This document shows positions 1 through 64,000 of a stretch of 64,000 nucleotides of DNA, one piece after another. The stretch spans positions 1-64,000 of the forward strand of contig JAOPYI010000115.1 of NCBI GenBank assembly GCA_025964675.1. The letters are read 5' to 3'. The notes beneath the pieces were generated by a model, which was given only the letters and a program-made list of their open reading frames with translations, searched no databases and had not been told where the DNA came from. The DNA is from Sphaerisporangium sp. GTDB lineage: Bacteria; Actinomycetota; Actinomycetes; Streptosporangiales; Streptosporangiaceae. Position 1 is the stretch's first letter; each line of letters begins with the position of its first letter. Made by a program: the position numbers and the translations under genes.

Positions 1-667
1 TGGTGACCTCGCCGGTGACCAGGTCGCGGACGACGATGCCGCGCGCCTTCCCGTCCACGACGACCAGGTCGAGCATCTCGGTGCGCGAGTGCTGCTCGAT
101 GTTGCCGGCCGCGGCCTGCCGCTCGAAGGCCTGGTAGGCACCGATCAGCAGCTGCTGGCCCGTCTGGCCCCGGGCGTAGAAGGTCCTGGAGACCTGCGCG
201 CCACCGAAGGAGCGCGTGTCGAGCAGGCCGCCGTACTCGCGGGCGAACGGCACGCCCTGGGCCACCGCCTGGTCGATGATGTTCACGCTGACCTGGGCGA
301 GCCGGTAGACGTTGGACTCACGGGCGCGGAAGTCGCCGCCCTTGACGGTGTCGTAGAAGAGCCGGTGGATCGAGTCGCCGTCGCCACGGTAGTTCTTGGC
401 CGCGTTGATCCCGCCCTGCGCCGCGATCGAGTGCGCGCGCCGGGGCGAGTCCTGGTAGCAGAACGACTTCACCTTGTAGCCCAGCTCGCCGAGGGTCGCG
501 GCGGCCGATCCCCCGGCCAGGCCGGTGCCGACCACGATGACGTTGAGCTTGCGCTTGTTGGCCGGGTTGACGAGCTTGGCCGAGAAGCGGCGGTCGTCCC
601 AGCGCTCCTCGATGGGCCCTTCGGGCGTCCTGGTGTCGCGAATCGGCTCGCCGATCGTGTAATTCAC
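1..667 (-). CDS. sdhA: Succinate dehydrogenase/fumarate reductase flavoprotein subunit (partial, cytochrome-b type complex)
   Basis: The N-terminal 222 residues of the FAD subunit that oxidises succinate to fumarate; the gene runs off the left edge. After about 35 residues comes the FAD-binding segment [19 protein letters not shown], then [13 protein letters not shown], which in this family carries the flavin-linked region. The motif details resemble the Bacillus/fumarate-reductase-like branch rather than the second SdhA in this window. The GTG start at 667 overlaps the sdhC stop (GTGA), so the two are translationally coupled; an iron-sulfur subunit is expected beyond the window. The family assignment is seen directly; the physiological direction (oxidation or fumarate reduction) cannot be decided here. 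Confidence 0.93.
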
Positions 668-1422
668 TTCACTACTCCGATCATCACGGCGATGGGAACC
701 GATACGAAGCCCAGGACGAGCACGATGGAGAACACCGCGGCGAAGGCGTTGAGCACGTGCCGCCGGCGGCCGTTCGTCAGGCCGAGCGTCTGGAACGCGC
801 TCCACAGGCCATGGCGCAGGTGCAGGCCGACCATGACCAGGGCCACGATGTAGAAGGCCGTCACCCACCAGCGCGAGAGGTCGAAGCCGGCCACCACCCG
901 GTCGTACGGGGTGGCGTCGAAACCCTTGGGATTGACCGCCCCGAAGGTCAGGTCGAGCAGGTGCCAGATGATGAAGAGCAGGATGATGACGCCGCCGTAC
1001 CGCATGGTCCGGACGACGTACCCGCTGGCCTGCGATCTGCGCCTCGCGACGTACTTCACGGGCCGCGCCCTGGACGCGCGGCGGGCCAGCGAGACCGCCG
1101 ACCACATGTGGAGCGCCACCGCGGCGGTCAGCACGATCTCGGCGAGGGTCAGCAGCGTGCGGCCGGGCACCGCGGGCTCGCCGACGGTACGCAGCCACTC
1201 CGCGTAGGAGTTGAAGGCGCCGGAACCAAGGAAGATCTTCAGGTTGCCGAGCATGTGGCCGATGAGGAAGAGGACCAGCACTATGCCGGTGACCGCCATG
1301 ACGGCCTTCTTGCCGTTGGACGACCGTAAGAGGCCCGGGGCCCCCCGCTTCGGGGTCTTCGGGGGTGTCGCTCGGGGCGGCACCACTGCGGTCGCCGCGC
1401 CTCGATGAGTCGTCGATGTCAC
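664..1422 (-). CDS. sdhC: Succinate dehydrogenase cytochrome b subunit
   Basis: Membrane anchor of the type-B complex, binding haem b and passing electrons from SdhA/SdhB to menaquinone. The 252-residue product has five hydrophobic segments, and histidines sit in the expected helices: [28 protein letters not shown] and GLHLRHGLW. The fused single anchor with five helices is typical of the Bacillus SdhC family. I place the start at GTG 1422 (VTSTTHRG); an in-frame ATG at 1452 would add 10 residues of unlikely sequence. It is the first gene of the operon, divergent from a LysR regulator, with a LysR-type dyad about 60 bp upstream of the start. Confidence 0.93.
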
Positions 1423-1481
1423 GTCTTGCGACGCTAGGCAAGGAAACGGCACGCGTCCAAGTCATGCGATGCCTGGTTCCG

Positions 1482-1496
1482 ATAGCCACAGGCTAT
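1482..1496. promoter_or_regulatory. LysR-type operator between sdhC and lysR
   Basis: Perfect interrupted dyad ATAGCC-ACA-GGCTAT. T1483 and A1495 are separated by exactly 11 nt, matching the T-N11-A box of LysR-family regulators. It lies between the divergent sdhC and lysR starts, the usual place for an LTTR site. That the neighbouring LysR protein binds here is inference. Confidence 0.7.
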
Positions 1497-1518
1497 GCCC
1501 CATGGCTCCGTACGACTG

Positions 1519-1538
1519 GCGTGCCCGCGCGGGCACGC
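1519..1538. promoter_or_regulatory. Perfect 20-bp palindrome in the sdhC/lysR divergent region
   Basis: GCGTGCCCGCGCGGGCACGC is a gapless perfect palindrome about 80 bp upstream of the lysR start. It could be a second operator or a strong hairpin. No family-specific motif is recognised. Confidence 0.45.
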
Positions 1539-1618
1539 GGATGCGAGCAATCTCACAACGCGGGACGCGCCCTCGCCCGCCGCAGGCGCGCCGGAAGGGC
1601 ACCCGTACCCTGTGAGAC

Positions 1619-2557
1619 GTGCAGCTACAGCAACTCGCCTCCTTCGTGGCTGTGGCCGAGACCTCACACTTCACGCACGCGGCCGAACGCATGCGGCTCG
1701 CCCAGCCGTCGCTGAGCAAGCAGATCAAGACGCTGGAGGTCGAGCTCGGCGCGCCGCTGTTCAGCCGTGCCCGGGGCAACGTGACCCTGACGCCCGCCGG
1801 CGAGGCGCTGCTCCCCCTCGCCCGCCGCATGCTGGCCGACGCCGACACGGCCCGCCGCGAGGTGGCCGAGCTGGCCGGGCTGCGCCGGGGCCGGGTGCGG
1901 CTCGGCGCGACGCCTTCTCTCTGCGCGGGGCTGCTGGCCGAGGCGCTGGCCCGCTTCCACACCGACTACCCCGGCATCGACCTGCTGGTGGAGGAGGGCG
2001 GATCGCGGGACCTCGTGCGGGACCTGGCACGAGGCCAGCTCGACCTGGCATTGATCATACTGCCGCTGCAGAGCAGCGATCCTTCGCTGATCACCGAGGA
2101 GATCCTCAAGGAGGACCTCGTCGTCGCCTCCCCCGCGGGCACGCGCGGGCGCAAGCCGCACATCCGCATAGAGGAGCTGCGCGGGCGGCCGATGGTGATG
2201 TTCCGCCGGGGGTACGACCTGCGGGAGGCGACGCTGAGCGCCTGCCGCCAGGCCGGGTTCGAGCCGCGTTTCGCGGTGGAGGGCGGTGAGATGGACGCCG
2301 TGCTGCGGTTCGTGGAGGCCGGGCTGGGCGTGGCGGTGGTGCCGTCGATGGTCCTCGACGGGCGGCCGGGCCTGGCGGGCACTCCACTCGCCCCGCCGGG
2401 GCTTCGCCGCACGATAGCGCTCGCTCATCGCAAGGACGTCGAACCCACCCGGGCCGCCCAGGCCTTCCGCACTACGCTGCTCTCTTATCTGTCGGATGCC
2501 GCTGAGGAAGGATCGCTGCCGCAGGGCGTCGGGCTGGCCCGTCCACCGGCCGGATAG
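1619..2557 (+). CDS. LysR family transcriptional regulator
   Basis: A 312-residue LTTR. Residues 1-60 form the winged helix-turn-helix (LQQLASFVAVAETSHFTHA, then LAQPSLSKQIKTLE), and residues from about 90 form the substrate-binding domain, opening with GRVRLGATPSLCAGLL. The GTG start at 1619 has no ribosome binding site; TACCCT at 1606-1611 fits a -10 box, which suggests a leaderless transcript. It is divergent from sdhC with a T-N11-A dyad between them, so it probably controls the succinate dehydrogenase operon and itself. The effector is unknown; a TCA or related carboxylate is an obvious candidate, but that is inference. Confidence 0.9.
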   Translation: MQLQQLASFVAVAETSHFTHAAERMRLAQPSLSKQIKTLEVELGAPLFSRARGNVTLTPAGEALLPLARRMLADADTARREVAELAGLRRGRVRLGATPSLCAGLLAEALARFHTDYPGIDLLVEEGGSRDLVRDLARGQLDLALIILPLQSSDPSLITEEILKEDLVVASPAGTRGRKPHIRIEELRGRPMVMFRRGYDLREATLSACRQAGFEPRFAVEGGEMDAVLRFVEAGLGVAVVPSMVLDGRPGLAGTPLAPPGLRRTIALAHRKDVEPTRAAQAFRTTLLSYLSDAAEEGSLPQGVGLARPPAG

Positions 2558-2705
2558 CCTTCAAACCCGTGGCCGGCAGTTCAGCACCATTTGAGATGCT
2601 TCATACCCTTTCGTCACGGTTTTGCACTTTCATGCGTCTGGACGACTTTCGCTATATGGTGCAGGGCAACAGCCAAGGTCAACCATCACTTCTCAAGAGG
2701 CACCA

Positions 2706-3902
2706 GTGACCGCGCTCCCGCCCGGCACGCCGGAGGCGTCCACCGAGATGCAGACGATCCTCCTCATCGAGGACGACGCGGGTGACGCGTTTCTGGTCGA
2801 GGAACTGCTGGCGGGAATCGCGCCGCCCCCGAAGATCATTTGGGCCCGCAGTCTCGCCGAGAGCCATGACAGGCTGACCGACGAGGTGCAGTGCGTGGTG
2901 GTCGACCTCTCACTGCCCGACGCGACCGGCCTTGAGGCCCTGCGCCAGGTGATCGCGATGGCACCCGACACCGCCGTGCTGGTGCTCACCGGCCTCGACG
3001 ACGAGCACGTGGGCGTGGAGGCCGTCGCCGCCGGCGCGCAGGACTACCTCGTCAAGCAGGACGTCGACGAGCGGCTGCTCGCCACGGCCATCAGCTACGC
3101 CATCGAGCGCAAGCGCGCCGATCTCGCCCAGCGCAAGCTCGCCGACGCCGAGCGCCTCAGTCACGAGAACGCCCGCCTCGAACACGGCCTGCTTCCCGTG
3201 CCCATGCTGAAGAAGGAGCTGGAGAGAGAAGGTCTCCAGCACCAGGCACGCTACCTGCCGGGACGCAGGCAGGCCCTCCTCGCGGGCGACTTCTGGGACA
3301 CGGTCCAGACCCCTGACGGCGCGGTGCACGTGGTCATCGGCGACGTGTGCGGCCACGGCCCCGACGAGGCGGCCCTCGGCGCCGCCCTCCGCATCGCCTG
3401 GCGCACGCTCGTGCTCGCCGGCCACACGGGCAACGACCTGCTCGGCACGCTGGAGACCGTGCTGCGCAACGAGCGCAAGTCTCCCGAGATCTTCACGACC
3501 ATGTGCACGGTGGCGATCGACACCGACCTGCGCCACGCCCAGCTCCACGTGGTGGGTCACCCGGCGCCGCTGTTCCTGCGCGGCAGGGTACGCGGCGGCG
3601 TGCTCGACGTCGTGCCTGACACGCCCTCCGGGCCGCCGCTCGGCATCTTCAACGACGTCGAGTGGTCCACGATCGAGCTGGAGCTCGGCGACGACTGGTC
3701 GATGCTCCTCTACACCGACGGGCTGATCGAGGCCACCGTGGGCGGCGGCCCCGACCTGCTCGGCACCGAAGGGCTCATCCGCCTCATCCGCGAGCAGGGC
3801 GAGATCGACCTCGACCGGATCATCACCGCCGTCCAGGAGATGCACAGGGACGCGCTGAGCGACGATCTCGCCGCCGTTCTGGTCGGCCGGAGATCCCTGT
3901 GA
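2706..3902 (+). CDS. Response regulator with C-terminal PP2C (SpoIIE-type) phosphatase domain
   Basis: A 398-residue cytoplasmic regulator. Residues 15-130 are a receiver domain with acidic pocket (LLIEDDAGD), phosphoacceptor near Asp67 (VVDLSLPD) and the conserved lysine in DYLVKQD. A coiled-coil linker follows, then from about residue 180 a PPM/SpoIIE phosphatase with metal motifs AGDFWD, IGDVCGHG and SDDLAAVLV. Such proteins dephosphorylate anti-anti-sigma factors in partner-switching pathways (family knowledge). GTG 2706 is chosen because AAGAGG lies just upstream; an in-frame start at 2622 has no such site. It is followed by a histidine kinase and a single-domain regulator, forming one signalling unit. 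No anti-sigma genes are adjacent. Confidence 0.9.
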   Translation: MTALPPGTPEASTEMQTILLIEDDAGDAFLVEELLAGIAPPPKIIWARSLAESHDRLTDEVQCVVVDLSLPDATGLEALRQVIAMAPDTAVLVLTGLDDEHVGVEAVAAGAQDYLVKQDVDERLLATAISYAIERKRADLAQRKLADAERLSHENARLEHGLLPVPMLKKELEREGLQHQARYLPGRRQALLAGDFWDTVQTPDGAVHVVIGDVCGHGPDEAALGAALRIAWRTLVLAGHTGNDLLGTLETVLRNERKSPEIFTTMCTVAIDTDLRHAQLHVVGHPAPLFLRGRVRGGVLDVVPDTPSGPPLGIFNDVEWSTIELELGDDWSMLLYTDGLIEATVGGGPDLLGTEGLIRLIREQGEIDLDRIITAVQEMHRDALSDDLAAVLVGRRSL

Positions 3903-3948
3903 TCCCGGTTCCCGCCGCGAGGGCTCACGGGGCCGCCAGGGCGCATGA

Positions 3949-3999
3949 TCGGAGGCCGCCGTGCGGAGCCGCCGTCCCCCCGACTCGGAGGCCGCCGTG
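3949..3999 (+). repeat. Duplicated ribosome binding site and GTG start
   Basis: The 15-mer TCGGAGGCCGCCGTG occurs at 3949-3963 and again at 3985-3999. Each copy contains a Shine-Dalgarno sequence followed by GTG, and both GTG codons are in frame with the histidine kinase, 36 nt apart. The kinase could therefore start at 3961 or 3997. Confidence 0.8.
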
Positions 4000-5566
4000 T
4001 CCCATCTAGCCCCCCTGCCCCCACCCGCTCCTCCGAGCGGCTTCGGGCGGCTGCCCCTCGGGCGGTGGTTCCTCATCACCGGCATGTCGGTCGCGCTGGC
4101 CTTCGCCGTCACCGCGGGCCTGACCATCGCGCAGGTCAACTACTTGCGGGTCGCCCGCGAGGCCGTCGTGGACGTGATCGACCCGGCCGTCCTTCGCACC
4201 CTGGAGGCCTCGACCGCCCTGACCGCCCAGGAAAGCTCCATTCGCACCTACGGGCGCACGAATGAGGACCAGTACCTCCAGGCGTACAGGAGCGGCCTCG
4301 CGGCCGAGTCGGCCGCGATGGCGAAGCTGGCCGCGCTGACGGGCCGGATGCCGGGCGGCTCGGCCAAGGCCGATCTCGCGCGCCTGGAGCAGGCCTCGGC
4401 GGCCTGGCGCCGCGACTTCGCCGATGTCGTGGTGGCCAAGGTGCCGACCTTGAAGAAGCAGACGGCCACCGCCTACGCCCAGATCAACACCCAGCGCTTC
4501 ACCGCCGTACGGGCGGCGCTGTCGGCCCAGCAGGACGACCTCAGCCGGTTGCACGACCAGGGCAGCACCAAGATCGAGGCGGGCTGGCGCACGTTCTACG
4601 TCGTGCTGGTCGTGCTGGCACTGGTCTTCGTGGGCGCCGCGGTGACCTTCACTCTCATCGTCAGGTACATCGTGCTCCGGCCGATATCCCGGCTCACCCA
4701 GCAGGTCAGGGCCGTGGCACTCGGCGACTTCGACCGCACCCTCCAGGTGGACCGGCCGGCCGAGCTCGCGGAGCTGTCCGGCCACGTCGACGCCATGCGC
4801 GACCGCATCGTCCGCGAGTGGCGCCGCACCGCGGACGCCGAGCGGCTGCTCTCCGACCAGACCGTGGAGCTGCGCCGGTCCAACGCCGAGCTGGAGCAGT
4901 TCGCCTACGTCGCGAGCCACGACCTGCAGGAGCCGCTCCGCAAGGTCGCGAGCTTCACCCAGATGCTGGAGCAGCGGTACGGACACGAGCTCGACGACCG
5001 CGCGAAGCAGTACATCGCCTTCGCCGTGGACGGCGCGAAGCGCATGCAGCTGCTCATCAACGACCTGCTGGACCTGTCGCGCGTGGGCCGCGTGGGTGGC
5101 GAGAAGGCCCCCACGGACGTTGAGAAGGTGCTGGACACCGCGACCGGCAACCTCGCGGCGCAGATCGAGGACACCGACGCCGTCGTGACCCACGACGAGC
5201 TCCCGGCGGTCTACGGCAACCGCGTGCTGCTGACCCAGCTCTTCCAGAACCTCATCGGGAACGCCTTGAAGTTCCGCTCCGACGAGCCGCCCCGCGCCCA
5301 CATCTCCGCGACCGAGCAGGGGGACATGTGGGAGTTCGCGTGCGCGGATAACGGCATCGGCGTGGATAGCAAGTACGCTGACCGCATCTTCCTGATATTT
5401 CAGCGCTTGCACGCGCGAGACGTGTACCCGGGAACCGGTATCGGCCTGGCGCTGTGCAGGAAGATCGTCGAGTATCACGGCGGGAAGATCTGGCTGGAGG
5501 ACCCTGACCCCGGCCGATCGGGAACCACCTTCCGCTTCACCTTGCCCGCGATCCCTGGAGAGCCGC

Positions 5567-5574
<8 letters not shown>
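3997..5574 (+). CDS. Membrane sensor histidine kinase (HAMP, phytochrome-like kinase core)
   Basis: A 525-residue sensor kinase. TM1 spans about residues 24-45 and is followed by a helical extracellular domain of about 150 residues resembling CHASE3-type four-helix sensors. TM2 is near residues 198-222, then HAMP ([19 protein letters not shown]) and a coiled coil. The H box [10 protein letters not shown] has its histidine near residue 308; the N box is [11 protein letters not shown] and the glycine boxes are DNGIGVD and [11 protein letters not shown]. The SHDLQEPL form is typical of kinases paired with Rcp1-like regulators, and exactly such a regulator follows with an 8-nt overlap. A duplicated start region allows an alternative start at 3961, 12 residues longer. 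The signal sensed is unknown. Confidence 0.9.
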
Positions 5575-6016
<442 letters not shown>

Positions 6017-6028
6017 GCCTGACAGTGA

Positions 6029-6044
6029 CGTGACGGGAATCACA
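6029..6044. promoter_or_regulatory. CRP-like operator, distal site of the sdh1 promoter
   Basis: C-GTGA-CGGGAA-TCAC-A matches GTGA-N6-TCAC, the core of the CRP/FNR consensus. Its centre lies exactly 36 bp upstream of a second copy and about 200 bp before the first sdh1-type gene. Confidence 0.6.
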
Positions 6045-6064
6045 CCAGGTCAGTCGAAAAAGTG

Positions 6065-6080
6065 AGTGACCCTTCTCACA
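6065..6080. promoter_or_regulatory. CRP-like operator, proximal site of the sdh1 promoter
   Basis: A-GTGA-CCCTTC-TCAC-A is a second GTGA-N6-TCAC palindrome, centred at 6072.5. TAACGT at 6100-6105 is a good -10 candidate, giving a start site near 6112 and placing this operator at about -40, the usual position of a class II activator site. No -35 hexamer is visible at the expected position, which fits activator dependence. Confidence 0.65.
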
Positions 6081-6236
6081 CAGAGGGATCCCGCCGTCGT
6101 AACGTAGGGCGCCACCGGCACGCGCGCGGCTGTGTGACCGGCGCGAACCATGACGCGCGCGGCACCAGTCAAACGTGAAGCCCGGACCCCGCACCCATGA
6201 GGCGAGGGGGGTCCGCGGGAGGTGGAGAGTTCTCCG

Positions 6237-7052
6237 ATGACCCAGACAACGGCCGGCCGGCCGACCAGTGAGCCGTCGCAGAGGAAGCAGCGGGCCCAGA
6301 TCAAGGCCCGCACCCTGCGCACGGACCGATGGTGGTTGGCCCCGGCCATCACATTCGCGGCGCTAGCGTCGTTTCTCGTCTACGGACTATGGGCGATCTT
6401 CGACAAGAGCTACTTCGTCGAGCCCTACATCGCTCCGTTCTCGTCGCCGTGTCTCGCGACGTCCTGTCCCGAGGGGGCTCGGTTCCTCGGACTCGCGCCC
6501 TTCGGTGACTGGTGGACGCTTCCGCCGGGCATCCTGATCCTCGGCCTGCCCGCCGGGTTCCGCATGACTTGTTATTATTATCGCAAGGGTTACTACCGTG
6601 CGTTCTGGCTCTCGCCGCCGGCCTGCGCCGTCGCCGAGCCGCACAAGAAGTACACCGGTGAGACGCGCCTGCCGCTGATCATCCAGAACATCCACCGTTA
6701 CTTCTTCTACGGCGCCATCCTGATCGCGGCGGTGCTGACCTGGGACGCGGTGCTGGCGCTGCGCGACGCTCACGGCAACTGGGGCCACTTCGGCCTCGGG
6801 ACGGCCATCCTGTGGATCAACGTCGTGCTGATCTGGTCATACACGCTGAGCTGTCACTCCTGCCGCCACATCACGGCGGGACGGCTGAACCACTTCTCCA
6901 AGCACCCCGTGCGCTACAAGATGTGGACTTTCGTCTCGAAGCTGAACTCCCGGCACATGCTGCTGGCGTGGCTCTCCATGTACTCCGTGATGCTGGCCGA
7001 CCTCTACGTACGGCTCGTCGCCAAGGGCATCATCAACTTCCCGTTCGCTTAA
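6237..7052 (+). CDS. Succinate dehydrogenase membrane anchor subunit (mycobacterial Sdh1 type)
   Basis: A 271-residue polytopic membrane protein with about five hydrophobic segments, immediately upstream of matching SdhA and SdhB genes. In length, order and sequence style it resembles the single anchor of mycobacterial Sdh1 (Rv0249c-type). Near residues 206-211 is C-H-S-C-R-H; the mycobacterial enzyme was reported to hold a membrane-embedded Rieske-type [2Fe-2S] cluster, so these Cys/His residues are candidate ligands (inference). Other cysteines occur in MTCYYYRKGYY and PPACAV. ATG 6237 is chosen because GGAGAG lies 6 nt upstream; an in-frame start at 6222 is less well supported. Confidence 0.85.
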   Translation: MTQTTAGRPTSEPSQRKQRAQIKARTLRTDRWWLAPAITFAALASFLVYGLWAIFDKSYFVEPYIAPFSSPCLATSCPEGARFLGLAPFGDWWTLPPGILILGLPAGFRMTCYYYRKGYYRAFWLSPPACAVAEPHKKYTGETRLPLIIQNIHRYFFYGAILIAAVLTWDAVLALRDAHGNWGHFGLGTAILWINVVLIWSYTLSCHSCRHITAGRLNHFSKHPVRYKMWTFVSKLNSRHMLLAWLSMYSVMLADLYVRLVAKGIINFPFA

Positions 7053-7060
7053 GGATCACA

Positions 7061-8968
7061 GTGGAAATCGAGCGTCACGAATACGACGTCGTCGTCATCG
7101 GAGCGGGCGGCGCCGGTCTCCGGGCGGCAATCGAGGCCCGGCAGCAGGGCAAGCGAACGGCCATCGTCTGCAAGTCGCTGTTCGGCAAGGCCCACACGGT
7201 CATGGCCGAGGGCGGGGCCGCCGCGGCCATGGGCAACGTCAACTCCGCCGACAACTGGATGGTCCACTTCCGTGACACCATCCGCGGCGGCAAGTTCCTG
7301 AACAACTGGCGCATGGCGGAGCTGCATGCCAAGGAGGCGCCGGACCGCGTCTGGGAGCTGGAGGCCTGGGGCGCGCTGTTCGACCGCACCAAGGACGGCA
7401 AGATCAGCCAGCGCAACTTCGGGGGCCACGAGTACCCTCGGCTCGCCCACGTCGGCGACCGTACGGGCCTGGAGCTGATCCGCACCCTCCAGCAGAGGGT
7501 CGTGGCCCTCCAGCAGGAGGACGAGAAGCTGCACGGCGACGCCGAGGCGTACATCAGGGTCTTCGCCGAGTGCACGATCACCGAGCTGCTGAAGGAAGGC
7601 TCCGCCGAGGACTCCCCCATCAGCGGCGCCTTCGGCTACTGGCGCGAGACCGGCCGTCTCGTCTGCTTCGACGCGCCCGCGGTCGTCCTCGCCACCGGCG
7701 GCATCGGCAAGTCCTACACCGTGACCTCCAACTCCTGGGAGTACACCGGTGACGGGCACGCGCTCGCGCTGCTCGCCGGGGCGAAGCTGATCAACATGGA
7801 GTTCATCCAGTTCCACCCGACGGGCATGGTGTGGCCGCCGTCCGTGCGCGGCATCCTCGTCACCGAGTCCGTACGCGGTGACGGCGGGGTTCTGCGCAAC
7901 TCCGAGGGCAAGCGGTTCATGTTCGACTACATCCCCGAGGTGTTCAAGGACAAGTACGCCACCACGGAGGAGGAGGGCGACCGCTGGTACAACGACCAGG
8001 CGAACAACCGCCGCCCTCCGGAGCTGCTGCCGCGCGACGAGGTCGCCCGGGCGATCAACTCCGAGGTGAAGGCCGGTCGCGACTCGCCGCACGGCGGCGT
8101 GTTCCTGGACGTGTCCACCCGGCTTCCCGCCGCCGAGATCGTCAAGCGGCTGCCCTCGATGCACCACCAGTTCAAGGAGCTGGCCGACGTCGACATCACG
8201 GCCGAGCCCATGGAGGTCGGTCCGACCTGCCACTACGTCATGGGTGGCGTGGAGGTGGACGCCGACACCGGCGCCTCGTCGGTGCCCGGCCTGTTCGCGG
8301 CCGGTGAGGTCTCCGGCGGCATGCACGGCTCCAACCGCCTCGGCGGCAACTCGCTCTCCGACCTGCTGGTGTTCGGGCGCCGCGCGGGTGCCGGGGCCGC
8401 CGAGTACATCGACGGGCTCGCGGCCCGGCCGGTCACGGCGGAAGAGACGCTGAAGAACGCCGAGATCGAGGCCATGGCCCCCCTCGCGCGGACCGGCGGC
8501 GAGAACCCCTACGAGGTTCACCACGAGCTCCAGCGCACCATGAACGAGCTCGTCGGCATCATCCGCAAGCCCGAAGAGGTCAAGGAGGCCCTGGAGGTCG
8601 TCGAGAAGCTCAAGGAGCGGGCGGCCAACGCGGGCGCGCCGGGCGGGCGCATCTACAACCCCGGCTGGCACCTCGCGATCGACCTGCGCAACATGCTGCT
8701 CGTCTCCGAGTGCGTCGCCCGGGCGGCGCTGATCCGGGAGGAGAGCCGGGGCGGGCACACCCGCGACGATTTCCCCGGCATGTCGGCCGAGTGGCGGCGC
8801 AAGCTGCTGCGGTGCGGCGTCACCCCCGACGGCGAGGTCGTCGTCGAGGAGAAGCAGCAGCCTCCCATGCGCGATGACCTGATCAAGCTGTTCGACCGGG
8901 CGGAGCTCAGTAAGTACGTCACCGCCGATGAGCTGGCGGACTTCGACGCGCTCGTTAAGGAGTCCTGA
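7061..8968 (+). CDS. sdhA: Succinate dehydrogenase flavoprotein subunit (Sdh1 type)
   Basis: The 635-residue FAD subunit of the second succinate dehydrogenase. The dinucleotide fold VVVIGAGGAGLRAAIEA is at the N-terminus, followed by the histidyl-flavin region KAHTVMAEGGAAAAMG. The substrate-site segment is FHPTGMVWPP...VRGDGG, and HGSNRLGGNSLSDLL is the conserved capping/arginine region. The GTG start at 7061 has AAGGA six bases upstream and lies 8 nt after the anchor gene. It is clearly distinct from the SdhA fragment at 1-667, so the organism carries two divergent enzymes. Its stop overlaps the sdhB start (TGATG). Confidence 0.95.
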   Translation: MEIERHEYDVVVIGAGGAGLRAAIEARQQGKRTAIVCKSLFGKAHTVMAEGGAAAAMGNVNSADNWMVHFRDTIRGGKFLNNWRMAELHAKEAPDRVWELEAWGALFDRTKDGKISQRNFGGHEYPRLAHVGDRTGLELIRTLQQRVVALQQEDEKLHGDAEAYIRVFAECTITELLKEGSAEDSPISGAFGYWRETGRLVCFDAPAVVLATGGIGKSYTVTSNSWEYTGDGHALALLAGAKLINMEFIQFHPTGMVWPPSVRGILVTESVRGDGGVLRNSEGKRFMFDYIPEVFKDKYATTEEEGDRWYNDQANNRRPPELLPRDEVARAINSEVKAGRDSPHGGVFLDVSTRLPAAEIVKRLPSMHHQFKELADVDITAEPMEVGPTCHYVMGGVEVDADTGASSVPGLFAAGEVSGGMHGSNRLGGNSLSDLLVFGRRAGAGAAEYIDGLAARPVTAEETLKNAEIEAMAPLARTGGENPYEVHHELQRTMNELVGIIRKPEEVKEALEVVEKLKERAANAGAPGGRIYNPGWHLAIDLRNMLLVSECVARAALIREESRGGHTRDDFPGMSAEWRRKLLRCGVTPDGEVVVEEKQQPPMRDDLIKLFDRAELSKYVTADELADFDALVKES

Positions 8969-9741
8969 TGAGTTACAAGGCCAACTTCCGCATCTGGCGT
9001 GGCGAAGGCGGCGAGGGCAAACTCGAGGACTTCGTCGTCGAGGTCAACGAGGGCGAGGTCGTCCTCGACGTCATTCACCGGCTCCAGGCCACGCAGACCC
9101 CCGACCTCGCGGTCCGCTGGAACTGCAAGGCCGGCAAGTGCGGCTCCTGCTCGATGGAGATCAACGGCAGGCCGAAGCTCGGCTGCATGACGCGCATGTC
9201 GACGTTCACCGAGGACGAGACGATCACCGTGACCCCGATGCGGGCCTTCCCCGTCATCAAGGACCTGGTCACGGACGTGTCGTTCAACTACCAGAAGGCC
9301 CGGGAGATCCCGTCGTTCACCCCGCCGGACAATGTCCAGCCCGGCGAGTACCGCATGCAGCAGATCGACGTCGAGCGGTCCCAGGAGTTCCGCAAGTGCA
9401 TCGAGTGCTTCATGTGCAACAACGTCTGCCACGTGATCCGTGACCACGAGGAGAACAAGGCGGCCTTCGCCGGCCCGCGCTTCCTCATGCGGATCGCCGA
9501 GCTGGACATGCATCCGTACGACGTGGCCGACCGCAAGGACTCCGCGCAGGAGGAGCACGGTCTCGGCTACTGCAACATCCCCAAGTGTTGCACCGAGGTC
9601 TGCCCCGAGCACATCAAGATCACCGACAACGCGCTGATCCCGATGAAGGAGCGCGTCGTCGACCGGAAGTACGACCCGCTGGTCTGGCTGGGCAACAAGA
9701 TCTTCAAGCGGTCGAGCTCGACCGGCTCCAAGACGGGTTAG
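8968..9741 (+). CDS. sdhB: Succinate dehydrogenase iron-sulfur subunit (Sdh1 type)
   Basis: A 257-residue electron-transfer subunit. The plant-ferredoxin-like domain binds [2Fe-2S] through CKAGKCGSCSMEINGRPKLGC (split over about residues 53-74). The C-terminal domain carries CIECFMCNNVC for the [4Fe-4S] cluster and CNIPKCCTEVCPEH for the third cluster. The order anchor-A-B matches mycobacterial Sdh1. The ATG overlaps the sdhA stop by one base. A strong hairpin follows the stop codon. Confidence 0.95.
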   Translation: MSYKANFRIWRGEGGEGKLEDFVVEVNEGEVVLDVIHRLQATQTPDLAVRWNCKAGKCGSCSMEINGRPKLGCMTRMSTFTEDETITVTPMRAFPVIKDLVTDVSFNYQKAREIPSFTPPDNVQPGEYRMQQIDVERSQEFRKCIECFMCNNVCHVIRDHEENKAAFAGPRFLMRIAELDMHPYDVADRKDSAQEEHGLGYCNIPKCCTEVCPEHIKITDNALIPMKERVVDRKYDPLVWLGNKIFKRSSSTGSKTG

Positions 9742-9751
9742 GACCGGGGCC

Positions 9752-9785
9752 TACGGGCTGCTGACCGCACGGTGAGCAGCCCGTA
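9752..9785. terminator. Bidirectional hairpin terminator between sdhB and the convergent envelope gene
   Basis: TACGGGCTGCT and AGCAGCCCGTA form a perfect 11-bp stem with a 12-nt loop, 10 bp after the sdhB stop and 22 bp after the end of the convergent gene. There is no T tract, which is common for actinobacterial terminators. Confidence 0.65.
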
Positions 9786-9807
9786 CGCCGGGTTCGTGGA
9801 TCGCGGG

Positions 9808-10920
9808 TCAGGAAGGGTCGCGCCGGAAGCGGCCGAGAAGGCCACGGCGCGGCTTGTCCGCAGTCGGGGTCGGCGGCTGACCCGTCTGCGCGGGACCCGC
9901 CATCGGGTCCGCGGGAGGCGGTTGCTGCCCGGCCAGCGGGAACGTCAGCGTGGCGTCGGAGGCGTAGCCGGGGTGCTCGTGCTCGTCCTGGCGGGGCCAC
10001 GGCTCGGATGGCCCGGCCGGAAGCGCGACACCCTGCTCGTACACCGCGCCGTACCCCTGCGGGTCGTGCGGGAACGGGGAGCCGGGCCCAGGCACGTTGG
10101 GATAGCCCTGCACCGGCACGAAACTGATGATCGGCGCGTATGCCGTGCCCCCGTGGTAGACCGGGTAGCCGGGCATGGGGAGGCCGCCGCCGGGCAAGTC
10201 GTCGCCGCGGTGCCTGCCCGCAGAGCGGGGGCCCGCCTTGCGGATCGCCGCCGCGTGCGCCATGCGCCGGATCCTGCCTTCGAAGATCAGCACTCCCAGC
10301 ATCACCAGAACGGCCAGCAGCACGCCCGGGATGGCCAGCTTCCTGCTCAGGGTGAGCTGGTCGTACTCAGGGGACGCGTTGCGGATCTCGATGGGCACCG
10401 AGTCGGGCGTCGGGTCCGCGAAGGACGGGCTCGGCCCGGACGTCTCCGTCGGGGTCGGCGTGACCAGCGCGAGCGACACCTGGGGCTCGGGTGCCACGCT
10501 GTCGACCGGAGCCTGCGTCGTCGTGGGCACGATCGGCGGGTTGGACGGGATCGCCGGCATGCTCGTAGGCGTGGGCAACGACGCCGGCGGTACGACGGGA
10601 GAGGTCTTCGTCGCCGCCGGATCGGGCGTCTTGGTCGACTTGGGTTTCTTGCTCGGCTTCGGGGTGACCGTCGTCGTCCGGGTGACCGTCGGGTCGGGGC
10701 TTTCCGTGATCGTCACCGTCACGGTCGGCTCCGGCGCGGCACTGGGGCTGTCGGTGATGGTCGGATCGGTCGGCTCGATCTGGGTCGGATTGACCACGGT
10801 GACCTGGGCGGCGTTCGCCCGGGGGGCCGTCATCGGCGCCGTCACGAGCAGCACGGCGCCGGTGAGACCCAGCGACCCGACCACTGCGGACACGGCCGTC
10901 ATACGCACGCGTCCGCTCAC
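9808..10920 (-). CDS. Proline/threonine-rich secreted membrane-anchored protein, unknown function
   Basis: A 370-residue protein of unknown function. An N-terminal signal sequence (ends near APRANA) is followed by about 150 exported residues rich in Pro, Thr and Ser (PEPTVTVTI, KPSKKPKSTKTPD). A transmembrane helix lies near residues 192-212 (LAIPGVLLAVLVMLGVLIF), and then an intracellular tail rich in Pro, Gly and Tyr ends in basic RRGLLGRFRRD. GTG 10920 is chosen because GGAGG lies 7 nt upstream; GTG 10941 is possible. It follows another anchored stalk protein and the secretion-like cluster on the same strand, so it may be an accessory envelope component; that link rests on position only. 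Confidence 0.7.
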   Translation of the reverse strand: MSGRVRMTAVSAVVGSLGLTGAVLLVTAPMTAPRANAAQVTVVNPTQIEPTDPTITDSPSAAPEPTVTVTITESPDPTVTRTTTVTPKPSKKPKSTKTPDPAATKTSPVVPPASLPTPTSMPAIPSNPPIVPTTTQAPVDSVAPEPQVSLALVTPTPTETSGPSPSFADPTPDSVPIEIRNASPEYDQLTLSRKLAIPGVLLAVLVMLGVLIFEGRIRRMAHAAAIRKAGPRSAGRHRGDDLPGGGLPMPGYPVYHGGTAYAPIISFVPVQGYPNVPGPGSPFPHDPQGYGAVYEQGVALPAGPSEPWPRQDEHEHPGYASDATLTFPLAGQQPPPADPMAGPAQTGQPPTPTADKPRRGLLGRFRRDPS

Positions 10921-11017
10921 CGCTGCCCTCCGCCTCGCCACCCTTGCCGATCAATCTCAATACTAGTTCGGTAAAAGTAGCAGTAAAGGGCGTTTAGCAA
11001 CACAGCCCAGAAGAGAC

Positions 11018-12862
11018 CTATAGTTTCCGGAAGAGCCGCCGGCGCCTGAGCTTCAGCTGCAAGGCCAGCGCCGCCAGCAACAGGACCACCGCGGCGATGG
11101 CGGCGGGCAGGCCGCGCACCACGTGGGAGTCATCGTGGTCGGCGTCCGCCACGAGCTCGCGCTTCTCCGGACGGATCTCCTGCGGCAGTGGCGCGCCCAT
11201 CGCGGGATCCGGGGCGCCGGGGACCGCCGCCGGAGCACGACCTGGAACCTCCTGGCCCGGAACGCCCGCGCCCGGAAGCGGAGCCTGTCCCGGGACCTGA
11301 GCCTGCCCGGGGGCCGGCGCCTGGGCCGGAGCCGGTGACACGCCCGGGACCGGTGCGGCGCCCGCGGGCGGTACGGCGCCCGGAACCTGCGCGGGTGCGG
11401 GGGCGATCGGCGGTACCGGGGCCGCCATGGGCATCTGGATGCCGGCGCTCAACGGTGCCACCGGCGGAGCCTGAACCGGTGCTGGGACCGGAGCCCGGAC
11501 GGGCATCGGCGCCGGCTGCGGGATCGTGACGGGCGCCGGCACGGAGCCTTTCGCGGGCTCCGCGGGGATGCCGGGCGCCGGGTGCGGGATCACGGGGGAG
11601 GCCTTCGGCTTGCCCGATGGGTGCCGCGACGCCCGCACGGAGTCCCCTGGCGGCGCCTGGGGACCGGAGCCGAGCTTCTGCGCCCCGACCTGGTGCATGC
11701 CATTCGTCTGAGGCGGCACAGCGGTCAGCTCGATGACTCTCTCGGCAGGCTGCTCGGCACCCGCGCCGGCCAGGGCCAGGGCGTCCTTTGGCGTTACGAC
11801 CTCATCCGGTCTAGCGGCGCCTTTACCGCTAATGTCGACCCCGCTAAATTCGCCCGCTTTATCCTTTTTGTCTTGAATGTCGCTAAGGTTCTCGCTGTCG
11901 GTCTTGGGTACGGAACCGGCCGGGTCAGGCGACACGGGGGTCACCAGAGTCACGGAATCGGCCGGCCCAGGCGACACGGGGGTCACCGGAGTGGCGGGCG
12001 ACTCGTCACCGACCTCACCTTTCGTCCCCTGGGCGTTCGTTCCCTCGCCCTTAGAGGCGTCACCCCTCCCCGCCTCACCCTTGGCGGCCCCCGCAATCAG
12101 GATCTGGCCATCCGCCGGCTCGCCGTTCGCATGCTCGTCCTTCGGGTGCTCGGGCCCGGACGAACCGGGTGACACGAGCACCTCGGGCGTGGTGGCTTCT
12201 CCGGCGGAGTCCGGCGCCGAGCCTGGGCCCGGGTCGCCGCCCTTCAGCGGAGCCAGGGTGAGCGCCTGCTCCTCGATCTCCGGATCGGCCGTGCCCTGTG
12301 ACGGCCTCTTACCAGACGTGGGAAGCGAGGTCAGCTCGCCGGACGGCTTCCTGACGCGGAGCTTGACGTCCGCCATGCGCCTGACCCACTGCACGCCGCC
12401 GGGGTCGCGCATTTGGGCGACGGCGGTCACGCCGACCTCGTCCGCCTCCCGGGGAACCTCCATCGTCACATCGACGGTCCTGGTGCGCGCGACCTCGCCC
12501 AAGTCGCAGATCTGGGGCCGCGACGCCGGCTTGGACGGAGTGCCGGCCGTGTCCTCGCACGCGACAGAAGCGAGCGCGTTCCTCGGAGTGGTGGCCACGG
12601 CCAGCCGTGCCCGCTCCGCCGGGCCGTCCAGCGTGACATGGAAGTGCAGGACGTCGCCCGCGCGGATCGGCGCGCCCTGCCGGGCCTGCTCGCCGGTGGT
12701 CAATAGGCGCACGCTGAGCTGGGCGCTGTCCCCCGTGTCCGGTGGCTCCACAGAACCACGCTCCGCCGCGAGCGCGGTGAGAGTGGATCCCCCGCCACCC
12801 AGAACCAGCGCTCCAACGCCGACTACGGACACCACCCTGGCACGTCGCCATCCACCGGCCAC
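11018..12862 (-). CDS. Long surface stalk protein with C-terminal membrane anchor, unknown function
   Basis: A 614-residue predicted surface protein. An N-terminal signal sequence (VVSVVGVGALVLGGGG...LTALAA) leads to a globular domain of about 120 residues with two cysteines (ASVACEDTAG, PQICDLGE) and a beta-rich look. A long acidic, Pro/Gly-rich segment follows, then an almost pure Pro-Ala-Val stalk (PAPVQAPPVAP...). It ends in one TM helix and a basic stop-transfer tail KLRRRRLFRKL. There is no LPXTG motif. The start is uncertain: GTG 12862 has GGGGA upstream and gives a clean signal peptide; ATG 12943 would overlap mutT. It resembles wall-spanning stalk proteins generally; the binding partner is unknown. 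Confidence 0.7.
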   Translation of the reverse strand: MAGGWRRARVVSVVGVGALVLGGGGSTLTALAAERGSVEPPDTGDSAQLSVRLLTTGEQARQGAPIRAGDVLHFHVTLDGPAERARLAVATTPRNALASVACEDTAGTPSKPASRPQICDLGEVARTRTVDVTMEVPREADEVGVTAVAQMRDPGGVQWVRRMADVKLRVRKPSGELTSLPTSGKRPSQGTADPEIEEQALTLAPLKGGDPGPGSAPDSAGEATTPEVLVSPGSSGPEHPKDEHANGEPADGQILIAGAAKGEAGRGDASKGEGTNAQGTKGEVGDESPATPVTPVSPGPADSVTLVTPVSPDPAGSVPKTDSENLSDIQDKKDKAGEFSGVDISGKGAARPDEVVTPKDALALAGAGAEQPAERVIELTAVPPQTNGMHQVGAQKLGSGPQAPPGDSVRASRHPSGKPKASPVIPHPAPGIPAEPAKGSVPAPVTIPQPAPMPVRAPVPAPVQAPPVAPLSAGIQMPMAAPVPPIAPAPAQVPGAVPPAGAAPVPGVSPAPAQAPAPGQAQVPGQAPLPGAGVPGQEVPGRAPAAVPGAPDPAMGAPLPQEIRPEKRELVADADHDDSHVVRGLPAAIAAVVLLLAALALQLKLRRRRLFRKL

Positions 12863-12939
12863 CGCAGATCCCCGTCCCCCGATACGATGCGCGACAAACG
12901 CGTCACGCTGTGTAACTGTTATCTCACATCCTGCCGGGT

Positions 12940-13329
12940 TCAACCCTCAGGGATCAGATCTTGTACGGCCCGGACGATCGGGAGGTCGGCGGGGAGCCAC
13001 GCGATGTCGAAGAGCTCGCCAGGAGCGAGCCAGCGCAACGCCAAGTGCTCGTGGGGGTGCGGAACGCCCGAGGTCAGCCGGGCCAGCCAGACGCGCAACA
13101 CGTACCCCGGGCTGAGCGGCCAGTCGCCGCCGACCCTGTCCCCGACGGCGATCCCGACGCCGAGTTCCTCCTGGCACTCCCGGATCAACGCTTGCTGGTC
13201 GGTCTCACCGGGGTCGACCTTGCCGCCGGGAAACTCCCAGCCGCCCGCCATCTCCGGCGGCGCCGCGCGCTGGGCCGCCAGCAGCCTGCCCCCCTCGACG
13301 ATGGCCGCCGCCACAACAATCTTCTCCAT
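12940..13329 (-). CDS. mutT: MutT-like Nudix hydrolase (8-oxo-dGTP diphosphatase family)
   Basis: A 129-residue Nudix protein of typical MutT length. The Nudix box is complete: G-KVDPG-E-TDQQALI-RECQEELG. MutT enzymes hydrolyse oxidised nucleoside triphosphates, which prevents mutation. The start MEKIVVAAAIVEGGRLL is standard. It lies 81 bp after the SLT-NlpC/P60 gene on the same strand and may be read with the secretion-like cluster, although function does not link them. Substrate range in this family varies, so the oxidised-dGTP role is inferred from length and sequence style. Confidence 0.9.
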   Translation of the reverse strand: MEKIVVAAAIVEGGRLLAAQRAAPPEMAGGWEFPGGKVDPGETDQQALIRECQEELGVGIAVGDRVGGDWPLSPGYVLRVWLARLTSGVPHPHEHLALRWLAPGELFDIAWLPADLPIVRAVQDLIPEG

Positions 13330-13410
13330 GCGGGTAAAGAGTAAGGAGTCTCCTCCTCATATCGCTCAGGGACACTTCGAGAATGCGGCAAGTGACCGGA
13401 ATGACCTGAT

Positions 13411-14499
13411 CTACGTAAGGCCGAGACGTTTGAGCTGTCCGACCACATTCGGGTTCTCCAGCGGCCGCGTGTAACCGACGATGTTGGGCCGGTCGCGGTA
13501 CGTCGTGACCTTGATCGGCCCGCAGAGGGTGCATCGGGCCTCGACCATCTTGCCGGGCGAGACCACCATGCCGACGTGCCCCGGGCTGTTGGAGGAGGTG
13601 CCGGGCCCCGCGTTGAAGAAGACCAGGTCTCCCGGCTGCTCGGAGCCCTTGCTCACCTTGGCGCCGAACGGCCACTGGCCGAAGGTGGTGCGCGGGATGG
13701 ACAGCCCGGCCGCCCGGTAGGCCATGTAGATGATGCCCGAGCAGTCGAAGCCGTTCGGTCCTGTGCCGCCCCAGACGTACGGCTTGCCACGCTGGGCCAG
13801 GGCGTACTCCAGGATCTTGCGGACGAGGTCGGTCGGCGCCGCTTCCACGATCGGGGTGTCGCACGCCGGGTCGGCCTCCGGGGGCACCTCGAGCGTCCCG
13901 TCCGAGGCGTACCGCCTGGCGATCACGAGCACCTGCTCGACGTACCACATCGCGTGGTTGTAGACGAAGAGCGCGCGCTTGAGGTCGCCCGGGGCGCCGT
14001 TGCGCTTGAGCATCTTCGCCGCGCCGAGGATCGCGTCGGCCGGGTTGTAGACGTCCGCGTAGCCGTCGCCGTCGCCGTCCGAGGCGTACCCGCTGAACTT
14101 CGACGGGATCTTGATCTTGGACTTGCCGCCCCAGGTGCTGATCAGGAACTGCATGGGACCGGCGGCGCCGGCGTAGTTCGTACCGCTCTTCACCCCGGTG
14201 AGGTTGGAGCGGCCATGGTCGGTCTCGCGCTTGCCCACGGCGGCCAGCACGGTCCACTGGACGCCGGTCTTCTTTCCCCACTTCTTGTAGAGCTCCAGGT
14301 AGTTCGCCGGGATGTCCGACTGGGCGGTGGTGGAGACGTTCGTCACCTTGGTCACCCCACCGCCCGAGCAGTCGCCGCCCCCGCTGCCGCCGCCGAGGAA
14401 CGCGGGGAACGTGCTCATGAGCATGGGCGCCATGATCAGGGTGACCAGTACGACCCCGGCCAGCCCGATGAGCAGCGCTACGCGCACCCGGGAGGTCAC
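13411..14499 (-). CDS. Bifunctional peptidoglycan hydrolase: SLT-like plus NlpC/P60 domains (T4SS TcpG/VirB1 role)
   Basis: A 362-residue membrane-tethered cell wall hydrolase. After an N-terminal TM (VALLIGLAGVVLVTLIMAP) comes a lysozyme-like domain with the catalytic glutamate in GKRETDHGRSN and AGPMQFLIS. It is followed by an NlpC/P60 peptidase with cysteine in FDCSGIIYMAYRAAG and histidine in HVGMVV. This SLT + NlpC/P60 pairing is typical of the hydrolase that opens the wall for Gram-positive conjugation machines (Tn916 Orf14, TcpG). GTG 14499 overlaps the upstream stop (GTGA), coupling it to the cluster; an upstream ATG at 14568 lies within the preceding gene. Confidence 0.9.
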   Translation of the reverse strand: MTSRVRVALLIGLAGVVLVTLIMAPMLMSTFPAFLGGGSGGGDCSGGGVTKVTNVSTTAQSDIPANYLELYKKWGKKTGVQWTVLAAVGKRETDHGRSNLTGVKSGTNYAGAAGPMQFLISTWGGKSKIKIPSKFSGYASDGDGDGYADVYNPADAILGAAKMLKRNGAPGDLKRALFVYNHAMWYVEQVLVIARRYASDGTLEVPPEADPACDTPIVEAAPTDLVRKILEYALAQRGKPYVWGGTGPNGFDCSGIIYMAYRAAGLSIPRTTFGQWPFGAKVSKGSEQPGDLVFFNAGPGTSSNSPGHVGMVVSPGKMVEARCTLCGPIKVTTYRDRPNIVGYTRPLENPNVVGQLKRLGLT

Positions 14500-15152
14500 G
14501 GGGTGGTCCCGTTTCCGGTGTCCCCGTCCTGGCCCGCGTCGGCGGGCTGCATGTCGAAGACGCGCCACTCGCTGCCCACCTGGGTCAGCGTGATCGCGTA
14601 GTCCGCACTACGCTCCTGCGGCCCGCTCTTGGCCGTGATGCGCTGGACGGCGGTGACCACGAACACGATCGACCCGGCCGAGATGTCGCGAATGGACTTC
14701 GCCCGCGCCGATCCGAGAGAGACCGTCTGGTCGGCCCGGTTCTGCTCCACCGTGGCCGGCGTGGTGACGTCCCGCGCGAGGATCACGCCGAGCTCCGGCG
14801 TGGTGAAGCCCTTCAGGCGCTCGGCGTATGAGGCGGGGTCCTCGTCGAACCGGAACGTCGCGTAGGAGACCGTGAACCGCTGGGCCATGTCCGCGGCCTG
14901 GGCGATCTGGTCCTTGGACAGCGGCAGGTAGTTGTAGATGTCGAACGAGCCGGGGCTGATCGCCGGAGCCGGCGAGGCGCCCGGGGACGACGGCGCGGCG
15001 GGGGTCGTGGAGACCACCGCCGCCCTGCCGGGAGGACCGGCGTGCTCGGAGCCGCCGGGGGCGGGCCGCATGGACAGATAGATGCCGACGGTCGCGAGGG
15101 CGACGACCACACCGGCGAAGACAAGTCCTCGCCGGTCGTTCACCTGCATCAT
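14496..15152 (-). CDS. Small membrane-anchored protein of the T4SS-like cluster
   Basis: A 218-residue protein of unknown function. One N-terminal TM (LVFAGVVVALATVGIYLSM) is followed by a Pro/Ser linker and a soluble domain of about 130 residues, placing the bulk outside the cytoplasm. The domain's size, the pattern AQRFTVSYATFRFDE and the ending SEWRVFDMQP suggest an NTF2-like/VirB8-like fold; I infer this and cannot prove it. The ATG is 2 nt after the VirB6-like stop with AAGGAC upstream, and its own stop overlaps the NlpC/P60 start. It would be the second VirB8-like subunit of the cluster beside the TcpC-like protein. Confidence 0.75.
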   Translation of the reverse strand: MMQVNDRRGLVFAGVVVALATVGIYLSMRPAPGGSEHAGPPGRAAVVSTTPAAPSSPGASPAPAISPGSFDIYNYLPLSKDQIAQAADMAQRFTVSYATFRFDEDPASYAERLKGFTTPELGVILARDVTTPATVEQNRADQTVSLGSARAKSIRDISAGSIVFVVTAVQRITAKSGPQERSADYAITLTQVGSEWRVFDMQPADAGQDGDTGNGTTP

Positions 15153-15154
15153 CG

Positions 15155-17713
15155 TCAGTCCTTGTCCCGGTCGGCCGGTCGCAGCCAGAAGGGCGAGGAC
15201 TCGCCCTCACCGCCGCCGGAGTCGGACCGCGGCGGCAGCCAGAGCGGCGGCGCCTCGCCGGACCCCGACCGCCCGCCGCCGGACAGCCAGCCGGACGACC
15301 CGCCGTTCGACGACCTGCCGGACCCGTTGGAGGACCTGCCAGAGCCGTTGGACCTGCCGGACGAGCCGCCGAACAGACCACCCGGGGAACCACCCGAAGA
15401 CCGTCCGGCCGCCGGCCGGCCGGAGGAGCCACCGGACGACCCCCCCGAGGAACGGCCGGAGGAGCCGCCGGAGGAGCCGCCGAACAGGCCGCCAGAGGAG
15501 CCACCCGACGACCCGCCGGAGGAACGGCCCGACGACCCGCCGCCGCCCGACATGCCGCGAGGCCCACCCGCCGTGGAGCGCGGAGCCCTCGGCGCCGATC
15601 CCTCGGAACGGCGGGAGGACCCACCCGAGGTCCCGCCGGAGGAACCTCCAGAGGAGCCGCCGGACGAACCGCCAGAGGACCGCGAGGCCCAGCCGCCACC
15701 TGACCTGCCGCCGAACCAGCTACCCGCCGAACCGCTGCCCGCCGAGCCTGACCCGGTGCTGGTACGCGTGGCCGGGCGCGGGCTCGGCACGTTGGCGCCG
15801 CCGGGGCGCCCCGAGCCGCCGTTGCGTCCGGACAGGTTGAGCGGCGGGGCGGCCCCGGGACGTGGTACGGCAGTGCCGCGCCCGGTCGCCTTGCGGCGCG
15901 CGCCCGCCTGCCCGTCGGCGTCCAGCGGCGCCGGCTGAGCGCCCACGGGAACGCGGGTGCCGCTCTGCTGCGTGGCGCCCGGGGTGACCTCCTCGCCCCT
16001 GACGCGGCCCTGGGCGACCGCGGCGCCGGCCGCGGCCGCGCCGCCACCCGCCATGGCGGCCGCGTTGATGATCGGCTCGGCCTTGCGCAGGCCCCAGCGG
16101 CCCATCCTCGCGGCGGCCACCGGCGGCAGCGCGTTCGCGGCACGCGACAGGGTCGGCGCGGAGGCCGCTTCGCCCAGCATCCTCGTGGTGAGCGTGTGGC
16201 CGTCCATGGACGAGAAGAGGTGCTGGAAGGGGCGCCGGTAGAAGAACACCGCGATCGTGAGCAGCGCGATGAACATGATCTGCATGCCCCAGGGGAGGTT
16301 CGTGGAGATGATCAGCGCGTAGCCGTACACCAGTACGCCCAGCACGAGCGCGAGCACGGCCTGCCGGAGCAGCGTGCCGATCAGCATCTCGACCCAGCGC
16401 ATGGCGATGATGCGCCCGGAGCCGGGATGGACGCCGATCAGCAGGAACACCGGCCCCATGATCAGCAGCAGCAGGAAGCCGATCTTGAGCGCGATCAGCG
16501 ACACCGCCACCAGGAAGATCAGCACGCCCGCGACCATGGCGGCCATCAACGCGCCGATCGCGATGCCGAGCCTGCTCGTCCAGTCCTTGCCCTGGAAGAG
16601 GAAGAACACCGGGGTGCTCTCGAGCGGCTTGGCGACCTCCTGCTCGAACCTCGCCTGGTGGGCGCTGGAGCTGGGCTTCTGCCCCGAGGACTGCTCCAGG
16701 ACGTCGGTCGCCTGGATGTCGAGCATCGTGGCGCCGAACGACCGCACGATGGGCGCGCCGGCGTCGGCGGTGCCGAACTCGCCCATCAGCCATGGCTTGC
16801 AGACGAGCGTGGACCACAGCGCGTCGGCGTTCTGGGCGACGCCAGGGGTGCCGCTCTGGCCGTAACCGCCAGGGCCCACCTTGGCGTTGGTCTGCCCCTT
16901 GACCGGCAGGCAGGACGCCCCACCGGCCCCGGGGAGCCCGCTGAACGCGGAGTTGACGATCTCGCCGGTCTTGTCTGTCACGGTCTTGCCGAGGCCGGTG
17001 AAATCCCCCGGGCGGCTGAAGAACCACACGGCCACCGTGACCGCGAGGATCATCCAGATGACGCCCTCGGCCGTCGTGCTGGCGCGCTTGCGGATCAGCC
17101 CGTACCACGCGAGCCAGACCGCCCCGAGCAGGATGATCACCCGCAGGTACGGCCAGTACATGGCGTTGGCGAGGTTGGTGACGATGTCGTCCACCACGTT
17201 CTTGATGGACTGGAGCGGTCCTTCGGTCGCCGCCGCCTGGTAGGTCGTGATCGTCATCCGATCGATGGCCTTGGCCCAGGAGAACACCGTGTTGGCCCAC
17301 GCGTTGCCGAGAACCGCCGCCACGTCGCTGCAGCCGAGCCCGTAGGTGTGCCAGAACTGCCCGGCCATGCCGTACCGGTCGTAGTTGGTCAGGGGCTCCG
17401 CCACGCCCTTGGCGGTGGTCGTGGAGGCCGCGCCCGTGGTCGTGCCCGTCGACCCGGTGACGCCGAGGCCGCCCGTGCCGGGTGCGGGGTCCGGCGGGGG
17501 CGGCTTGACGAGCCCGTCGACGCCGCCGCCGACGATCTCGGGCGCGAGGTCAGGCGACAGGTCGCACAGCCCGGCCGCACTGGCCGTGGTGGGAGAGAAC
17601 GCGATCGGCACCACGACCACGCTGGCGAGGATCACCAGAACAAGAAGGACCTTACGCCGCAGCCTTCTCACCGCACCCCGTTCGGACGACCTCGAAACCT
17701 CACGGTGTCTCAT
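15155..17713 (-). CDS. VirB6/TrbL-like polytopic channel protein with Gly/Ser tail (TcpH/ConG role)
   Basis: An 852-residue membrane protein. A signal-like segment ends in TTASAAG, followed by a glycine-rich loop and then several hydrophobic helices between about residues 180 and 500 (for example LGIAIGALMAAMVAGVLIFLVAV and IGFLLLLIMGPVFLLIGV). The fold and place next to VirB4 match the VirB6/TcpH channel subunit of Gram-positive T4SS. The C-terminal 230 residues are a cytoplasmic or wall-side tail dominated by GGSSG repeats. The ATG overlaps the VirB4 stop (ATGA). Function as the inner-membrane channel is inferred from topology and neighbours. Confidence 0.82.
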   Translation of the reverse strand: MRHREVSRSSERGAVRRLRRKVLLVLVILASVVVVPIAFSPTTASAAGLCDLSPDLAPEIVGGGVDGLVKPPPPDPAPGTGGLGVTGSTGTTTGAASTTTAKGVAEPLTNYDRYGMAGQFWHTYGLGCSDVAAVLGNAWANTVFSWAKAIDRMTITTYQAAATEGPLQSIKNVVDDIVTNLANAMYWPYLRVIILLGAVWLAWYGLIRKRASTTAEGVIWMILAVTVAVWFFSRPGDFTGLGKTVTDKTGEIVNSAFSGLPGAGGASCLPVKGQTNAKVGPGGYGQSGTPGVAQNADALWSTLVCKPWLMGEFGTADAGAPIVRSFGATMLDIQATDVLEQSSGQKPSSSAHQARFEQEVAKPLESTPVFFLFQGKDWTSRLGIAIGALMAAMVAGVLIFLVAVSLIALKIGFLLLLIMGPVFLLIGVHPGSGRIIAMRWVEMLIGTLLRQAVLALVLGVLVYGYALIISTNLPWGMQIMFIALLTIAVFFYRRPFQHLFSSMDGHTLTTRMLGEAASAPTLSRAANALPPVAAARMGRWGLRKAEPIINAAAMAGGGAAAAGAAVAQGRVRGEEVTPGATQQSGTRVPVGAQPAPLDADGQAGARRKATGRGTAVPRPGAAPPLNLSGRNGGSGRPGGANVPSPRPATRTSTGSGSAGSGSAGSWFGGRSGGGWASRSSGGSSGGSSGGSSGGTSGGSSRRSEGSAPRAPRSTAGGPRGMSGGGGSSGRSSGGSSGGSSGGLFGGSSGGSSGRSSGGSSGGSSGRPAAGRSSGGSPGGLFGGSSGRSNGSGRSSNGSGRSSNGGSSGWLSGGGRSGSGEAPPLWLPPRSDSGGGEGESSPFWLRPADRDKD
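15190..15720 (-). repeat. Low-complexity GGSSG-coding repeat region
   Basis: Imperfect short repeats coding GGSSGGSSGG and SGRSSGG fill the 3' end of the VirB6-like gene. On the plus strand they read as CCGGAGGAGCC-like units. Such tracts expand and contract easily, so length may vary between strains. Confidence 0.8.
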
Positions 17714-20193
17714 GACCGAACCTCCTGCGCAGCCCCGGACCTACCGGCTCGCCCACGAGGATCATGCACGCTCTCGCCGGGTTTGTCGTGGGTCGGATTG
17801 GTGTCCAGCCAACGCAGCAGGTCCTCGGAGATGAGGTCCACCCCGATCCGGCCGGCCCGGCCGTCCAGATCGCGGAAGATGCATTCGCCGTTGCCGAGCG
17901 CCCGCAGCGCCGCCTTGTGCTCCTCGGAGGGCTCGACGCCGAGCAACGCCATGACGTGCTCGACCTCGACACGCTCGGTGGAGCGGAAGGCGAAGACCGA
18001 CGAGAGACAGTTCGTGACCTGCTCGTTCAGCAGGTCGCCGGCGTTCTGGGAGACGAGCACCAGCGCGGTGTTCCGCGACCGGCCCATGCGGGAGACCTCC
18101 GGCACGAGCTTGGCGCCTTCGGGGGTGGAGGTGATCGCCCACGCCTCGTCCAGGAAGATCGCCTTGGGTGCGCGGCGGTCCAGGCCGTTCATCAGCCGCC
18201 GGGCGAACTGCGACACCAGGTAGAGCAGCGCCACCGAGAGCCGCTGCTCGTAGGAGTAGTCGTCCCGCGTGGTGGTGACGTCGGGAAGGGTCAGGCCGCC
18301 GAGGGTGAACACCGTGGTCCAGCCCTCGGTGTCGATCTGATCACCGCCTGAGGGGTCGAAGCACAGCCGGGCCAGGTGCATCTCGGACATCGACCGCAGC
18401 ACCGCCCCGAGGTTCCTGGAGGCGGGGTCCTCGGCCTGCTCCAGGTGGTCGACGACCTTGCCAAGCGACGGGTCGGGCGCGTTGGACACCGTCGACACGG
18501 CCTGGATCATCGCCGACTCGCGCTCCTCCGACATGCGCGGAAGCAGCAACCGCAGGGTCTCGGTCGCCATGGTCTTCTTGGCGGCGATGTCGTCGCCGAA
18601 GGAGAACGGGTCGAGCAGGCCGGGGGACGCCGAGCCCAGCGGGATGATGCGCGCCTTGCGCCCGCGCCTCTGCAGGAGCTGGACCAGCGACTCCGCGTCG
18701 CCCTTGGGGTCGATGACCGCGACGGTGACCCCGCGCAGCGCCATCTGGTAGATCAGCAGCAGCGCGAGCGTCGTCTTGCCGCCGCCAGGCTCCCCGGTGA
18801 TGGCGATGGCGGTGGGACGGTTCCGCGTGGCGGCGACCATCGGGTCGAAGTGGACGATGGAACGGGCACGCCCGAGCGTCTCCCCGATGTACGGCCCTGC
18901 CCACCCCGCGCCGCTCTCGTCGATGCGGTCGCCGAGGTCGACGGTGGCCGTGGCCATGCCTCCCGCGATCGTGCGCAGCGGCTGCCGCTGGGCGTAGGCG
19001 TTGACACGCACCCGCTCGCCCGGCAGCGACTCGCAGAACAGCGAGAACTGGTCGCCCGTGGAGTTGACGATGTCGATGCCCATGTCGCGGTAGTGCTCAA
19101 CGACCGCCTCGACGCGCTGCACGCACATCTCCTCGGTGGGCGCCGCCACGATCAGCCGGTGCCAGCCGTACACGAAGGGCAGGCGCTCCTTCGTGATGCC
19201 GTGCTCCAGCATGCGGGCGGCGTCGATCTGCTCGGCCAGGGCGATCGGAGCCTCCGCGCCGGCCTCACGGATGTGGATGTCCATGTCACGGGCGTGCGCG
19301 AGCTTGCGCGCGACGTCCTTGCTCGCCTTGACGGGGGGAATCAAGCGCATCCGCGAGCTGACCTCCACCGGGAACGGTAGCTGGTCGATGAAGTGCAGCC
19401 ACGGCTCGCCGTCCGGGAACGGCATCAGGTCGGGGAACCTGGCGAACGACAGGTGAGCGACGTAGGAGTCGCCCATCGGCTGCTCGACGCGCAGGAGCGA
19501 CCGGCCGTTGTGGATCTGGCCTTCGACCAGCGACTCGACCTCGCCCTTGCCCCACCGCCTGGACGGGGTCGCCGACGACGGCGGGTCGCCGAGCGAGCCC
19601 GACGCGGCGTGCCGGAACAGCCAGGCGATCTCGCCGGACGAGGCGTGGCGGGCGTACAGGGCGCTGGAGCCGAGGGCACGGCCGAGGCGCTCCGCGAGGT
19701 CGGTCCACTTGGTGATCTCGGTGTCGGGGACGTGGTCGTCCTCCAGGCCGAGGGTCTTCTCGCCGCGCTGGTAGAACCCGAAGAGCTGGGCCAGCACGCC
19801 CGCGCCGAGCTGTGCGCCGCGTGGCCCGAGGCGTACCCCGATGTAGACCTCCTTGGACCAGAAGTCCTTCGCCCAGACGTGCCGGTACATGTCCTCCAAG
19901 TAGTCGCGCCACCCCTCCCCCTCGTCGGAGGTGGCGTTGAGCGCCATGGCCCAGTCGGCGGCGGGATAGGCCCGGTGTGCCACCCGGAGATGCACCTCGG
20001 CGTCGGGCATGCGGATCGTGGCCAGGGCGATGGTGATGTTGGTGGCGAGGGACTCCCGTTCCTCGGCGGTGACGAACTCGTAGCTCACCGTCGGAAGCCG
20101 GAAATACGCCCATGCCGACGAGTCGGTAAGAAGGATCCGATCGTCGAAATAGCGTACGGCCAGCCTGCTCCTCGACCGCGACGATCTTCCCAT
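17710..20193 (-). CDS. VirB4-family secretion ATPase (TcpF/ConE-like)
   Basis: An 827-residue ATPase that would power the secretion-like machine. The N-terminal part has the VirB4 ConE-type domain; the C-terminal motor has Walker A GEPGGGKTT near residues 465-473 and Walker B KAIFLDEAW near 675-683. Both catalytic motifs are intact, and the length is close to ICEBs1 ConE (about 830). The start is uncertain: ATG 20193 (MGRSSRSRSRLAVRYFDD) gives the usual length and begins after the end of the upstream gene; a start at 20415 would lie inside that gene. The stop overlaps the VirB6-like gene. A VirB4 with no coupling ATPase nearby is unusual. Confidence 0.9.
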   Translation of the reverse strand: MGRSSRSRSRLAVRYFDDRILLTDSSAWAYFRLPTVSYEFVTAEERESLATNITIALATIRMPDAEVHLRVAHRAYPAADWAMALNATSDEGEGWRDYLEDMYRHVWAKDFWSKEVYIGVRLGPRGAQLGAGVLAQLFGFYQRGEKTLGLEDDHVPDTEITKWTDLAERLGRALGSSALYARHASSGEIAWLFRHAASGSLGDPPSSATPSRRWGKGEVESLVEGQIHNGRSLLRVEQPMGDSYVAHLSFARFPDLMPFPDGEPWLHFIDQLPFPVEVSSRMRLIPPVKASKDVARKLAHARDMDIHIREAGAEAPIALAEQIDAARMLEHGITKERLPFVYGWHRLIVAAPTEEMCVQRVEAVVEHYRDMGIDIVNSTGDQFSLFCESLPGERVRVNAYAQRQPLRTIAGGMATATVDLGDRIDESGAGWAGPYIGETLGRARSIVHFDPMVAATRNRPTAIAITGEPGGGKTTLALLLIYQMALRGVTVAVIDPKGDAESLVQLLQRRGRKARIIPLGSASPGLLDPFSFGDDIAAKKTMATETLRLLLPRMSEERESAMIQAVSTVSNAPDPSLGKVVDHLEQAEDPASRNLGAVLRSMSEMHLARLCFDPSGGDQIDTEGWTTVFTLGGLTLPDVTTTRDDYSYEQRLSVALLYLVSQFARRLMNGLDRRAPKAIFLDEAWAITSTPEGAKLVPEVSRMGRSRNTALVLVSQNAGDLLNEQVTNCLSSVFAFRSTERVEVEHVMALLGVEPSEEHKAALRALGNGECIFRDLDGRAGRIGVDLISEDLLRWLDTNPTHDKPGESVHDPRGRAGRSGAAQEVRS

Positions 20194-20230
20194 CAGCCGG
20201 CTCGATCCCCGCGCCGGGCTCGCTTCCTGG

Positions 20231-22633
20231 TCACTGAGCCACTTCCTCCTCGCTCGGGCGGCTCGCCGCCGCCAGCCCGCTTGCCACAACTCCCGCCAGG
20301 GCGACGTACGCCCTGCGTCCTCCGGCCCGGAGATGGGTCGGCTCGGCCGGCCCGGGGTGCCCGGGGGCGAGCTCGTCCTCCCACGGGACGCGGACGATCG
20401 CGCGGCAACGGCCACGGGCCACCGCCTCCGCCTGCTCGACGCCTGCCATGCTGCGCCGGCTGACGCCGTTGATCACCATGATGGCCCGGCGGCGCAGCTC
20501 GGTGGACCCGTGCCCGTCGAGCCAGTCGAAGGTCATCGCCACCGCGTCGGGAGCGTCCTCGCTCGCGGGGGCCACCAGGATGAGCTGGTCGGCGTACGGC
20601 AGCATGCGCGCCGCCACGGCCGCGGCGGGGTCCAGCAGGATCAACCGGTAGTGCCGGTCGAGCACCCGCATGGCCTGCGCCAGCCTCTGGTCGGAGAAGA
20701 GCCCTTGGTCGGCGAGCCGCCGGGCCGCCGCCGTGTCGGTGTCGGAGCCGACGACCTCGAGACCGGACTCGCAGCGGGTGGTGTAGCTGCGCATGCTGAG
20801 GTAGCCGTTGACGCCGTCGAGCCCGGCGAGCAGCGAGGTGAGCGTCTCCGGCGAGTCGGCGGCGATACGGCCGGTCATCGTGTGGTCGCCGGTGTTCGCG
20901 TCGACCGCGAGGACGCGGTCCTCGCGGTAGTTGGCCAGGGTGTGGCCGAGCATCAGGGTGGTCGTGGTCTGGCCCGCGCCGCCGGTGCAGCCCAGCACGA
21001 CGACGCGGCGGCTGCCGGTGAGCACCGTGCGCGCCCTCGCCTCGTCGGTCTCGATGCCGTCGTGACGGCTCGGACCGCCGCCGCCGACCACCACCTGGGC
21101 GAGACGCCGCCAGCCTCCGGACTGGTCGCGGCCCACGACCGACTCGACGCGCCGCACGCGCGGCTCGTCGCCCGTACGGGGACCCGGCATGGGAACGGAC
21201 GGCATGGCCGGATCCGCGGTGGCAGCCGGCCCTGAGGGCACCGCGCGGATCGACAGCGGCGGCGCCCCCTGCTCGCGCGCGGCCGGCCGCAGAGGGCTCC
21301 TCGGCGCCGTGGGCTTGGGCACGACCGGGCCGGGGCCTGTGGGCGCCGGCGCCTCCGGCACGCGCGCCCTGGGGGCCGGCCACACCGTGCGGGCCTCCGG
21401 CAACCGGGTGTGGGCGGAACGCGGGGGCTGGCCCTTGCGGTGCTTGTCGCGAAGGTCCGTCTCGGCATCGGGCTCGGCGGCCGCCTGCGCCGCGAGCCGA
21501 GGCGCCTCCTGGTGAGCCACCTCCCGCTCCTGGACCTCCTGCTGGAGGGGCTCCTGGTGGTGCGTCTGCTGATGGTTCGCCTGCTCGGACGGCCTGCTGC
21601 CGGCGGCTCCCCGGCCCTCCGCGGACGCGGCGAGCCTGCGCAGGCGGCGCAGCGCTTCTGTACCGATGGGCGCGGGCGGCGGCGCCGTGGCCGCGTCCGG
21701 CTCCTTGGCGACCACCGGCGACACCTCGGGCTGCGAGACCTCGGGTTTCACGTCGGGCTCGGGCTGCGCCGAAGCGACCTTGGACTCAGGCGGAGGGAGC
21801 TTGGAGACGGCCGGCTCGGCGACCCGCTCGGGCACCGCCCTGGAATCGTGGGTGGACGGCGAGACGGGGTCAGGGGACGACGAGAACGCCTCCCTGGACG
21901 GCGAGACCGCGCCGGTGGTCGGCAAGAACGCGTCGGTGGATGGTGAGAAGGCGGAAGGAATGCCGCCGGCGGGCTGGGTGATCACGCTGCCCCAGGTGAC
22001 GCGCGGCCTCTCGGTGACGCGGAGTGGTGTCTCCGCCGCCGGGAGCGTGGTCACGGCCGCGGCGGCGGCCGCCACAGCGGGGCGGACCTCGCCGGGAACG
22101 ACCGCACCCCTGCGCGAGGCCGGTTTGACCGAGGGCAGCTGACGTGGGCTCCAGGCCGGAAGGGACCTTCGCCGGGGCGCCGTGTGCTTGGGCTTCGCCC
22201 TGGTGCCGCGGCGCGCCTTGGAGGCGGACTTCGCGGTTGCGGCGGAGGTGAGGAGCGCGGCCTGCGGAGCCGTCCGCCACACCTTGACGGAGAACGTGAT
22301 CTCGTCGGGCTCGTCGGCCGGCGTCAGGCGGCAAAAGGTCTTCGGCTCGCCGAGATAGCGGAGCTGGGACTGAAGCAACTCGTTGAGCCGCTTGCTCTCG
22401 ATCACGGGGCGGGTCGACAGCCACGTCACGATGCCCGGCGGCACGAGGTAAAGCACGTGCCACGGCGCCTCGAACGGGATCCTGACAAGCCAGAGAAGGA
22501 TCGACCATGGGACGACCACGCCCACGAACACACCGATCCAGATGATCGGAAGCGGCATCGGCAGCCGAAGGTCGTACAGCTTGTAGAGCCGCTTCTCAAT
22601 CCGCCAGATATTGGTATAGGTAGGCAGGTCCAC
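20231..22633 (-). CDS. TcpE-like membrane domain fused to a degenerate ParA/MinD-type ATPase domain
   Basis: An 800-residue fusion. Residues 1-140 resemble TcpE conjugation membrane proteins: DLPTYTNIWRIEKRLYKL, two adjacent hydrophobic helices (PIIWIGVFVGVVVPWSILLW and HVLYLVPPGIVTWL) and a soluble patch. About 370 residues of Pro/Glu/Ala-rich linker follow. From about residue 545 to the end is a MinD/ParA-type domain, but the P-loop reads GCTGGAGQTTTT: the Walker lysine is glutamine and the signature lysine before GG is threonine. VDANTGD and LILLDPAAA remain. It begins with GTG and GGAGG upstream. ATP binding may be lost; a scaffold role is one possibility (inference). Confidence 0.82.
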   Translation of the reverse strand: MDLPTYTNIWRIEKRLYKLYDLRLPMPLPIIWIGVFVGVVVPWSILLWLVRIPFEAPWHVLYLVPPGIVTWLSTRPVIESKRLNELLQSQLRYLGEPKTFCRLTPADEPDEITFSVKVWRTAPQAALLTSAATAKSASKARRGTRAKPKHTAPRRRSLPAWSPRQLPSVKPASRRGAVVPGEVRPAVAAAAAAVTTLPAAETPLRVTERPRVTWGSVITQPAGGIPSAFSPSTDAFLPTTGAVSPSREAFSSSPDPVSPSTHDSRAVPERVAEPAVSKLPPPESKVASAQPEPDVKPEVSQPEVSPVVAKEPDAATAPPPAPIGTEALRRLRRLAASAEGRGAAGSRPSEQANHQQTHHQEPLQQEVQEREVAHQEAPRLAAQAAAEPDAETDLRDKHRKGQPPRSAHTRLPEARTVWPAPRARVPEAPAPTGPGPVVPKPTAPRSPLRPAAREQGAPPLSIRAVPSGPAATADPAMPSVPMPGPRTGDEPRVRRVESVVGRDQSGGWRRLAQVVVGGGGPSRHDGIETDEARARTVLTGSRRVVVLGCTGGAGQTTTTLMLGHTLANYREDRVLAVDANTGDHTMTGRIAADSPETLTSLLAGLDGVNGYLSMRSYTTRCESGLEVVGSDTDTAAARRLADQGLFSDQRLAQAMRVLDRHYRLILLDPAAAVAARMLPYADQLILVAPASEDAPDAVAMTFDWLDGHGSTELRRRAIMVINGVSRRSMAGVEQAEAVARGRCRAIVRVPWEDELAPGHPGPAEPTHLRAGGRRAYVALAGVVASGLAAASRPSEEEVAQ

Positions 22634-22671
22634 CCGATCCTCCTCTCCCTCTCACGGCCGTCCGGGTGTGC

Positions 22672-22959
22672 TCACTTGATGCCGAGCGCCCCCGCGATGG
22701 CCCTGGCCGTCACCTCGATGACGTTGGGCACGTAGAAGATCACACCGATCGCGACGGCCAGAATGATGAATTGCACGAATCTGGTGATCTCCCGCGTGAA
22801 GAGGAAGAAAATCGCGACCACGGAGACCACGACGAGGAACAGCGGGGCGAAGAACTTTCGCAGGAAGTCTGCGAGGCCCGCGGTGTTCACCCCGCCGGTC
22901 GGCGGTGCCGACGGCGTCACAAGCTCCAACGCGTTGTCCACGATGATTTTCAGAATCAA
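22672..22959 (-). CDS. Small two-helix membrane protein of the T4SS-like cluster (TcpD/VirB2-like position)
   Basis: A 95-residue hydrophobic protein. Two helices, FFAPLFLVVVSVVAIFFLF and VQFIILAVAIGVIFYV, flank a short charged turn (TREITRF), and the C-terminus is VTARAIAGALGIK. Size and topology fit the small membrane protein between TcpC and TcpE in Gram-positive conjugation loci, and also VirB2-like pilins. The start codon is TTG at 22959; AGGAGG lies 8 nt upstream and decides it, because no ATG or GTG is suitable. A TTG start hints at limited expression. Confidence 0.75.
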   Translation of the reverse strand: MILKIIVDNALELVTPSAPPTGGVNTAGLADFLRKFFAPLFLVVVSVVAIFFLFTREITRFVQFIILAVAIGVIFYVPNVIEVTARAIAGALGIK

Positions 22960-23052
22960 CTCTCGTCCTCCTGCTCATGGTCGCGGCCGGTCCGTAGGCC
23001 GGGTCGTCGCGCTCCCTTTGCCGCTCCCTCGCTCCCCATCGCCGCCCCGGCC

Positions 23053-24078
23053 TCACCCCGCGGACCGGGTCGCACCGCGAATGTCCTTGATGTACCAGTT
23101 GTCACCTTGCTTCTCCACGGTGAGCCTGTAGGCCTGCTCGAGCCCCCCTGCCTGGGCGGCAGGATCGGCCGAGGTCGCGGCCGGAGCCGGGGTCGCGCCC
23201 GTGGGGACGCCCCACACGACCACGGCGGTGATCTCGCGGCTGGTGCCACCGGGAGGAGCGCTGACGCTCTTCAGCTCGGCCAGCGTGACCTTTCCATCGA
23301 AACCATCGAGTGTCACGCCTTGTGCGACATACCGCTGCAACTGCGTGGCGTCGCCGGCGGCGTACGCCTTGAAGAAGCCTTCGAGCTGCGGGCGCAGCTC
23401 GCCCTCGGCGATTTCGTCATGCTCCGGCTGAGGGAGCTGGGGCAGGCCCGCGGGCCCTCCGGCCGGCAGCAAAGCCGGCTGGCCCGAAACGACGAACTTG
23501 CCATTGGAGTAATAAACCGGGACGGAAAGCTTCCAGCGCTGCGCACCAGATTGGGCGAAAACCGCGACAACAGCATTTTGTGCGTCGATGACCTCTATGC
23601 CCGAGAGCTGGAAAGCACCCGCGGACATGCGGCCGAAACCATTCCAGCCGAACTGGCGCTCGGCGCCCTCGGGAAGAAACGGCTTGAGCCGCTCGGCCCT
23701 GTCGTCGGGCTTCGAACCGTCGAAATTCAAATAGGCCGCCGCGAACTGGCCGGCGAACGCCGTGGCGCCGGCCTCCGGGAACCCGGAGGCCGTCGGAGTC
23801 GCCGCTGAGCCCGTGGGCGCGCCGCCCTGGGAGAGGCGCTCGATAGGAGCGCGGACGCCGTTGACCACGATCACGATGATCAAGGCCCACAGGACGGCTC
23901 TGCCGGTCCACACGAGCCAGCGCCCGCCCCCACCGGACCAGCCACCGCGCCGTGGCGCGTCGCGTCCACGAACCGGCGCGTAGTCGGGGTCCTGATCGTA
24001 GGGCGACGGAGGGTACGCCGAATGCTCGGGTTCGCCAGCGGCCCTCAGACCCTGCTGGACGTTTGACCTGCGAGCCAT
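23053..24078 (-). CDS. TcpC-like (VirB8-like) conjugation assembly protein
   Basis: A 341-residue bitopic protein, probably the first gene of the secretion-like cluster. A basic, disordered N-terminus of about 60 residues leads to one TM (WTGRAVLWALIIVIVVNGV), then two exported NTF2-like domains: one around AFAGQFAAAYLNFDGSKPD and one around QLEGFFKAYAAGDATQLQRY, ending in DNWYIKDIRGA. The doubled NTF2-like layout is the hallmark of TcpC/ConB, which scaffold the channel across the membrane. ATG 24078 follows GGAGG by 4 nt; the start at 24114 is less likely. Confidence 0.85.
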   Translation of the reverse strand: MARRSNVQQGLRAAGEPEHSAYPPSPYDQDPDYAPVRGRDAPRRGGWSGGGGRWLVWTGRAVLWALIIVIVVNGVRAPIERLSQGGAPTGSAATPTASGFPEAGATAFAGQFAAAYLNFDGSKPDDRAERLKPFLPEGAERQFGWNGFGRMSAGAFQLSGIEVIDAQNAVVAVFAQSGAQRWKLSVPVYYSNGKFVVSGQPALLPAGGPAGLPQLPQPEHDEIAEGELRPQLEGFFKAYAAGDATQLQRYVAQGVTLDGFDGKVTLAELKSVSAPPGGTSREITAVVVWGVPTGATPAPAATSADPAAQAGGLEQAYRLTVEKQGDNWYIKDIRGATRSAG

Positions 24079-24718
24079 CACGCCTCCGGTCGCGCCGATC
24101 CCCCCGGCTGGCACGGTGTCGTCTTACTATCGATCCTGTTATCCATGGTGAAGTATCACTTTAGCGGCCTCACCAATTGTTCCAGGAAAGCCACGCCCAT
24201 GCGGCAGGCATCGCGGTAGCAGACCAAGTCGGTCTTCCTCCGGTTTCTGGAATGCGTTCACGCAGGACACAGGCCCCTTGCCCGCCCGCGAGCCATGGCT
24301 GACCTCGGCGGCAAAGTTCGCATTAGAGACAAAGCTCGCACCAGATTGAAAACCGCTATAAACGCGGCATGCCGTGGAGGCATAACTCCTGCTCACGCAG
24401 GCGACCGGACCGCGCGCGCCTATCCGTACAGACCTCTGTGGGACGACGAAGGCGTCCGGCTCGGCCGGGAGGCCGCGAACCCTTCGCACGCACCGGCCTC
24501 CCTTCCGCCGCACTGCTCGTGCGAGTCGGCACACGGCGGCCGCGTACACGGCCGCGGCCCCGGCAGGGCACACTACCGACCCAAACACTGGAGGGTACGC
24601 GTGGCGGGAAGCCCGGCTCGATTACCTGACGGCCAGGCATTGCTATCCGCGGGTGGCGAGGTCACGCACCGTACGGCGGGTTTCACGATGGGGATCCACC
24701 GTGGCCGTGGCGTGGCGG
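24079..24718. other. 640-bp region without a convincing gene
   Basis: It separates the start of the T4SS-like cluster from the end of ychF. It should hold the cluster promoter: GATAGT near 24128 (minus strand) is a possible -10. GTGAAGTATCAC at about 24148 is a small palindrome. TATAAA near 24355 could be a plus-strand -10. A 42-codon reading frame at 24601-24729 (GTG with GGAGG upstream) is too short and unfamiliar to call. Confidence 0.5.
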
Positions 24719-25795
24719 CTACACGTTGAAGCGGAACTCCACCACGTCGCCGTCGCGCATGACGTAGTCCTTGCCCTCGATGCGGGCCTTGCCCGCCGAC
24801 CTCGCCGCCGTCATCGACCCCGCCCCGACCAGGTCGTCGAAGGAGATGACCTCGGCCTTGATGAAGCCGCGCTGGAAGTCGGTGTGGATGACCCCCGCGG
24901 CCTCCGGGGCCGTGGCGCCCCTGCGGATGGTCCAGGCCCTGCTCTCCTTGGGCCCGGCCGTCAGGTAGGTCTGGAGGCCGAGGGTCCCGAAGCCCACGCG
25001 GGCGAGCTGCGTGAGGCCCGACTCCTCCTGGCCGACCGACTGCAGCAGCTCCAGCGCCTCTTCGTCGGCCAGCTCTACCAGCTCCGACTCGATCTTGGCG
25101 TCGAGGAACACGGCCTCGGCCGGGGCGACCAGCTCGGAGAGCCGGGCGCGCAGGCCCTCGTCGATGAGCTCGTCGGCGTCGAGGTTGAAGGCGTACAGGA
25201 AGGGCTTGGCCGTGAGCAGGTGGAGCTCGCGCAGGTCGGCGAGGTCGAGGCCCGAGGCGTAGAGCGTCGTGCCGGTGTCGAGGACCTTGGAGGCCGCCTC
25301 CGCCGCCTCGAGCACGACCTTGCGGTCCTTGTTGAACTTCGACTCCTTGGCGAGCCTCGGCAGCGCCTTCTCGATCGTCTGGAGGTCGGCGAGTATCAGC
25401 TCCGTGTTGATCGTCTCGATGTCGCGGCGAGGCGAGATCTCACCGTCGACGTGAGTGACGTCGGGGTCGGTGAAGACACGGATCACCTGGCAGATGGCAT
25501 CGGTCTCACGGATGTTGGCCAGGAACTGGTTGCCCCGCCCCTGCCCCTCGGACGCGCCCTTGACCAGGCCGGCGATGTCGACGAACTCGACCTTCGCCGG
25601 AAGGATCTTGGCGGAGCCGAAGATCTCGGCCAGCTTCCCCAGCCGGGAGTCGGGCACGCCGACGATCCCCACGTTGGGCTCGATGGTGGCGAACGGGTAG
25701 TTCGCCGCCAGGGCGTTGCCGCTCTTGGTCAGCGCGTTGAAAAGCGTGGACTTACCGACGTTGGGCAGGCCGACGATGCCGATGCTCAGGCTCAC
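24719..25795 (-). CDS. ychF: Redox-regulated ATPase/GTPase YchF (OLA1 family)
   Basis: A 358-residue P-loop NTPase of the Obg-related YchF family; members bind ribosomes and hydrolyse ATP or GTP. Walker A is GLPNVGKST at residues about 8-16, followed by the switch segment NYPFATIEPNVG, then DIAGLVKGASEGQGRGNQF. The C-terminal TGS domain ends in MRDGDVVEFRFNV. The start GTG 25795 (VSLSIGIVGLPNVGK) matches the family; an ATG at 25837 would add 14 unlikely residues. It stands alone, transcribed away from rmuC. Confidence 0.96.
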   Translation of the reverse strand: MSLSIGIVGLPNVGKSTLFNALTKSGNALAANYPFATIEPNVGIVGVPDSRLGKLAEIFGSAKILPAKVEFVDIAGLVKGASEGQGRGNQFLANIRETDAICQVIRVFTDPDVTHVDGEISPRRDIETINTELILADLQTIEKALPRLAKESKFNKDRKVVLEAAEAASKVLDTGTTLYASGLDLADLRELHLLTAKPFLYAFNLDADELIDEGLRARLSELVAPAEAVFLDAKIESELVELADEEALELLQSVGQEESGLTQLARVGFGTLGLQTYLTAGPKESRAWTIRRGATAPEAAGVIHTDFQRGFIKAEVISFDDLVGAGSMTAARSAGKARIEGKDYVMRDGDVVEFRFNV

Positions 25796-25878
25796 GTTCG
25801 CCGAGTTTACGGTGCCCCGGCCGTACGCAGGACACACGCCCGGGCCGCGCGACTGGAATCATGCGGGGGGTGGACGTC

Positions 25879-27297
25879 ATGGCACTCGCCTTCCAACTCG
25901 CCGTGGGGCTGGCCGCCGGGCTGGTCATCGGCTTCGTCCTCGGGCGGGCGCGGGCGACGGCCCGGGCCTCGGAGGCCGAGAGCAGGGCCGCCCTCGCCGA
26001 GGCCCGGGCGCAGGCCGCCGAGGACAAGGTGGCCTACGTCGAGGAGCAGATGACCCAGCGCTTCCAGTCACTGTCCACGCGGGCGCTCGACGTCAACAAC
26101 CTGCGCTTCCTGGAGCTGGCCGAGGGCCGGCTCGCCACGTCCCGTGCCGACGCGGCCGGCGATCTGGAACAGCGCAGGCAGGCCGTGGAGAACCTCGTCG
26201 CCCCCCTGCGGGAGACCCTGGCCAAGGTGCAGGACCAGCTCCGCGACAGCGACACCGGCCATCGCATCGCCCAAGCCGAGCTGGGCAAGCAGATGGAGTT
26301 CGTACGGCAGAGCTCCGAGCAGCTCAAGACGCAGACGTCCGCCCTGGTACGGGCGCTGCGGCGGCCGGAGGCACGTGGCCGCTGGGGAGAGCTTCAGCTG
26401 CGCAGGGTCGCCGAGATCGCCGGCATGGCGAGGTTCTGCGACTTCGACGAGCAGGCCAGCGCCACCACCCCGGACGGGGTCGTACGGCCGGACATGGTGG
26501 TCAGGCTGGCGGGCGGCAAGAACATCATCGTCGACTCCAAGGTCTCGCTCGCGGCCTACCTGGAGGCCGCCGAGGCCGGTGAGAGCGACATGCAGGAGGC
26601 GCGGCTCGACGCCCACGCCCGCCACGTGCGCGAGCACGTCGACAGGCTGGCGTCCAAGGCGTACTGGCAGGCGTTCAGCCCGACGCCCGAGTTCGTGGTG
26701 CTGTTCATCCCCGGGGAGGCGTTCCTCGCCCCCGCGCTGGAACGCGACCCGAGCCTGCTGGAGCACGCCATGAAGAGGCGGGTCCACATCGCCACCCCCA
26801 CCACGTTGATCACCATGCTCCGCACGGCCCAGTACGCCTGGCAGCAGGAGGCGCTGAGCGAGAACGCCCGCGCGGTGTTCGACCTCGGCAAGGAGCTGTA
26901 CGAGCGGCTCGGCGCCATGGGGCGGAACGTCGACACGCTCGGCAAGGCGCTGAGCCGTGCCGTCGTGGCGTACAACAAGACGGTCGGCTCGCTGGAGAGC
27001 CGCGTGCTCGTCAGCGCCCGCAAACTCAGCGACCTGGGCGTGGTGGACGGCCCCCTCCCCCAGCCCGAGCTCGTCGAAGAACTCCCCCGGCAGCCCTCCC
27101 TGCCCGAACTCCTCGACGACGCCGACTCCGTAGGACCGATTGACGATGATGAGCCCGGTGAGCACGAGGGGGATGCCGTGGAACCACCGCATGGAGGGCA
27201 GCCGGGGGCAGAGACCCCGCAACCCCCGGGTGAAGAGACGGCAAGCCCGTTCCCGGCCCCTCGTGTGAACGGTAAGTTGGCGCGAGACTCGTCGTAG
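25879..27297 (+). CDS. rmuC: DNA recombination protein RmuC
   Basis: A 472-residue protein with an N-terminal membrane anchor (LAVGLAAGLVIGFVLG), a coiled-coil region to about residue 170, then the RmuC nuclease-like domain beginning ARGRWGELQLRRVAEIAGM and containing VDSKVSLAAYLEA. RmuC proteins limit inversion of short repeats and belong to the PD-(D/E)XK superfamily. The C-terminal 60 residues are an acidic, Pro-rich tail that is not part of the core. The start could also be ATG 25861; 25879 has a G-rich Shine-Dalgarno candidate and gives the cleaner membrane anchor. Confidence 0.92.
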   Translation: MALAFQLAVGLAAGLVIGFVLGRARATARASEAESRAALAEARAQAAEDKVAYVEEQMTQRFQSLSTRALDVNNLRFLELAEGRLATSRADAAGDLEQRRQAVENLVAPLRETLAKVQDQLRDSDTGHRIAQAELGKQMEFVRQSSEQLKTQTSALVRALRRPEARGRWGELQLRRVAEIAGMARFCDFDEQASATTPDGVVRPDMVVRLAGGKNIIVDSKVSLAAYLEAAEAGESDMQEARLDAHARHVREHVDRLASKAYWQAFSPTPEFVVLFIPGEAFLAPALERDPSLLEHAMKRRVHIATPTTLITMLRTAQYAWQQEALSENARAVFDLGKELYERLGAMGRNVDTLGKALSRAVVAYNKTVGSLESRVLVSARKLSDLGVVDGPLPQPELVEELPRQPSLPELLDDADSVGPIDDDEPGEHEGDAVEPPHGGQPGAETPQPPGEETASPFPAPRVNGKLARDSS

Positions 27298-27347
27298 GGC
27301 CAGCCCGCCGGTCGCGAGGCCACCGACCAGGCTCGGAGGGGGCGACA

Positions 27348-27872
27348 GTGGTGACGCAGGAGCAAGCGAGACCGGGAGTCAGGCTGACGGCCCGGGGTGC
27401 CATCGCGCTCATTTTCGTGATCACGCTCGCCTCCGAGCCGACCGGGTCCACGCTGATCGTCGGGCTCGTCTTCTGCCTCGCCTGCGTGGCCGGCGTCCTG
27501 CTCGTGCAACCACGCGATCTACTGCCCTTGGTGGTGACGCCGCCTCTGATCTTCTTCGCGGCCAGCCTGATCAGCGCCGTGGTCGGCACGTTCGGCGCGC
27601 CGTCGATGGTCCAGGCGCTCGGCCTCGGCCTGTTCACGAGCCTGTCGGCGGCGGCGCCCTGGCTGTTCGGCGGCTCGGCGCTCGTGCTCGGCGCGGCCTG
27701 GTGGCGCGGCCTGCCCGCGGCCGTCAGCGAGCTCCGCGCCGAGCTGCGCGCGAGCCGCCCCGCCGCCGAGGCCAAGCCAAGGCAACCGACCGGCGAGCCG
27801 GCCTTCGCTCCGGAGCCGGAGGGCTATTTCGAGCCCCGCGTGTACGGATCTCCGAGGGAGCAGAAAGACTGA
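27348..27872 (+). CDS. DUF6542-type small membrane protein
   Basis: A 174-residue integral membrane protein. Four hydrophobic helices lie between residues 18 and 122, one being LIVGLVFCLACVAGVLLVQP, followed by a charged, Pro-rich cytoplasmic tail. I recognise the layout of the actinobacterial DUF6542 group, often found near rmuC or xseA; its function is unknown. GTG 27348 follows GGAGGG; GTG 27351 is an equally possible start. It is 50 bp after rmuC on the same strand. Confidence 0.75.
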   Translation: MVTQEQARPGVRLTARGAIALIFVITLASEPTGSTLIVGLVFCLACVAGVLLVQPRDLLPLVVTPPLIFFAASLISAVVGTFGAPSMVQALGLGLFTSLSAAAPWLFGGSALVLGAAWWRGLPAAVSELRAELRASRPAAEAKPRQPTGEPAFAPEPEGYFEPRVYGSPREQKD

Positions 27873-27901
27873 CGACCTCCCACGACAGACGCTCAGGCGC
27901 C

Positions 27902-28537
27902 ATGGCCACGCCTGCCGCGAAAGAGCCTCATCGTCGCGGCCCGGCCTCGCCGGCTGTGGTGGTCGTCGGCGAGTCAGCTGTGACCGCTTGCGCGGCGGAG
28001 CTGGCCGTACGGGTGCGCGCGGCGCGAGGCCGGTTGATCGCCGTGGATGGGCCGTCCGGGTCTGGCAAGACGACGATGGGGCGCGCGCTCGCGGGCGAGC
28101 TGGACGCGGCCCTGATCCATATGGACGATCTGTACCCAGGCTGGGACGGCCTGCGGGGCGGCGTCGAGCGGCTGGTCGAGTGGATCCTGCGCCCGCTCGA
28201 CGGCGGGGAGACCGCCCGCTGGCGGCGCTACGACTGGACGCTTGGGGCGTACGCCGAGTGGCACGAGCTGCCGCCGACGGAAACCCTGGTGGTCGAGGGC
28301 GTGGGAACCGGTGCGGTGGCCGCCGGGCCGTACACGTCGTTCCTGGTCTGGGTGGAGGCGTCACTCGCCGTACGCCGGACGAGGGCGCTGGGCCGCGACG
28401 GCGAGACCTACCGCCCGCACTGGGAGCGGTGGGCACGCCAGGAGGGGGCCTTCTTCGCCGCCGACCGCGTCAGGGACCGCGCCGACATGATCATCGTCAC
28501 CGAGGACGAGCCAGGGCGTTCGGCCGCAGGCCCGTGA
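27902..28537 (+). CDS. Uridine kinase-like P-loop NTPase
   Basis: A 211-residue P-loop kinase. Walker A IAVDGPSGSGKTTMG lies around residues 46-60, then HMDDLYPGWDG, the acidic substrate segment typical of uridine and related nucleoside kinases. The lid region is SLAVRRTRALGRDGETYRPHWERW. The true substrate is unknown; actinobacterial members are usually annotated only as (d)NTP kinase-like. The start ATG 27902 lies 29 bp after the preceding gene; an in-frame GTG at 27958 is possible. Convergent with ispH. Confidence 0.82.
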   Translation: MATPAAKEPHRRGPASPAVVVVGESAVTACAAELAVRVRAARGRLIAVDGPSGSGKTTMGRALAGELDAALIHMDDLYPGWDGLRGGVERLVEWILRPLDGGETARWRRYDWTLGAYAEWHELPPTETLVVEGVGTGAVAAGPYTSFLVWVEASLAVRRTRALGRDGETYRPHWERWARQEGAFFAADRVRDRADMIIVTEDEPGRSAAGP

Positions 28538-28594
28538 CCGGCCTGCCGCTGATGAGGTTCGACGTGCGCGGACAGGGGTCGGCTTGGGGGATGG

Positions 28595-29566
28595 TCAGCG
28601 GGCGCCGGCGCGTAGGTCGCGGCGGAGTTCGTGGGGCAGGGCGAAGCGCACGCTCTCGGCTACCGACTCGACCTCCTGGACATCGGCGAAGCCGTGGCCG
28701 GCGAGGCGGGCCAGGACTCCCTCGACGAGCTCCTCGGGGACCGACGCGCCACTGGTCAGGCCGACCGTGGTGACGCCCTCGAGCCACTCGTCCTGGATGA
28801 ACGAGGCGTTGTCCACCAGGTAGGAGGCGTCGGCCCCGGCGTCCTTCGCGACCTCGACGAGCCGCTTGGAGTTGGAGGAGTTGGTGGAGCCGACGACGAT
28901 GACGAGCTGCGACTCGCGGGCGATGTCCTTGACGGAGACCTGGCGGTTCTGCGTGGCGTAGCAGATGTCGTCGCTCGGGGGGTCGATGAGGTTGGGGAAA
29001 CGCTCCCTGAGCCGGGTGACGGTCTCGTTGGTCTCGTCGACCGACAGCGTGGTCTGGGAGAGCCAGACGAGCCGCTCGGGGTCGCGCACCTCGACGCGAT
29101 CGACCCCGTCGGAGCCGTCGACGAGCTGGATGTGCTGGGGAGCCTCCCCCGCGGTGCCCTCGACCTCCTCGTGGCCCTCGTGGCCGATGAGCAGGATGTC
29201 GTAGTCGTTGGACGCGAAGCGCTTGGCCTCGTTGTGCACCTTGGTGACCAGCGGGCAGGTGGCGTCGATCGTCTTCAGGGACCGCTGGGCGGCCTCCTCG
29301 TGGACGGCCGGGGCCACGCCATGGGCGGAGAAGACCACGATCGCGCCCTCGGGCACCTCGCCGGTCTCCTCGACGAAGATCGCGCCACGCTCCTCGAGGG
29401 TCTTGACCACGTGGGTGTTGTGGACGATCTGCTTGCGGACGTAGATCGGCGCGCCGTAGAGCTCCAGAGCCTTCTCGACCGCCTGGACGGCACGGTCGAC
29501 CCCCGCGCAGTAACCACGCGGCTTGGCTACCAGGACACGACGGGTCGCAGAGGTCTCCGGCATCAT
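28595..29566 (-). CDS. ispH: 4-hydroxy-3-methylbut-2-enyl diphosphate reductase
   Basis: A 323-residue [4Fe-4S] enzyme for the last step of the MEP pathway, making IPP and DMAPP. The three cluster cysteines sit in [23 protein letters not shown] and ICYATQNRQ. The catalytic glutamate and histidines are in [21 protein letters not shown] and [11 protein letters not shown]. The start [20 protein letters not shown] fits the family; either of two adjacent ATG codons could serve. With the isoprenyl pyrophosphate synthase gene at 60439 it covers two steps of isoprenoid and wall-lipid supply in this window. Confidence 0.97.
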
Positions 29567-29704
29567 GGCCTCAATGCTACGTGCTCGTCGATTCCTTGCC
29601 AGCCATCCGCTTGGCTTCCGCCGTCACGCACCGTTTATCTGCTTTCCTATGCTTGAGGGAGTGTGTGATGGCCCCGCCCGTCCGCACCTTGACCCCATGC
29701 GGCA

Positions 29705-29720
29705 CAGTCTGGTCAGACTG
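29705..29720. promoter_or_regulatory. Perfect palindrome upstream of the lipid-droplet-like gene
   Basis: CAGTCTG-GT-CAGACTG is a 7-2-7 perfect dyad, 34 bp before the start of the gene at 29754. A further CCAGACT half-site follows at 29731. An operator is likely; the regulator is unknown. Confidence 0.45.
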
Positions 29721-29753
29721 GTCGTCCAATACCAGACTCTCTAGGGAGCCGGC

Positions 29754-30632
29754 ATGTCACTGACCGACATCGTCCGCACCATAGCCAAGAACGTCCGGCA
29801 CACCTTCTCCGCACCCAGCGAGCTGAAGGAGAAGGCCAAGGACCTGCCGCTCAACGTGCTGCAGACGGCGCTCACCGGGGTCGGCCAGGCTCTGATGCTT
29901 AGCGACCGCCTCCGTACCGGCGTCAAGCAGCTGCTGAGCGGCGACGACCGCGCGGCCTCCGAGGCACGGCCGGCCGCTCAGCCTTCGACGCCGCCGGTGG
30001 TCGAGGAGCGCGACGAGAAGCCCGCCAGGCGTGAGCCGGTCATCTTCGCGCCCCGTCCGAGCTCCGGCACGCCGGGAGAGAGCCTCAACGGCGCCACGCC
30101 GAAGGCCGAGCCCGCCGCCGAGCCCAAGCCCGCTCCTCCCACGCCCGAGGCCATGGCGGAGCCGGCTACGGCGACCGCGAAGGCGGAGACCGCGGCCCCC
30201 AAGGCCGGGACTCAGGCTCCGAAACCCGAGACTCCGGCTCCCAAGGCCGAGACTCCGGCTCCCAAGGCCGAGACCGTCACGGCGAAGGCCACGGCCGAGA
30301 CGGCGGCGACGAAGCCGCGGGCGCGCAAGCCCAGGGCCGAATCCGGCAAGCTCGCCGAGGCCGTACAGAACGCACCCGAGGCTCCGGCCTCCGCCGAGGC
30401 GGGCACGGCGGCGCCCAGCACCGCTTCGTCGCCGGTCGGCACGACCTCGACCCTCGCCGAGCCCCTGCCCGGCTACTCCGACCTCACCATGGCCTCCCTG
30501 CGAGCCCGGCTGCGCGGCAAGTCCGCCGACCAGCTTCGCTCCCTCATCGAGTACGAGCAGAAGACCACGGCCAGGGACGACATCGTCCAGATGTACGCCA
30601 AGCGCCTCGCCAAGCTGGAAAGCGGGGAATAG
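29754..30632 (+). CDS. Lipid-droplet-associated-type protein
   Basis: A 292-residue protein that I associate with the actinobacterial proteins annotated as lipid droplet-associated, usually beside xseA. It has three parts: an amphipathic N-terminus of 65 residues (SLTDIVRTIAKNVRHTF...LPLNVLQTALTGVGQAL), a disordered Ala-Pro-Lys-Glu region with near-tandem ETPAPKA units, and a C-terminal domain of about 50 residues that looks like a small helical SAP-like or Rho-N-like fold (LTMASLRARLRGKSADQLRSL). The function is not known; the lipid-droplet name comes from homologues. AGGGAG lies before the ATG. Confidence 0.65.
   Translation: MSLTDIVRTIAKNVRHTFSAPSELKEKAKDLPLNVLQTALTGVGQALMLSDRLRTGVKQLLSGDDRAASEARPAAQPSTPPVVEERDEKPARREPVIFAPRPSSGTPGESLNGATPKAEPAAEPKPAPPTPEAMAEPATATAKAETAAPKAGTQAPKPETPAPKAETPAPKAETVTAKATAETAATKPRARKPRAESGKLAEAVQNAPEAPASAEAGTAAPSTASSPVGTTSTLAEPLPGYSDLTMASLRARLRGKSADQLRSLIEYEQKTTARDDIVQMYAKRLAKLESGE
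30228..30269 (+). repeat. Two tandem 21-bp units in the Ala-Pro-Lys region
   Basis: GAGACTCCGGCTCCCAAGGCC occurs twice back to back (30228-30248 and 30249-30269), coding ETPAPKA twice. Degenerate further copies flank it. This is a slippage-prone coding repeat. Confidence 0.85.
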
Positions 30633-30658
30633 TCGCGGATGGTTTGTAGGCTGCCCGC

Positions 30659-31867
30659 ATGACGGCGAAGACCTCACCGGAGCAGCCACTGCCCATCCGC
30701 TCGGTGTTGCAGATGGTGGCGCAGTGGATCGGCAAGCTCGGCACGGTCTGGGCCGAGGGCCAGATCACCGACCTGTCCTCTCGAGGCGGCACGGTGTTCC
30801 TGACCCTGCGCGATCCTGTCGCCAACGTGTCCGCCCGCGTCACCTGCCCCCGCAACGTGTACGAGGCCACCGTCCCCCGGCCCGTGGACGGCGCGCGCGT
30901 GGTCGTGCTGGTCAAGCCCGACTTCTGGGTCAACAAGGGCTCGTTCGCGTTCACCGCCCTGGAGATCCGGCCGGTGGGCATCGGCGAGCTGCTGGCCAGG
31001 CTGGAGCGGCTCCGCCAGATCATCGTCGCCGAGGGCCTCGCCAACGCCGACCGAAAGCGCCGGCTGCCCTTCCTGCCGGGCACGATCGGCCTGATCTGCG
31101 GGCGTGACTCCGCGGCCGAGCGCGACGTGCTCGAGAACGCCCGCCGCCGCTGGCCCGCCGTGCGCTTCAAGGTCGAGGCGGTGGCCGTGCAGGGGCCGTA
31201 CGCCGTCGGCGAGGTCAGCGAGGCACTCCGCAAGCTCGACGCCGACCGCGAGATCGACGTGATCGTCATCGCCCGGGGCGGCGGCTCGCTGGAAGATCTG
31301 CTGCCGTTCTCCGACGAGTCGCTCGTGCGCGCCGTCTCGGCCTGCCGTACTCCGGTGGTCAGCGCCATCGGCCACGAGCAGGACAACCCCCTGCTCGACC
31401 TGGTCGCCGACGTCCGCGCCTCCACGCCGACCGACGCGGCCAAGAAGGTCGTACCCGACGTGGGCGAGCAGCTCGCCCTGGTCCGGCAGCTGCGCGACCG
31501 GGGGCGGCGCGTGGTGGTCGGCTGGCTGGACCGCGAGGCGTCCTGGCTGACGGCGGTACGCTCCCGGCCTTCGCTCTCCGACCCCGTGCGTGAGATCGAG
31601 CGGCGGGCCGAGCAGGTCGACGGGCTACGCGACCGGGCACGCCGCTGCCTCACCTCGTCGCTGGACCGCGCGGAGGACTCCCTTGGGCACCTGCGCGCCC
31701 GCCTGATCGCGCTCTCGCCCGCCGCCACTCTCGAACGCGGCTACGCCATCGTGCAGCTCCCCTCGGGCGAGGTCGTACGTCTAGCGGCCGGCGTGGGCGC
31801 GGGTGAGGAGCTGAGCGTGCGGTTCTCCGACGACCGGATCGACGTCACGGTGTCGAAGCCCGCCTGA
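30659..31867 (+). CDS. xseA: Exodeoxyribonuclease VII large subunit
   Basis: A 402-residue catalytic subunit of exonuclease VII, which degrades single-stranded DNA from both ends. The N-terminal OB fold ([23 protein letters not shown]) is followed by the nuclease domain with [36 protein letters not shown] and [17 protein letters not shown], all family landmarks. It is followed after 61 bp by xseB on the same strand. The start ATG 30659 is 26 bp after the preceding gene. Confidence 0.97.
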
Positions 31868-32734
31868 GGCGAGCCGCTCACCCGCCGCCTGAGGCTGGAA
31901 CGCCGTCACTGCCCGTAGGGTGGTTTCCGTGGCTGAGGAGAAAGTCGAGACCCCGTCGTACGAGCAGGCCCGCGAGGAGCTGACCGAGGTGGTGCGGCGG
32001 CTGGAGACGGGCGGCCTCACCCTGGAGCAGTCCATCGAGCTCTGGGAGCGCGGCGAGAAGCTCGCCGCCATCTGCGAGGAGTGGCTCCAGGGGGCCCGGG
32101 TGAGGCTCGCCGCCGCGATGGCCCGGCGCGAGGAGCCCGGCGCCGAGCCGGAGAACGCCCCCTTCTGACCGCCTCTAGCTTGTATCACCGATGCGCTCGG
32201 CACCGGGATCGAGGTCGGCTTGGGCTGGGCCTTCAGCGAGCCGGCGAGCTGAGCCAGCTCGTCCCAGTCGGCCAGGCCGGTGACGACGACCGTCACGCCG
32301 GGCTTGATCAGCACGAGGCTGCGCTGGTTCTTGTCGGGACGGAAGCGCTCCTGCCAGGTCTCGCCGTTGATCTGCCTGGTTGCCGTCACCTTGTCGCTGT
32401 TGGCGAGGCGGTTGGCGAACTCCTGGCCGGGCTCGTCACTCTGTGCCAGCAGGGCGTGGGAGCGCCTGGCCGTCGCGAACCCCAGCCGCCAGGTGACGTA
32501 CTTCTTCTGGTCGACCTCGGAGCTGTTCGGCACCCAGTTGACGGGGACGGGATCTGGCACCCGCACCTCGTACGGCGCGACGCGGCGCAGGCTCGCCACG
32601 GTCATCGTGTAGTCGACCCTGGGGATGTGCTCCGTACGGCTCTGCGGCGCGATCAGCAGGAAGATCCCGACGATCGCCAGGCAGAACAGCACGGCGAAGA
32701 CGTATCCGTAGAACCCCTGGGTGAATCGCTGCAC
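31781..32734 (-). CDS. DUF4245-type membrane-anchored protein with a long antisense C-terminal extension
   Basis: The first 183 residues fit the DUF4245 family: an N-terminal TM ([19 protein letters not shown]) and an exported domain with [31 protein letters not shown] and [22 protein letters not shown]. The family normally ends about here, but the frame stays open to 31781, across xseB and the 3' end of xseA, adding about 130 residues that look like non-coding translation ([20 protein letters not shown]). A stop exists in an adjacent frame at about 32177, so a one-base shift would restore a normal end. A frameshift or tolerated stop loss is suspected. Function unknown. Confidence 0.75.
31929..32168 (+). 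CDS. xseB: Exodeoxyribonuclease VII small subunit
   Basis: A 79-residue partner of XseA. The all-helical body [35 protein letters not shown] is diagnostic. GTG 31929 follows AGGGTGG; GTG 31920 would add 3 residues. An opposite-strand reading frame (DUF4245 protein) runs across the whole gene. Confidence 0.96.
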   Translation: MAEEKVETPSYEQAREELTEVVRRLETGGLTLEQSIELWERGEKLAAICEEWLQGARVRLAAAMARREEPGAEPENAPF

Positions 32735-32806
32735 AACCAGGGAGAGTACCGGCCGGTGAGGGCGGCACGGGACGCGGCGCCACCGGTGCCGCGCCCGTGC
32801 GCCGCG

Positions 32807-33403
32807 CTAGGGGTGCCTGATCTGCCCGATGATCGTCAGGACGTCCTCGGCGAGCCTCCTGGCGGCGGCCACGTCCTCCGACAGCGCCACCTCGGACACG
32901 GCGGCGGCCAGCGCGCCGGTCACGACCAACACCAGGGCTCCTCTGTCGTCCTCGAAGAGGGCGGCGTTGCGCCTGGCCCACTGGCGCATGCGGTCGCGCA
33001 TGATGACCTCGAAGCCGGGAGGCCCGTCACCGCGCAGGAAGAGCGCGGCCAGCTCGCGGTCGTCGAAGCAGCCTTCGAGATAGGCGCGGGCGCCGGTGAT
33101 GAACAGCCGCATCGGGTCGGACTCGCCCTCGGCGCGCCCCGCCTGGACGGCCTGTTTCGTACGCGCTGTCTGGCGGGACTGGAACTCGTCGAAGAGCGTG
33201 AGGTACAGATCGGCCTTGCCGGAGAAGTGGTGGTAGAGGCTGCCGACGCTGGCGCCCGCGCGGGAGACGACGTCGGTGACCCCGGCCTCGGCGAAGCCGC
33301 GTGTGACGAAGATCTCCCTGGCGGCTTGCAGAAGGGCACCGCGCGTGGCGGCGCCACGCTCCGAGGTGCGCACAGTCACCGGTCGTTCCGTGTCACTGCT
33401 CAT
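32807..33403 (-). CDS. TetR family transcriptional regulator
   Basis: A 198-residue TetR-type repressor. The HTH domain runs RGALLQAAREIFVTRGFAEAGVTDVVSRAGASVGSLYHHFSGKAD at about residues 18-62 (the match is to the family pattern). The C-terminal ligand domain has no family-specific motif I can name. ATG 33403 is chosen; a start at 33445 would add 14 residues. It is divergent from glpX with 143 bp between, so control of glpX or itself is possible. No strong palindrome is visible there, so the target is open. Confidence 0.88.
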   Translation of the reverse strand: MSSDTERPVTVRTSERGAATRGALLQAAREIFVTRGFAEAGVTDVVSRAGASVGSLYHHFSGKADLYLTLFDEFQSRQTARTKQAVQAGRAEGESDPMRLFITGARAYLEGCFDDRELAALFLRGDGPPGFEVIMRDRMRQWARRNAALFEDDRGALVLVVTGALAAAVSEVALSEDVAAARRLAEDVLTIIGQIRHP

Positions 33404-33546
33404 GCAGGTGACAGTATCCCTCCGCCGACCGCGGAAGGGAGACAACTACGATCGTTGGAGTCGGCTGGATCAGAAAGCGGGGACCTGGTGGGCGCAGTAC
33501 AGGGCCTCCCGATCGCCGTTCGCACAACTTAGAGGGGCTTGTCACC

Positions 33547-34581
33547 ATGTCGGAACAGACGTCCGTACCCCCAGCGCTGGCCACCGCGGAGCGCGCGCCC
33601 GATCGCAACCTCGCCCTCGAGCTCGTCCGTGTCACCGAGGCGGCGGCGATGGCCGCGGCACGCTGGGTGGGCCGGGGCGACAAGAACGGCGCCGACGGCT
33701 CGGCGGTCAACGCCATGCGCCAGTTGATCAACACGGTGTCCATGGACGGCTGCGTGGTGATCGGCGAGGGTGAGAAGGACAACGCGCCGATGCTGTACAA
33801 CGGTGAGCGCGTGGGTGACGGCAGCGGCGCCGAGTGCGACGTGGCCGTCGACCCGATCGACGGCACGCGGCTGACCGCTCTCGGCATGCCCGACGCCATC
33901 TCGGTGATCGCCGTGAGCCCGCGCGGCTCGATGTACGACCCGTCCGCGGTGTTCTACATGGACAAGCTCGTGACCGGCCCCGAGGCTGCGGACGCGGTGG
34001 ACATCACCGCGCCCGTGGCCGCCAACATCGCGGCCGTGGCCGAGGCCAAGGGGGTGTCGCCGTCCGACGTCATGGTCGTCGTGCTCGACCGGCCCCGCCA
34101 CGAGGGGCTCGTCAAGGAGATCCGCGAGACAGGGGCGCGCATCAAGTTCATCACCGACGGCGACGTGGCCGGTGCGATCATGGCCGCTCGCCGGGACACC
34201 GGCATCGATCTGATGCTCGGCGTCGGCGGCACGCCCGAGGGAATCATCGCGGCGTGCGCCCTGAAGTGCCTGGGCGGCGTGATCCAGGGCAAGCTGTGGC
34301 CCCGCGACGACGACGAGCGCCGCCGGGCCCTCGACGCCGGGCATGACCTCGACCGCGTGCTCACCACCGACGACCTGGTGACCTCCGACGACGTCTTCTT
34401 CGCCGCCTCCGGCATCACCGACGGCGAGCTGATGGGCGGGGTCCGCTATCGCGGCGGGGTCGCGGTGACCCACTCCCTGGTCATGCGCGGCCGGTCCGGC
34501 ACGGTACGCAAGGTCGAGAGCGAGCACCAGCTCTGGAAGCTCCGCGCCTACAGCGCGATCAACTTCGACAGCGCCAGCTGA
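33547..34581 (+). CDS. glpX: Fructose-1,6-bisphosphatase class II
   Basis: A 344-residue gluconeogenic enzyme converting fructose-1,6-bisphosphate to fructose-6-phosphate. The metal and substrate motifs are [15 protein letters not shown] and [13 protein letters not shown], followed by [15 protein letters not shown], all typical of GlpX. GAGGGG precedes the ATG. In Actinobacteria GlpX is the main fructose bisphosphatase, so with pckG at 61350 this window carries two key gluconeogenic genes, although they are 27 kb apart. Confidence 0.97.
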
Positions 34582-34583
34582 CC

Positions 34584-34618
34584 GCGCAGGCGCTGCAAAG
34601 CGCGATCAGGGCCTGCGC
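34584..34618. terminator. Possible bidirectional terminator after glpX
   Basis: GCGCAGGC and GCCTGCGC form an 8-bp stem with a 19-nt loop just after the glpX stop; the right arm lies in the last codons of the convergent gene. The stem is short and there is no T tract, so support is modest. Confidence 0.35.
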
Positions 34619-35295
34619 TTGGACCAGCCGCGCTTCGGCGGCTTCGGCGCCTTGGCGACGACGTTTCCCAACATGATCATGCCCGTGATCTCGATCACGG
34701 GGGCGTCCGGCGAGGCGGACTCCGGCACGTGGTTCTTCTTCCCCCCGAGCACGGCGGACGCGGGGATGATCACGCGTACGCCGTCGGGAACGATCAGCGT
34801 GAGCGTCGCCCCGACCACGGTGGCCTGCACCGTGATGTGGCTGCTCTGGAGCAGCGCCTCACGCAGGTCGAGCGTGACGCCGGTGCCGACGGCCGTCACC
34901 GAGTATCGCGAGGGGACCACCCAGCGGCCGTCGCGCTGCTCGGAGCGGAACAGCGCCATCACCGGCTCCCCGTCGGCGCGCAGGGGCTGCAGATGCGGGG
35001 GAAGCAGGTCGGCGGTGAGCGCGGCCAGCTCGCCCAGCGTGCGCGCCCTGTAGACGCCCTCGACGCGCTCCTCGTGCTCGGCGAGGGTGAGCCTGCCGTC
35101 CGCCACGGCGTCGCGCAGCACGGTGGCCACACGCTCACGATCGTCGTCGGAGGCCCTCAGGTCCTGCGGGGGCGGGCCCTGGCCGCTCTGGGGCGCGCTG
35201 AGGATGCCGGCCAGGAACTGCCGCAGAGCCGGGGCGCCCTGCTCGTGCCAACGGGCGCTCCAGCGCTCGTGACGCGCTCCGCGTTCGGCTTCCAC
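34606..35295 (-). CDS. DUF1707 domain protein with LiaF-like C-terminal domain
   Basis: A 229-residue soluble protein. Residues 40-95 carry the DUF1707 (SHOCT-like) pattern RASDDDRERVATVLRDAVADGRL, HEERVEGVYRARTLGEL. The second half has the repetitive beta-strand style of the LiaF-like C-terminal domain (TLDLREALLQSSHITVQATVVGATLTLIVPDGVRV). No TM is visible. Related proteins occur in cell-envelope stress modules, but their actions are unknown. GTG 35295 is chosen; a start at 35343 would add 16 unlikely residues. Convergent with glpX. Confidence 0.83.
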   Translation of the reverse strand: MEAERGARHERWSARWHEQGAPALRQFLAGILSAPQSGQGPPPQDLRASDDDRERVATVLRDAVADGRLTLAEHEERVEGVYRARTLGELAALTADLLPPHLQPLRADGEPVMALFRSEQRDGRWVVPSRYSVTAVGTGVTLDLREALLQSSHITVQATVVGATLTLIVPDGVRVIIPASAVLGGKKNHVPESASPDAPVIEITGMIMLGNVVAKAPKPPKRGWSKRRP

Positions 35296-35485
35296 GCCTC
35301 GACAGTAACCTCCACTGCGACCTCGACGAACCCCTATAGCCACGACTCGGCGGAATACCGGCAGGTACGAAGCACATCAGGAGAGAAGATCCGTCAGAAT
35401 TATCTGACTCGGCCCGTTCCGGCTGACCTGCCCATTACAGGCCGCCCGTGACGGTCGCCGACCCGTGCACGAAGGAGCCGACCGC

Positions 35486-35887
35486 GTGAGCTACAAGGAC
35501 GACGCCGCTTTCTGGGCATGCCCCCACGGGCACGACGCCCGCTACGGCTGCGTCACTTGCTACGAGGAGTCGGCCGACCCCGACCCGGAGGCGCCCATCT
35601 GGGATGTCGCCGTGTGGTTCACCTCGCGCCAGCCGATCCCGATCAAGGCCCTGCAGGACGTCCACCGGCACGGCCGTCGTTTCCTGCTGGACAAGCTCTC
35701 GGCTCCGTACATCTACCTCCTGACGGGCCAGGCACGGGCGCCGCAAGGAGGCCAGGCCGTCGCCGGAGTCGTCGGCTTCCTCGTCCACAACCGTCACGTG
35801 GTGGATGACTTCACCGTGCAGGAGACCCGGGCGGTACGGGTCGCCCCATCCCCAGACGTCCCTTCGGGAGAAAGGGTCTGGCCGTGA
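35486..35887 (+). CDS. Hypothetical protein with Cys/His cluster
   Basis: A 133-residue protein I do not recognise. Near the N-terminus is ACPHGHDARYGCVTCYEE: two cysteine groups with histidines between, which looks like a small zinc site. The remainder is soluble and beta-rich (IWDVAVWFTSRQPIPI, SAPYIYLLTGQ). GTG 35486 has AAGGAG 9 nt upstream; an in-frame GTG at 35465 is alternative. It stands between two divergent or unrelated genes, and its reading frame has the expected GC pattern of coding DNA. Confidence 0.55.
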   Translation: MSYKDDAAFWACPHGHDARYGCVTCYEESADPDPEAPIWDVAVWFTSRQPIPIKALQDVHRHGRRFLLDKLSAPYIYLLTGQARAPQGGQAVAGVVGFLVHNRHVVDDFTVQETRAVRVAPSPDVPSGERVWP

Positions 35888-35994
35888 CGGCCTGACCGTC
35901 AACGCCCTCGCCTTCAGCCCATTGACCGGAGTGGCCGGTACTCGTACCCTGGCGAAACCTGAATTTGCCTCATGTTTCCCTTCGGAGGCCAGCG

Positions 35995-37245
35995 GTGCCT
36001 ACACCACGTGACCGGCGCGCGCGCCTCGCCACCTTCGCCGTCTTCTTCGTGCAGGGGCTGACCTTCGCCACCCTGCTCACCCAAGTGGCGGCCCTGCAGA
36101 AGAAGCACGGTCTCAGCGACGGGGAGCTGTCCATCCTGCTCCTGGTCGTGCCGGTCATCGCCGGAGCGGGGAGCGTTCTCGCGGGCGAGGTGGCCAAGCG
36201 GTACGGCAGCCGGTGGGTGCTCCGGGTCGCGCAGCCTCTCGCCGGCCTGGCCGTCGTGCTGGCGGGGCTCGCGGCCAACGTGCCCGAGCTCGTCGGCGCC
36301 AACGTGCTGTTCGGCCTGTGCCTGGGCGCGGTCGACGCGGGGATGAACATGCAGGCCGTCACGGTCGAGCGGAGGTACGGCCGGCCGATCCTCACCGGTT
36401 TCCACGCCCTGTGGAGCGCGGCGGCGGTCATCGGCGCGATCTGGGCCTCGGCCGCCGGAGGCCTGGGATTGAACCTGCCCGCGACCTTCGCCGTCGCCAT
36501 GGTGGCCGGCGTCGTCATCGCCGTGATCGCCGGTCCCAGGCTGTGCGCCCCGGAGGAGGAGCACGTCGAGACGCCGGCAGAGACCGTGACCTCGACCGGC
36601 TCCGGCGGCTCGCCTGCCTCTGCCGGCTCGGGAGGTCAGGGCGGTCCAGGCGGCGCGGGGCGGCGGTTCCCGTGGAGGCCGATCCTGCCGCTGTGCCTGG
36701 CGATGGCCTTCCTTTACGTCGGCGACGCGTCGATCTCCAACTTCGGGTCCGTCTACATGGACAAGATCATGCACTCGAGCGCGGCGGTCGTCCCGCTGGC
36801 GCTCGCGGCGTACCAGGCGACCACGTTCGTGGTCAGGATCGGCGGCGACTTCGCCGTCCGCAGGTACGGCCCGGCGGCGATCGTCCGCATCGGGGGCGCG
36901 CTGGCCGCCGTGGGCTTCGCCGGGATCGTCGCCGCGCCGAACGAGCCCCTGGCCATCGTGGCCTTCGGCGTGACCGGGGTGGGCCTGTCGGTGGTGGCAC
37001 CGCAGTCGTTCTCAGCCGCCGGGCGACTGGACCCGGCCGGCATGGGGGTCGCCATCGCGCGGGTCAACATGTTCAACTACGTGGGCTTCATCGTGGGAGC
37101 CGCCCTGGTCGGCGGCATAGCGGACGCCGCCGACTACCAGATCGCCTTCGCCGCCCCCCTCGTGCTGGCGGCCGGCATCATCGCGCTGGCCCGCGGCTTC
37201 CAGCCCAAGACGCGCCTTGCGGCATCCGAGCTCACCGAGGCCTGA
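35995..37245 (+). CDS. MFS transporter (fucose permease/YbjJ-like)
   Basis: A 416-residue permease with about 12 hydrophobic helices and a central cytoplasmic loop (about residues 190-220: EEEHVETPAETVTSTG...). The first-half motif GEVAKRYGSRWVLR is the MFS A-like loop, and LGAVDAGMNMQAVTVERRYGRP is typical of the FucP/YbjJ branch. The substrate is unknown. GTG 35995 is preceded by GGAGG at 6 nt; the frame is open upstream to 35965. It is convergent with the inositol operon, so inositol uptake is a possibility, but nothing in the sequence shows it. Confidence 0.9.
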   Translation: MPTPRDRRARLATFAVFFVQGLTFATLLTQVAALQKKHGLSDGELSILLLVVPVIAGAGSVLAGEVAKRYGSRWVLRVAQPLAGLAVVLAGLAANVPELVGANVLFGLCLGAVDAGMNMQAVTVERRYGRPILTGFHALWSAAAVIGAIWASAAGGLGLNLPATFAVAMVAGVVIAVIAGPRLCAPEEEHVETPAETVTSTGSGGSPASAGSGGQGGPGGAGRRFPWRPILPLCLAMAFLYVGDASISNFGSVYMDKIMHSSAAVVPLALAAYQATTFVVRIGGDFAVRRYGPAAIVRIGGALAAVGFAGIVAAPNEPLAIVAFGVTGVGLSVVAPQSFSAAGRLDPAGMGVAIARVNMFNYVGFIVGAALVGGIADAADYQIAFAAPLVLAAGIIALARGFQPKTRLAASELTEA

Positions 37246-37276
37246 GCCCACCACCGTTTCCTCGGTTTTCCAGGCG

Positions 37277-39118
37277 TCACAGGTACGGGCGCTGGCCGCC
37301 TTTGAATTGTTCGTAGCGGTCGCGGATTTCGGGGGTGGTGGAAACCTCGGCGATGGGGACGTCCCACCAGGCGGTCGTCTCGGGTGACGGGCCTGGGACG
37401 GTCTCGAGGTAGACGACCGTTGTGGTCGTCGCCTCCCGGGCCTTGGTCAGGGCGACCCGCAGGGACTCGGGGTCTGCGGCGCGGAGCACGTCGGCTCCGA
37501 GGCTGGCGGCGTTGGCGGCCAGGTCGACGGGCAGGTACGTGCCGTCCAGCTCGCCGCCCGGCGAGCGCGTGCGGTACGCCGTGCCGAGGCGTCGCGCGCC
37601 CACGGACTCGGAGAGGCCGCCGATGGACGCGAAGCCGTGGTTGTCCACGATCACGACGATCAGCTTGACGCGCTCCTGCACGGCGGTGGCGATCTCCTGG
37701 GCCATCATCAGGTACGACCCGTCGCCGACGAGCACGAACACCTCGCGTTCTGGCGCCGCCAGCTTCACGCCGAGGCCGCCCGCGATCTCATAGCCCATGC
37801 AGGAGTAGCCGTACTCCACGTGGTAGGCCTTGGGGTCGGCGGCACGCCATAGCTTGTGCAGGTCACCCGGCATCGAACCCGCGGCGTTGACCACCACGCC
37901 ATCCTGCCCGGCGACCTCGTTGAGCACGCCCAGCACGACCGGCTGCGTCAGCGTGTCACCGGCGTACAGCTCCGACACACGAGCCTGCCATTCACGGCTC
38001 AGCTCGGTGGCGCGGGAGGTCCAGGACGGTTCGGCCTTCCAGCCGTCGAGGTCGAGCAGCGCGAGCCCTTCGCGGGCGTCGCCGACGAGCATGACCCCGG
38101 CGTGCTTGGCGGCGTCGAAGGCCGTGACGTTGAGGTTGACGAAGCGGGCGTCGCCGAAGAGCGTGCGCGAGGCCGTGGTGAAGTCGGTGTAACGCGTGCC
38201 GATCCCGATGACGAGGTCGGCCTCGCGGGCGATCTCGTTGGCGGCGGCCGTGCCGGTGTGCCCGATGGCCCCGAGCGCGCACGGGTGATCGTACGGCAGG
38301 GCGCCCTTGCCCGCCTGGGTCTCGCCGACCGGCACGCCGTGGGCCCCGGCGAAGGCGGCCAGCTCCTCCCAGGCCTCGCTGTAGATCACGCCGCCGCCCG
38401 CGACGATCAGTGGCCGCCGTGACTGCCTGATCGCCTCGACGGCCCGCTCCACGGAGGCGGAGTCGGGGATCGGCCTGGCCACGTGCCAGACCCTGCGCTC
38501 GAACAGCTCGGCGGGCCAGTCGTACGCCTCGGCCTGGACGTCCTGCGGCAAGGCGAGCGTCACGGCGCCGGTCTCGGCGGGGTCGGTGAGCACCCGCATG
38601 GCCGCCATCAGCGCGGAGATGAGCTGTTCGGGCCGGTTGATCCGGTCGAAGAAGCGCGACACCGGCCGCAGGCAGTCGTTGACGCTGATGTCGTACGACC
38701 GGGGATCCTCCAGCTCCTGCAGGACGGCCCCGGCGGCGCGGGTCGCGAAGATGTCGCCGGGCAGCAGCAGCACCGGGATGCGGTTGATCGTCGCGAGGGC
38801 CGCCCCGGTCACCAGGTTGGTGGCGCCAGGGCCGATCGACGTCGTGCACGCGAAGGTTGAGAGCCGGTTGCGCGTCCTGGCGAAGCCGACGGCGGTGTGC
38901 ACCATGGCCTGCTCGTTCCTCGCCAGGTAGTACGGCAGGGGGTCCCGGAGGCCGGCGCCGCGCTCCGCCAGCGCCTGGCCTACTCCAGCGACGTTCCCGT
39001 GCCCGAAGATGCCGAAGCAGCCCTCGATGAGCCGCTGCTCCACACCGTCGCGCTCGCTCCACTGCTCGCCGAGGAACCGCACCAGCGCCTGCGCCACGGT
39101 CAGCCGGATCGTCGTCAT
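37277..39118 (-). CDS. iolD: 3D-(3,5/4)-trihydroxycyclohexane-1,2-dione hydrolase
   Basis: A 613-residue ThDP enzyme opening the ring of the inositol-derived dione to 5-deoxy-glucuronate. Pyrimidine-domain and ThDP-domain signatures are visible: GATNLVTGAALA, and GDGSYLMMAQEIATAVQE followed by IVIVDNHGFASIGGLSE, the metal/ThDP-binding region. GYSCMGYEIAGGLG is also typical. It is the last gene of the inositol operon; ATG 39118 overlaps the iolB stop by 4 nt. Confidence 0.96.
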   Translation of the reverse strand: MTTIRLTVAQALVRFLGEQWSERDGVEQRLIEGCFGIFGHGNVAGVGQALAERGAGLRDPLPYYLARNEQAMVHTAVGFARTRNRLSTFACTTSIGPGATNLVTGAALATINRIPVLLLPGDIFATRAAGAVLQELEDPRSYDISVNDCLRPVSRFFDRINRPEQLISALMAAMRVLTDPAETGAVTLALPQDVQAEAYDWPAELFERRVWHVARPIPDSASVERAVEAIRQSRRPLIVAGGGVIYSEAWEELAAFAGAHGVPVGETQAGKGALPYDHPCALGAIGHTGTAAANEIAREADLVIGIGTRYTDFTTASRTLFGDARFVNLNVTAFDAAKHAGVMLVGDAREGLALLDLDGWKAEPSWTSRATELSREWQARVSELYAGDTLTQPVVLGVLNEVAGQDGVVVNAAGSMPGDLHKLWRAADPKAYHVEYGYSCMGYEIAGGLGVKLAAPEREVFVLVGDGSYLMMAQEIATAVQERVKLIVVIVDNHGFASIGGLSESVGARRLGTAYRTRSPGGELDGTYLPVDLAANAASLGADVLRAADPESLRVALTKAREATTTTVVYLETVPGPSPETTAWWDVPIAEVSTTPEIRDRYEQFKGGQRPYL

Positions 39119-40074
39119 GCCTTCGCCTCCGGCTCGCCGTTCAGGGGAGATGGAGACACGCCATGGCCACGGGACGGCTCGCGTGGGTCACCCTCGGCAG
39201 GAGACGTGCCGCCATTCGAGGCGGATCGCCCGGGGGCTGAGCCGTTGCCTGCCGAGGTCATGGGGACGCGGGGGTCGACGGCCTGGCCCTCCCAGCTCGA
39301 CCGGATCCAGGCGTGCCGGGGGTCGTCGCAGAACGCCATGGACCGCTTCGCGGCGGGCCCCGCGAGCACGTTGAGGTAGTACAGGTCGTAGCCGGGTGCG
39401 GCCATCGAAGGGCCGTGGTAGCCGTGCGGCACGAGCACGACGTCACCGCAGCTCACCTCCGCCAGCACCTCGATGGGCCTGCCCGGCGAGCCGTACACCC
39501 GCTGGTAGCCGGGGCCTCCCTCGAAGTAGTAGATCTCCTCGAGCACGGCCTCCCCGTCGGTGCACGCGTCGTGCTTGTGCGGAGGGTAGGACGACCAGTT
39601 GCCCTCGGGGGTCAGCACCTCGACGGCGACGAGCTTGTCGCACTCGAAGGCGTCCGGGGCGCAGAAGTTGTTGACCTGGCGGCTGGCCTGCCCGGCTCCC
39701 CGCACCTCCACGGGGACCTCTTCGGCCGGGCCGTACCGCACAGGAAGCCGCCGCGTCGCGAGGGCCGAGGGCAGGGCGAAGCGGCCCTCGCCGGTGAGGC
39801 GCGCCGCCGACCCGACGGGCAGGTAGGCGAAGTCGGTCACGCCACCGAAGACGGAATCGCGCCCATGGAGATCGAGGCGTACCCCGTCGCACTCGACGAC
39901 GCAGGACCCGGACAGAGGCAGGACCAGCATCTCCTCGTCCCCGGTGCCGAACTCGACGGTCTCCCCGGAGAGGTTGACGGTCCGCAGCCCGGCGTACGTC
40001 CAGCCGGCGAGCGCGGGCGAGATCCGCAGCGCCCAGGGGGCCTCAGCGGTGGAGCCGGCGGGGATGTACGACAT
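39115..40074 (-). CDS. iolB: 5-deoxy-glucuronate isomerase with extra C-terminal tail
   Basis: A 319-residue bicupin that converts 5-deoxy-glucuronate to 2-deoxy-5-keto-gluconate. Cupin metal motifs are visible: NWSSYPPHKHD, and EEIYYFE, then DVVLVPHGYHGPSMAAPGYDLYYLN. The fold normally ends near WIRSSWEGQ; here about 45 further residues (SAGNGSAPGRSASNGGTSPA...) form an unstructured Ser/Gly/Pro-rich tail. ATG 40074 shares TGATG with the aldolase gene; the upstream part of the open frame is not coding. Confidence 0.95.
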   Translation of the reverse strand: MSYIPAGSTAEAPWALRISPALAGWTYAGLRTVNLSGETVEFGTGDEEMLVLPLSGSCVVECDGVRLDLHGRDSVFGGVTDFAYLPVGSAARLTGEGRFALPSALATRRLPVRYGPAEEVPVEVRGAGQASRQVNNFCAPDAFECDKLVAVEVLTPEGNWSSYPPHKHDACTDGEAVLEEIYYFEGGPGYQRVYGSPGRPIEVLAEVSCGDVVLVPHGYHGPSMAAPGYDLYYLNVLAGPAAKRSMAFCDDPRHAWIRSSWEGQAVDPRVPMTSAGNGSAPGRSASNGGTSPAEGDPREPSRGHGVSPSPLNGEPEAKA

Positions 40075-40955
40075 CAGGACACCTCCAGCAGCCCGGCGGC
40101 GGTGTCGACGGCCGCGGCCACATCGTCGTCGGGAGGGTAGAGCAGCGCGCGCCCGACCACGAGACCTCGCACGCCCGGAAGCCGCAGCGCCTTGCTCCAC
40201 GAGGAGTACACCTGGTCGGGGGCCACGGTGGGATCGCCGCCGAGCAGCAGGGTGGGCAGGGTGGTGGCCTCCATGACCCGTTGCATCTCCTCGATGACCG
40301 GGATCTTCAGCCACGTGTGCGCGGAGGTCGCGCCGAGCCCCTGGGCGACGTGGATGGCGTGGATCATGCCTTCCGGGGACAGATCGTGGTGGACCACGCC
40401 CTCGTCCCTGTGGGACCAGAACGGCTCCACCATGGCCACCAGACCCTGCCTGGCCAGGCTCGTCACGGCTCGCGAGCAGGACTCCAGGGTGTCCGCCGTC
40501 TCGGCCGACCTCAGGCCGATACGGCAGAGCATCTTGCCCCCGTCGAGCCGCATGCGGACGATGGACTCGGTGTCGTAGGCCGTGAATCGGTCGTCGAACT
40601 CGAAGGCCGTGCCGTGGAGGCCGCCGCGGTTCATCGACCCGATCACGACCTTGCCGTGGAGCGCGCCGAGCAGCAGCAGATCTTCCACGATGTCGGGGGT
40701 GGCGAGCAGGCCGTCGACCCCGGGCCTTGCGAGCGCCACGCACAGCCGGTCGAGCAGCTCGATGCGGCTGCCCATGGCCATCGGCCGCCCACGAACGCCG
40801 AGCGCGCCCCTGGCCGAGTGGTCCGCCGCGATGATCAGCAGCTGGTCGCGGTCCGCGAGCAGTGGCCTGCGGCGACGTTCCGCGGCGGCCTGGGCGATCT
40901 TGCCGGGATACCGCGCGCGGTCCTCCGCGAGCCGCCTGCGGTCCTCGTCACGCAT
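40074..40955 (-). CDS. Cgl0159-type (beta/alpha)8 aldolase-like protein of inositol catabolism
   Basis: A 293-residue TIM-barrel protein of the family named after Corynebacterium Cgl0159, found in inositol clusters of Actinobacteria. Lines of support: IIAADHSARGALGVRG, MVEPFWSHRDEG, AHTWLKIPVIEE (the lysine in TWLKIP would be the Schiff-base residue) and TLLLGGDPT. It probably cleaves 2-deoxy-5-keto-gluconate-6-phosphate, the IolJ step; this reaction is inferred from family and position. ATG 40955 overlaps the iolC stop by 8 nt. Confidence 0.85.
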   Translation of the reverse strand: MRDEDRRRLAEDRARYPGKIAQAAAERRRRPLLADRDQLLIIAADHSARGALGVRGRPMAMGSRIELLDRLCVALARPGVDGLLATPDIVEDLLLLGALHGKVVIGSMNRGGLHGTAFEFDDRFTAYDTESIVRMRLDGGKMLCRIGLRSAETADTLESCSRAVTSLARQGLVAMVEPFWSHRDEGVVHHDLSPEGMIHAIHVAQGLGATSAHTWLKIPVIEEMQRVMEATTLPTLLLGGDPTVAPDQVYSSWSKALRLPGVRGLVVGRALLYPPDDDVAAAVDTAAGLLEVS

Positions 40956-41892
40956 GAGCTTTCCCCGAGAGCACTGCCTCGACCTCCTTGGCTGTGGGCA
41001 TGGCCGGCGCGCAGGCGAGACGTCCGGCCACGATGGCGCCCGCCGCGTTGGCGAACCGCAGCGTACGCTCAAGGCTCCGGCCCGCGAGCAGGCCGTCGCA
41101 GAGCGCGCCGCCGAACGCGTCGCCCGCGCCGAGCCCGTTCACCACCTCGACCGGCACGGGCGGGACCTCCACGGTCTCGTCGGCCGTCATGCCCAGCACG
41201 CCGCCGGAGCCCTGCTTCACGATCGCCAGCTCGACGCCCTGGTCCAGCAGCGCCCTGGCGGCCTCGTACGGCTTGCGCGTGCCGGTGGCGACTTCGCATT
41301 CGTCGAGGTTCCCCACGGCCACCGTGACGTGCTGTAGCGCCTTACGCACCTGATCTCGGGCCGCCTGCGCCGAGGACCAGAACATGGGGCGGTAGTCGAG
41401 GTCGAGCACGGTCAGCGGCGCGCGGCCTCGGGCCTCCCAGGCGGCGAAGTGGGCGCTTCTGGACGGGTCCTGCGACAGCCCGGTGACCGTCGCCCAGAAC
41501 AGGCCCGCGTCCCTGATCGCCGCCAGGTCCAGCTCTTCCGGATATATCTCCAGATCGGGGGCCTTGGGAAAGCGGTAGAAGTACAGCGGGAAGTCCTCGG
41601 GCGGGCGGATCTCGCAGAACGTCACCGGTGTCGGCAGGCCCTCGACCTCGCTCACGTACTGGTCATCCACGCCGTACGAGCGCAGCGCGTCGTGGATGAA
41701 CGCGCCGAACGGATCGGCGCCGGTCCGGGTGATCACGGCGGCCCGGCGGCCCAGTCTGGAGGCGGCGACCGCGACGTTGCTCGGGCTGCCGCCGAGATAC
41801 TTGCCGAAGGTCTCCACCTCGCGCAGCGAGACACCGATCTGGAGGGGGTAGATGTCCACCCCCACCCTGCCGATGGTGAGCACCTCGGTCAT
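40948..41892 (-). CDS. iolC: 5-dehydro-2-deoxygluconokinase
   Basis: A 314-residue PfkB-family sugar kinase. The N-terminal motif is GGSPSNVAVAASRLG, and the C-terminal active-site motif VVNGLGAGDAFGGALCDGL carries the catalytic aspartate. The start TEVLTIGRVGVDIYP is a typical IolC opening. It phosphorylates 2-deoxy-5-keto-gluconate. It lies between iolE and the aldolase with overlaps at both ends (ATGA with iolE), so it is read as part of one unit. Confidence 0.95.
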   Translation of the reverse strand: MTEVLTIGRVGVDIYPLQIGVSLREVETFGKYLGGSPSNVAVAASRLGRRAAVITRTGADPFGAFIHDALRSYGVDDQYVSEVEGLPTPVTFCEIRPPEDFPLYFYRFPKAPDLEIYPEELDLAAIRDAGLFWATVTGLSQDPSRSAHFAAWEARGRAPLTVLDLDYRPMFWSSAQAARDQVRKALQHVTVAVGNLDECEVATGTRKPYEAARALLDQGVELAIVKQGSGGVLGMTADETVEVPPVPVEVVNGLGAGDAFGGALCDGLLAGRSLERTLRFANAAGAIVAGRLACAPAMPTAKEVEAVLSGKAHA

Positions 41893-42878
41893 GCGTTGCC
41901 CTTCGTACCCGGGCCAGGCCCGGCATGGTACGAAGGCGAGGCGTCGGGCCCGGGCACGCCGCCGGATACCGGCACGGCCTCGGGCGCGGGAGGCGAGAGG
42001 CCCGCCAGGTACGTCAGGCTCTCGAGGACCGAGGCCTCGGGCCCCTGGCCCTCCGGTGGCTCGCCGTCCAGGACGACGTCCTGCTCCATGACGTACCAGC
42101 CCTGGTAGCCGGCGTCGCTCAGCCGGGTCACGATGCCCGCCACGTCCACGTCGCCCCGCCCGAGGGGGCGGTAGATCCCGTCACGCACCGCGTCGGTGTA
42201 GGTGAGCTTTCCCGCGCGGACCCGCTCGGCGAGCGTGGCGTCCACGTCTTTCAGGTGTACGTGTGCGACCCTGGCTGCTGCCCTGGACACCAGGTCGAGC
42301 GGGTCGGTGCCCCCGATGAGAAGGTGGCCGGTGTCCAGGCAGAGCGGCATGGCGGAGCCGTCGAGCACCCGGTCGACCTCCTCACGCGTCTCGATCATGG
42401 TGCCGACGTGCGGGTGGAGGGTGACGGACCTCCCGAAGGGCTCGGCCTCCTCGATGAGGCGCCCCAGGTTGGCCAGCAGCGTCTTCCAGCCCTCGGCGTC
42501 GAGCCGGGGCCTCTCGTCGTAGCCGTCCGCGCCGGTCGCCGCCGCGAGCACGACGGTCTCCACGTCGCCGTCGGCGAACGCCCTCAACGTGGCACGCGCC
42601 TCGGGCACCGGGTCGTACGACGGATCGTGCAGCACGACGGGGACGAACCCCCCGATGCCCCGCAGGCCGTACGACTCAAGCAGCGTGCGGCGGTGTTCGG
42701 GCGACGGCGGCAGGAAGCCGTCGGGGCCCAGCTCGGTCGCGTCGAGGCCGAGCGCGCGCATCTCGCCGAGGACGCGGCCCCTGTCCAGCTGGTGACCCCA
42801 GCCCGGCACCTCGCACACTCCCCACGAGATGGGGGCCGCGGCGATCCTCATTGGACCGGTCATGCCGCCGGCGCTCAT
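41889..42878 (-). CDS. iolE: Inosose dehydratase-like TIM-barrel protein with Pro-rich tail
   Basis: A 329-residue sugar phosphate isomerase/epimerase-type barrel, most likely 2-keto-myo-inositol dehydratase. Features: APISWGVCEVPGWGHQL, typical of IolE; TLHPHVGTMIETREEVD, CLDTGHLLIGG and VHLKDVD, which hold the metal ligands; GYQGWYVMEQD near the end. The last about 40 residues are Pro/Gly-rich (PPAPEAVPVSGG...), not part of the fold. IolI isomerase is a possible alternative. ATG 42878 has GGAGG at 7 nt and overlaps the iolG stop by 4 nt. Confidence 0.88.
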   Translation of the reverse strand: MSAGGMTGPMRIAAAPISWGVCEVPGWGHQLDRGRVLGEMRALGLDATELGPDGFLPPSPEHRRTLLESYGLRGIGGFVPVVLHDPSYDPVPEARATLRAFADGDVETVVLAAATGADGYDERPRLDAEGWKTLLANLGRLIEEAEPFGRSVTLHPHVGTMIETREEVDRVLDGSAMPLCLDTGHLLIGGTDPLDLVSRAAARVAHVHLKDVDATLAERVRAGKLTYTDAVRDGIYRPLGRGDVDVAGIVTRLSDAGYQGWYVMEQDVVLDGEPPEGQGPEASVLESLTYLAGLSPPAPEAVPVSGGVPGPDASPSYHAGPGPGTKGNA

Positions 42879-43858
42879 ACCGTCACCTCCGCGACCCTCA
42901 CCGGGCGTCCGGTACGGCGGGACAGCTCGGCCGCCTCGGCGACGCGGAGGGCGGCCAGGGCGTCCTGGACGGTGCAGTGGCTGTGACCGCCGTCGCGCAC
43001 GCTGTCGAGGAAGGCGCCGATCTCGGTGACGTACGCGGCCTCGAAACGGGCGGCGAAGTCGGGCCACGGCTCGCCCGCGGGGAACTCGGCGGCGGGCTCG
43101 GCCGAGGTGAGAGGCACTCGGTCGTCGAGCCCCACGACGACGGTGTCACGGGTGCCGGCGAGCTCCATCCGCACGTCGTACCCCGCGCCGTTGTATCGCG
43201 ACCCCTGCATCGTCACCAGGGTTCCGTCGTCGAGGGTCAGCAGCGCGGCACTGGTGTCCACGTCACCCGCCTCCGCGAAGAACGCGGCCCCCCGGTTGGC
43301 GCCCGTGGCGTACACGGACTCGACCTCCCTGCCGGTCACCCAGCGCAGGATGTCGAAGTCGTGGATGTGGCAGTCGCGGAAGATGCCACCCGAGAGCGGG
43401 ATGTAGGCCGCGGCGGGCGGCCGGGGATCGGCGGTCAGCATGTGCACGCGGTGCAGGTCGCCGACCTCGCCGTTCCTGAGCGCCCTGCGCGCGGCGGCGT
43501 ACCCGGCGTCGAAGCGACGCTGGAAGCCGATGTGGACGAGCGTGGCGCTACGGCCGGCGGCCTCCATCACGCGTGTGGTCTCCTCGATGCCCGGCGCGAC
43601 CGGTTTCTCGCAGAACACGGGGATCCCGGCGTCACAGGCTCGCAGGATCAGCTCGGCGTGGGTGGACGTGGGGGTGGCCACCACCACGGCGTCGGCTTCG
43701 AAGGCGTCTCCGACCAGCGCGCCGACCCGGCCCGCCACCTCCTTGGCCCGCACCTCGTCGGCGTCCGACACGATCAGCTGGCCGACCTGGGGATGGGCGG
43801 CGAGCGTCGACGCATGGAACGCTCCGATGCGGCCAAGACCCAACAGACCCACACGCAT
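42875..43858 (-). CDS. iolG: Inositol 2-dehydrogenase (Gfo/Idh/MocA family)
   Basis: A 327-residue NAD-dependent dehydrogenase, first gene of the inositol operon, oxidising myo-inositol to 2-keto-inositol. The Rossmann fold GLLGLGRIGAFHASTLA is at the N-terminus. The family motif VFCEKPVAP is near residue 92, and SGGIFRDCHIHDFDILRW carries the catalytic histidine. ATG 43858 follows GGAGGCACT; a start at 43876 is less likely. The sequenced order G-E-C-aldolase-B-D matches the pathway except that iolA is not in this window. Confidence 0.92.
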   Translation of the reverse strand: MRVGLLGLGRIGAFHASTLAAHPQVGQLIVSDADEVRAKEVAGRVGALVGDAFEADAVVVATPTSTHAELILRACDAGIPVFCEKPVAPGIEETTRVMEAAGRSATLVHIGFQRRFDAGYAAARRALRNGEVGDLHRVHMLTADPRPPAAAYIPLSGGIFRDCHIHDFDILRWVTGREVESVYATGANRGAAFFAEAGDVDTSAALLTLDDGTLVTMQGSRYNGAGYDVRMELAGTRDTVVVGLDDRVPLTSAEPAAEFPAGEPWPDFAARFEAAYVTEIGAFLDSVRDGGHSHCTVQDALAALRVAEAAELSRRTGRPVRVAEVTV

Positions 43859-43900
43859 AGTGCCTCCGCGGCTCAATCAGCTCATCACAACCCGTCCACA

Positions 43901-43929
43901 GTTCTAAGTATCAGAATGCCGCGAGTCAA
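43901..43929 (-). promoter_or_regulatory. Inositol operon promoter
   Basis: On the minus strand, TTGACT (43924-43929) and TAGAAC (43901-43906) are 17 bp apart, about 45 bp from the iolG start. TTCTGATACTTAGAA overlaps the -10 and is partly palindromic; it is a candidate operator for an IolR-type GntR repressor, but no such gene is in the window. Confidence 0.6.
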
Positions 43930-43997
43930 GACTTTGTCCTGACATTCAGACCAACCATGGTGAGGGCCGTTCGTGACGAGCCGCGCCTCCAGATGAG

Positions 43998-44039
43998 GCG
44001 AGCCCGGACATCCACGTGGAGAGAGATGTCCGGGCTCGC
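43998..44039 (-). terminator. Strong hairpin terminator
   Basis: GCGAGCCCGGACATC and GATGTCCGGGCTCGC are perfect 15-bp arms with a 12-nt loop. The hairpin lies 16 bp after the stop codon of the small membrane gene at 44055, whose transcript it should end before the inositol promoter. No T tract. Confidence 0.8.
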
Positions 44040-44054
44040 AGGGTGGGACGAGGA

Positions 44055-44393
44055 TCACCACCACCGCGCCCGCCCCGGCAGGGCGTGCTTCTCCTCGTGA
44101 GTGCCGACCGGCCGGAGGTCGTCGCCCGCCATCTCCCGGCTGGTCCACTCGGGATGCTCGCCCCCACCCCGCTCGGCGGGGCCGGCGGCTTGGCCGCCCT
44201 CGATCCCGCCGGCGCGCGGCCCGGCGCCGGTGAGCTCGTGCCCGGGCGGGGCGTGCCTCGCGTCGGGGCTCACCGGCCACTGGGCGTGCTCGCCCCTGAT
44301 GCCGCACAGGACGATGGCGACGAGCGAGACTCCCAAGGCCGAGATGACCACCAGTACCCCGAGCACGACGACGACGATGAGGCCCGGATCCAT
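44055..44393 (-). CDS. Small single-TM membrane protein, hypothetical
   Basis: A 112-residue protein with an N-terminal helix (LIVVVVLGVLVVISALGVSLVAIVL) followed by a hydrophilic tail rich in His, Gly, Glu and Pro (ARHAPPGHELTGAGPRAGG). No known domain. GGGGGAAATC precedes ATG 44393, and a 15-bp hairpin follows its stop codon, which supports it as a real transcription unit. Position between the inositol operon and a fumarase gene does not suggest a role. Confidence 0.6.
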   Translation of the reverse strand: MDPGLIVVVVLGVLVVISALGVSLVAIVLCGIRGEHAQWPVSPDARHAPPGHELTGAGPRAGGIEGGQAAGPAERGGGEHPEWTSREMAGDDLRPVGTHEEKHALPGRARWW

Positions 44394-44587
44394 GATTTCC
44401 CCCGATCTTGGATGCGTGCGTACTTTCATTATCGAACGGCTACATAAAGGACTTCGACCCTCGAATGACCCGGGGATGTCACCTCTCACCCATGATTCGT
44501 CAAAGACCGCACAGCCCCGCGTCAGGGGAAGGTCACCCCGAGCCGTACCCTGCACAGGACCGCCACGATTACGGAGGAGCGAAGGCG

Positions 44588-46243
44588 ATGCCCGAGTTCG
44601 ACTACACCGACCTGCTTCCGCTGGGACCGGATGAGACGGAATACCGTCTGATCACGGCGGAGGGGGTGCGGAAGGTCGAGGCGGCGGGCCGCACGTTCCT
44701 CGAGGTTGATCCCGAGGCGCTGCGCCTGCTCACCAAGACCGCGGTTCACGATATTTCCCACTATCTGCGGTCGTCCCACCTCGCCCAGCTCCGGAAGATC
44801 ATCGATGACCCCGAGGCGAGCGGCAACGACAGGTTCGTGGCCCTCGACCTGCTCAAGAACGCCGGCATCTCAGCCGGCGGGGTCCTGCCCATGTGCCAGG
44901 ACACCGGCACCGCGATCGTGATGGGCAAGCGCGGCCGCCACGTGCTGACGGACGGCGCCGACGCCGAGCACATCTCGCGCGGCGTCTACGACGCCTACAC
45001 CGAGCTGAACCTGCGCTACTCGCAGTTGGCCCCTCTGACCATGTGGGAAGAGAAGAACACCGGCAGCAACCTCCCCGCCCAGATCGAGCTGTACGCCGAG
45101 GACCCGCACGGCCACCCTGACGAGTACAAGCTGCTGTTCATGGCCAAGGGCGGCGGCAGCGCCAACAAGTCGTTCCTCTACCAGGAGACCAAGGCCGTAC
45201 TCAACGAGAAGCGGATGCTCCAGTTCCTTGAGGAGAAGATCCGCTCGCTCGGCACCGCGGCGTGCCCTCCGTACCACCTGGCGGTCGTCGTGGGCGGCAC
45301 CAGCGCCGAGTTCGCGCTGAAGACCGCGAAGTACGCCTCAGCGCGCTACCTCGACTCGATCCCCACGGAAGGCTCGCCTTCGGGCCACGGGTTCCGCGAC
45401 CTGGAGCTGGAGAAGAAGGTGTTCGAGCTCACCCAGAAGCTCGGCATCGGCGCGCAGTTCGGCGGCAAGTACTTCTGCCACGACGTGCGGGTGATCCGGC
45501 TCCCCCGGCACGGCGCCTCGTGCCCTGTGGCCATCGCCGTCTCGTGCAGCGCCGACCGGCAGGCCCTCGCAAAGATCACGCCGGAGGGCGTCTTCCTGGA
45601 GAAGCTGGAGACCGACCCGGCCCGCTTCCTGCCCGACACCACCGGCGAGCACCTGTCGGGCGACGTGGTCTCCATCAACCTCAACCGGCCCATGGCCGAC
45701 ATCCTGGCCGAGCTGGCGCGCTACCCCGTCAAGACGCGGCTCTCGCTGACCGGCCCGCTCGTCGTCGCCAGGGACATCGCGCACGCCAAGATCGCCGAGC
45801 GGCTCGACGCGGGCGAGGAGATGCCGCAGTACCTCAAGGACCACGCCGTCTACTACGCCGGACCTGCCAAGACGCCGCAAGGGTACGCCTCCGGATCCTT
45901 CGGCCCGACGACCGCCGGCCGCATGGACTCCTACGTCGAGCGCTTCCAGGCCGAGGGCGGATCCCTGATCATGCTGGCCAAGGGCAACCGCTCCAAGCAG
46001 GTCACCGAGGCCTGTCACAAGCACGGCGGCTTCTACCTCGGCTCCATCGGCGGCCCGGCCGCACGGCTCGCCCAGGACTGCATCAGGAAGGTGGAAATCC
46101 TGGAGTACCCGGAGCTCGGCATGGAGGCCGTCTGGAAGATCGAGGTGGAGGATTTCCCGGCTTTCATCGTGGTCGACGACAAGGGGGCCGACTTCTTTGA
46201 AGACGCGGCTGGTCCCGTGCTGACCATCGGTCGCCGAACCTGA
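44588..46243 (+). CDS. Class I (iron-sulfur) fumarate hydratase
   Basis: A 551-residue fumarase of the oxygen-sensitive [4Fe-4S] type with alpha and beta parts fused. Cluster ligands fit [37 protein letters not shown] and [12 protein letters not shown]. The beta-part signatures [14 protein letters not shown] and [24 protein letters not shown] are intact. It converts fumarate to malate in the TCA cycle. ATG 44588 follows GGAGG. A class II fumarase (fumC) lies 4 kb downstream, with two Ser/Thr kinases between them, so the genome encodes both an iron-sensitive and an iron-independent enzyme. Confidence 0.95.
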
Positions 46244-46278
46244 CGAAATCTGACGGAAGATCTCAACAGATAATCGGC

Positions 46279-47535
46279 ATGGCCTCTACAGGCGGCGATA
46301 AACAAATCGGTAAGCTGCCACCCATGCGCGCCCCGTCCGGATACGAGCTAGCCTCGCGTTACCGGCTTGTAGAGCCGGTCGGCCGCGGCGGCATGGGCAC
46401 CGTCTGGCGCGCGCACGACAACCTTCTCGACCGTGACGTGGCTGTCAAGGAGGTACGCCTCCCGCTGGTCCTCGACGAGGATCTGCGGGCCGAGCTATGC
46501 GCCAGGACCGAGCGCGAGGCCCGGGCGACCGCCATGGTGGCCCACCCTTCGGTGATCACGATCTTCGACGTCGTCACCGAGGACGACCGCCCCTGGATCG
46601 TCATGGAGCTCCTCCACGCCCGATCGCTGGAGGACCTGATCAAGGAGCACGGGCCGCTTCCCCCGCGCCGCGTGGCCGAGATCGGCCGCCAGGTGCTCGG
46701 CGCGCTGCGAGCCGTGCACGCCAAGGGCATCCTGCACCGCGACGTGAAGCCGAGCAACGTGCTGGTGACCGAGGACCGCGCGGTTCTCACCGACTTCGGC
46801 CTCGCGGCGCTGGAAGGCGACGCGTCGATCACCCAGGCCGGCATCGTGCTCGGCTCCGCCGGCTACATCGCACCCGAGCGCGTCCTCGGCGACAAGGCCA
46901 GCCCCGGGGCCGACCTGTGGTCGTTCGGCGCCACTCTCTACACCGCCGTCGAGGGTCGCGGCCTGCACGGCAGGCGTAACGCCGCCGCGGCGCTGGCCGC
47001 GCTCACCAGCGGTGAGCCGATCCCCATGGAGAAGGCCGGGCCGCTCGCCCCGATCCTGCGGGGCCTGCTCCAGATCGACCCGAACGCCCGGCTCGACGGC
47101 ATGCGGGCCTCGCTCATGCTCGCCCGCGTCGCGGCGGGCGGCTCGGCCGAGGAGCCGCTCGGCGGCCCCACTCTCCGCACGGCGGCCCGCCAGCAGGCCC
47201 CGGTCGCGCTGGGCGGCGTGCCGCCGGGGTCACGGGCCACGATGGGCGGCATGGCGCCGCCGCCTCTCACGGCCTCCCACCGAGGGCAGCACCGAGCCGA
47301 CACCAGGCTCGCCCGCCCGGTCTACGTCCCGCAGCTCCACGAGCCGACCCCCGTCCCCGCGCCCCGCATGGCCCGCAGGCCCGCCGAAGGGGTGCACCGC
47401 AAGCCGTCGGACCCCGCGCCGGGCCGCCGCCGGGCTCCCCTGAACCCTGAAATCAGTCCGGTAATGCGCCAATTGTCCGATATCGTGCGCATGGTTCTGC
47501 CGCGCCGCTTCTGGCCAAAAAATATGCGTAAGTGA
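46279..47535 (+). CDS. Cytosolic Pkn-type Ser/Thr protein kinase
   Basis: A 418-residue eukaryotic-like kinase. Domain, residues about 25-275: glycine loop VGRGGMGTVWRAHD, lysine in VAVKEV, HRDVKPSNVLVT near residues 153-164, DFGLAALEGD in place of DFG, and GSAGYIAPERV. The rest is disordered and rich in Pro/Arg. There is no TM, so unlike the downstream kinase it is soluble. ATG 46279 and ATG 46324 are both possible; neither has a clear ribosome binding site. Positioned directly after the class I fumarase. Confidence 0.9.
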   Translation: MASTGGDKQIGKLPPMRAPSGYELASRYRLVEPVGRGGMGTVWRAHDNLLDRDVAVKEVRLPLVLDEDLRAELCARTEREARATAMVAHPSVITIFDVVTEDDRPWIVMELLHARSLEDLIKEHGPLPPRRVAEIGRQVLGALRAVHAKGILHRDVKPSNVLVTEDRAVLTDFGLAALEGDASITQAGIVLGSAGYIAPERVLGDKASPGADLWSFGATLYTAVEGRGLHGRRNAAAALAALTSGEPIPMEKAGPLAPILRGLLQIDPNARLDGMRASLMLARVAAGGSAEEPLGGPTLRTAARQQAPVALGGVPPGSRATMGGMAPPPLTASHRGQHRADTRLARPVYVPQLHEPTPVPAPRMARRPAEGVHRKPSDPAPGRRRAPLNPEISPVMRQLSDIVRMVLPRRFWPKNMRK

Positions 47536-47577
47536 GGCGAAAGCAATTCGCAAGGCACTATCGCTATCTTCTTACAC

Positions 47578-49983
47578 ATGCCGGAACAGCAGAGGCGGCT
47601 GCTCGCCGACAGATACGAGCTGACCACTCCCCTCGGCCGGGGGACGATGGGCACTGTCTGGCGCGCTCACGACCGCCTCCTCGGCCGCGACGTCGCCGTC
47701 AAAGAGATCCGCCAGGACTCGCGGCTGAGCAAAGAACAACGCGACGAGCTGCGGGAACGCATGATCCGCGAGGGTCGGACCGCCGCGAAGATCGCCCATC
47801 CCTCCGTGGCGACCATCCACGACGCCATCCTGGTCGACGGCAGCCCGTGGATCATCATGGAGCTGGTCGAGGCCAGGTCCCTGGAGCAGGTGATCGACGA
47901 GGAGGGGCCGCTGCCGCCCCGGCTCGTCGCCGAGATCGGCCTCGACCTGCTGGGAGCGCTCGGCGCCGCCCACGATCTGGGCATCCTGCACCGCGACGTC
48001 AAGCCAGGCAACGTGCTCCTGACCGACACGGGCCGGGTGGTCCTCACCGACTTCGGCATCGCCAAGGCGGCGGGAGACAGCAACATCACCAAGACAGGCA
48101 TGGTGATCGGGTCCCCTGGTTACACGGCTCCGGAGCGCGCCCGGGGAGACCACACCGGCCCCGAGTCGGACCTGTGGTCGCTCGGCGCGACGCTGTACTT
48201 CGCGGTCGAGGGACGGCCGGCGTACGAGAGGAACTCGGTCAGCGAGACGCTGGCCGCGTTGATGACCGAGCAGGCCGACCCGGCCACCCAGGCCGGACCG
48301 CTCCGCCCGGTGCTCGAAGCCCTGCTGGATAAGGACTACACCAAGCGCCCCACGAACGCCGAGGCCGTGAGGACGCTGCGCACGATCGCCAAGACCTCCG
48401 TCGCCGCGGCCGCCAAGGTCTTGGGAACCACGGCCACCAAGGTCTCGGAGCCCACAGCTTCCAAGACCTCGAAGCCCGCGACCGCCGAGGGCTCTAAGGC
48501 CTCAGCCGCCAAGAACTCCGGGCCCGCGGCCGCCGCGCCGGTGAAACCCCAGCCCGCCACGCCCGCGAAGGCGCGCCCCGCCCCCAGGCCCGGCCCCGCG
48601 GCCAAGCCAGGGGGTGCCCTCAAGCAGAGCAGTGCCCCTGGACGAGGCGGTGCTGCCAAGCCGGTCACCGGTTCCGGTTCTGCCGCCGGAGTGGAGACCT
48701 CCGGGGACGCCGGCTCCGAGCCGGAGGTGGACCCCAACCAGACGATGATGATCATCCGCCCCAAGGGCGGCCTGCGCATTCCCGGAGTCCAGCCGTCCAC
48801 GGGGCCCTCAGGCGGCCCCGCGTCCCCCGCGCGTCCCTCAAACGGCACAGCGTCCCCGTCCCGTCCCTCAAACGGCACAGCCTCCCCCTCGGGGCCTTCC
48901 AACGGTCCCGCGGCGGCCTCGCGTCCCTCGACCGGCCAGGTGACCGCCGCGTCGCCTTCCCCGGCCGACGTCGACGAGGACAGCCAGGCGACCATGGTCG
49001 GACGGCTTCCGCCGGTCCCGGCCCCCGCGCCTGCGGCGTCGCCCGCGCGCGAACGGCCGTACGGCAAGGCGCAGCCCTCCTCGGAACCCGCGAGCGACCG
49101 CACCCGGGTCGACCCGAAGCCGGAACCGGCGCGGGTACCGTTCCAGGCCGGGGCAGCGCAGGCCGCCTTCGCGGCTCCGGCCCGGCCCGCTCCCGCAACG
49201 CTCTTCCCCAAGGGGGAGGCACCCGACGCCTTGACCGTGATGGACCCGGCGACCCCGGACAACGGGCTGGGCACCGACCTGTTCGCCTTCCAGGGCACGG
49301 CCCCGGCCCGGGGCAGCAGTCCGGCCGGCATGATCATCCTGGTCACCGTCGCCCTGCTCGGGCTGGCGGCCATCATCATGCTCGCCGCCGCCGCGCTCTC
49401 GAACAGCGGCTCCGCCACTCCCACCGGTGCGAAGGCACTGACCGGGAAGGGGTCCGGCGGCGTCACCACGACGTCGACCGTCGAGCCCGGTACCTCCCCC
49501 GCCGGTACGCCCGCACCGGGGTTGCGCCGCTACATCGACAAGACCGGCTTCATCATCGACCTCCCGGCCAAGCTCCGCGGCGTCGCGAAGGGCCACAGTG
49601 TCGGGTTCAGCGCAGGCGGGGACGTCCGCACGGTGCGGATCAGCCGCTCTCCGGGCGGTACGGCGGACGTGCTCGGCGCGGTGAAGTCGGCGGAGGCGCG
49701 AGCCGTGGCGGCGGGCACCTACCCCGGGTACAAGCTCATCCGACTGAGCGCGACGCGCCCGGCGCCGTACCCCGGGACCGACGTGGCCGACTGGGAGTTC
49801 ACCTACACCGCGGCCACCGGCCCGACCCACGTGCTGTCCCGCTGGGTGGCCGTGCCCGGCGGCCCGAGTTACGCGATCTACTGGTCCACCCCGGAGACCA
49901 CATGGAAGACCCACCGGCCGCAGCTCGGGGTCGTACTCTCCTCATTCCAGCCGGCCCGCGGGGACACATCCGGCGGCTCGTAG
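47578..49983 (+). CDS. Transmembrane Pkn-type Ser/Thr protein kinase
   Basis: An 801-residue sensor kinase. Kinase domain residues about 15-265: LGRGTMGTVWRAHD, DVAVKEI, HRDVKPGNVLLTD near residue 138 and GSPGYTAPERA. Residues about 275-575 are a long disordered cytoplasmic Pro/Ala/Lys linker with repeat-like RPSNGTAS units. One TM is near 581-603 (MIILVTVALLGLAAIIMLA), and the exported C-terminal 200 residues form a small alpha-beta domain (RRYIDKTGFIIDLPAKL...), not PASTA. It sits 42 bp after the first kinase. The ligand is unknown. Confidence 0.92.
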   Translation: MPEQQRRLLADRYELTTPLGRGTMGTVWRAHDRLLGRDVAVKEIRQDSRLSKEQRDELRERMIREGRTAAKIAHPSVATIHDAILVDGSPWIIMELVEARSLEQVIDEEGPLPPRLVAEIGLDLLGALGAAHDLGILHRDVKPGNVLLTDTGRVVLTDFGIAKAAGDSNITKTGMVIGSPGYTAPERARGDHTGPESDLWSLGATLYFAVEGRPAYERNSVSETLAALMTEQADPATQAGPLRPVLEALLDKDYTKRPTNAEAVRTLRTIAKTSVAAAAKVLGTTATKVSEPTASKTSKPATAEGSKASAAKNSGPAAAAPVKPQPATPAKARPAPRPGPAAKPGGALKQSSAPGRGGAAKPVTGSGSAAGVETSGDAGSEPEVDPNQTMMIIRPKGGLRIPGVQPSTGPSGGPASPARPSNGTASPSRPSNGTASPSGPSNGPAAASRPSTGQVTAASPSPADVDEDSQATMVGRLPPVPAPAPAASPARERPYGKAQPSSEPASDRTRVDPKPEPARVPFQAGAAQAAFAAPARPAPATLFPKGEAPDALTVMDPATPDNGLGTDLFAFQGTAPARGSSPAGMIILVTVALLGLAAIIMLAAAALSNSGSATPTGAKALTGKGSGGVTTTSTVEPGTSPAGTPAPGLRRYIDKTGFIIDLPAKLRGVAKGHSVGFSAGGDVRTVRISRSPGGTADVLGAVKSAEARAVAAGTYPGYKLIRLSATRPAPYPGTDVADWEFTYTAATGPTHVLSRWVAVPGGPSYAIYWSTPETTWKTHRPQLGVVLSSFQPARGDTSGGS

Positions 49984-49998
49984 AGCAAAACTGGAGTC

Positions 49999-51408
49999 AT
50001 GCAGGATTTCCGGATCGAACATGACTCGATGGGCGAAGTACGCGTCCCGGCGTCGGCCAAGTGGCGAGCGCAGACGCAACGGGCTGTGGAGAACTTCCCG
50101 ATATCCGGGCGCGGGCTCGAACCGGCCCACATAGCGGCGCTCGGGCTCATCAAGGCCGTGGCCGCGGAGGTGAACGGCGAGCTGGGCGTCCTCGACGCCG
50201 ACATGGCTGAGGCGATCTCCGAGGCCGCCACCGACGTCGCCGAGGGAGAGTGGAACGACGAGTTCCCGATCGACGTCTTCCAGACCGGCTCGGGCACCTC
50301 GTCCAACATGAACGCCAACGAGGTGATCGCCACGCTCGCCGAGAAGCGTCTCGGCCGCCCGGTGCACCCCAACGACCATGTCAACGCCTCACAGTCGTCC
50401 AACGACGTGTTCCCGTCGTCGATCCACGTGGCGGCGATGGTCGACGTCGCGTACGAGCTGATCCCGGCGCTCGAGCACCTGGCCATCGCGCTGCGACAGA
50501 AGGCGGACGTGTTCGCGAAGACGGTCAAGGCGGGGCGCACCCACCTGATGGACGCCACGCCGGTGACGCTCGGCCAGGAGTTCGGCGGTTACGCCACGCA
50601 GGTGGAGAACGGCGGCGAACGGCTCCGCGCGACGCTGCCCCGGGTCGCCGAGCTGCCCCTGGGTGGCACGGCGGTCGGCACGGGCATCAACACGCCGCCC
50701 GGGTTCGCCCAGGGGGTCGTCCAGAAGCTCAGGGAGGCCACAGGGCTGCCGTTCACCGAGGCGCGGGACCACTTCGAGGCCCAGGGTGCCCGTGACGCGC
50801 TCGTCGAGCTGTCCGGCCAGCTCCGCGTGATAGCCGTGTCCCTCAACAAGATCGCCAATGACCTGCGCTGGATGGGGTCGGGCCCCCGGGCGGGCCTGGG
50901 GGAGATCAATCTCCCCGACCTCCAGCCCGGCTCCTCGATCATGCCGGGCAAGGTGAACCCGGTCGTCCCTGAAGCGGTCTGCATGGTGGCGGCCCAGGTC
51001 ATCGGGAACGACACGGCGGTCACGTTCGCGGGGGCGTCCGGAAGCTTCGAGCTCAACGTGATGATGCCGGTCATCGCGAGGAACGTGCTCGAGTCGATCC
51101 GCCTGCTGGCCAGCGTGTCCCGGCTCCTCGCCGACCGGTGCGTCCACCGGATCACCGCCAACACGCAGCGCCTCCGGGAGTACGCCGAGTCCTCGCCGTC
51201 GATCGTGACCCCGCTGAACCGCTACCTCGGGTACGAGGAGGCGGCGAGCATCGTGAAGCAGTCGCTCAAGGAGCGCAAGACCATCAAGGACGTCGTGATC
51301 GAACGCGGCCACGTGTCCTCCGGCAAGCTCACAGAAAAAGAGCTCGACGCGGCTTTGGACGTCCTCGCCATGACCTCGCCGCCCACGCGACGCGACACCA
51401 CGGACTGA
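49999..51408 (+). CDS. fumC: Fumarate hydratase class II
   Basis: A 469-residue iron-independent fumarase. Signatures: [50 protein letters not shown] and [15 protein letters not shown] (the fumarase/aspartase active-site loop). The start [18 protein letters not shown] is standard. It begins 15 bp after the transmembrane kinase, so it may be co-transcribed with it. Two fumarase classes separated by two kinases form a notable gene group. Confidence 0.97.
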
Positions 51409-51445
51409 GGCGGCTTCCGGGCCTCCGATCACGCCCCGGCGAGGA

Positions 51446-52009
51446 TCACTCGTCGGTGATGAGCCGTCGCACGGCGTCCACGACGGCATGCCTGCGGCGG
51501 TCACGATCGGCTGGGTCCTCCGCACTGAGATCGGGAGGCTTGGAGGCCAGGCCCGTGGCTATCGAGCGGACGAGCCCCAGCAGCTCCAGCGGGGCGTAGC
51601 GGCCGGGGAGGACGCCGTCCCGCTGAGCACGCCGCAGCTCCTCCAGCTTTTTCTCATTGGCCGAGACGATAGTGCGGAGGGGGGCTCCGTCGGGCCTCTC
51701 GAGCTGGTACCACGTGGTCAGGCGCAGCGTCGCGGGGTTGTCCTGGAAGTAGTCGAACAGCATTCCGGCGTAGCCGGGCAGGTCGGTGGCATCGAAGTGG
51801 ACCTTCTCGAGGAAGGCGGCGACGTCGGCGGTGTAGACCGCGTCGAAGAGCTGGTCCTTGTTGCCGAAGTAGGCATAGATCATCGCCTTGTTGCATGCCG
51901 CGGCCTCGGCGATGCGGTCGATCCGGGCTCCCGCGATGCCGAGCGCGGAGAACTCCACGGCCGCCGCCTCCAGCAGCCGCTTCCTCGTGCGATCCGCGTC
52001 TCTCGCCAT
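51446..52009 (-). CDS. TetR family transcriptional regulator
   Basis: A 187-residue TetR-type repressor. HTH: TRKRLLEAAAVEFSALGIAGARIDRIAEAAACNKAMIYAYFGNKDQLF at about residues 8-55 (family pattern). The C-terminal domain resembles TetR_C group members acting on SDR/hydroxylase genes. It is divergent from an SDR gene with two matching palindromic sequences in the 100 bp between, strongly suggesting it represses that gene and itself. Confidence 0.92.
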   Translation of the reverse strand: MARDADRTRKRLLEAAAVEFSALGIAGARIDRIAEAAACNKAMIYAYFGNKDQLFDAVYTADVAAFLEKVHFDATDLPGYAGMLFDYFQDNPATLRLTTWYQLERPDGAPLRTIVSANEKKLEELRRAQRDGVLPGRYAPLELLGLVRSIATGLASKPPDLSAEDPADRDRRRHAVVDAVRRLITDE

Positions 52010-52024
52010 TGCGCCATCCTACCC

Positions 52025-52040
52025 AACTAACTAGTCAGTT
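52025..52040. promoter_or_regulatory. TetR operator 1
   Basis: AACTAACTAGTCAGTT is nearly palindromic, 15 bp upstream of the tetR start. It matches the second site at 52077-52092 at 14 of 16 positions. Confidence 0.75.
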
Positions 52041-52076
52041 GACGTCGGCCGGTCCAAAGGGGTTCCATGGAGCTGT

Positions 52077-52092
52077 AACCAACTGGTCAGTT
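52077..52092. promoter_or_regulatory. TetR operator 2
   Basis: AACCAACTGGTCAGTT, 18 bp before the SDR start. The shared half-site AACT...AGTT, 52 bp from the first site, indicates a common binding protein, most likely the TetR encoded alongside. Confidence 0.75.
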
Positions 52093-52109
52093 AAAAGAGG
52101 GAACCACTC

Positions 52110-53018
52110 ATGTCAAAGACCTGGCTCATCACCGGCAGCTCGCGCGGCCTGGGACGGGACCTCGCCAAGACCGTCCTCGACAGCGGGGACAACGTGGTCG
52201 CCACCGCCCGGCGCCCCGAGCAACTCGACGACCTCGTGCGGGAGTACGGCGACCGTGTTCGCGCGGTGCAGCTCGACGTCACGGATGCCGCAGCCGCCCG
52301 TGCGGCCGTCCAGACGGCGATCGACGCGTTCGGAGCGCTGGACGTCGTGGTGAACAACGCCGGGTACGCCAACTCGGCCTCCATCGAGGACACTCCGGAC
52401 GACGACTTCCGCGCGCAGATCGAGACGAACCTGTTCGGCGTCGTCAACGTCACCAAAGCCGCCCTGCCGGTACTGCGCGCGCAGCGATCCGGTCACTTCA
52501 TCCAGTTCTCGTCCATAGGCGGACGCGTCGGCGGCACGCCCGGAATGGGCGCGTACCAGACGGCGAAGTTCGCCGTCGAGGGCTTCTCCGAGGTGCTCAG
52601 CAACGAGGTGAAGCCCCTGGGCATCAAGGTCACCATCATCGAGCCCGGCGCGTTCCGCACCGACTGGGGCGGCTCGTCCATGCGCGTCCCGCAGGTGAGC
52701 GGCGACTACGACCAGACGGTCGGCGCGATGAACCGCTTCCGCGAATCCACGGTCGACACCTGGCCGGGCGACCCGGCGCGCGCGGCGAAGGCCGTCACGG
52801 ACATCGTCCGCCTCGACGAGCCGCCGCTCCGCCTCCTGCTCGGCTCGGACGCCCTCGCGTACGCCGACAAGGCCTCCAAGTCCCGCGCCGAGGAAGCCGA
52901 GAAATGGGCCGACGTCAGCAGATCCACCGACTTCCCCACCGGCGCGGAGTCCCCTGCGCCGGACATGCGTCCGCCGGGCGGCGTAGCCCCCTATTTCGAA
53001 GGAGTGGAGGGTAGGTAG
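52110..53018 (+). CDS. Short-chain dehydrogenase/reductase (SDR)
   Basis: A 302-residue classical SDR. Cofactor motif TGSSRGLGRD at residues about 8-17, NNAGYANSA, and active site Y-QTA-K (GAYQTAKFAVEGFSE) with the serine in SSIGGRVGG. The substrate is unknown; such TetR-paired SDR genes often protect against or modify reactive carbonyl compounds. The last 28 bp overlap the convergent glycosyltransferase gene. AGAGGG lies before the ATG. Confidence 0.93.
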   Translation: MSKTWLITGSSRGLGRDLAKTVLDSGDNVVATARRPEQLDDLVREYGDRVRAVQLDVTDAAAARAAVQTAIDAFGALDVVVNNAGYANSASIEDTPDDDFRAQIETNLFGVVNVTKAALPVLRAQRSGHFIQFSSIGGRVGGTPGMGAYQTAKFAVEGFSEVLSNEVKPLGIKVTIIEPGAFRTDWGGSSMRVPQVSGDYDQTVGAMNRFRESTVDTWPGDPARAAKAVTDIVRLDEPPLRLLLGSDALAYADKASKSRAEEAEKWADVSRSTDFPTGAESPAPDMRPPGGVAPYFEGVEGR

Positions 53019-54991
53019 CGCTCCTGGACGGCGTGGGCCAGGCGGACGGCGTACCTTCCTCCCGGGATGTGGGACGCGAGCTTGCCCAGGGAGGAGCGTC
53101 TGGCGGACAGCATGCCCGGCTCTCCCGCCGCCTGGATCCTCGCCCGCCCGCCCCGTGCCATCTCCAGGACGAACCGCAGATCGATCTCCTTGCCGTCGAC
53201 CCGCAGACGTGGCGTCCAGAGCCCAGGGCCGATGTTTCCCTCGCCGGGAAACCGGCGTACGGGAACCTTCGCGACAAGCTGGCCAGGGAAACGGCCCGGC
53301 ACGCCGGGTTCGACGAGCGCGGGCACGGCGATGACCCGGCCACGGCTCGCGATCTGCCGCAGCACCAGCTCGGCCGGGGGCCCGCCGCTCGGCGGGACGT
53401 ACGGAACGGGCAGCACGACGAACACGTGCCCCTCCCGGTGGGTGACGGAGGCCCCGGGCGAGACGAGCACGATCGACTCGGAGAACGACCGCGGCTCCAC
53501 GCAGACGCTCAGCTCCCGCTGGTCCGACCAGCAGGGAACGACGAGCCTGGGCGGCCGGCCGGCCAGCACGCCGACGCAGCTCAGCTGGGCGCCGCGATGT
53601 CCGGCGACGCGGGCGCGGGCCTGCTGCACCCCGCTGTGCATGCGGACGTGCACCTCCCACTCGCCCGGACGCAGAGGACGGCCGAGCGCGGCGGTGGTCA
53701 CGTCCAGGCTGGCCCGTCCCACGGCCCACACGCGCACCCGATCGCCCTCCTGCGACCGGCACACCTCGCCGGACACGGGGATGAAGAAGATCAGGCCGTT
53801 GTCCATGTGGCGGATGTAGACCTCCATCCGCGCCCGGGCGACGGCCTCGGTCACGTCGGCCAGCGGCGGCGGCAGGACGAGACCCTCGATCGGCGGCGCC
53901 CAGAGGAGGCGGTCACCCTCGGCCTTGAAGGTCATGGGCGTCCCGCCCGCGTCGACCATCTCCACCGCGAGGTCCATGATCAGCGTGTCCTCGTCCCAGC
54001 GCACGTCACGGAGCTCGGCACGCACGGACGTACCCCTGGAAGCCTCGCTGAGGGCCATCAGACGTCCCAGTTCACCGGATCTGACCAGAACCGCCCGGGC
54101 ACGCAGATGGACCGGCAGATGCCGGTCCAGGTCCTCGGGGAACCGTTCCAGGGTCAGCTCGCGCAGCACGGACAGGAGCGCCGCGCGCTGGTCCGGCCGC
54201 GCGGAGAGCAGGCGGCGCCCGCCCAGCATGCGCAGCACGCCCGTGCGGAACCAGTGGGCGTACAGCCGGTCCCGCTGCTCTCCCGGGTCGCTGTGAGCGT
54301 CGATGATGTCGAGGATCGCCCGGATCCCGGCGGCGTGGGCGCCCGGATCCACCGGGCCTTCCGGCACGGGGCCCACGTGGCAGCAGATGTGGTCGGCGAG
54401 GATCGCGATGACCTTGGCGGTCAGGTACGCCTCGACGACGAAGGCCTGCTCCGACAGCTCGGGTTCGATGTCGGAGAAGCGGATCTCACGCGTGTCGAGA
54501 AAGGCGCGGCGGAACAGCTTGTGCGCCGTCGGCAGCCCCAGCAGGCGGTCGCGGAGCACGTCGGCCCGCTCCCGGTTGCGGGTGAAGGCCCTCGGCGGCG
54601 GGTTGTCTCCGCGTACGAGCCGGCCGATCAGCACGTCGGCGTCGGTCTCCACGGCGGTGCGGTACATCATTTCGAGCGCGACGCGCTCCAGCCGATCACG
54701 CTGGCCGAGCAGGTAGACGTACTCGCCCCGCGCCACGGCGAGGCCCACGTTGCGACCGCGCGCCGGCGAGCCGGTGTGCTCGAGGTGCAGGACCCTGACG
54801 TTGGGCCGGACGGCGGCGACGGCGTCGAGGCGTTCCCTCGTGCCGTCCCCTGACCTGTCGTCCGCGAAGATCACTTCGTAATCGTCCGACGGCATGGACT
54901 GCTCCAGGAGCGAACGCACGCACGCGTCGAACGCGTCATCGTCCGTGCCCGGCTCCGATACCGGCACCACCACGCTGACCTTGACACCCAT
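52991..54991 (-). CDS. Family 2 glycosyltransferase with TarS-like C-terminal region and altered DxD motif
   Basis: A 666-residue GT2 protein. The N-terminal catalytic fold runs VSVVVPVSEPGTDDDAF, EVIFADDRSGDGTRERL and GSPARGRNVGLAVARGEYVYLL. At the place of the usual DxD (near residue 95) the sequence is LGQRDRLE, so the canonical first aspartates are missing. Residues 300-660 consist of beta-rich repeats like the linker/trimer regions of wall-teichoic-acid enzymes such as TarS. No TM. The acceptor may be a surface polymer, but activity is doubtful if DxD is required. Transcribed alone, ending inside the SDR gene. Confidence 0.82.
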   Translation of the reverse strand: MGVKVSVVVPVSEPGTDDDAFDACVRSLLEQSMPSDDYEVIFADDRSGDGTRERLDAVAAVRPNVRVLHLEHTGSPARGRNVGLAVARGEYVYLLGQRDRLERVALEMMYRTAVETDADVLIGRLVRGDNPPPRAFTRNRERADVLRDRLLGLPTAHKLFRRAFLDTREIRFSDIEPELSEQAFVVEAYLTAKVIAILADHICCHVGPVPEGPVDPGAHAAGIRAILDIIDAHSDPGEQRDRLYAHWFRTGVLRMLGGRRLLSARPDQRAALLSVLRELTLERFPEDLDRHLPVHLRARAVLVRSGELGRLMALSEASRGTSVRAELRDVRWDEDTLIMDLAVEMVDAGGTPMTFKAEGDRLLWAPPIEGLVLPPPLADVTEAVARARMEVYIRHMDNGLIFFIPVSGEVCRSQEGDRVRVWAVGRASLDVTTAALGRPLRPGEWEVHVRMHSGVQQARARVAGHRGAQLSCVGVLAGRPPRLVVPCWSDQRELSVCVEPRSFSESIVLVSPGASVTHREGHVFVVLPVPYVPPSGGPPAELVLRQIASRGRVIAVPALVEPGVPGRFPGQLVAKVPVRRFPGEGNIGPGLWTPRLRVDGKEIDLRFVLEMARGGRARIQAAGEPGMLSARRSSLGKLASHIPGGRYAVRLAHAVQERYLPSTPSK

Positions 54992-55075
54992 GTGGGCCAG
55001 CGTGCGACGGGCACCGCTGTAACGGCATCAGACTTGCCGAAACGTCGAACAACCCTGACTAAGAGTTCGCGCTGA

Positions 55076-55813
55076 TCAGTACCAGCCGCTGGCCTGGGAA
55101 TGGGCCCAGGCGCCACACGGGGAGTTGTAGCGTGCCGCGATGTAGCCGAGACCCCAGGCGATCTGGGTCGCGGCGCTGACCTGCCAGTCGCCGCCCGCGC
55201 TCGCCATCTTGCTGCCGGGCAGGGCCTGTGGGATGCCGTAGGCGCCGCTGCTGCGGTTCATCGCCCGCTCGTTCCAGTGGCTCTCCCGGTCCCAGAGCTT
55301 CTCAAGGCAGCCCCACTCGCCGCCCCAGCCGCGCGCGGAGGCCATCTTCTGGCCGAGCGCCTTGTTGCTGCCGGGGTTCGGCTGGGAGCCGGGCGGGAAC
55401 GCGTGGGGGGTGAAGCCGTTGCCTCCGGGCGCCTTCTTGACGATCTTCACCGGGTCCCAGCCGGAAGCGTCCCTCTGACGGGCGTGCTTGATGTCGTACG
55501 CCCGCTGGGCCTGTGCGGCGACGACCTTCAGCGCGTCGTTCTCGGGGTCGGACGCGAACGGGTCGTTCAGCCCTCGGGAGAGGTCGTTGAGGGTGAGCGG
55601 CGTGGCGACCGCCGCTTCGTTCTCTTTCATGGTCTTGACGACGAACACGCCGAGCGCGGCGACCAGCGCGACGGAGACGCCGACGCCAATGACGCGCTTG
55701 GGGGTCAGCCACGACGAGCGTGCGGATCTCGGACGAGCGCGACCACGCGGCGACGGGGCGTTCTCGTCGTCCCGCCTGCTTCGCCTGTCCTGTAACTGCT
55801 GACCTGAGCTCAC
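55076..55813 (-). CDS. Lytic-transglycosylase-like exported protein
   Basis: A 245-residue protein. The N-terminus is basic and disordered; one TM at about residues 40-60 (VIGVGVSVALVAALGVFVV) anchors it. The C-terminal 90 residues form the actinobacterial SLT-like domain with the conserved glutamate in CLEKLWDRESHWNERAMN, SSGAYGIPQALPGSKMASAG and an ending with paired aromatic and cysteine residues (YNSPCGAWAHSQASGWY). It probably cleaves or binds peptidoglycan outside the membrane. The GC-rich divergent region upstream contains a perfect CRP-type palindrome 110 bp from its start. Neighbouring mycobacterial CRP targets include rpfA-like wall hydrolases (family knowledge). Confidence 0.88.
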   Translation of the reverse strand: MSSGQQLQDRRSRRDDENAPSPRGRARPRSARSSWLTPKRVIGVGVSVALVAALGVFVVKTMKENEAAVATPLTLNDLSRGLNDPFASDPENDALKVVAAQAQRAYDIKHARQRDASGWDPVKIVKKAPGGNGFTPHAFPPGSQPNPGSNKALGQKMASARGWGGEWGCLEKLWDRESHWNERAMNRSSGAYGIPQALPGSKMASAGGDWQVSAATQIAWGLGYIAARYNSPCGAWAHSQASGWY

Positions 55814-55816
55814 GGC

Positions 55817-55840
55817 CTATGAGCTTGCCGTGACATAGGG
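55817..55840. promoter_or_regulatory. Inverted repeat before the transglycosylase gene
   Basis: CCTATG and CATAGG flank a 12-bp spacer (agcttgccgtga), immediately upstream of the transglycosylase start. An operator or leader hairpin. GTTAC (55873) and GTAAC (55898) also form an inverted pair farther out. Confidence 0.35.
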
Positions 55841-55921
55841 GGTGGTTCGCAACCCAAACGTGGAAGTTTTTTGACGGTTACATGACCGAACCCGTGGGTA
55901 ACGTGCGCATTCTTGGCTGAA

Positions 55922-55937
55922 TGTGATTTACGTCACA
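55922..55937. promoter_or_regulatory. Perfect CRP consensus operator
   Basis: TGTGA-TTTACG-TCACA agrees with the full TGTGA-N6-TCACA consensus. It lies 109 bp from the transglycosylase start and 257 bp from the AfsQ1-like gene, so it more probably serves the former. It resembles the two weaker sites upstream of the Sdh1-type operon. Confidence 0.75.
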
Positions 55938-55952
55938 CAGGGGTTTCGCGGT

Positions 55953-55983
55953 CCGCCCTCCGGACCCCCGCACCGGAGGGCGG
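55953..55983. other. Perfect 11-bp GC-rich hairpin
   Basis: CCGCCCTCCGG and CCGGAGGGCGG with a 9-nt loop. It is in the 380-bp gap between the divergent genes, so it is not a terminator of either; a mRNA leader structure or DNA-binding target is possible. Confidence 0.5.
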
Positions 55984-56139
55984 CGGGGCGGCGAACCGCC
56001 CTCGAGCCGCATCCGCGGACGAGGCTCGGCTCCCCCGGCCCTGCGGGCCGATACGAACCTGCGGGTGGCTCGGGGGGACGAGATCCGGTACGGACTCCCT
56101 CAGGGTCCTTACTTACTGTCGGGTTTCCATGGGCGCGAG

Positions 56140-56155
56140 GTCACAGTTCTGTGAC
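56140..56155. promoter_or_regulatory. AfsQ1-type box before the afsQ1-like gene
   Basis: GTCAC-AGTTCT-GTGAC matches the motif GTnAC-n6-GTnAC reported for S. coelicolor AfsQ1. It is also part of a perfect GTCACAG-TT-CTGTGAC dyad. CATACT at 56182-56187 fits a -10 box with transcription starting at GTG 56194, so the box is near -46: likely autoregulation. Confidence 0.75.
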
Positions 56156-56193
56156 ACAGAAGGGGATAACGGACTTTCGGCCATACTGTGCGG

Positions 56194-56868
56194 GTGGCCG
56201 GCATCCTCCTCGTCGAAGACGATCCCTCCGTTCGGACGGGCCTAGAGCTGGCACTCACACGACAGGGTCACTCCGTCACCGCGTACGCGACCGGCGAGGA
56301 GGCGCTCGACCATGTGCGTGCCCGCCGGCCCGAAATCGTCATCCTGGACGTCATGCTGCCCGGAATCGACGGTGTGGAGGTGTGCCGCCGCATCCGCAGG
56401 CTCGACTCCCTGCCGATCATCCTGCTCACCGCCCGTGGCGACGACCTGGACATAGTGGTGGGGCTGGAGGCGGGCGCGGACGACTACGTGGTCAAGCCCG
56501 TGGAGCCGCGCGTGCTCGACGCCCGCATCCGGGCCGTCCTGCGCCGCCTGGAGTCCGCCTCAGCGGACCGCATCAGCTTCGGCGACCTGGTGATCGACCG
56601 GGGGGCGCTGAAGGTCACCCTGGCCAACCGCGAGATCCACCTCACGCCCACCGAGCTGCGGCTGCTGCTCGAGCTCGTCCGGCACCCGGGGCAGGTGCTC
56701 AACCGCCGCTACCTTCTGCGCGCGGTGTGGGACCACAACCACGTGGCCGACTCCCGTCTCGTGGACGCCTGCGTGCAGCGCATCCGCGCCAAGATCGAGC
56801 CTGTCCCGGCCGAGCCGGTGTTCATCCACACCGTGCGCGGCTTCGGGTACCGCTTCAGCCCGCCGTGA
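56194..56868 (+). CDS. AfsQ1-like OmpR-family response regulator
   Basis: A 224-residue response regulator. The receiver has LLVEDDPSVRTGLELALTRQG, a phosphoacceptor near Asp52 (ILDVMLPGIDG) and VVKPVEPRVLDARIRAVLRR. The winged-helix DNA-binding domain has LTPTELRLLLELVRHPGQVL and DSRLVDACVQRIRAK. These two blocks closely resemble Streptomyces AfsQ1. The start GTG 56194 fits a leaderless transcript from the CATACT box; GTG 56188 is alternative. Its last bases overlap the kinase start (GTGA). AfsQ1 controls antibiotic production and nitrogen/sigma-factor genes in Streptomyces; the targets here are unknown. Confidence 0.88.
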   Translation: MAGILLVEDDPSVRTGLELALTRQGHSVTAYATGEEALDHVRARRPEIVILDVMLPGIDGVEVCRRIRRLDSLPIILLTARGDDLDIVVGLEAGADDYVVKPVEPRVLDARIRAVLRRLESASADRISFGDLVIDRGALKVTLANREIHLTPTELRLLLELVRHPGQVLNRRYLLRAVWDHNHVADSRLVDACVQRIRAKIEPVPAEPVFIHTVRGFGYRFSPP

Positions 56869-58304
56869 GCCTCGGCCGCCGTCGTCCCACCGGACTGCGC
56901 GGCCGGCTGGTCATCACCTTCATCCTCGTGGCGGTGACCGCCTCGGCCTTGGTCGCGGGCATCGGCTACCAGCTCGTCCGCCGCGCCCTGCTGGACCGCG
57001 TGGAGAACAGCGCCACGGTCGACGTCCGTGACGTCCTCCAGCGGATCTCGCTGCCCATCGGCACCAGCGACCTTCTCTGGCCGACCGACGCGGTGGTCAC
57101 GGAGAGCGACCTCAACAGCCTGACCGAATCCCTCGGGGGCCCGGACCGGCAGGTGATCCTGAAGTACGGCGACCAGGAGCGGCTGAGCACCGGCACGAGC
57201 CTCGGCCTCGCCGACGTGCCGGCCGAGCTGCGCAGGCAGGCGGCGTCGCGCGTGGTCCGCCAGCGGCTGCTGATCAGGGAGGAGCCCTGGCTGCTGGTCG
57301 CCACCCAGGTCCACCGGCTGACCCGTACCGGCGCGGTCCGGCCGACGGGCATGACCGTCTTCGTGTTCGTCAACCTGAAGGAGGAGGACGGGGTCCTCGC
57401 GCGCCTGCGCACCGCCCTCGCCCAGGCCTCGGGGATCACGCTGGCGATAGCGCTCACCGTGGCGCTCGTGTCCGCGCGCAGCGTCCTGCTCCCGGTGCGC
57501 AGGCTCGGGGACGCCGCGCGCGCCCTGGGCGCCGGACGCCTGGACACCCGTCTCCCCGTGCACGGACGCGACGAGCTGGCCGGACTGAGCGCGACGTTCA
57601 ACGACACCGCCTCCGCCCTTGAGCAGACCGTGTCCGAGCTGCGCGCCCTCGAGGCCATGTCCCGGCGATTCGTGGCCGACGTCTCCCACGAGCTGCGCAC
57701 ACCTCTCACGGCGATGACGGCCGTGACCGACATGCTGAGCGAGGAGGCGGAGCGCCTTCCTCCGGACACCGGCAAGGCGGTGCACCTCGTGGTCCGCGAG
57801 ATCAGGCGGCTGAGGGTGCTGGTGGAGGCCCTCATCGAGGCGAGCAGGCTCGACTCGGGTGTCGCCGTGCTGACCAGGGAGAACGTCGACGTCGGCGTGG
57901 CACTGGCCGACTGCCTCGAGATACGGGGATGGACCGGGCGTGTACGCCTGGACGTCGCGCGCGACCTGTCGTTCTCCCTCGACCCCCGGCGCTTCGACGT
58001 GATCGTCGCCAACCTGATGGGCAACGCCCTGGACCACGGCGCGCCCCCGGTGACCGTGACCGCGCGCGCCCTTCGCAGCGGCCTGGAGGTGCAGGTGCGC
58101 GACCGGGGCAAGGGCATCCCCCAGCACGACCTCCCCCACGTCTTCGAGCGGTTCTACAAGGTCGGCGCGGGGCGGGCGCGCAGCGAGGGGAGCGGGCTCG
58201 GCCTCGCCATCGCCAAGGCCAACGCCGAGTTGCACGGCGGCACCATAAGGGTGGATCTGTGCGACCCCGGAACCCGGTTCACCCTTTGGATACCGCACGC
58301 ATGA
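56865..58304 (+). CDS. AfsQ2-like sensor histidine kinase
   Basis: A 479-residue sensor kinase. TM1 is near residues 11-34 (LVITFILVAVTASALVAGIGY), followed by an extracellular domain of about 150 residues. TM2 is near 184-205, then HAMP. The H box DVSHELRTPL has its histidine near residue 275; LMGNALDHG, RDRGKGIP and GSGLGLAIAKANAELHGG are the ATP-binding boxes. GTG 56865 overlaps the regulator stop. The pairing and lengths match AfsQ1/AfsQ2. The stop overlaps the lipoprotein start. The sensed signal is unknown. Confidence 0.9.
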   Translation: MSLGRRRPTGLRGRLVITFILVAVTASALVAGIGYQLVRRALLDRVENSATVDVRDVLQRISLPIGTSDLLWPTDAVVTESDLNSLTESLGGPDRQVILKYGDQERLSTGTSLGLADVPAELRRQAASRVVRQRLLIREEPWLLVATQVHRLTRTGAVRPTGMTVFVFVNLKEEDGVLARLRTALAQASGITLAIALTVALVSARSVLLPVRRLGDAARALGAGRLDTRLPVHGRDELAGLSATFNDTASALEQTVSELRALEAMSRRFVADVSHELRTPLTAMTAVTDMLSEEAERLPPDTGKAVHLVVREIRRLRVLVEALIEASRLDSGVAVLTRENVDVGVALADCLEIRGWTGRVRLDVARDLSFSLDPRRFDVIVANLMGNALDHGAPPVTVTARALRSGLEVQVRDRGKGIPQHDLPHVFERFYKVGAGRARSEGSGLGLAIAKANAELHGGTIRVDLCDPGTRFTLWIPHA

Positions 58305-58855
58305 GAGCTCGTGGAAGCGTCCTCGGCCTGGCCCTGGTCCTGACCCTGGCGGGGACGGCGGCGTGCGGCGTGGACCCGACGGGGGTCATCGACGCCGGAC
58401 CCGCGCCGGTGATAAGCGCCAAGGGAGCGCTCGCGAACGTCTACCTGCTCCGTGATGGGCGCCTCGCGTCCAAGCAGGTCGCCACCGCGTCCAACGCCGT
58501 ACAGGACGTCATCAGCGCTCTGTTCGAGGTGAGCAAACGGTCAGGCGACGGCCTCGGGTCGGCTCTGAAGGTGGTCCGGCTGGAGCAGAGCGTGCTCGGG
58601 CGGTACGGCGTCGACAGCGGCGTGCGCAACGACCCGGAGAACCCCGTGGGCCTGCGGCTCCACGTGATAGTGAACGGCCCGGGCAGGCTCGGGAGAACGG
58701 CGATGGCCCAGATCACCTGCACAGCGCGGCTGCGCGAGGAGATCTGGGCCGTGAAGATCACTCAGACGACGGCCAAGGGGCCGATGGCGCTGGGAGAGCA
58801 CACCTGCCGGGAATACCACGACCTCGCCGCGGCAGGCGTGAACCTCCCACCGTGA
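58301..58855 (+). CDS. Lipoprotein co-transcribed with the AfsQ-like system
   Basis: A 184-residue predicted lipoprotein. The signal peptide GLALVLTLAGTAACG ends in a lipobox-like LAGTAAC; the -3 position is Thr, so acylation is likely but not fully canonical. The mature part is a small alpha-beta domain starting ANVYLLRDGRL, which resembles GerMN-type domains in extent. ATG 58301 overlaps the kinase stop by 4 nt, so it is translated with it; it may modulate sensor input. Lipoprotein genes also follow afsQ2 in Streptomyces, as far as I recall. Confidence 0.8.
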   Translation: MRARGSVLGLALVLTLAGTAACGVDPTGVIDAGPAPVISAKGALANVYLLRDGRLASKQVATASNAVQDVISALFEVSKRSGDGLGSALKVVRLEQSVLGRYGVDSGVRNDPENPVGLRLHVIVNGPGRLGRTAMAQITCTARLREEIWAVKITQTTAKGPMALGEHTCREYHDLAAAGVNLPP

Positions 58856-58857
58856 GG

Positions 58858-60192
58858 TCAGGGCGTGATGTCCTCCAGCATCTCGGTCACCAGGGCGGCG
58901 ATCGGCGAGCGCTCGGACCGCGTAAGCGTGACGTGGGCGAACAGCGGATGCCCCTTGAGCTTCTCGACCACGGCTACCACGCCGTCGTGCCGTCCGACCC
59001 TGAGGTTGTCGCGCTGGGCGATGTCATGGGTGAGGACGACGCGGGAGTTGGCGCCGATGCGCGAGAGCACGGTCAGCAGCACGCCGCGCTCCAGCGACTG
59101 CGCCTCGTCCACGATCACGAAGGCGTCGTGCAGGGAGCGGCCCCGGATGTGCGTAAGAGGCAGCACCTCCAGCATGCCCCGTTCGAGGACCTCCTCGATC
59201 ACCTCGGGCGTGGTGACGGCGCCGAGGGTGTCGTACACGGCCTGGGCCCAGGGGCCCATCTTCTCGTTCTCCGAGCCCGGGAGGTAGCCCAGCTCCTGGC
59301 CGCCCACCGCGTAGAGCGGGCGGAAGACGATGACCTTGCGGTGCTGGCGGCGCTCAAGCACGGCCTCGAGGCCCGCGCACAGGGCGAGCGCGGACTTGCC
59401 CGTGCCCGCGCGGCCTCCGAGCGAGACGATGCCGACCTCGGGGTCCATGAGCAGGTCGAGGGCGATGCGCTGCTCGGCGGAGCGGCCGTGCAGGCCGAAC
59501 ACCTCGCGGTCGCCGCGTACGAGCCGGACGGACTTGTCGGGCAGCACCCGCCCGAGCGCGGAGCCCCTGCTGGACAGCAGGCGCAGGCCGGTGTGCGTGG
59601 GAAGCTCGCGTGCCTCTTCCAGGTCGAGCTTGCTGTGCTCGAAGAGCGACTCGACGTCCTCCGTGGTCACCTGGAGCTCGGACATGCCCGTCCAGCCCGA
59701 CTCCACCACGAGATCGGCGCGGTATTCCTCCGCGGCGAGCCCGATGGAGGCGGCCTTGACCCGCATGGGAAGGTCCTTGGACACCAGCACGACGTCGCAT
59801 CCCTCGGCGGCCAGAGACCGGGCGACGGTGAGGATGCGGGTGTCGTTGTCGCCGAGCCGGAAGCCGGCCGGCAGGATCGCGGGGTCGCTGTGGTTGAGCT
59901 CAACCCTGATGGTGCCCTGGCCTATCGGCATGGGCTCGTCCAGCCTGCCGTATTCCACCCTTAGCTCGTCGAGGAAGCGCAGCGCCTTCCGGGCGAAGTA
60001 ACCAAGCTCAGGATGGTGGCGCTTGGCCTCCAACTCGGTGATGACCACGATCGGTAGAACAACCTCGTGCTCGGCGAAGCGGCTCATCGCCGCAGGGTCG
60101 GCTAGAAGGACAGACGTGTCCACAATGTAGGTACGCCTGGATGGCGTCTGGCTACTGGAGGTTGTGGACGGGTTGCTCGAGGACACTGCCAC
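58858..60192 (-). CDS. phoH: PhoH family protein with N-terminal PIN domain
   Basis: A 444-residue PIN-PhoH (PhoH2-type) protein. PIN domain, residues about 20-160: [33 protein letters not shown] and [13 protein letters not shown] hold the metal-binding acidic residues. The PhoH ATPase follows with Walker [16 protein letters not shown] near residue 260 and Walker [14 protein letters not shown]. These proteins unwind and cut RNA (family knowledge). The start is GTG 60192. An inverted repeat lies over the likely start site upstream. Confidence 0.95.
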
Positions 60193-60339
60193 GCGTTCTC
60201 CCCCGGGCGCCAGGAGTAAGCGCCCTGACAGATGAGGTGGTGAACGGACCGGGCCCGGTGTTGCGCCCCCACCTGCGCGAGGCGAAGCCGGATCCCGGCC
60301 CTCCTCGTCGAAAGGCGACGCAAGGGCGGACCCTCTCCC

Positions 60340-60398
60340 GTAGTAGGCCGTATGGACTGCCTACTACTTAAGGTACGTCGTGTATTCCCCCTACCCAA
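60340..60398 (-). promoter_or_regulatory. phoH promoter with inverted repeat operator
   Basis: On the minus strand, TTGGGT (60393-60398) and TACCTT (60370-60375) are 17 bp apart, giving a start site near 60363. GTAGTAGGC and GCCTACTAC (60340-60348 and 60359-60367) form a 9-bp perfect inverted repeat spanning that start site, which suggests a repressor-binding site. The whole gap 60193-60438 holds no gene. Confidence 0.55.
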
Positions 60399-60438
60399 CA
60401 GCTCAAGCAGGGCTGATAGGGGGTGTTCACGGGGTGTT

Positions 60439-61200
60439 TCAGTTTCCGTACCGTCGGTTGCGCGCGGCGTAGGCCCGCAGCGCCCGCAAGAAGTCGACCC
60501 TGCGGAAGTCAGGCCAGTAGGCCTCGCAGAAGTAGAACTCGGAGTGGGCGCTCTGCCAGAGCAGGAATCCGGAGAGTCGCTGCTCTCCCGAGGTCCGGAT
60601 GAGAAGATCCGGGTCGGGGAGGCCGCGCGTGTAGAGATGCTCCGCGATGTGCTCCACATCGAGGACCTCGACGAGCTCCTCGATGCTCGCGCCCTTGCTG
60701 GCATGCTCCTGGAGGAGGGAGCGCACCGCATCAGCGATCTCACGTCTTCCTCCATACCCAACTGCCACGTTCACAATCAGCCCAGGTCGGGGTGATGTGA
60801 CTTCTTTGGCGTCTTTGAGGATTCTGGCCGTGCGATCGGGCAAAAGGTCCAATGCGCCCATGGGGTTGACCCGCCATCCCCCGGCGACCAGACCTTGCAC
60901 CGTGTCCTCGATGATCTCCATCAGCGGGTCGAGCTCTTCCTTGGGGCGGGAGAGGTTGTCACTCGAGAGCAACCAAACAGTGACGATCTCAACGCCCGCC
61001 TCGCGGCACCACTCCAGCAGCTCGGAGATCTTGTCGGCGCCCTTCTGGTGGCCGTGGGTCACGTCGCGTAGACCCATGGCCCGCGCCCAGCGGCGGTTCC
61101 CGTCGACGATGACGCCCACGTGCCGGGGTATCTGGTCGGCGGACAGCTTCATCCCGAGCCGGCGCTCGTAGAGCCGGTACACGAGATCGCGCACGTCCAT
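60439..61200 (-). CDS. uppS: Isoprenyl pyrophosphate synthase (UppS/cis-prenyltransferase)
   Basis: A 253-residue cis-prenyltransferase making the lipid carrier for wall precursors (undecaprenyl or, in many actinomycetes, decaprenyl phosphate). Signatures: GVIVDGNRRWARAMG with the catalytic aspartate, GADKISELLEWCREAGVEIVTVWLLSSDN and DLLIRTSGEQRLSGFLLWQSAHSEFYF. ATG 61200 has GGGGAGG six bases before it; the frame is open upstream to 61458 but unlikely coding there. Chain length of the product cannot be read from the sequence. Confidence 0.96.
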   Translation of the reverse strand: MDVRDLVYRLYERRLGMKLSADQIPRHVGVIVDGNRRWARAMGLRDVTHGHQKGADKISELLEWCREAGVEIVTVWLLSSDNLSRPKEELDPLMEIIEDTVQGLVAGGWRVNPMGALDLLPDRTARILKDAKEVTSPRPGLIVNVAVGYGGRREIADAVRSLLQEHASKGASIEELVEVLDVEHIAEHLYTRGLPDPDLLIRTSGEQRLSGFLLWQSAHSEFYFCEAYWPDFRRVDFLRALRAYAARNRRYGN

Positions 61201-61349
61201 GGAGACCTCCCCTTCGCCGCCCGTCGCTTCAGGGCGTTGACAACACGCAATTATCACGTGCCCGGGCGCTTGCCCGCCCCATGCTTCGGTTGCTGTTCGG
61301 TCCCGGCAGGAGGAACGTGATATAAGATCCCAAACCTCCCGCCGGACCC

Positions 61350-63152
61350 TCAGCCTAGACGGTTCACCAGGGAGCGGTACTCCGCCCACAGCTCCTCGGG
61401 CATGTGGGTGCCGAAGGTGGCGAAGTGTCCCGGGACCAGCGCGGCCTCTTGTCTCCACACCTCGCGGTCGACCGAGAGCAGGGTCGCGAGGTCGGCTTCG
61501 GGGATGTCAAGGCCCTCGGTGTCCAGAGCGCCCTCGGGCGGAAGCAGCCCGATAGGGGTCTCCACGGCCTCCGCCTGGCCGTTCAGGCGCTCGACGATCC
61601 ACTTCAGCACGCGGCTGTTCTCGCCGAACCCGGGCCACAGGAACCGGCCGGAGGCGTCCTTGCGGAACCAGTTGACGTAGTAGAGCCGGGGCAGCTTGCC
61701 CGCCTCGCCCGTCTTACCGATCTTGAGCCAGTGGGCGAAGTAGTCGCCCATGTTGTATCCGCAGAAGGGAAGCATCGCGAACGGGTCGCGGCGCAGCTCG
61801 CCGACCTTGCCCTCGGCCGCGGCCGTTTTCTCCGACGCCACGTTGGCCCCGAGGAAGACGCCGTGCTGCCAGCTGAACGACTCGGTAACCAGCGGCACGG
61901 CCGTCGCACGGCGGCCGCCGAACAGGATCGCGGAGATCGGCACACCTTTCGGGTCGCGCCACTCGGGGGCGATCGTCGGGCACTGGGACGCCGGGGTGGT
62001 GAAGCGGGAGTTCGGATGGGCGGCGGGCTCGCCGGAGCCGGGCGTCCAGTCGCGGCCCCTCCAGTCGGTGAGGTGCGCCGGAGGCTCGTCGGTCAGGCCC
62101 TCCCACCACACGTCGCCGTCGTCGGTCAGCGCGACGTTGGTGAAGATGCTGTTGCCCCAGAGCGTCCTGATGGCGTTCGCGTTGGTGGACTCGCCGGTGC
62201 CGGGGGCAACGCCGAAGAACCCGGCCTCGGGGTTGATGGCGTGCAGCCGGCCGTCCTCGCCGAAGCGCATCCAGGCGATGTCGTCGCCGACCGTCTCCAC
62301 CTTCCATCCCGGGATGCTCGGCCGGAGCATCGCCAGGTTGGTCTTGCCGCAGGCGGAAGGGAAGGCGGCGGCAACGTACCTGGTCTCGCCGCTCGGCGGG
62401 GTCAGCTTGAGTATGAGCATGTGCTCGGCGAGCCAGCCCTCGTCACGGGCCATCACGCTCGCGATGCGCAGCGCGTAGCACTTCTTGCCGAGAAGCGCGT
62501 TGCCACCGTAGCCGGAGCCGTATGACCAGATCTCGCGGGTCTCGGGGAAGTGGCTGATGTACTTGGTGGCGTTGCATGGCCAGGGGACGTCCTCCTGGCC
62601 GGGCGCGAGCGGCACACCCACCGAGTGGACCGCCTTGACGAAGTCCTTGCGCTCCTCGATCAGCCGGAGCGCCTCCTCGCCCATGCGGGTCATGACGCGC
62701 ATGGACACGACGACGTACGGAGAGTCGGTGATCTCGACCCCGAGCTGCGAGATATCACCGCCGAGCGGGCCCATGCAGAAGGGCACGACGTACATCGTGC
62801 GCCCGCGCATGGATCCGCTGAAGACCTCGTCGAAGGTCGCGCGCATCTCCTTGGGAGCGATCCAGTTGTTGGTCGGCCCGGCGTCCTCGGGGTTCTCCGA
62901 GCAGATGAAGGTGCGGTCCTCGACCCGGGCGACGTCCGTGGGATCCGACGCCGCGTAGAAGCTGTTGGGCCGTTTGGCCAGCCGTGTGAAGGTGCCCTGC
63001 TTCACCAGGAGGTTCGTGAGGCGCGTCCATTCGGCCTCCGAGCCGTCGCACCACTCGACGCGGTCTGGACGGGTCAGCCCGGCGATCTCCTGGACCCAGG
63101 CGACGAGCTCGGGGTGAGTCGTCGGGGTGGTCATCTCACTGGAAACTGACAC
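61350..63152 (-). CDS. pckG: Phosphoenolpyruvate carboxykinase (GTP)
   Basis: A 600-residue GTP-dependent PEPCK, converting oxaloacetate to PEP for gluconeogenesis. The kinase P-loop is [15 protein letters not shown] near residues 265-280, and the metal/substrate sites include [29 protein letters not shown] and [13 protein letters not shown]. Size and sequence fit the GTP rather than the ATP enzyme. The start GTG 63152 has AAGGAG 9 nt upstream. Upstream are a TTGGAT-N17-TAATGA promoter and four related operators. Confidence 0.97.
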
Positions 63153-63182
63153 GGGGCCGGCTCCTTACTCTCAGGCCAAACA

Positions 63183-63211
63183 TCATTAACGACAAACCGC
63201 GCCGAATCCAA
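63183..63211 (-). promoter_or_regulatory. pckG promoter
   Basis: On the minus strand, TTGGAT (63206-63211) and TAATGA (63183-63188) are 17 bp apart, about 30 bp upstream of the pckG start codon. The operator at 63211-63226 touches the -35 hexamer. Confidence 0.55.
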
Positions 63212-63226
63212 TTGGCGTAGACCAGT
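63211..63226. promoter_or_regulatory. DasR/GntR-like operator A, at the pckG -35 box
   Basis: ATTGGCGTAGACCAGT; on the minus strand ACTGGTCTACGCCAAT, which agrees with the DasR site ACTGGTCTAGACCACT at 13 of 16 positions. It lies directly beside the -35 hexamer. Confidence 0.6.
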
Positions 63227-63460
63227 CAATGAAAGGGAAGTTCAAGAGCTCCTCAAATCAGAAGATCTGCACTTCCCATTTCATCGCTGTTTCACGCTCA
63301 TGAATTCGGCGCGCCGTCGTGGCCCCTGTCCACTGCCCGTGCGTATGACGTCACGGCAGGCAGGGACCGCGATGGTTCGTGGGAGTTTACCCAGATTTGG
63401 CCGAGATAAAATAGTGCCTTCTCCAGCGGAGGACCTCCTGCCGCCTGGCGCCGAGCGCAC

Positions 63461-63476
63461 ATTGGTATAGGCCAAT
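63461..63476. promoter_or_regulatory. DasR/GntR-like operator B
   Basis: ATTGGTATAGGCCAAT, 15 of 16 identical to site D. Core TGGT-ATAG-GCCA resembles the TGGTCTAGACCA dyad of GntR/HutC regulators. Confidence 0.6.
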
Positions 63477-63479
63477 TCG

Positions 63480-63495
63480 AGTGGTCTAGGCCTGT
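63480..63495. promoter_or_regulatory. DasR/GntR-like operator C
   Basis: AGTGGTCTAGGCCTGT; on the minus strand ACAGGCCTAGACCACT, 14 of 16 with the DasR consensus, the best match of the four. Confidence 0.6.
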
Positions 63496-63501
63496 TAAAG
63501 A

Positions 63502-63517
63502 ATTGGTTTAGGCCAAT
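63502..63517. promoter_or_regulatory. DasR/GntR-like operator D
   Basis: ATTGGTTTAGGCCAAT, one base before the stop codon of the upstream gene. Sites B, C and D start 19 and 22 bp apart, about two DNA turns, on one face of the helix. Confidence 0.6.
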
Positions 63518-64000
63518 CTACGCATTAAGATCCGGGCCCTCGGAACGCACGCGGTCGACGTGTTGCAGGGCATCGCGCAGGTCAGCGAGCCAGGTGTCGG
63601 TGTGGTTCCCGACCAGTCGCACGCACCACGCGAGCGCGTCGCTGCGACTGCGCGCGACACCCGCCGCGACCAGCGTGTCGAGCACGCGCCGCTCCTGCTG
63701 GCGCAGCCGGGTCATGACCGGGATCGAAAGGGTGGTGAACATCACTGTCTCGCCGTCGCACGAGACGCCCCAGGACACCTTGCGGCGGAACCGGTGCTCG
63801 GCCTCGCGGGCGATCTCTATGCGCCGCTCCCGCGTCTCCTCCCTGAAGCGCTCGATGTGACCGTCGAGCAGCGCCGCACGCTCGGCGCCCTCTGTGGACC
63901 CGGCCGCGGAGGGGACCGGGAGCGAGCCGACGACCGCGATCTCCTCCCGATCGAGGACGAACTCGTGCTGCCCGGAGAACCAGTCCTCGGGAAGGCGTCC
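63518..64000 (-). CDS. Hypothetical protein (partial, C-terminal 160 residues)
   Basis: The reading frame enters from the right edge and stops with TAG at 63518. The visible part has a charged helical region (ERFREETRERRIEIAREAEHR), a compact beta-like segment (KVSWGVSCDGETVMFTTLSIP), and a last stretch, SRSDALAWCVRLVGNHTDTWLADLRDAL, that resembles ribbon-helix-helix or CopG-type partner segments. I do not recognise the family. It ends next to the operator cluster upstream of pckG, so both could belong to one control region. Confidence 0.7.
   Translation of the reverse strand, partial: GRLPEDWFSGQHEFVLDREEIAVVGSLPVPSAAGSTEGAERAALLDGHIERFREETRERRIEIAREAEHRFRRKVSWGVSCDGETVMFTTLSIPVMTRLRQQERRVLDTLVAAGVARSRSDALAWCVRLVGNHTDTWLADLRDALQHVDRVRSEGPDLNA

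Follow-up and report, generated by a model that had tools for sequence, protein, structure and literature searches.

What does a channel of the kind that moves DNA between cells do when it stands alone in a chromosome? Tcp-type membrane channels are used by plasmids for passing DNA from cell to cell, and type IV secretion systems (T4SSs) that have been co-opted are already known. In the 64,000-nucleotide stretch of Sphaerisporangium DNA that was analyzed here (the window), seven collinear genes of a Tcp/MPF_FA-type T4SS channel occupy positions 13411–24078 of the minus strand, flanked by ychF and mutT. The original prediction, made from the sequence of the window, said that these genes look like a resident machine for another job. 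Among the matches listed by our literature search (titles and the first part of abstracts, with most subscription papers outside the search) none dealt with the cluster, and a search of the same reach for Nonomuraea, "type IV secretion" and VirB4 in one paper returned none.

Gene content of the cluster

Pfam profiles (applied to some of the open reading frames of the window), NCBIfam profiles and AlphaFold models compared with Foldseek showed that the seven linked T4SS-like genes are all real, in the order originally predicted, and that they lie between mutT and ychF (Table 1).

Table 1. Features of the channel locus and its flanks, in window coordinates.
Feature	Position	Strand	Basis
mutT-like Nudix gene, downstream flank	12940–13329	-	NUDIX, 2.4e-17
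Exported SLT + NlpC/P60 wall hydrolase (VirB1-like)	13411–14499	-	NLPC_P60, SLT_2
Second VirB8/NTF2-fold exported protein (predicted fold)	14496–15152	-	AlphaFold and Foldseek
VirB6-like polytopic channel protein, long Ser/Gly-rich tail	15155–17713	-	CD3337/EF1877, TrbL, hydropathy
VirB4/TcpF ATPase	17710–20193	-	AAA_10, TcpF NF052333, Walker motifs
TcpE (VirB3-like) + Pro-rich linker + MinD/ParA-fold domain	20231–22633	-	PF12648, alignment, AlphaFold, Foldseek
Small two-TM protein in TcpD position, second VirB3 candidate	22672–22959	-	Conservation and hydropathy
tcpC, VirB8-like scaffold with one TM segment	23053–24078	-	PF12642 and hydropathy
Conserved non-coding leader/promoter block directly 5' of tcpC	24079–24225	-	14-sequence alignment
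Dyad AGTGA-N4-TCAC	24148–24160	-	Within tcpC leader
ychF, upstream flank	24719–25837	-	TIGR00092, 4e-127

TcpC and TcpE matched their Pfam families well above the cut-offs (PF12642, 60.2 bits, 3.4e-16, cut-off 27; PF12648, 69.4 bits, 4e-19, cut-off 29.9). VirB4 was recognized by AAA_10 above cut-off (226 bits, 8e-67) and by the TcpF model NF052333 with an E-value of 2.4e-72, yet under that model's own cut-off. Its Walker motifs, expected to be intact, read GEPGGGKT (Walker A) and IFLDEAW (Walker B) and are both present in 109/109 distinct loci. The most likely start of VirB4 is the ATG at 20193, which replaces a start at 20415; for the hydrolase it is the GTG at 14499. The VirB6-like protein, with five hydrophobic segments by hydropathy, matched TrbL marginally (25.8 bits against a Pfam cut-off of 25.9) and the NCBIfam model CD3337/EF1877 under its cut-off (E 3.7e-23, 82 of 120 bits). 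Its apparent absence from 7/93 loci proved to be a search artefact, as a protein-level search recovered it in all 93. The hydrolase matched NLPC_P60 (70.4 bits, 1.4e-19) and SLT_2 (5.7e-7), both over cut-off. The motif FDCSG or YDCSG of this protein occurs in 95/102 loci and the SLT motif GKRET[DN]HG in only 81/102, being not found in the other 21.

The predicted small membrane protein is present, and was found in 89/89 distinct long loci, but its correct frame is the conserved one listed in Table 1 (95 aa), which displaces the overlapping ORF 22652–23056. The other exported small protein, likewise present, had no identity beyond that description and matched no family in the Pfam search. Its AlphaFold model (pLDDT 84) has its best Foldseek matches in the VirB8 domain of PrgL (E 3.9e-5), IcmL-like proteins, TraM, DotI and CagV; judged by this predicted fold it is a second VirB8-like subunit. 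The alignment of this protein excludes one locus whose reading frame continued past a stop.

Four of the six gene junctions were thought to overlap or nearly touch; with the corrected starts this is true of three, namely VirB4/VirB6 (4 nt overlap), VirB6/second VirB8 (2 nt gap) and second VirB8/hydrolase (4 nt overlap). The remaining junctions are two gaps of 37–38 nt and one of 93 nt. The set of components expected of a full Gram-positive conjugation channel was confirmed, VirB6 being represented by a protein that matches its models below cut-off, and all seven genes occur in 88 of the 89 distinct long loci.

A ParA-fold domain without its Walker lysine

The predicted TcpE-like fusion can be specified further. 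In a 31-sequence alignment the TcpE part comprises residues 1–118 and is joined through the linker to a MinD/ParA-fold domain at about residues 526–800. This domain is modeled with a pLDDT of 90 and matches FlhG, FleN, Soj and MinD in Foldseek (best E 7.8e-10). The Walker lysine is absent from its P-loop, where a glutamine is found instead in 109/109 distinct loci. This substitution suggests that the domain probably no longer switches with ATP in the usual way.

Distribution, synteny and selection

VirB4 was detected in 117/117 sampled genomes of the family to which Sphaerisporangium belongs, in the single sampled genome of a second family of the order, and in none of three from a third. Across the class, 296 genomes gave 33 VirB4 matches; 31 of these fall within the family, and the other pair, at 31% identity, lies outside it. 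The VirB4 frame is broken in two of the 117 family genomes (G055 and G110). Four family genomes (G025, G039, G071 and G096) were also counted with in-frame stops; in G025, G039 and G096 the stop marks the normal gene end, after a frame that stays open as far as residue 821.

The channel genes are collinear in all 93 long loci (at least 18 kb; removal of four duplicates leaves the 89 distinct ones, and the counts of 93, 97, 71 and 102 include some duplicate loci). The flanks are kept less strictly than the gene order, with ychF as a neighbor in 69/89 and mutT in 75/89 distinct long loci. No ychF was seen at 20 loci. On that side, six of these had less than 1.5 kb of sequence; the other 14 had 3.4–6.0 kb with ychF absent there, and the flanks are therefore not universal.

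VirB4 is under purifying selection, with dN/dS values of 0.074–0.108 in four comparisons that lie below those of YchF in all three in which YchF was measured. VirB4 and YchF distances are correlated (Mantel r 0.82; the largest value among 999 permutations was 0.35). Neither the patchy distribution nor the variable site of a mobile element was seen in the 117 genomes and 93 collinear loci, and the cluster is not an ordinary mobile element.

Relaxases, coupling proteins and plasmid relatives

The original prediction had noted no relaxase or coupling protein in the window. In the whole draft genome of the host (313 contigs), no MOB_F relaxase was found with the Pfam profile TrwC, no MOB_P relaxase with the Pfam profile Relaxase, and no VirD4-type coupling protein with TraG-D_C (PF12696) or T4SS-DNA_transf (PF02534). 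As a check of the models, both PF12696 and PF02534 match the coupling protein of the N. exhalans plasmid, one of the two sister plasmids described next, on which TrwC likewise finds the relaxase.

A closely related channel is found on two Nocardiopsis plasmids, NZ_CP099838 and NZ_CP080600, both of which also encode a MobF relaxase and a VirD4-type protein. They share with the window the genes for TcpC, TcpE, VirB4 (74% and 70% to the window protein, respectively), VirB6, the second VirB8-like protein, SLT and MinD/ParA. Their gene order and strands are unlike those of the window, and on both plasmids TcpE and ParA are separate genes, the latter with an intact KGGVGKT, whereas in the window the two are fused and the lysine is replaced. 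The notion, drawn from 42 kb of each, that these plasmids lack a relaxase is ruled out by the MobF and VirD4-type proteins on both; PLSDB classes both as non-mobilizable. Because these relatives sit with a relaxase and VirD4, this type of channel probably can serve, or has served, DNA transfer. A first VirB4 tree nested a plasmid within the chromosomal clade (support 87 beside one chromosomal sequence); a second tree with an AU test (p 0.56) speaks neither for nor against this nesting, and does not settle whether the plasmid or the chromosomal channel came first.

The leader of tcpC

The block upstream of tcpC has a mean column identity of 80% over 14 sequences. In some related genera it contains a dyad, [AG]GTGA-N3..5-TCAC, near -83 from the tcpC start, which was present in 37/97 upstream regions (two duplicates excluded) against 0.6 expected by shuffling. 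Of the 37 carriers 22 belong to Nonomuraea, and it was found in 0/6 Microbispora and 0/6 Streptosporangium regions. Control by BldD through this dyad was rejected, since the published BldD box, given as TNAC(N)5GTNA (PMC4151990), is arranged the other way round and shows no enrichment (4/97 regions against 2.5 expected). A riboswitch is not supported, there being no Rfam match above gathering score in the leader and no double-sided change in any of 27 predicted pairs. Nor is a leader peptide: the candidate small frames picked out by eye in certain species are broken in others.

Possible function of the channel

Family-wide presence, collinearity, divergence like that of ychF and the lack of a MOB_F or MOB_P relaxase and of a VirD4-type protein in the draft genome together mean that a resident machine for another job is well supported. 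Because the parts that load DNA are apparently missing, the channel probably serves the cell in another way. A precedent is offered by the cmdABCDEF genes of Streptomyces (SCO4126–4131), described as a chromosomal cluster, as in the window, with a VirB4-like ATPase, conserved in several Streptomyces and related to plasmid transfer genes. Their deletion is reported to impair sporulation, septation and chromosome segregation, while an SLP2-derived plasmid is transferred without significant change (PMC2782261). The genes cmdBCDEF are reported to have aerial-hypha and antibiotic phenotypes in common with tgdA, which encodes a lytic transglycosylase (PMC6585502).

Our CmdB-type reference was a 475-residue protein, from a genus inferred to be Streptomyces, that was called CmdB by its size, its VirB4-like domain and a Walker lysine at about position 90, in line with PMC2782261, and by similar matches (query 403–742) in many of 21 sampled genomes of that genus. 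It shares 22% identity with the window VirB4 over 385 residues and has little more than half its length. CmdB-type matches of 24–30% occur in 20/61 family genomes and none in the Sphaerisporangium draft genome at E 1e-10. Identity, length and the missing genome match rule out orthology. Because Cmd is not an orthologue, a developmental role can be argued by analogy only; in that sense, and as a counterpart of Cmd, the channel is probably a machine of the envelope or of development.

Put as a history, and tentatively, a Tcp-type (MPF_FA) channel would have become fixed in the ancestral chromosome of the family that includes Sphaerisporangium, Nonomuraea, Microbispora and Streptosporangium, and vertical descent would since have kept it as an envelope machine for housekeeping or development. 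VirB4, TcpE, the protein in TcpD position, VirB6 and the two VirB8-like proteins may form one membrane complex, which the SLT-NlpC/P60 hydrolase would open to the outside. The ParA-fold domain tethered to TcpE could stand in for a coupling protein by offering a fixed docking surface at the cytoplasmic side. The complex would most likely act during development, at the envelope or septum of the hyphae, by analogy with what is reported for Cmd. A stronger version, possible though somewhat doubtful, has a family-fixed T4SS wholly gone from conjugation, its coupling protein replaced by an ATP-inactive ParA-fold domain on the VirB3-like subunit, working as a developmental translocon (for protein or chromosomal DNA, or for local wall opening) at hyphal septa or spore compartments.

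Alternatively, though this seems unlikely to us, the cluster could be a two-step protein exporter, with Sec or Tat carrying substrates across the membrane and the channel and wall hydrolase taking them through the thick wall, comparable to the VirD4-less Ptl and Brucella VirB systems. The lack of a VirD4-type protein in the draft genome agrees with export, as does the conservation of the bifunctional wall hydrolase and of both VirB8-like subunits; several VirD4-less Gram-negative T4SSs are described as secreting proteins, and protease secretion is reported for one Gram-positive T4SS, encoded on the 89K island of Streptococcus suis, which does have VirD4 (PMC12857230). However, no substrate-like gene is present among the seven, and nearly all known functions of Gram-positive T4SSs are given as DNA translocation only (PMC12857230).

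That the resident channel is used in trans for DNA transfer, by FtsK/TraB-type pumps of integrated elements or by the relaxase and coupling protein of incoming plasmids, we consider improbable. Two FtsK_SpoIIIE proteins encoded beside DUF2637 genes on two contigs (C32 and C57), away from the channel cluster, could be unlinked DNA pumps, and on the Nocardiopsis plasmids a closely related channel occurs alongside MobF and VirD4. The Streptomyces plasmid SLP2 is reported to be conjugative (PMC2782261), and a relaxase is absent from its PLSDB gene table, which is incomplete. On the other hand, TrwC relaxases are patchy (18/61 family genomes, against 117/117 for VirB4) and lie on a different contig from VirB4 in all ten of these 18 genomes in which the place of VirB4 is known. 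The Nocardiopsis plasmids moreover bring their own channel, and fixation for the benefit of other elements is hard to explain.

A DNA-uptake machine comparable to the VirD4-less ComB T4SS of Helicobacter (PMC12857230) would fit the wall-opening hydrolase, but with no known competence gene among the seven it is very unlikely. That the cluster is an ordinary integrative conjugative element, or what is left of one, is hardly credible. The original prediction would have read this from a relaxase and integrase just outside the window, or from synteny restricted to one strain with flanking direct repeats, and the main parts of that check did not overturn the resident machine. The element is largely refuted: the components do form a conjugation module, with PF12642, PF12648 and AAA_10 over cut-off, but conserved order throughout the family, the vertical signal, strong purifying selection and the draft-genome searches for the two MOB families and VirD4 stand against it.

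Comparison with known systems

The channels of pCW3 (tcp), Tn916 and ICEBs1, of the Tcp/MPF_FA type, have TcpC, TcpE, TcpF/VirB4 and a VirB1-type hydrolase in common with the window, whose VirB6-like protein is a candidate for a further shared part. The window differs from them in its conserved chromosomal place, its extra second VirB8-like protein and the fusion of TcpE to a ParA-fold domain, and in being without a VirD4-type protein and a MOB_F or MOB_P relaxase. The order described for the Tcp class, with tcpE directly upstream of virB4 and a small second VirB3 candidate before tcpE, is common to both (PMC12857230).

A channel without VirD4, as in the window, is described for Ptl, Brucella VirB, ComB and Bartonella Trw (PMC12857230); these are diderm systems, and for Ptl and ComB additional subunits outside the VirB1/3/4/6/8 types are described, such as VirB9 and VirB10 homologues. 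Patescibacterial T4SSs resemble the window channel in being monoderm-type, chromosomal and mostly without relaxase, and have been proposed as co-opted (PMC12102498), but they belong to another lineage, and VirD4-like proteins and VirB2-like pilins are described for them (PMC12857230). Beside these, the cluster provides a test case that spans a whole family of filamentous actinomycetes that can be cultured, and through the sister plasmids the same channel can be compared directly in two states, accompanied by a relaxase, a coupling protein and a Walker-intact ParA or lacking them.

Organization of the channel cluster

The seven channel genes lie between ychF and a mutT-like gene, as had been proposed. 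The channel set of the original prediction held up in substance; the small membrane protein sits in another frame, and the VirB4 and NlpC starts are probably further in than those of the longest ORFs. We counted three of the six junctions as overlapping or touching, rather than four as overlapping or nearly touching; the remaining gaps are 37, 38 and 93 nt.

Positions of the channel genes and neighboring features
Feature	Position	Strand	Remark
ychF	24719-25837	minus	flank of cluster
tcpC upstream region	24079-24225	minus	non-coding, ~150 nt
tcpC	23053-24078	minus	
95-residue two-TM protein	22672-22959	minus	
tcpE fused to ParA-fold domain	20231-22633	minus	
virB4	17710-20193	minus	
virB6	15155-17713	minus	
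putative second VirB8-like gene	14496-15152	minus	
SLT-NlpC/P60 hydrolase	13411-14499	minus	
mutT-like gene	12940-13329	minus	flank of cluster
large Pro/Ala-rich protein	11018-12943	minus	beyond mutT; C-terminal hydrophobic segment; weakly conserved
SpoIIE-phosphatase response regulator	2622-5574	plus	adjoins CHASE3/HAMP histidine kinase (same interval)

Conservation, distribution and inheritance

Synteny was compared in 93 loci spanning 18 kb or more, which include four duplicates (89 distinct). The tcpC, small, tcpE, virB4 and virB6 genes occur in all 93, and those for the second VirB8-like protein and the hydrolase in 88 of the 89 distinct loci; in the sole exception (locus L035, genome G023), VirB6 lies nearly 10 kb from the VirB4 start, where the stretch ends, which suggests an insertion inside the cluster. 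Flanking ychF was found in 69 and mutT in 75 distinct loci; the fetched flank was below 1.5 kb in six and 3.4-6.0 kb in 14 of the 20 loci without ychF, and 2.5-4.5 kb in 13 of the 14 without mutT. Because the cluster is collinear in 93/93 loci and these flanks usually recur, the internal order is fixed and the flanks mostly so.

VirB4 was detected in 118 of 121 genomes of the order (117/117 of the family, 1/1 of family f2, 0/3 of family f3), and the window's VirB4 is 94-96% identical to that of six Sphaerisporangium genomes. A class sample gave matches in 33 of 296 genomes (E 1e-60), 31 of them within the family. The other two belong to one outside genus, g42 (G312:C1:4906869-4909340 and G602:C3:745008-747485; nearly full-length, 31% identity), and perhaps represent another fixed system. 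In a phylum sample 16 of 296 genomes matched at E 1e-30, including the source genome; only three of the other 15 exceed 33% identity (49, 47 and 40%). The family to which the two closest outsiders belong has matches in 2 out of 21 genomes (E 1e-60). A contig scan reported 267 related stretches; among the best 80 of them are Sphaerisporangium, Nonomuraea, Microbispora, Streptosporangium and Planotetraspora by title.

VirB4 dN/dS was 0.074 to 0.108 in four within-genus comparisons, below ychF in all three where ychF was measured; the TcpE-ParA and second VirB8-like proteins evolve fastest (0.31-0.46). VirB4 and YchF distances correlate over 71 loci (r 0.82; maximum over 999 permutations 0.35). 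Together, synteny, dN/dS and this correlation show that the cluster is inherited vertically rather than being a mobile element in transit. In two family members (G055:C1:1391339-1393785, G110:C158:28183-30601) VirB4 is split over two frames, reflecting either a real frameshift (decay) or a sequencing or assembly error. Among 102 hydrolases, no SLT motif was seen in 21 and no NlpC cysteine motif in 7.

The region directly upstream of tcpC has 80% mean column identity (14 sequences, across genera). A dyad, [AG]GTGA-N3..5-TCAC, occurs near -83 in 37 of 97 upstream regions, where shuffling, without correction for relatedness, predicts 0.6; 22 of the 37 are from Nonomuraea, and none was found in Microbispora (0/6) or Streptosporangium (0/6). 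Nine more diverged loci share another motif, ACCATAG..GGGGTAGAC. The leader matched no Rfam family and had no double-sided covariation. The published BldD box was not enriched there, and a BldD site was rejected.

A second VirB8-like protein and a TcpE-ParA fusion

The small exported protein encoded between virB6 and the hydrolase matched no Pfam family. Its predicted structure (pLDDT 84) best matches VirB8-fold proteins (PrgL of pCF10, E 3.9e-5; IcmL-like, TraM, DotI, CagV), and the model identifies it as a putative second VirB8-like subunit. At its C-terminus the TcpE protein carries a domain (pLDDT 90) that resembles MinD/ParA ATPases such as FlhG, FleN, Soj and MinD (lowest E 7.8e-10) and is in a single reading frame with TcpE in 90 of 93 long loci. 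The P-loop of this domain is mostly GCTGGAGQ[TS], with the Walker lysine replaced by Gln in 109/109 distinct loci, whereas VirB4 keeps both Walker motifs in all 109.

DNA-loading parts and plasmid relatives

The search for relaxase and coupling protein was extended to the whole draft genome (7.77 Mb, 313 contigs, completeness 99.5%), which gave no match to the TrwC, MOB_P, TraG-D_C or T4SS-DNA_transf models; the only AAA_10 protein above cut-off is the cluster's VirB4. Among family genomes, 18 of 61 have a TrwC match.

The channel components recur on two Nocardiopsis plasmids, whose VirB4 proteins share 74% and 70% identity with that of the window; both plasmids additionally have, by annotation, a MobF relaxase and a VirD4-type protein. 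As the N. exhalans plasmid partners were detected by TrwC (157 bits), T4SS-DNA_transf (58) and TraG-D_C (50), three of the four negative searches used models able to find the partners of a channel of this kind. PLSDB lists both plasmids (intervals L213 15136-25389 and L215 18314-28868) as 'non-mobilizable'. TcpE and ParA are separate on the plasmids, and the plasmid ParA reads KGGVGKT (N. exhalans: 31% identity to the chromosomal domain over 278 columns). The chromosomal form thus resembles the plasmid form minus relaxase and VirD4, with a lysine-less ParA tied to TcpE. VirB4 trees favored neither the plasmid nor the chromosomal form as the earlier one (AU test, p 0.56).

We retain, with high confidence, the proposal of a resident channel that is not conjugative in itself. 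VirB4 would drive a complex of VirB3-, VirB6- and VirB8-like proteins, the hydrolase would open the wall, and the ParA-fold domain may be a fixed docking module at VirD4's place. The main rival is protein export without VirD4, as in Ptl and Brucella (PMC12857230). An unlinked FtsK-type protein may still partner the channel. Six proteins matched FtsK_SpoIIIE, none on the window's contig; from size and match pattern, and from inspection of the one on contig C56, we take four to be FtsK and EccC-like. The others (477 and 485 residues; contigs C32 and C57, loci L201 and L202) each adjoin a DUF2637 protein, an arrangement of actinomycete integrated elements, from which both pairs probably derive.

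Comparison with known systems

The closest functional precedent is Streptomyces cmdABCDEF, likewise a chromosomal VirB4-like cluster, as an analogue and not an orthologue. Its deletion mutants branch aberrantly, septate abnormally and form anucleate spores (6-8% vs 0.1%), and transfer of an SLP2-derived plasmid is not significantly altered (PMC2782261). The full reading, which adds by analogy a developmental job, is tentative, and we place it slightly short of an even chance. Frankia is reported to retain one conserved VirB4-like gene (PMC2266912). Co-opted monoderm T4SSs have already been proposed for Patescibacteria (PMC12102498) and, implicitly, through the Cmd work, and the present cluster adds a further case. 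It is of Tcp type, has no VirD4 and carries a distinctive fused pseudo-ParA, which, given these precedents, makes it a variant of known co-opted T4SSs.
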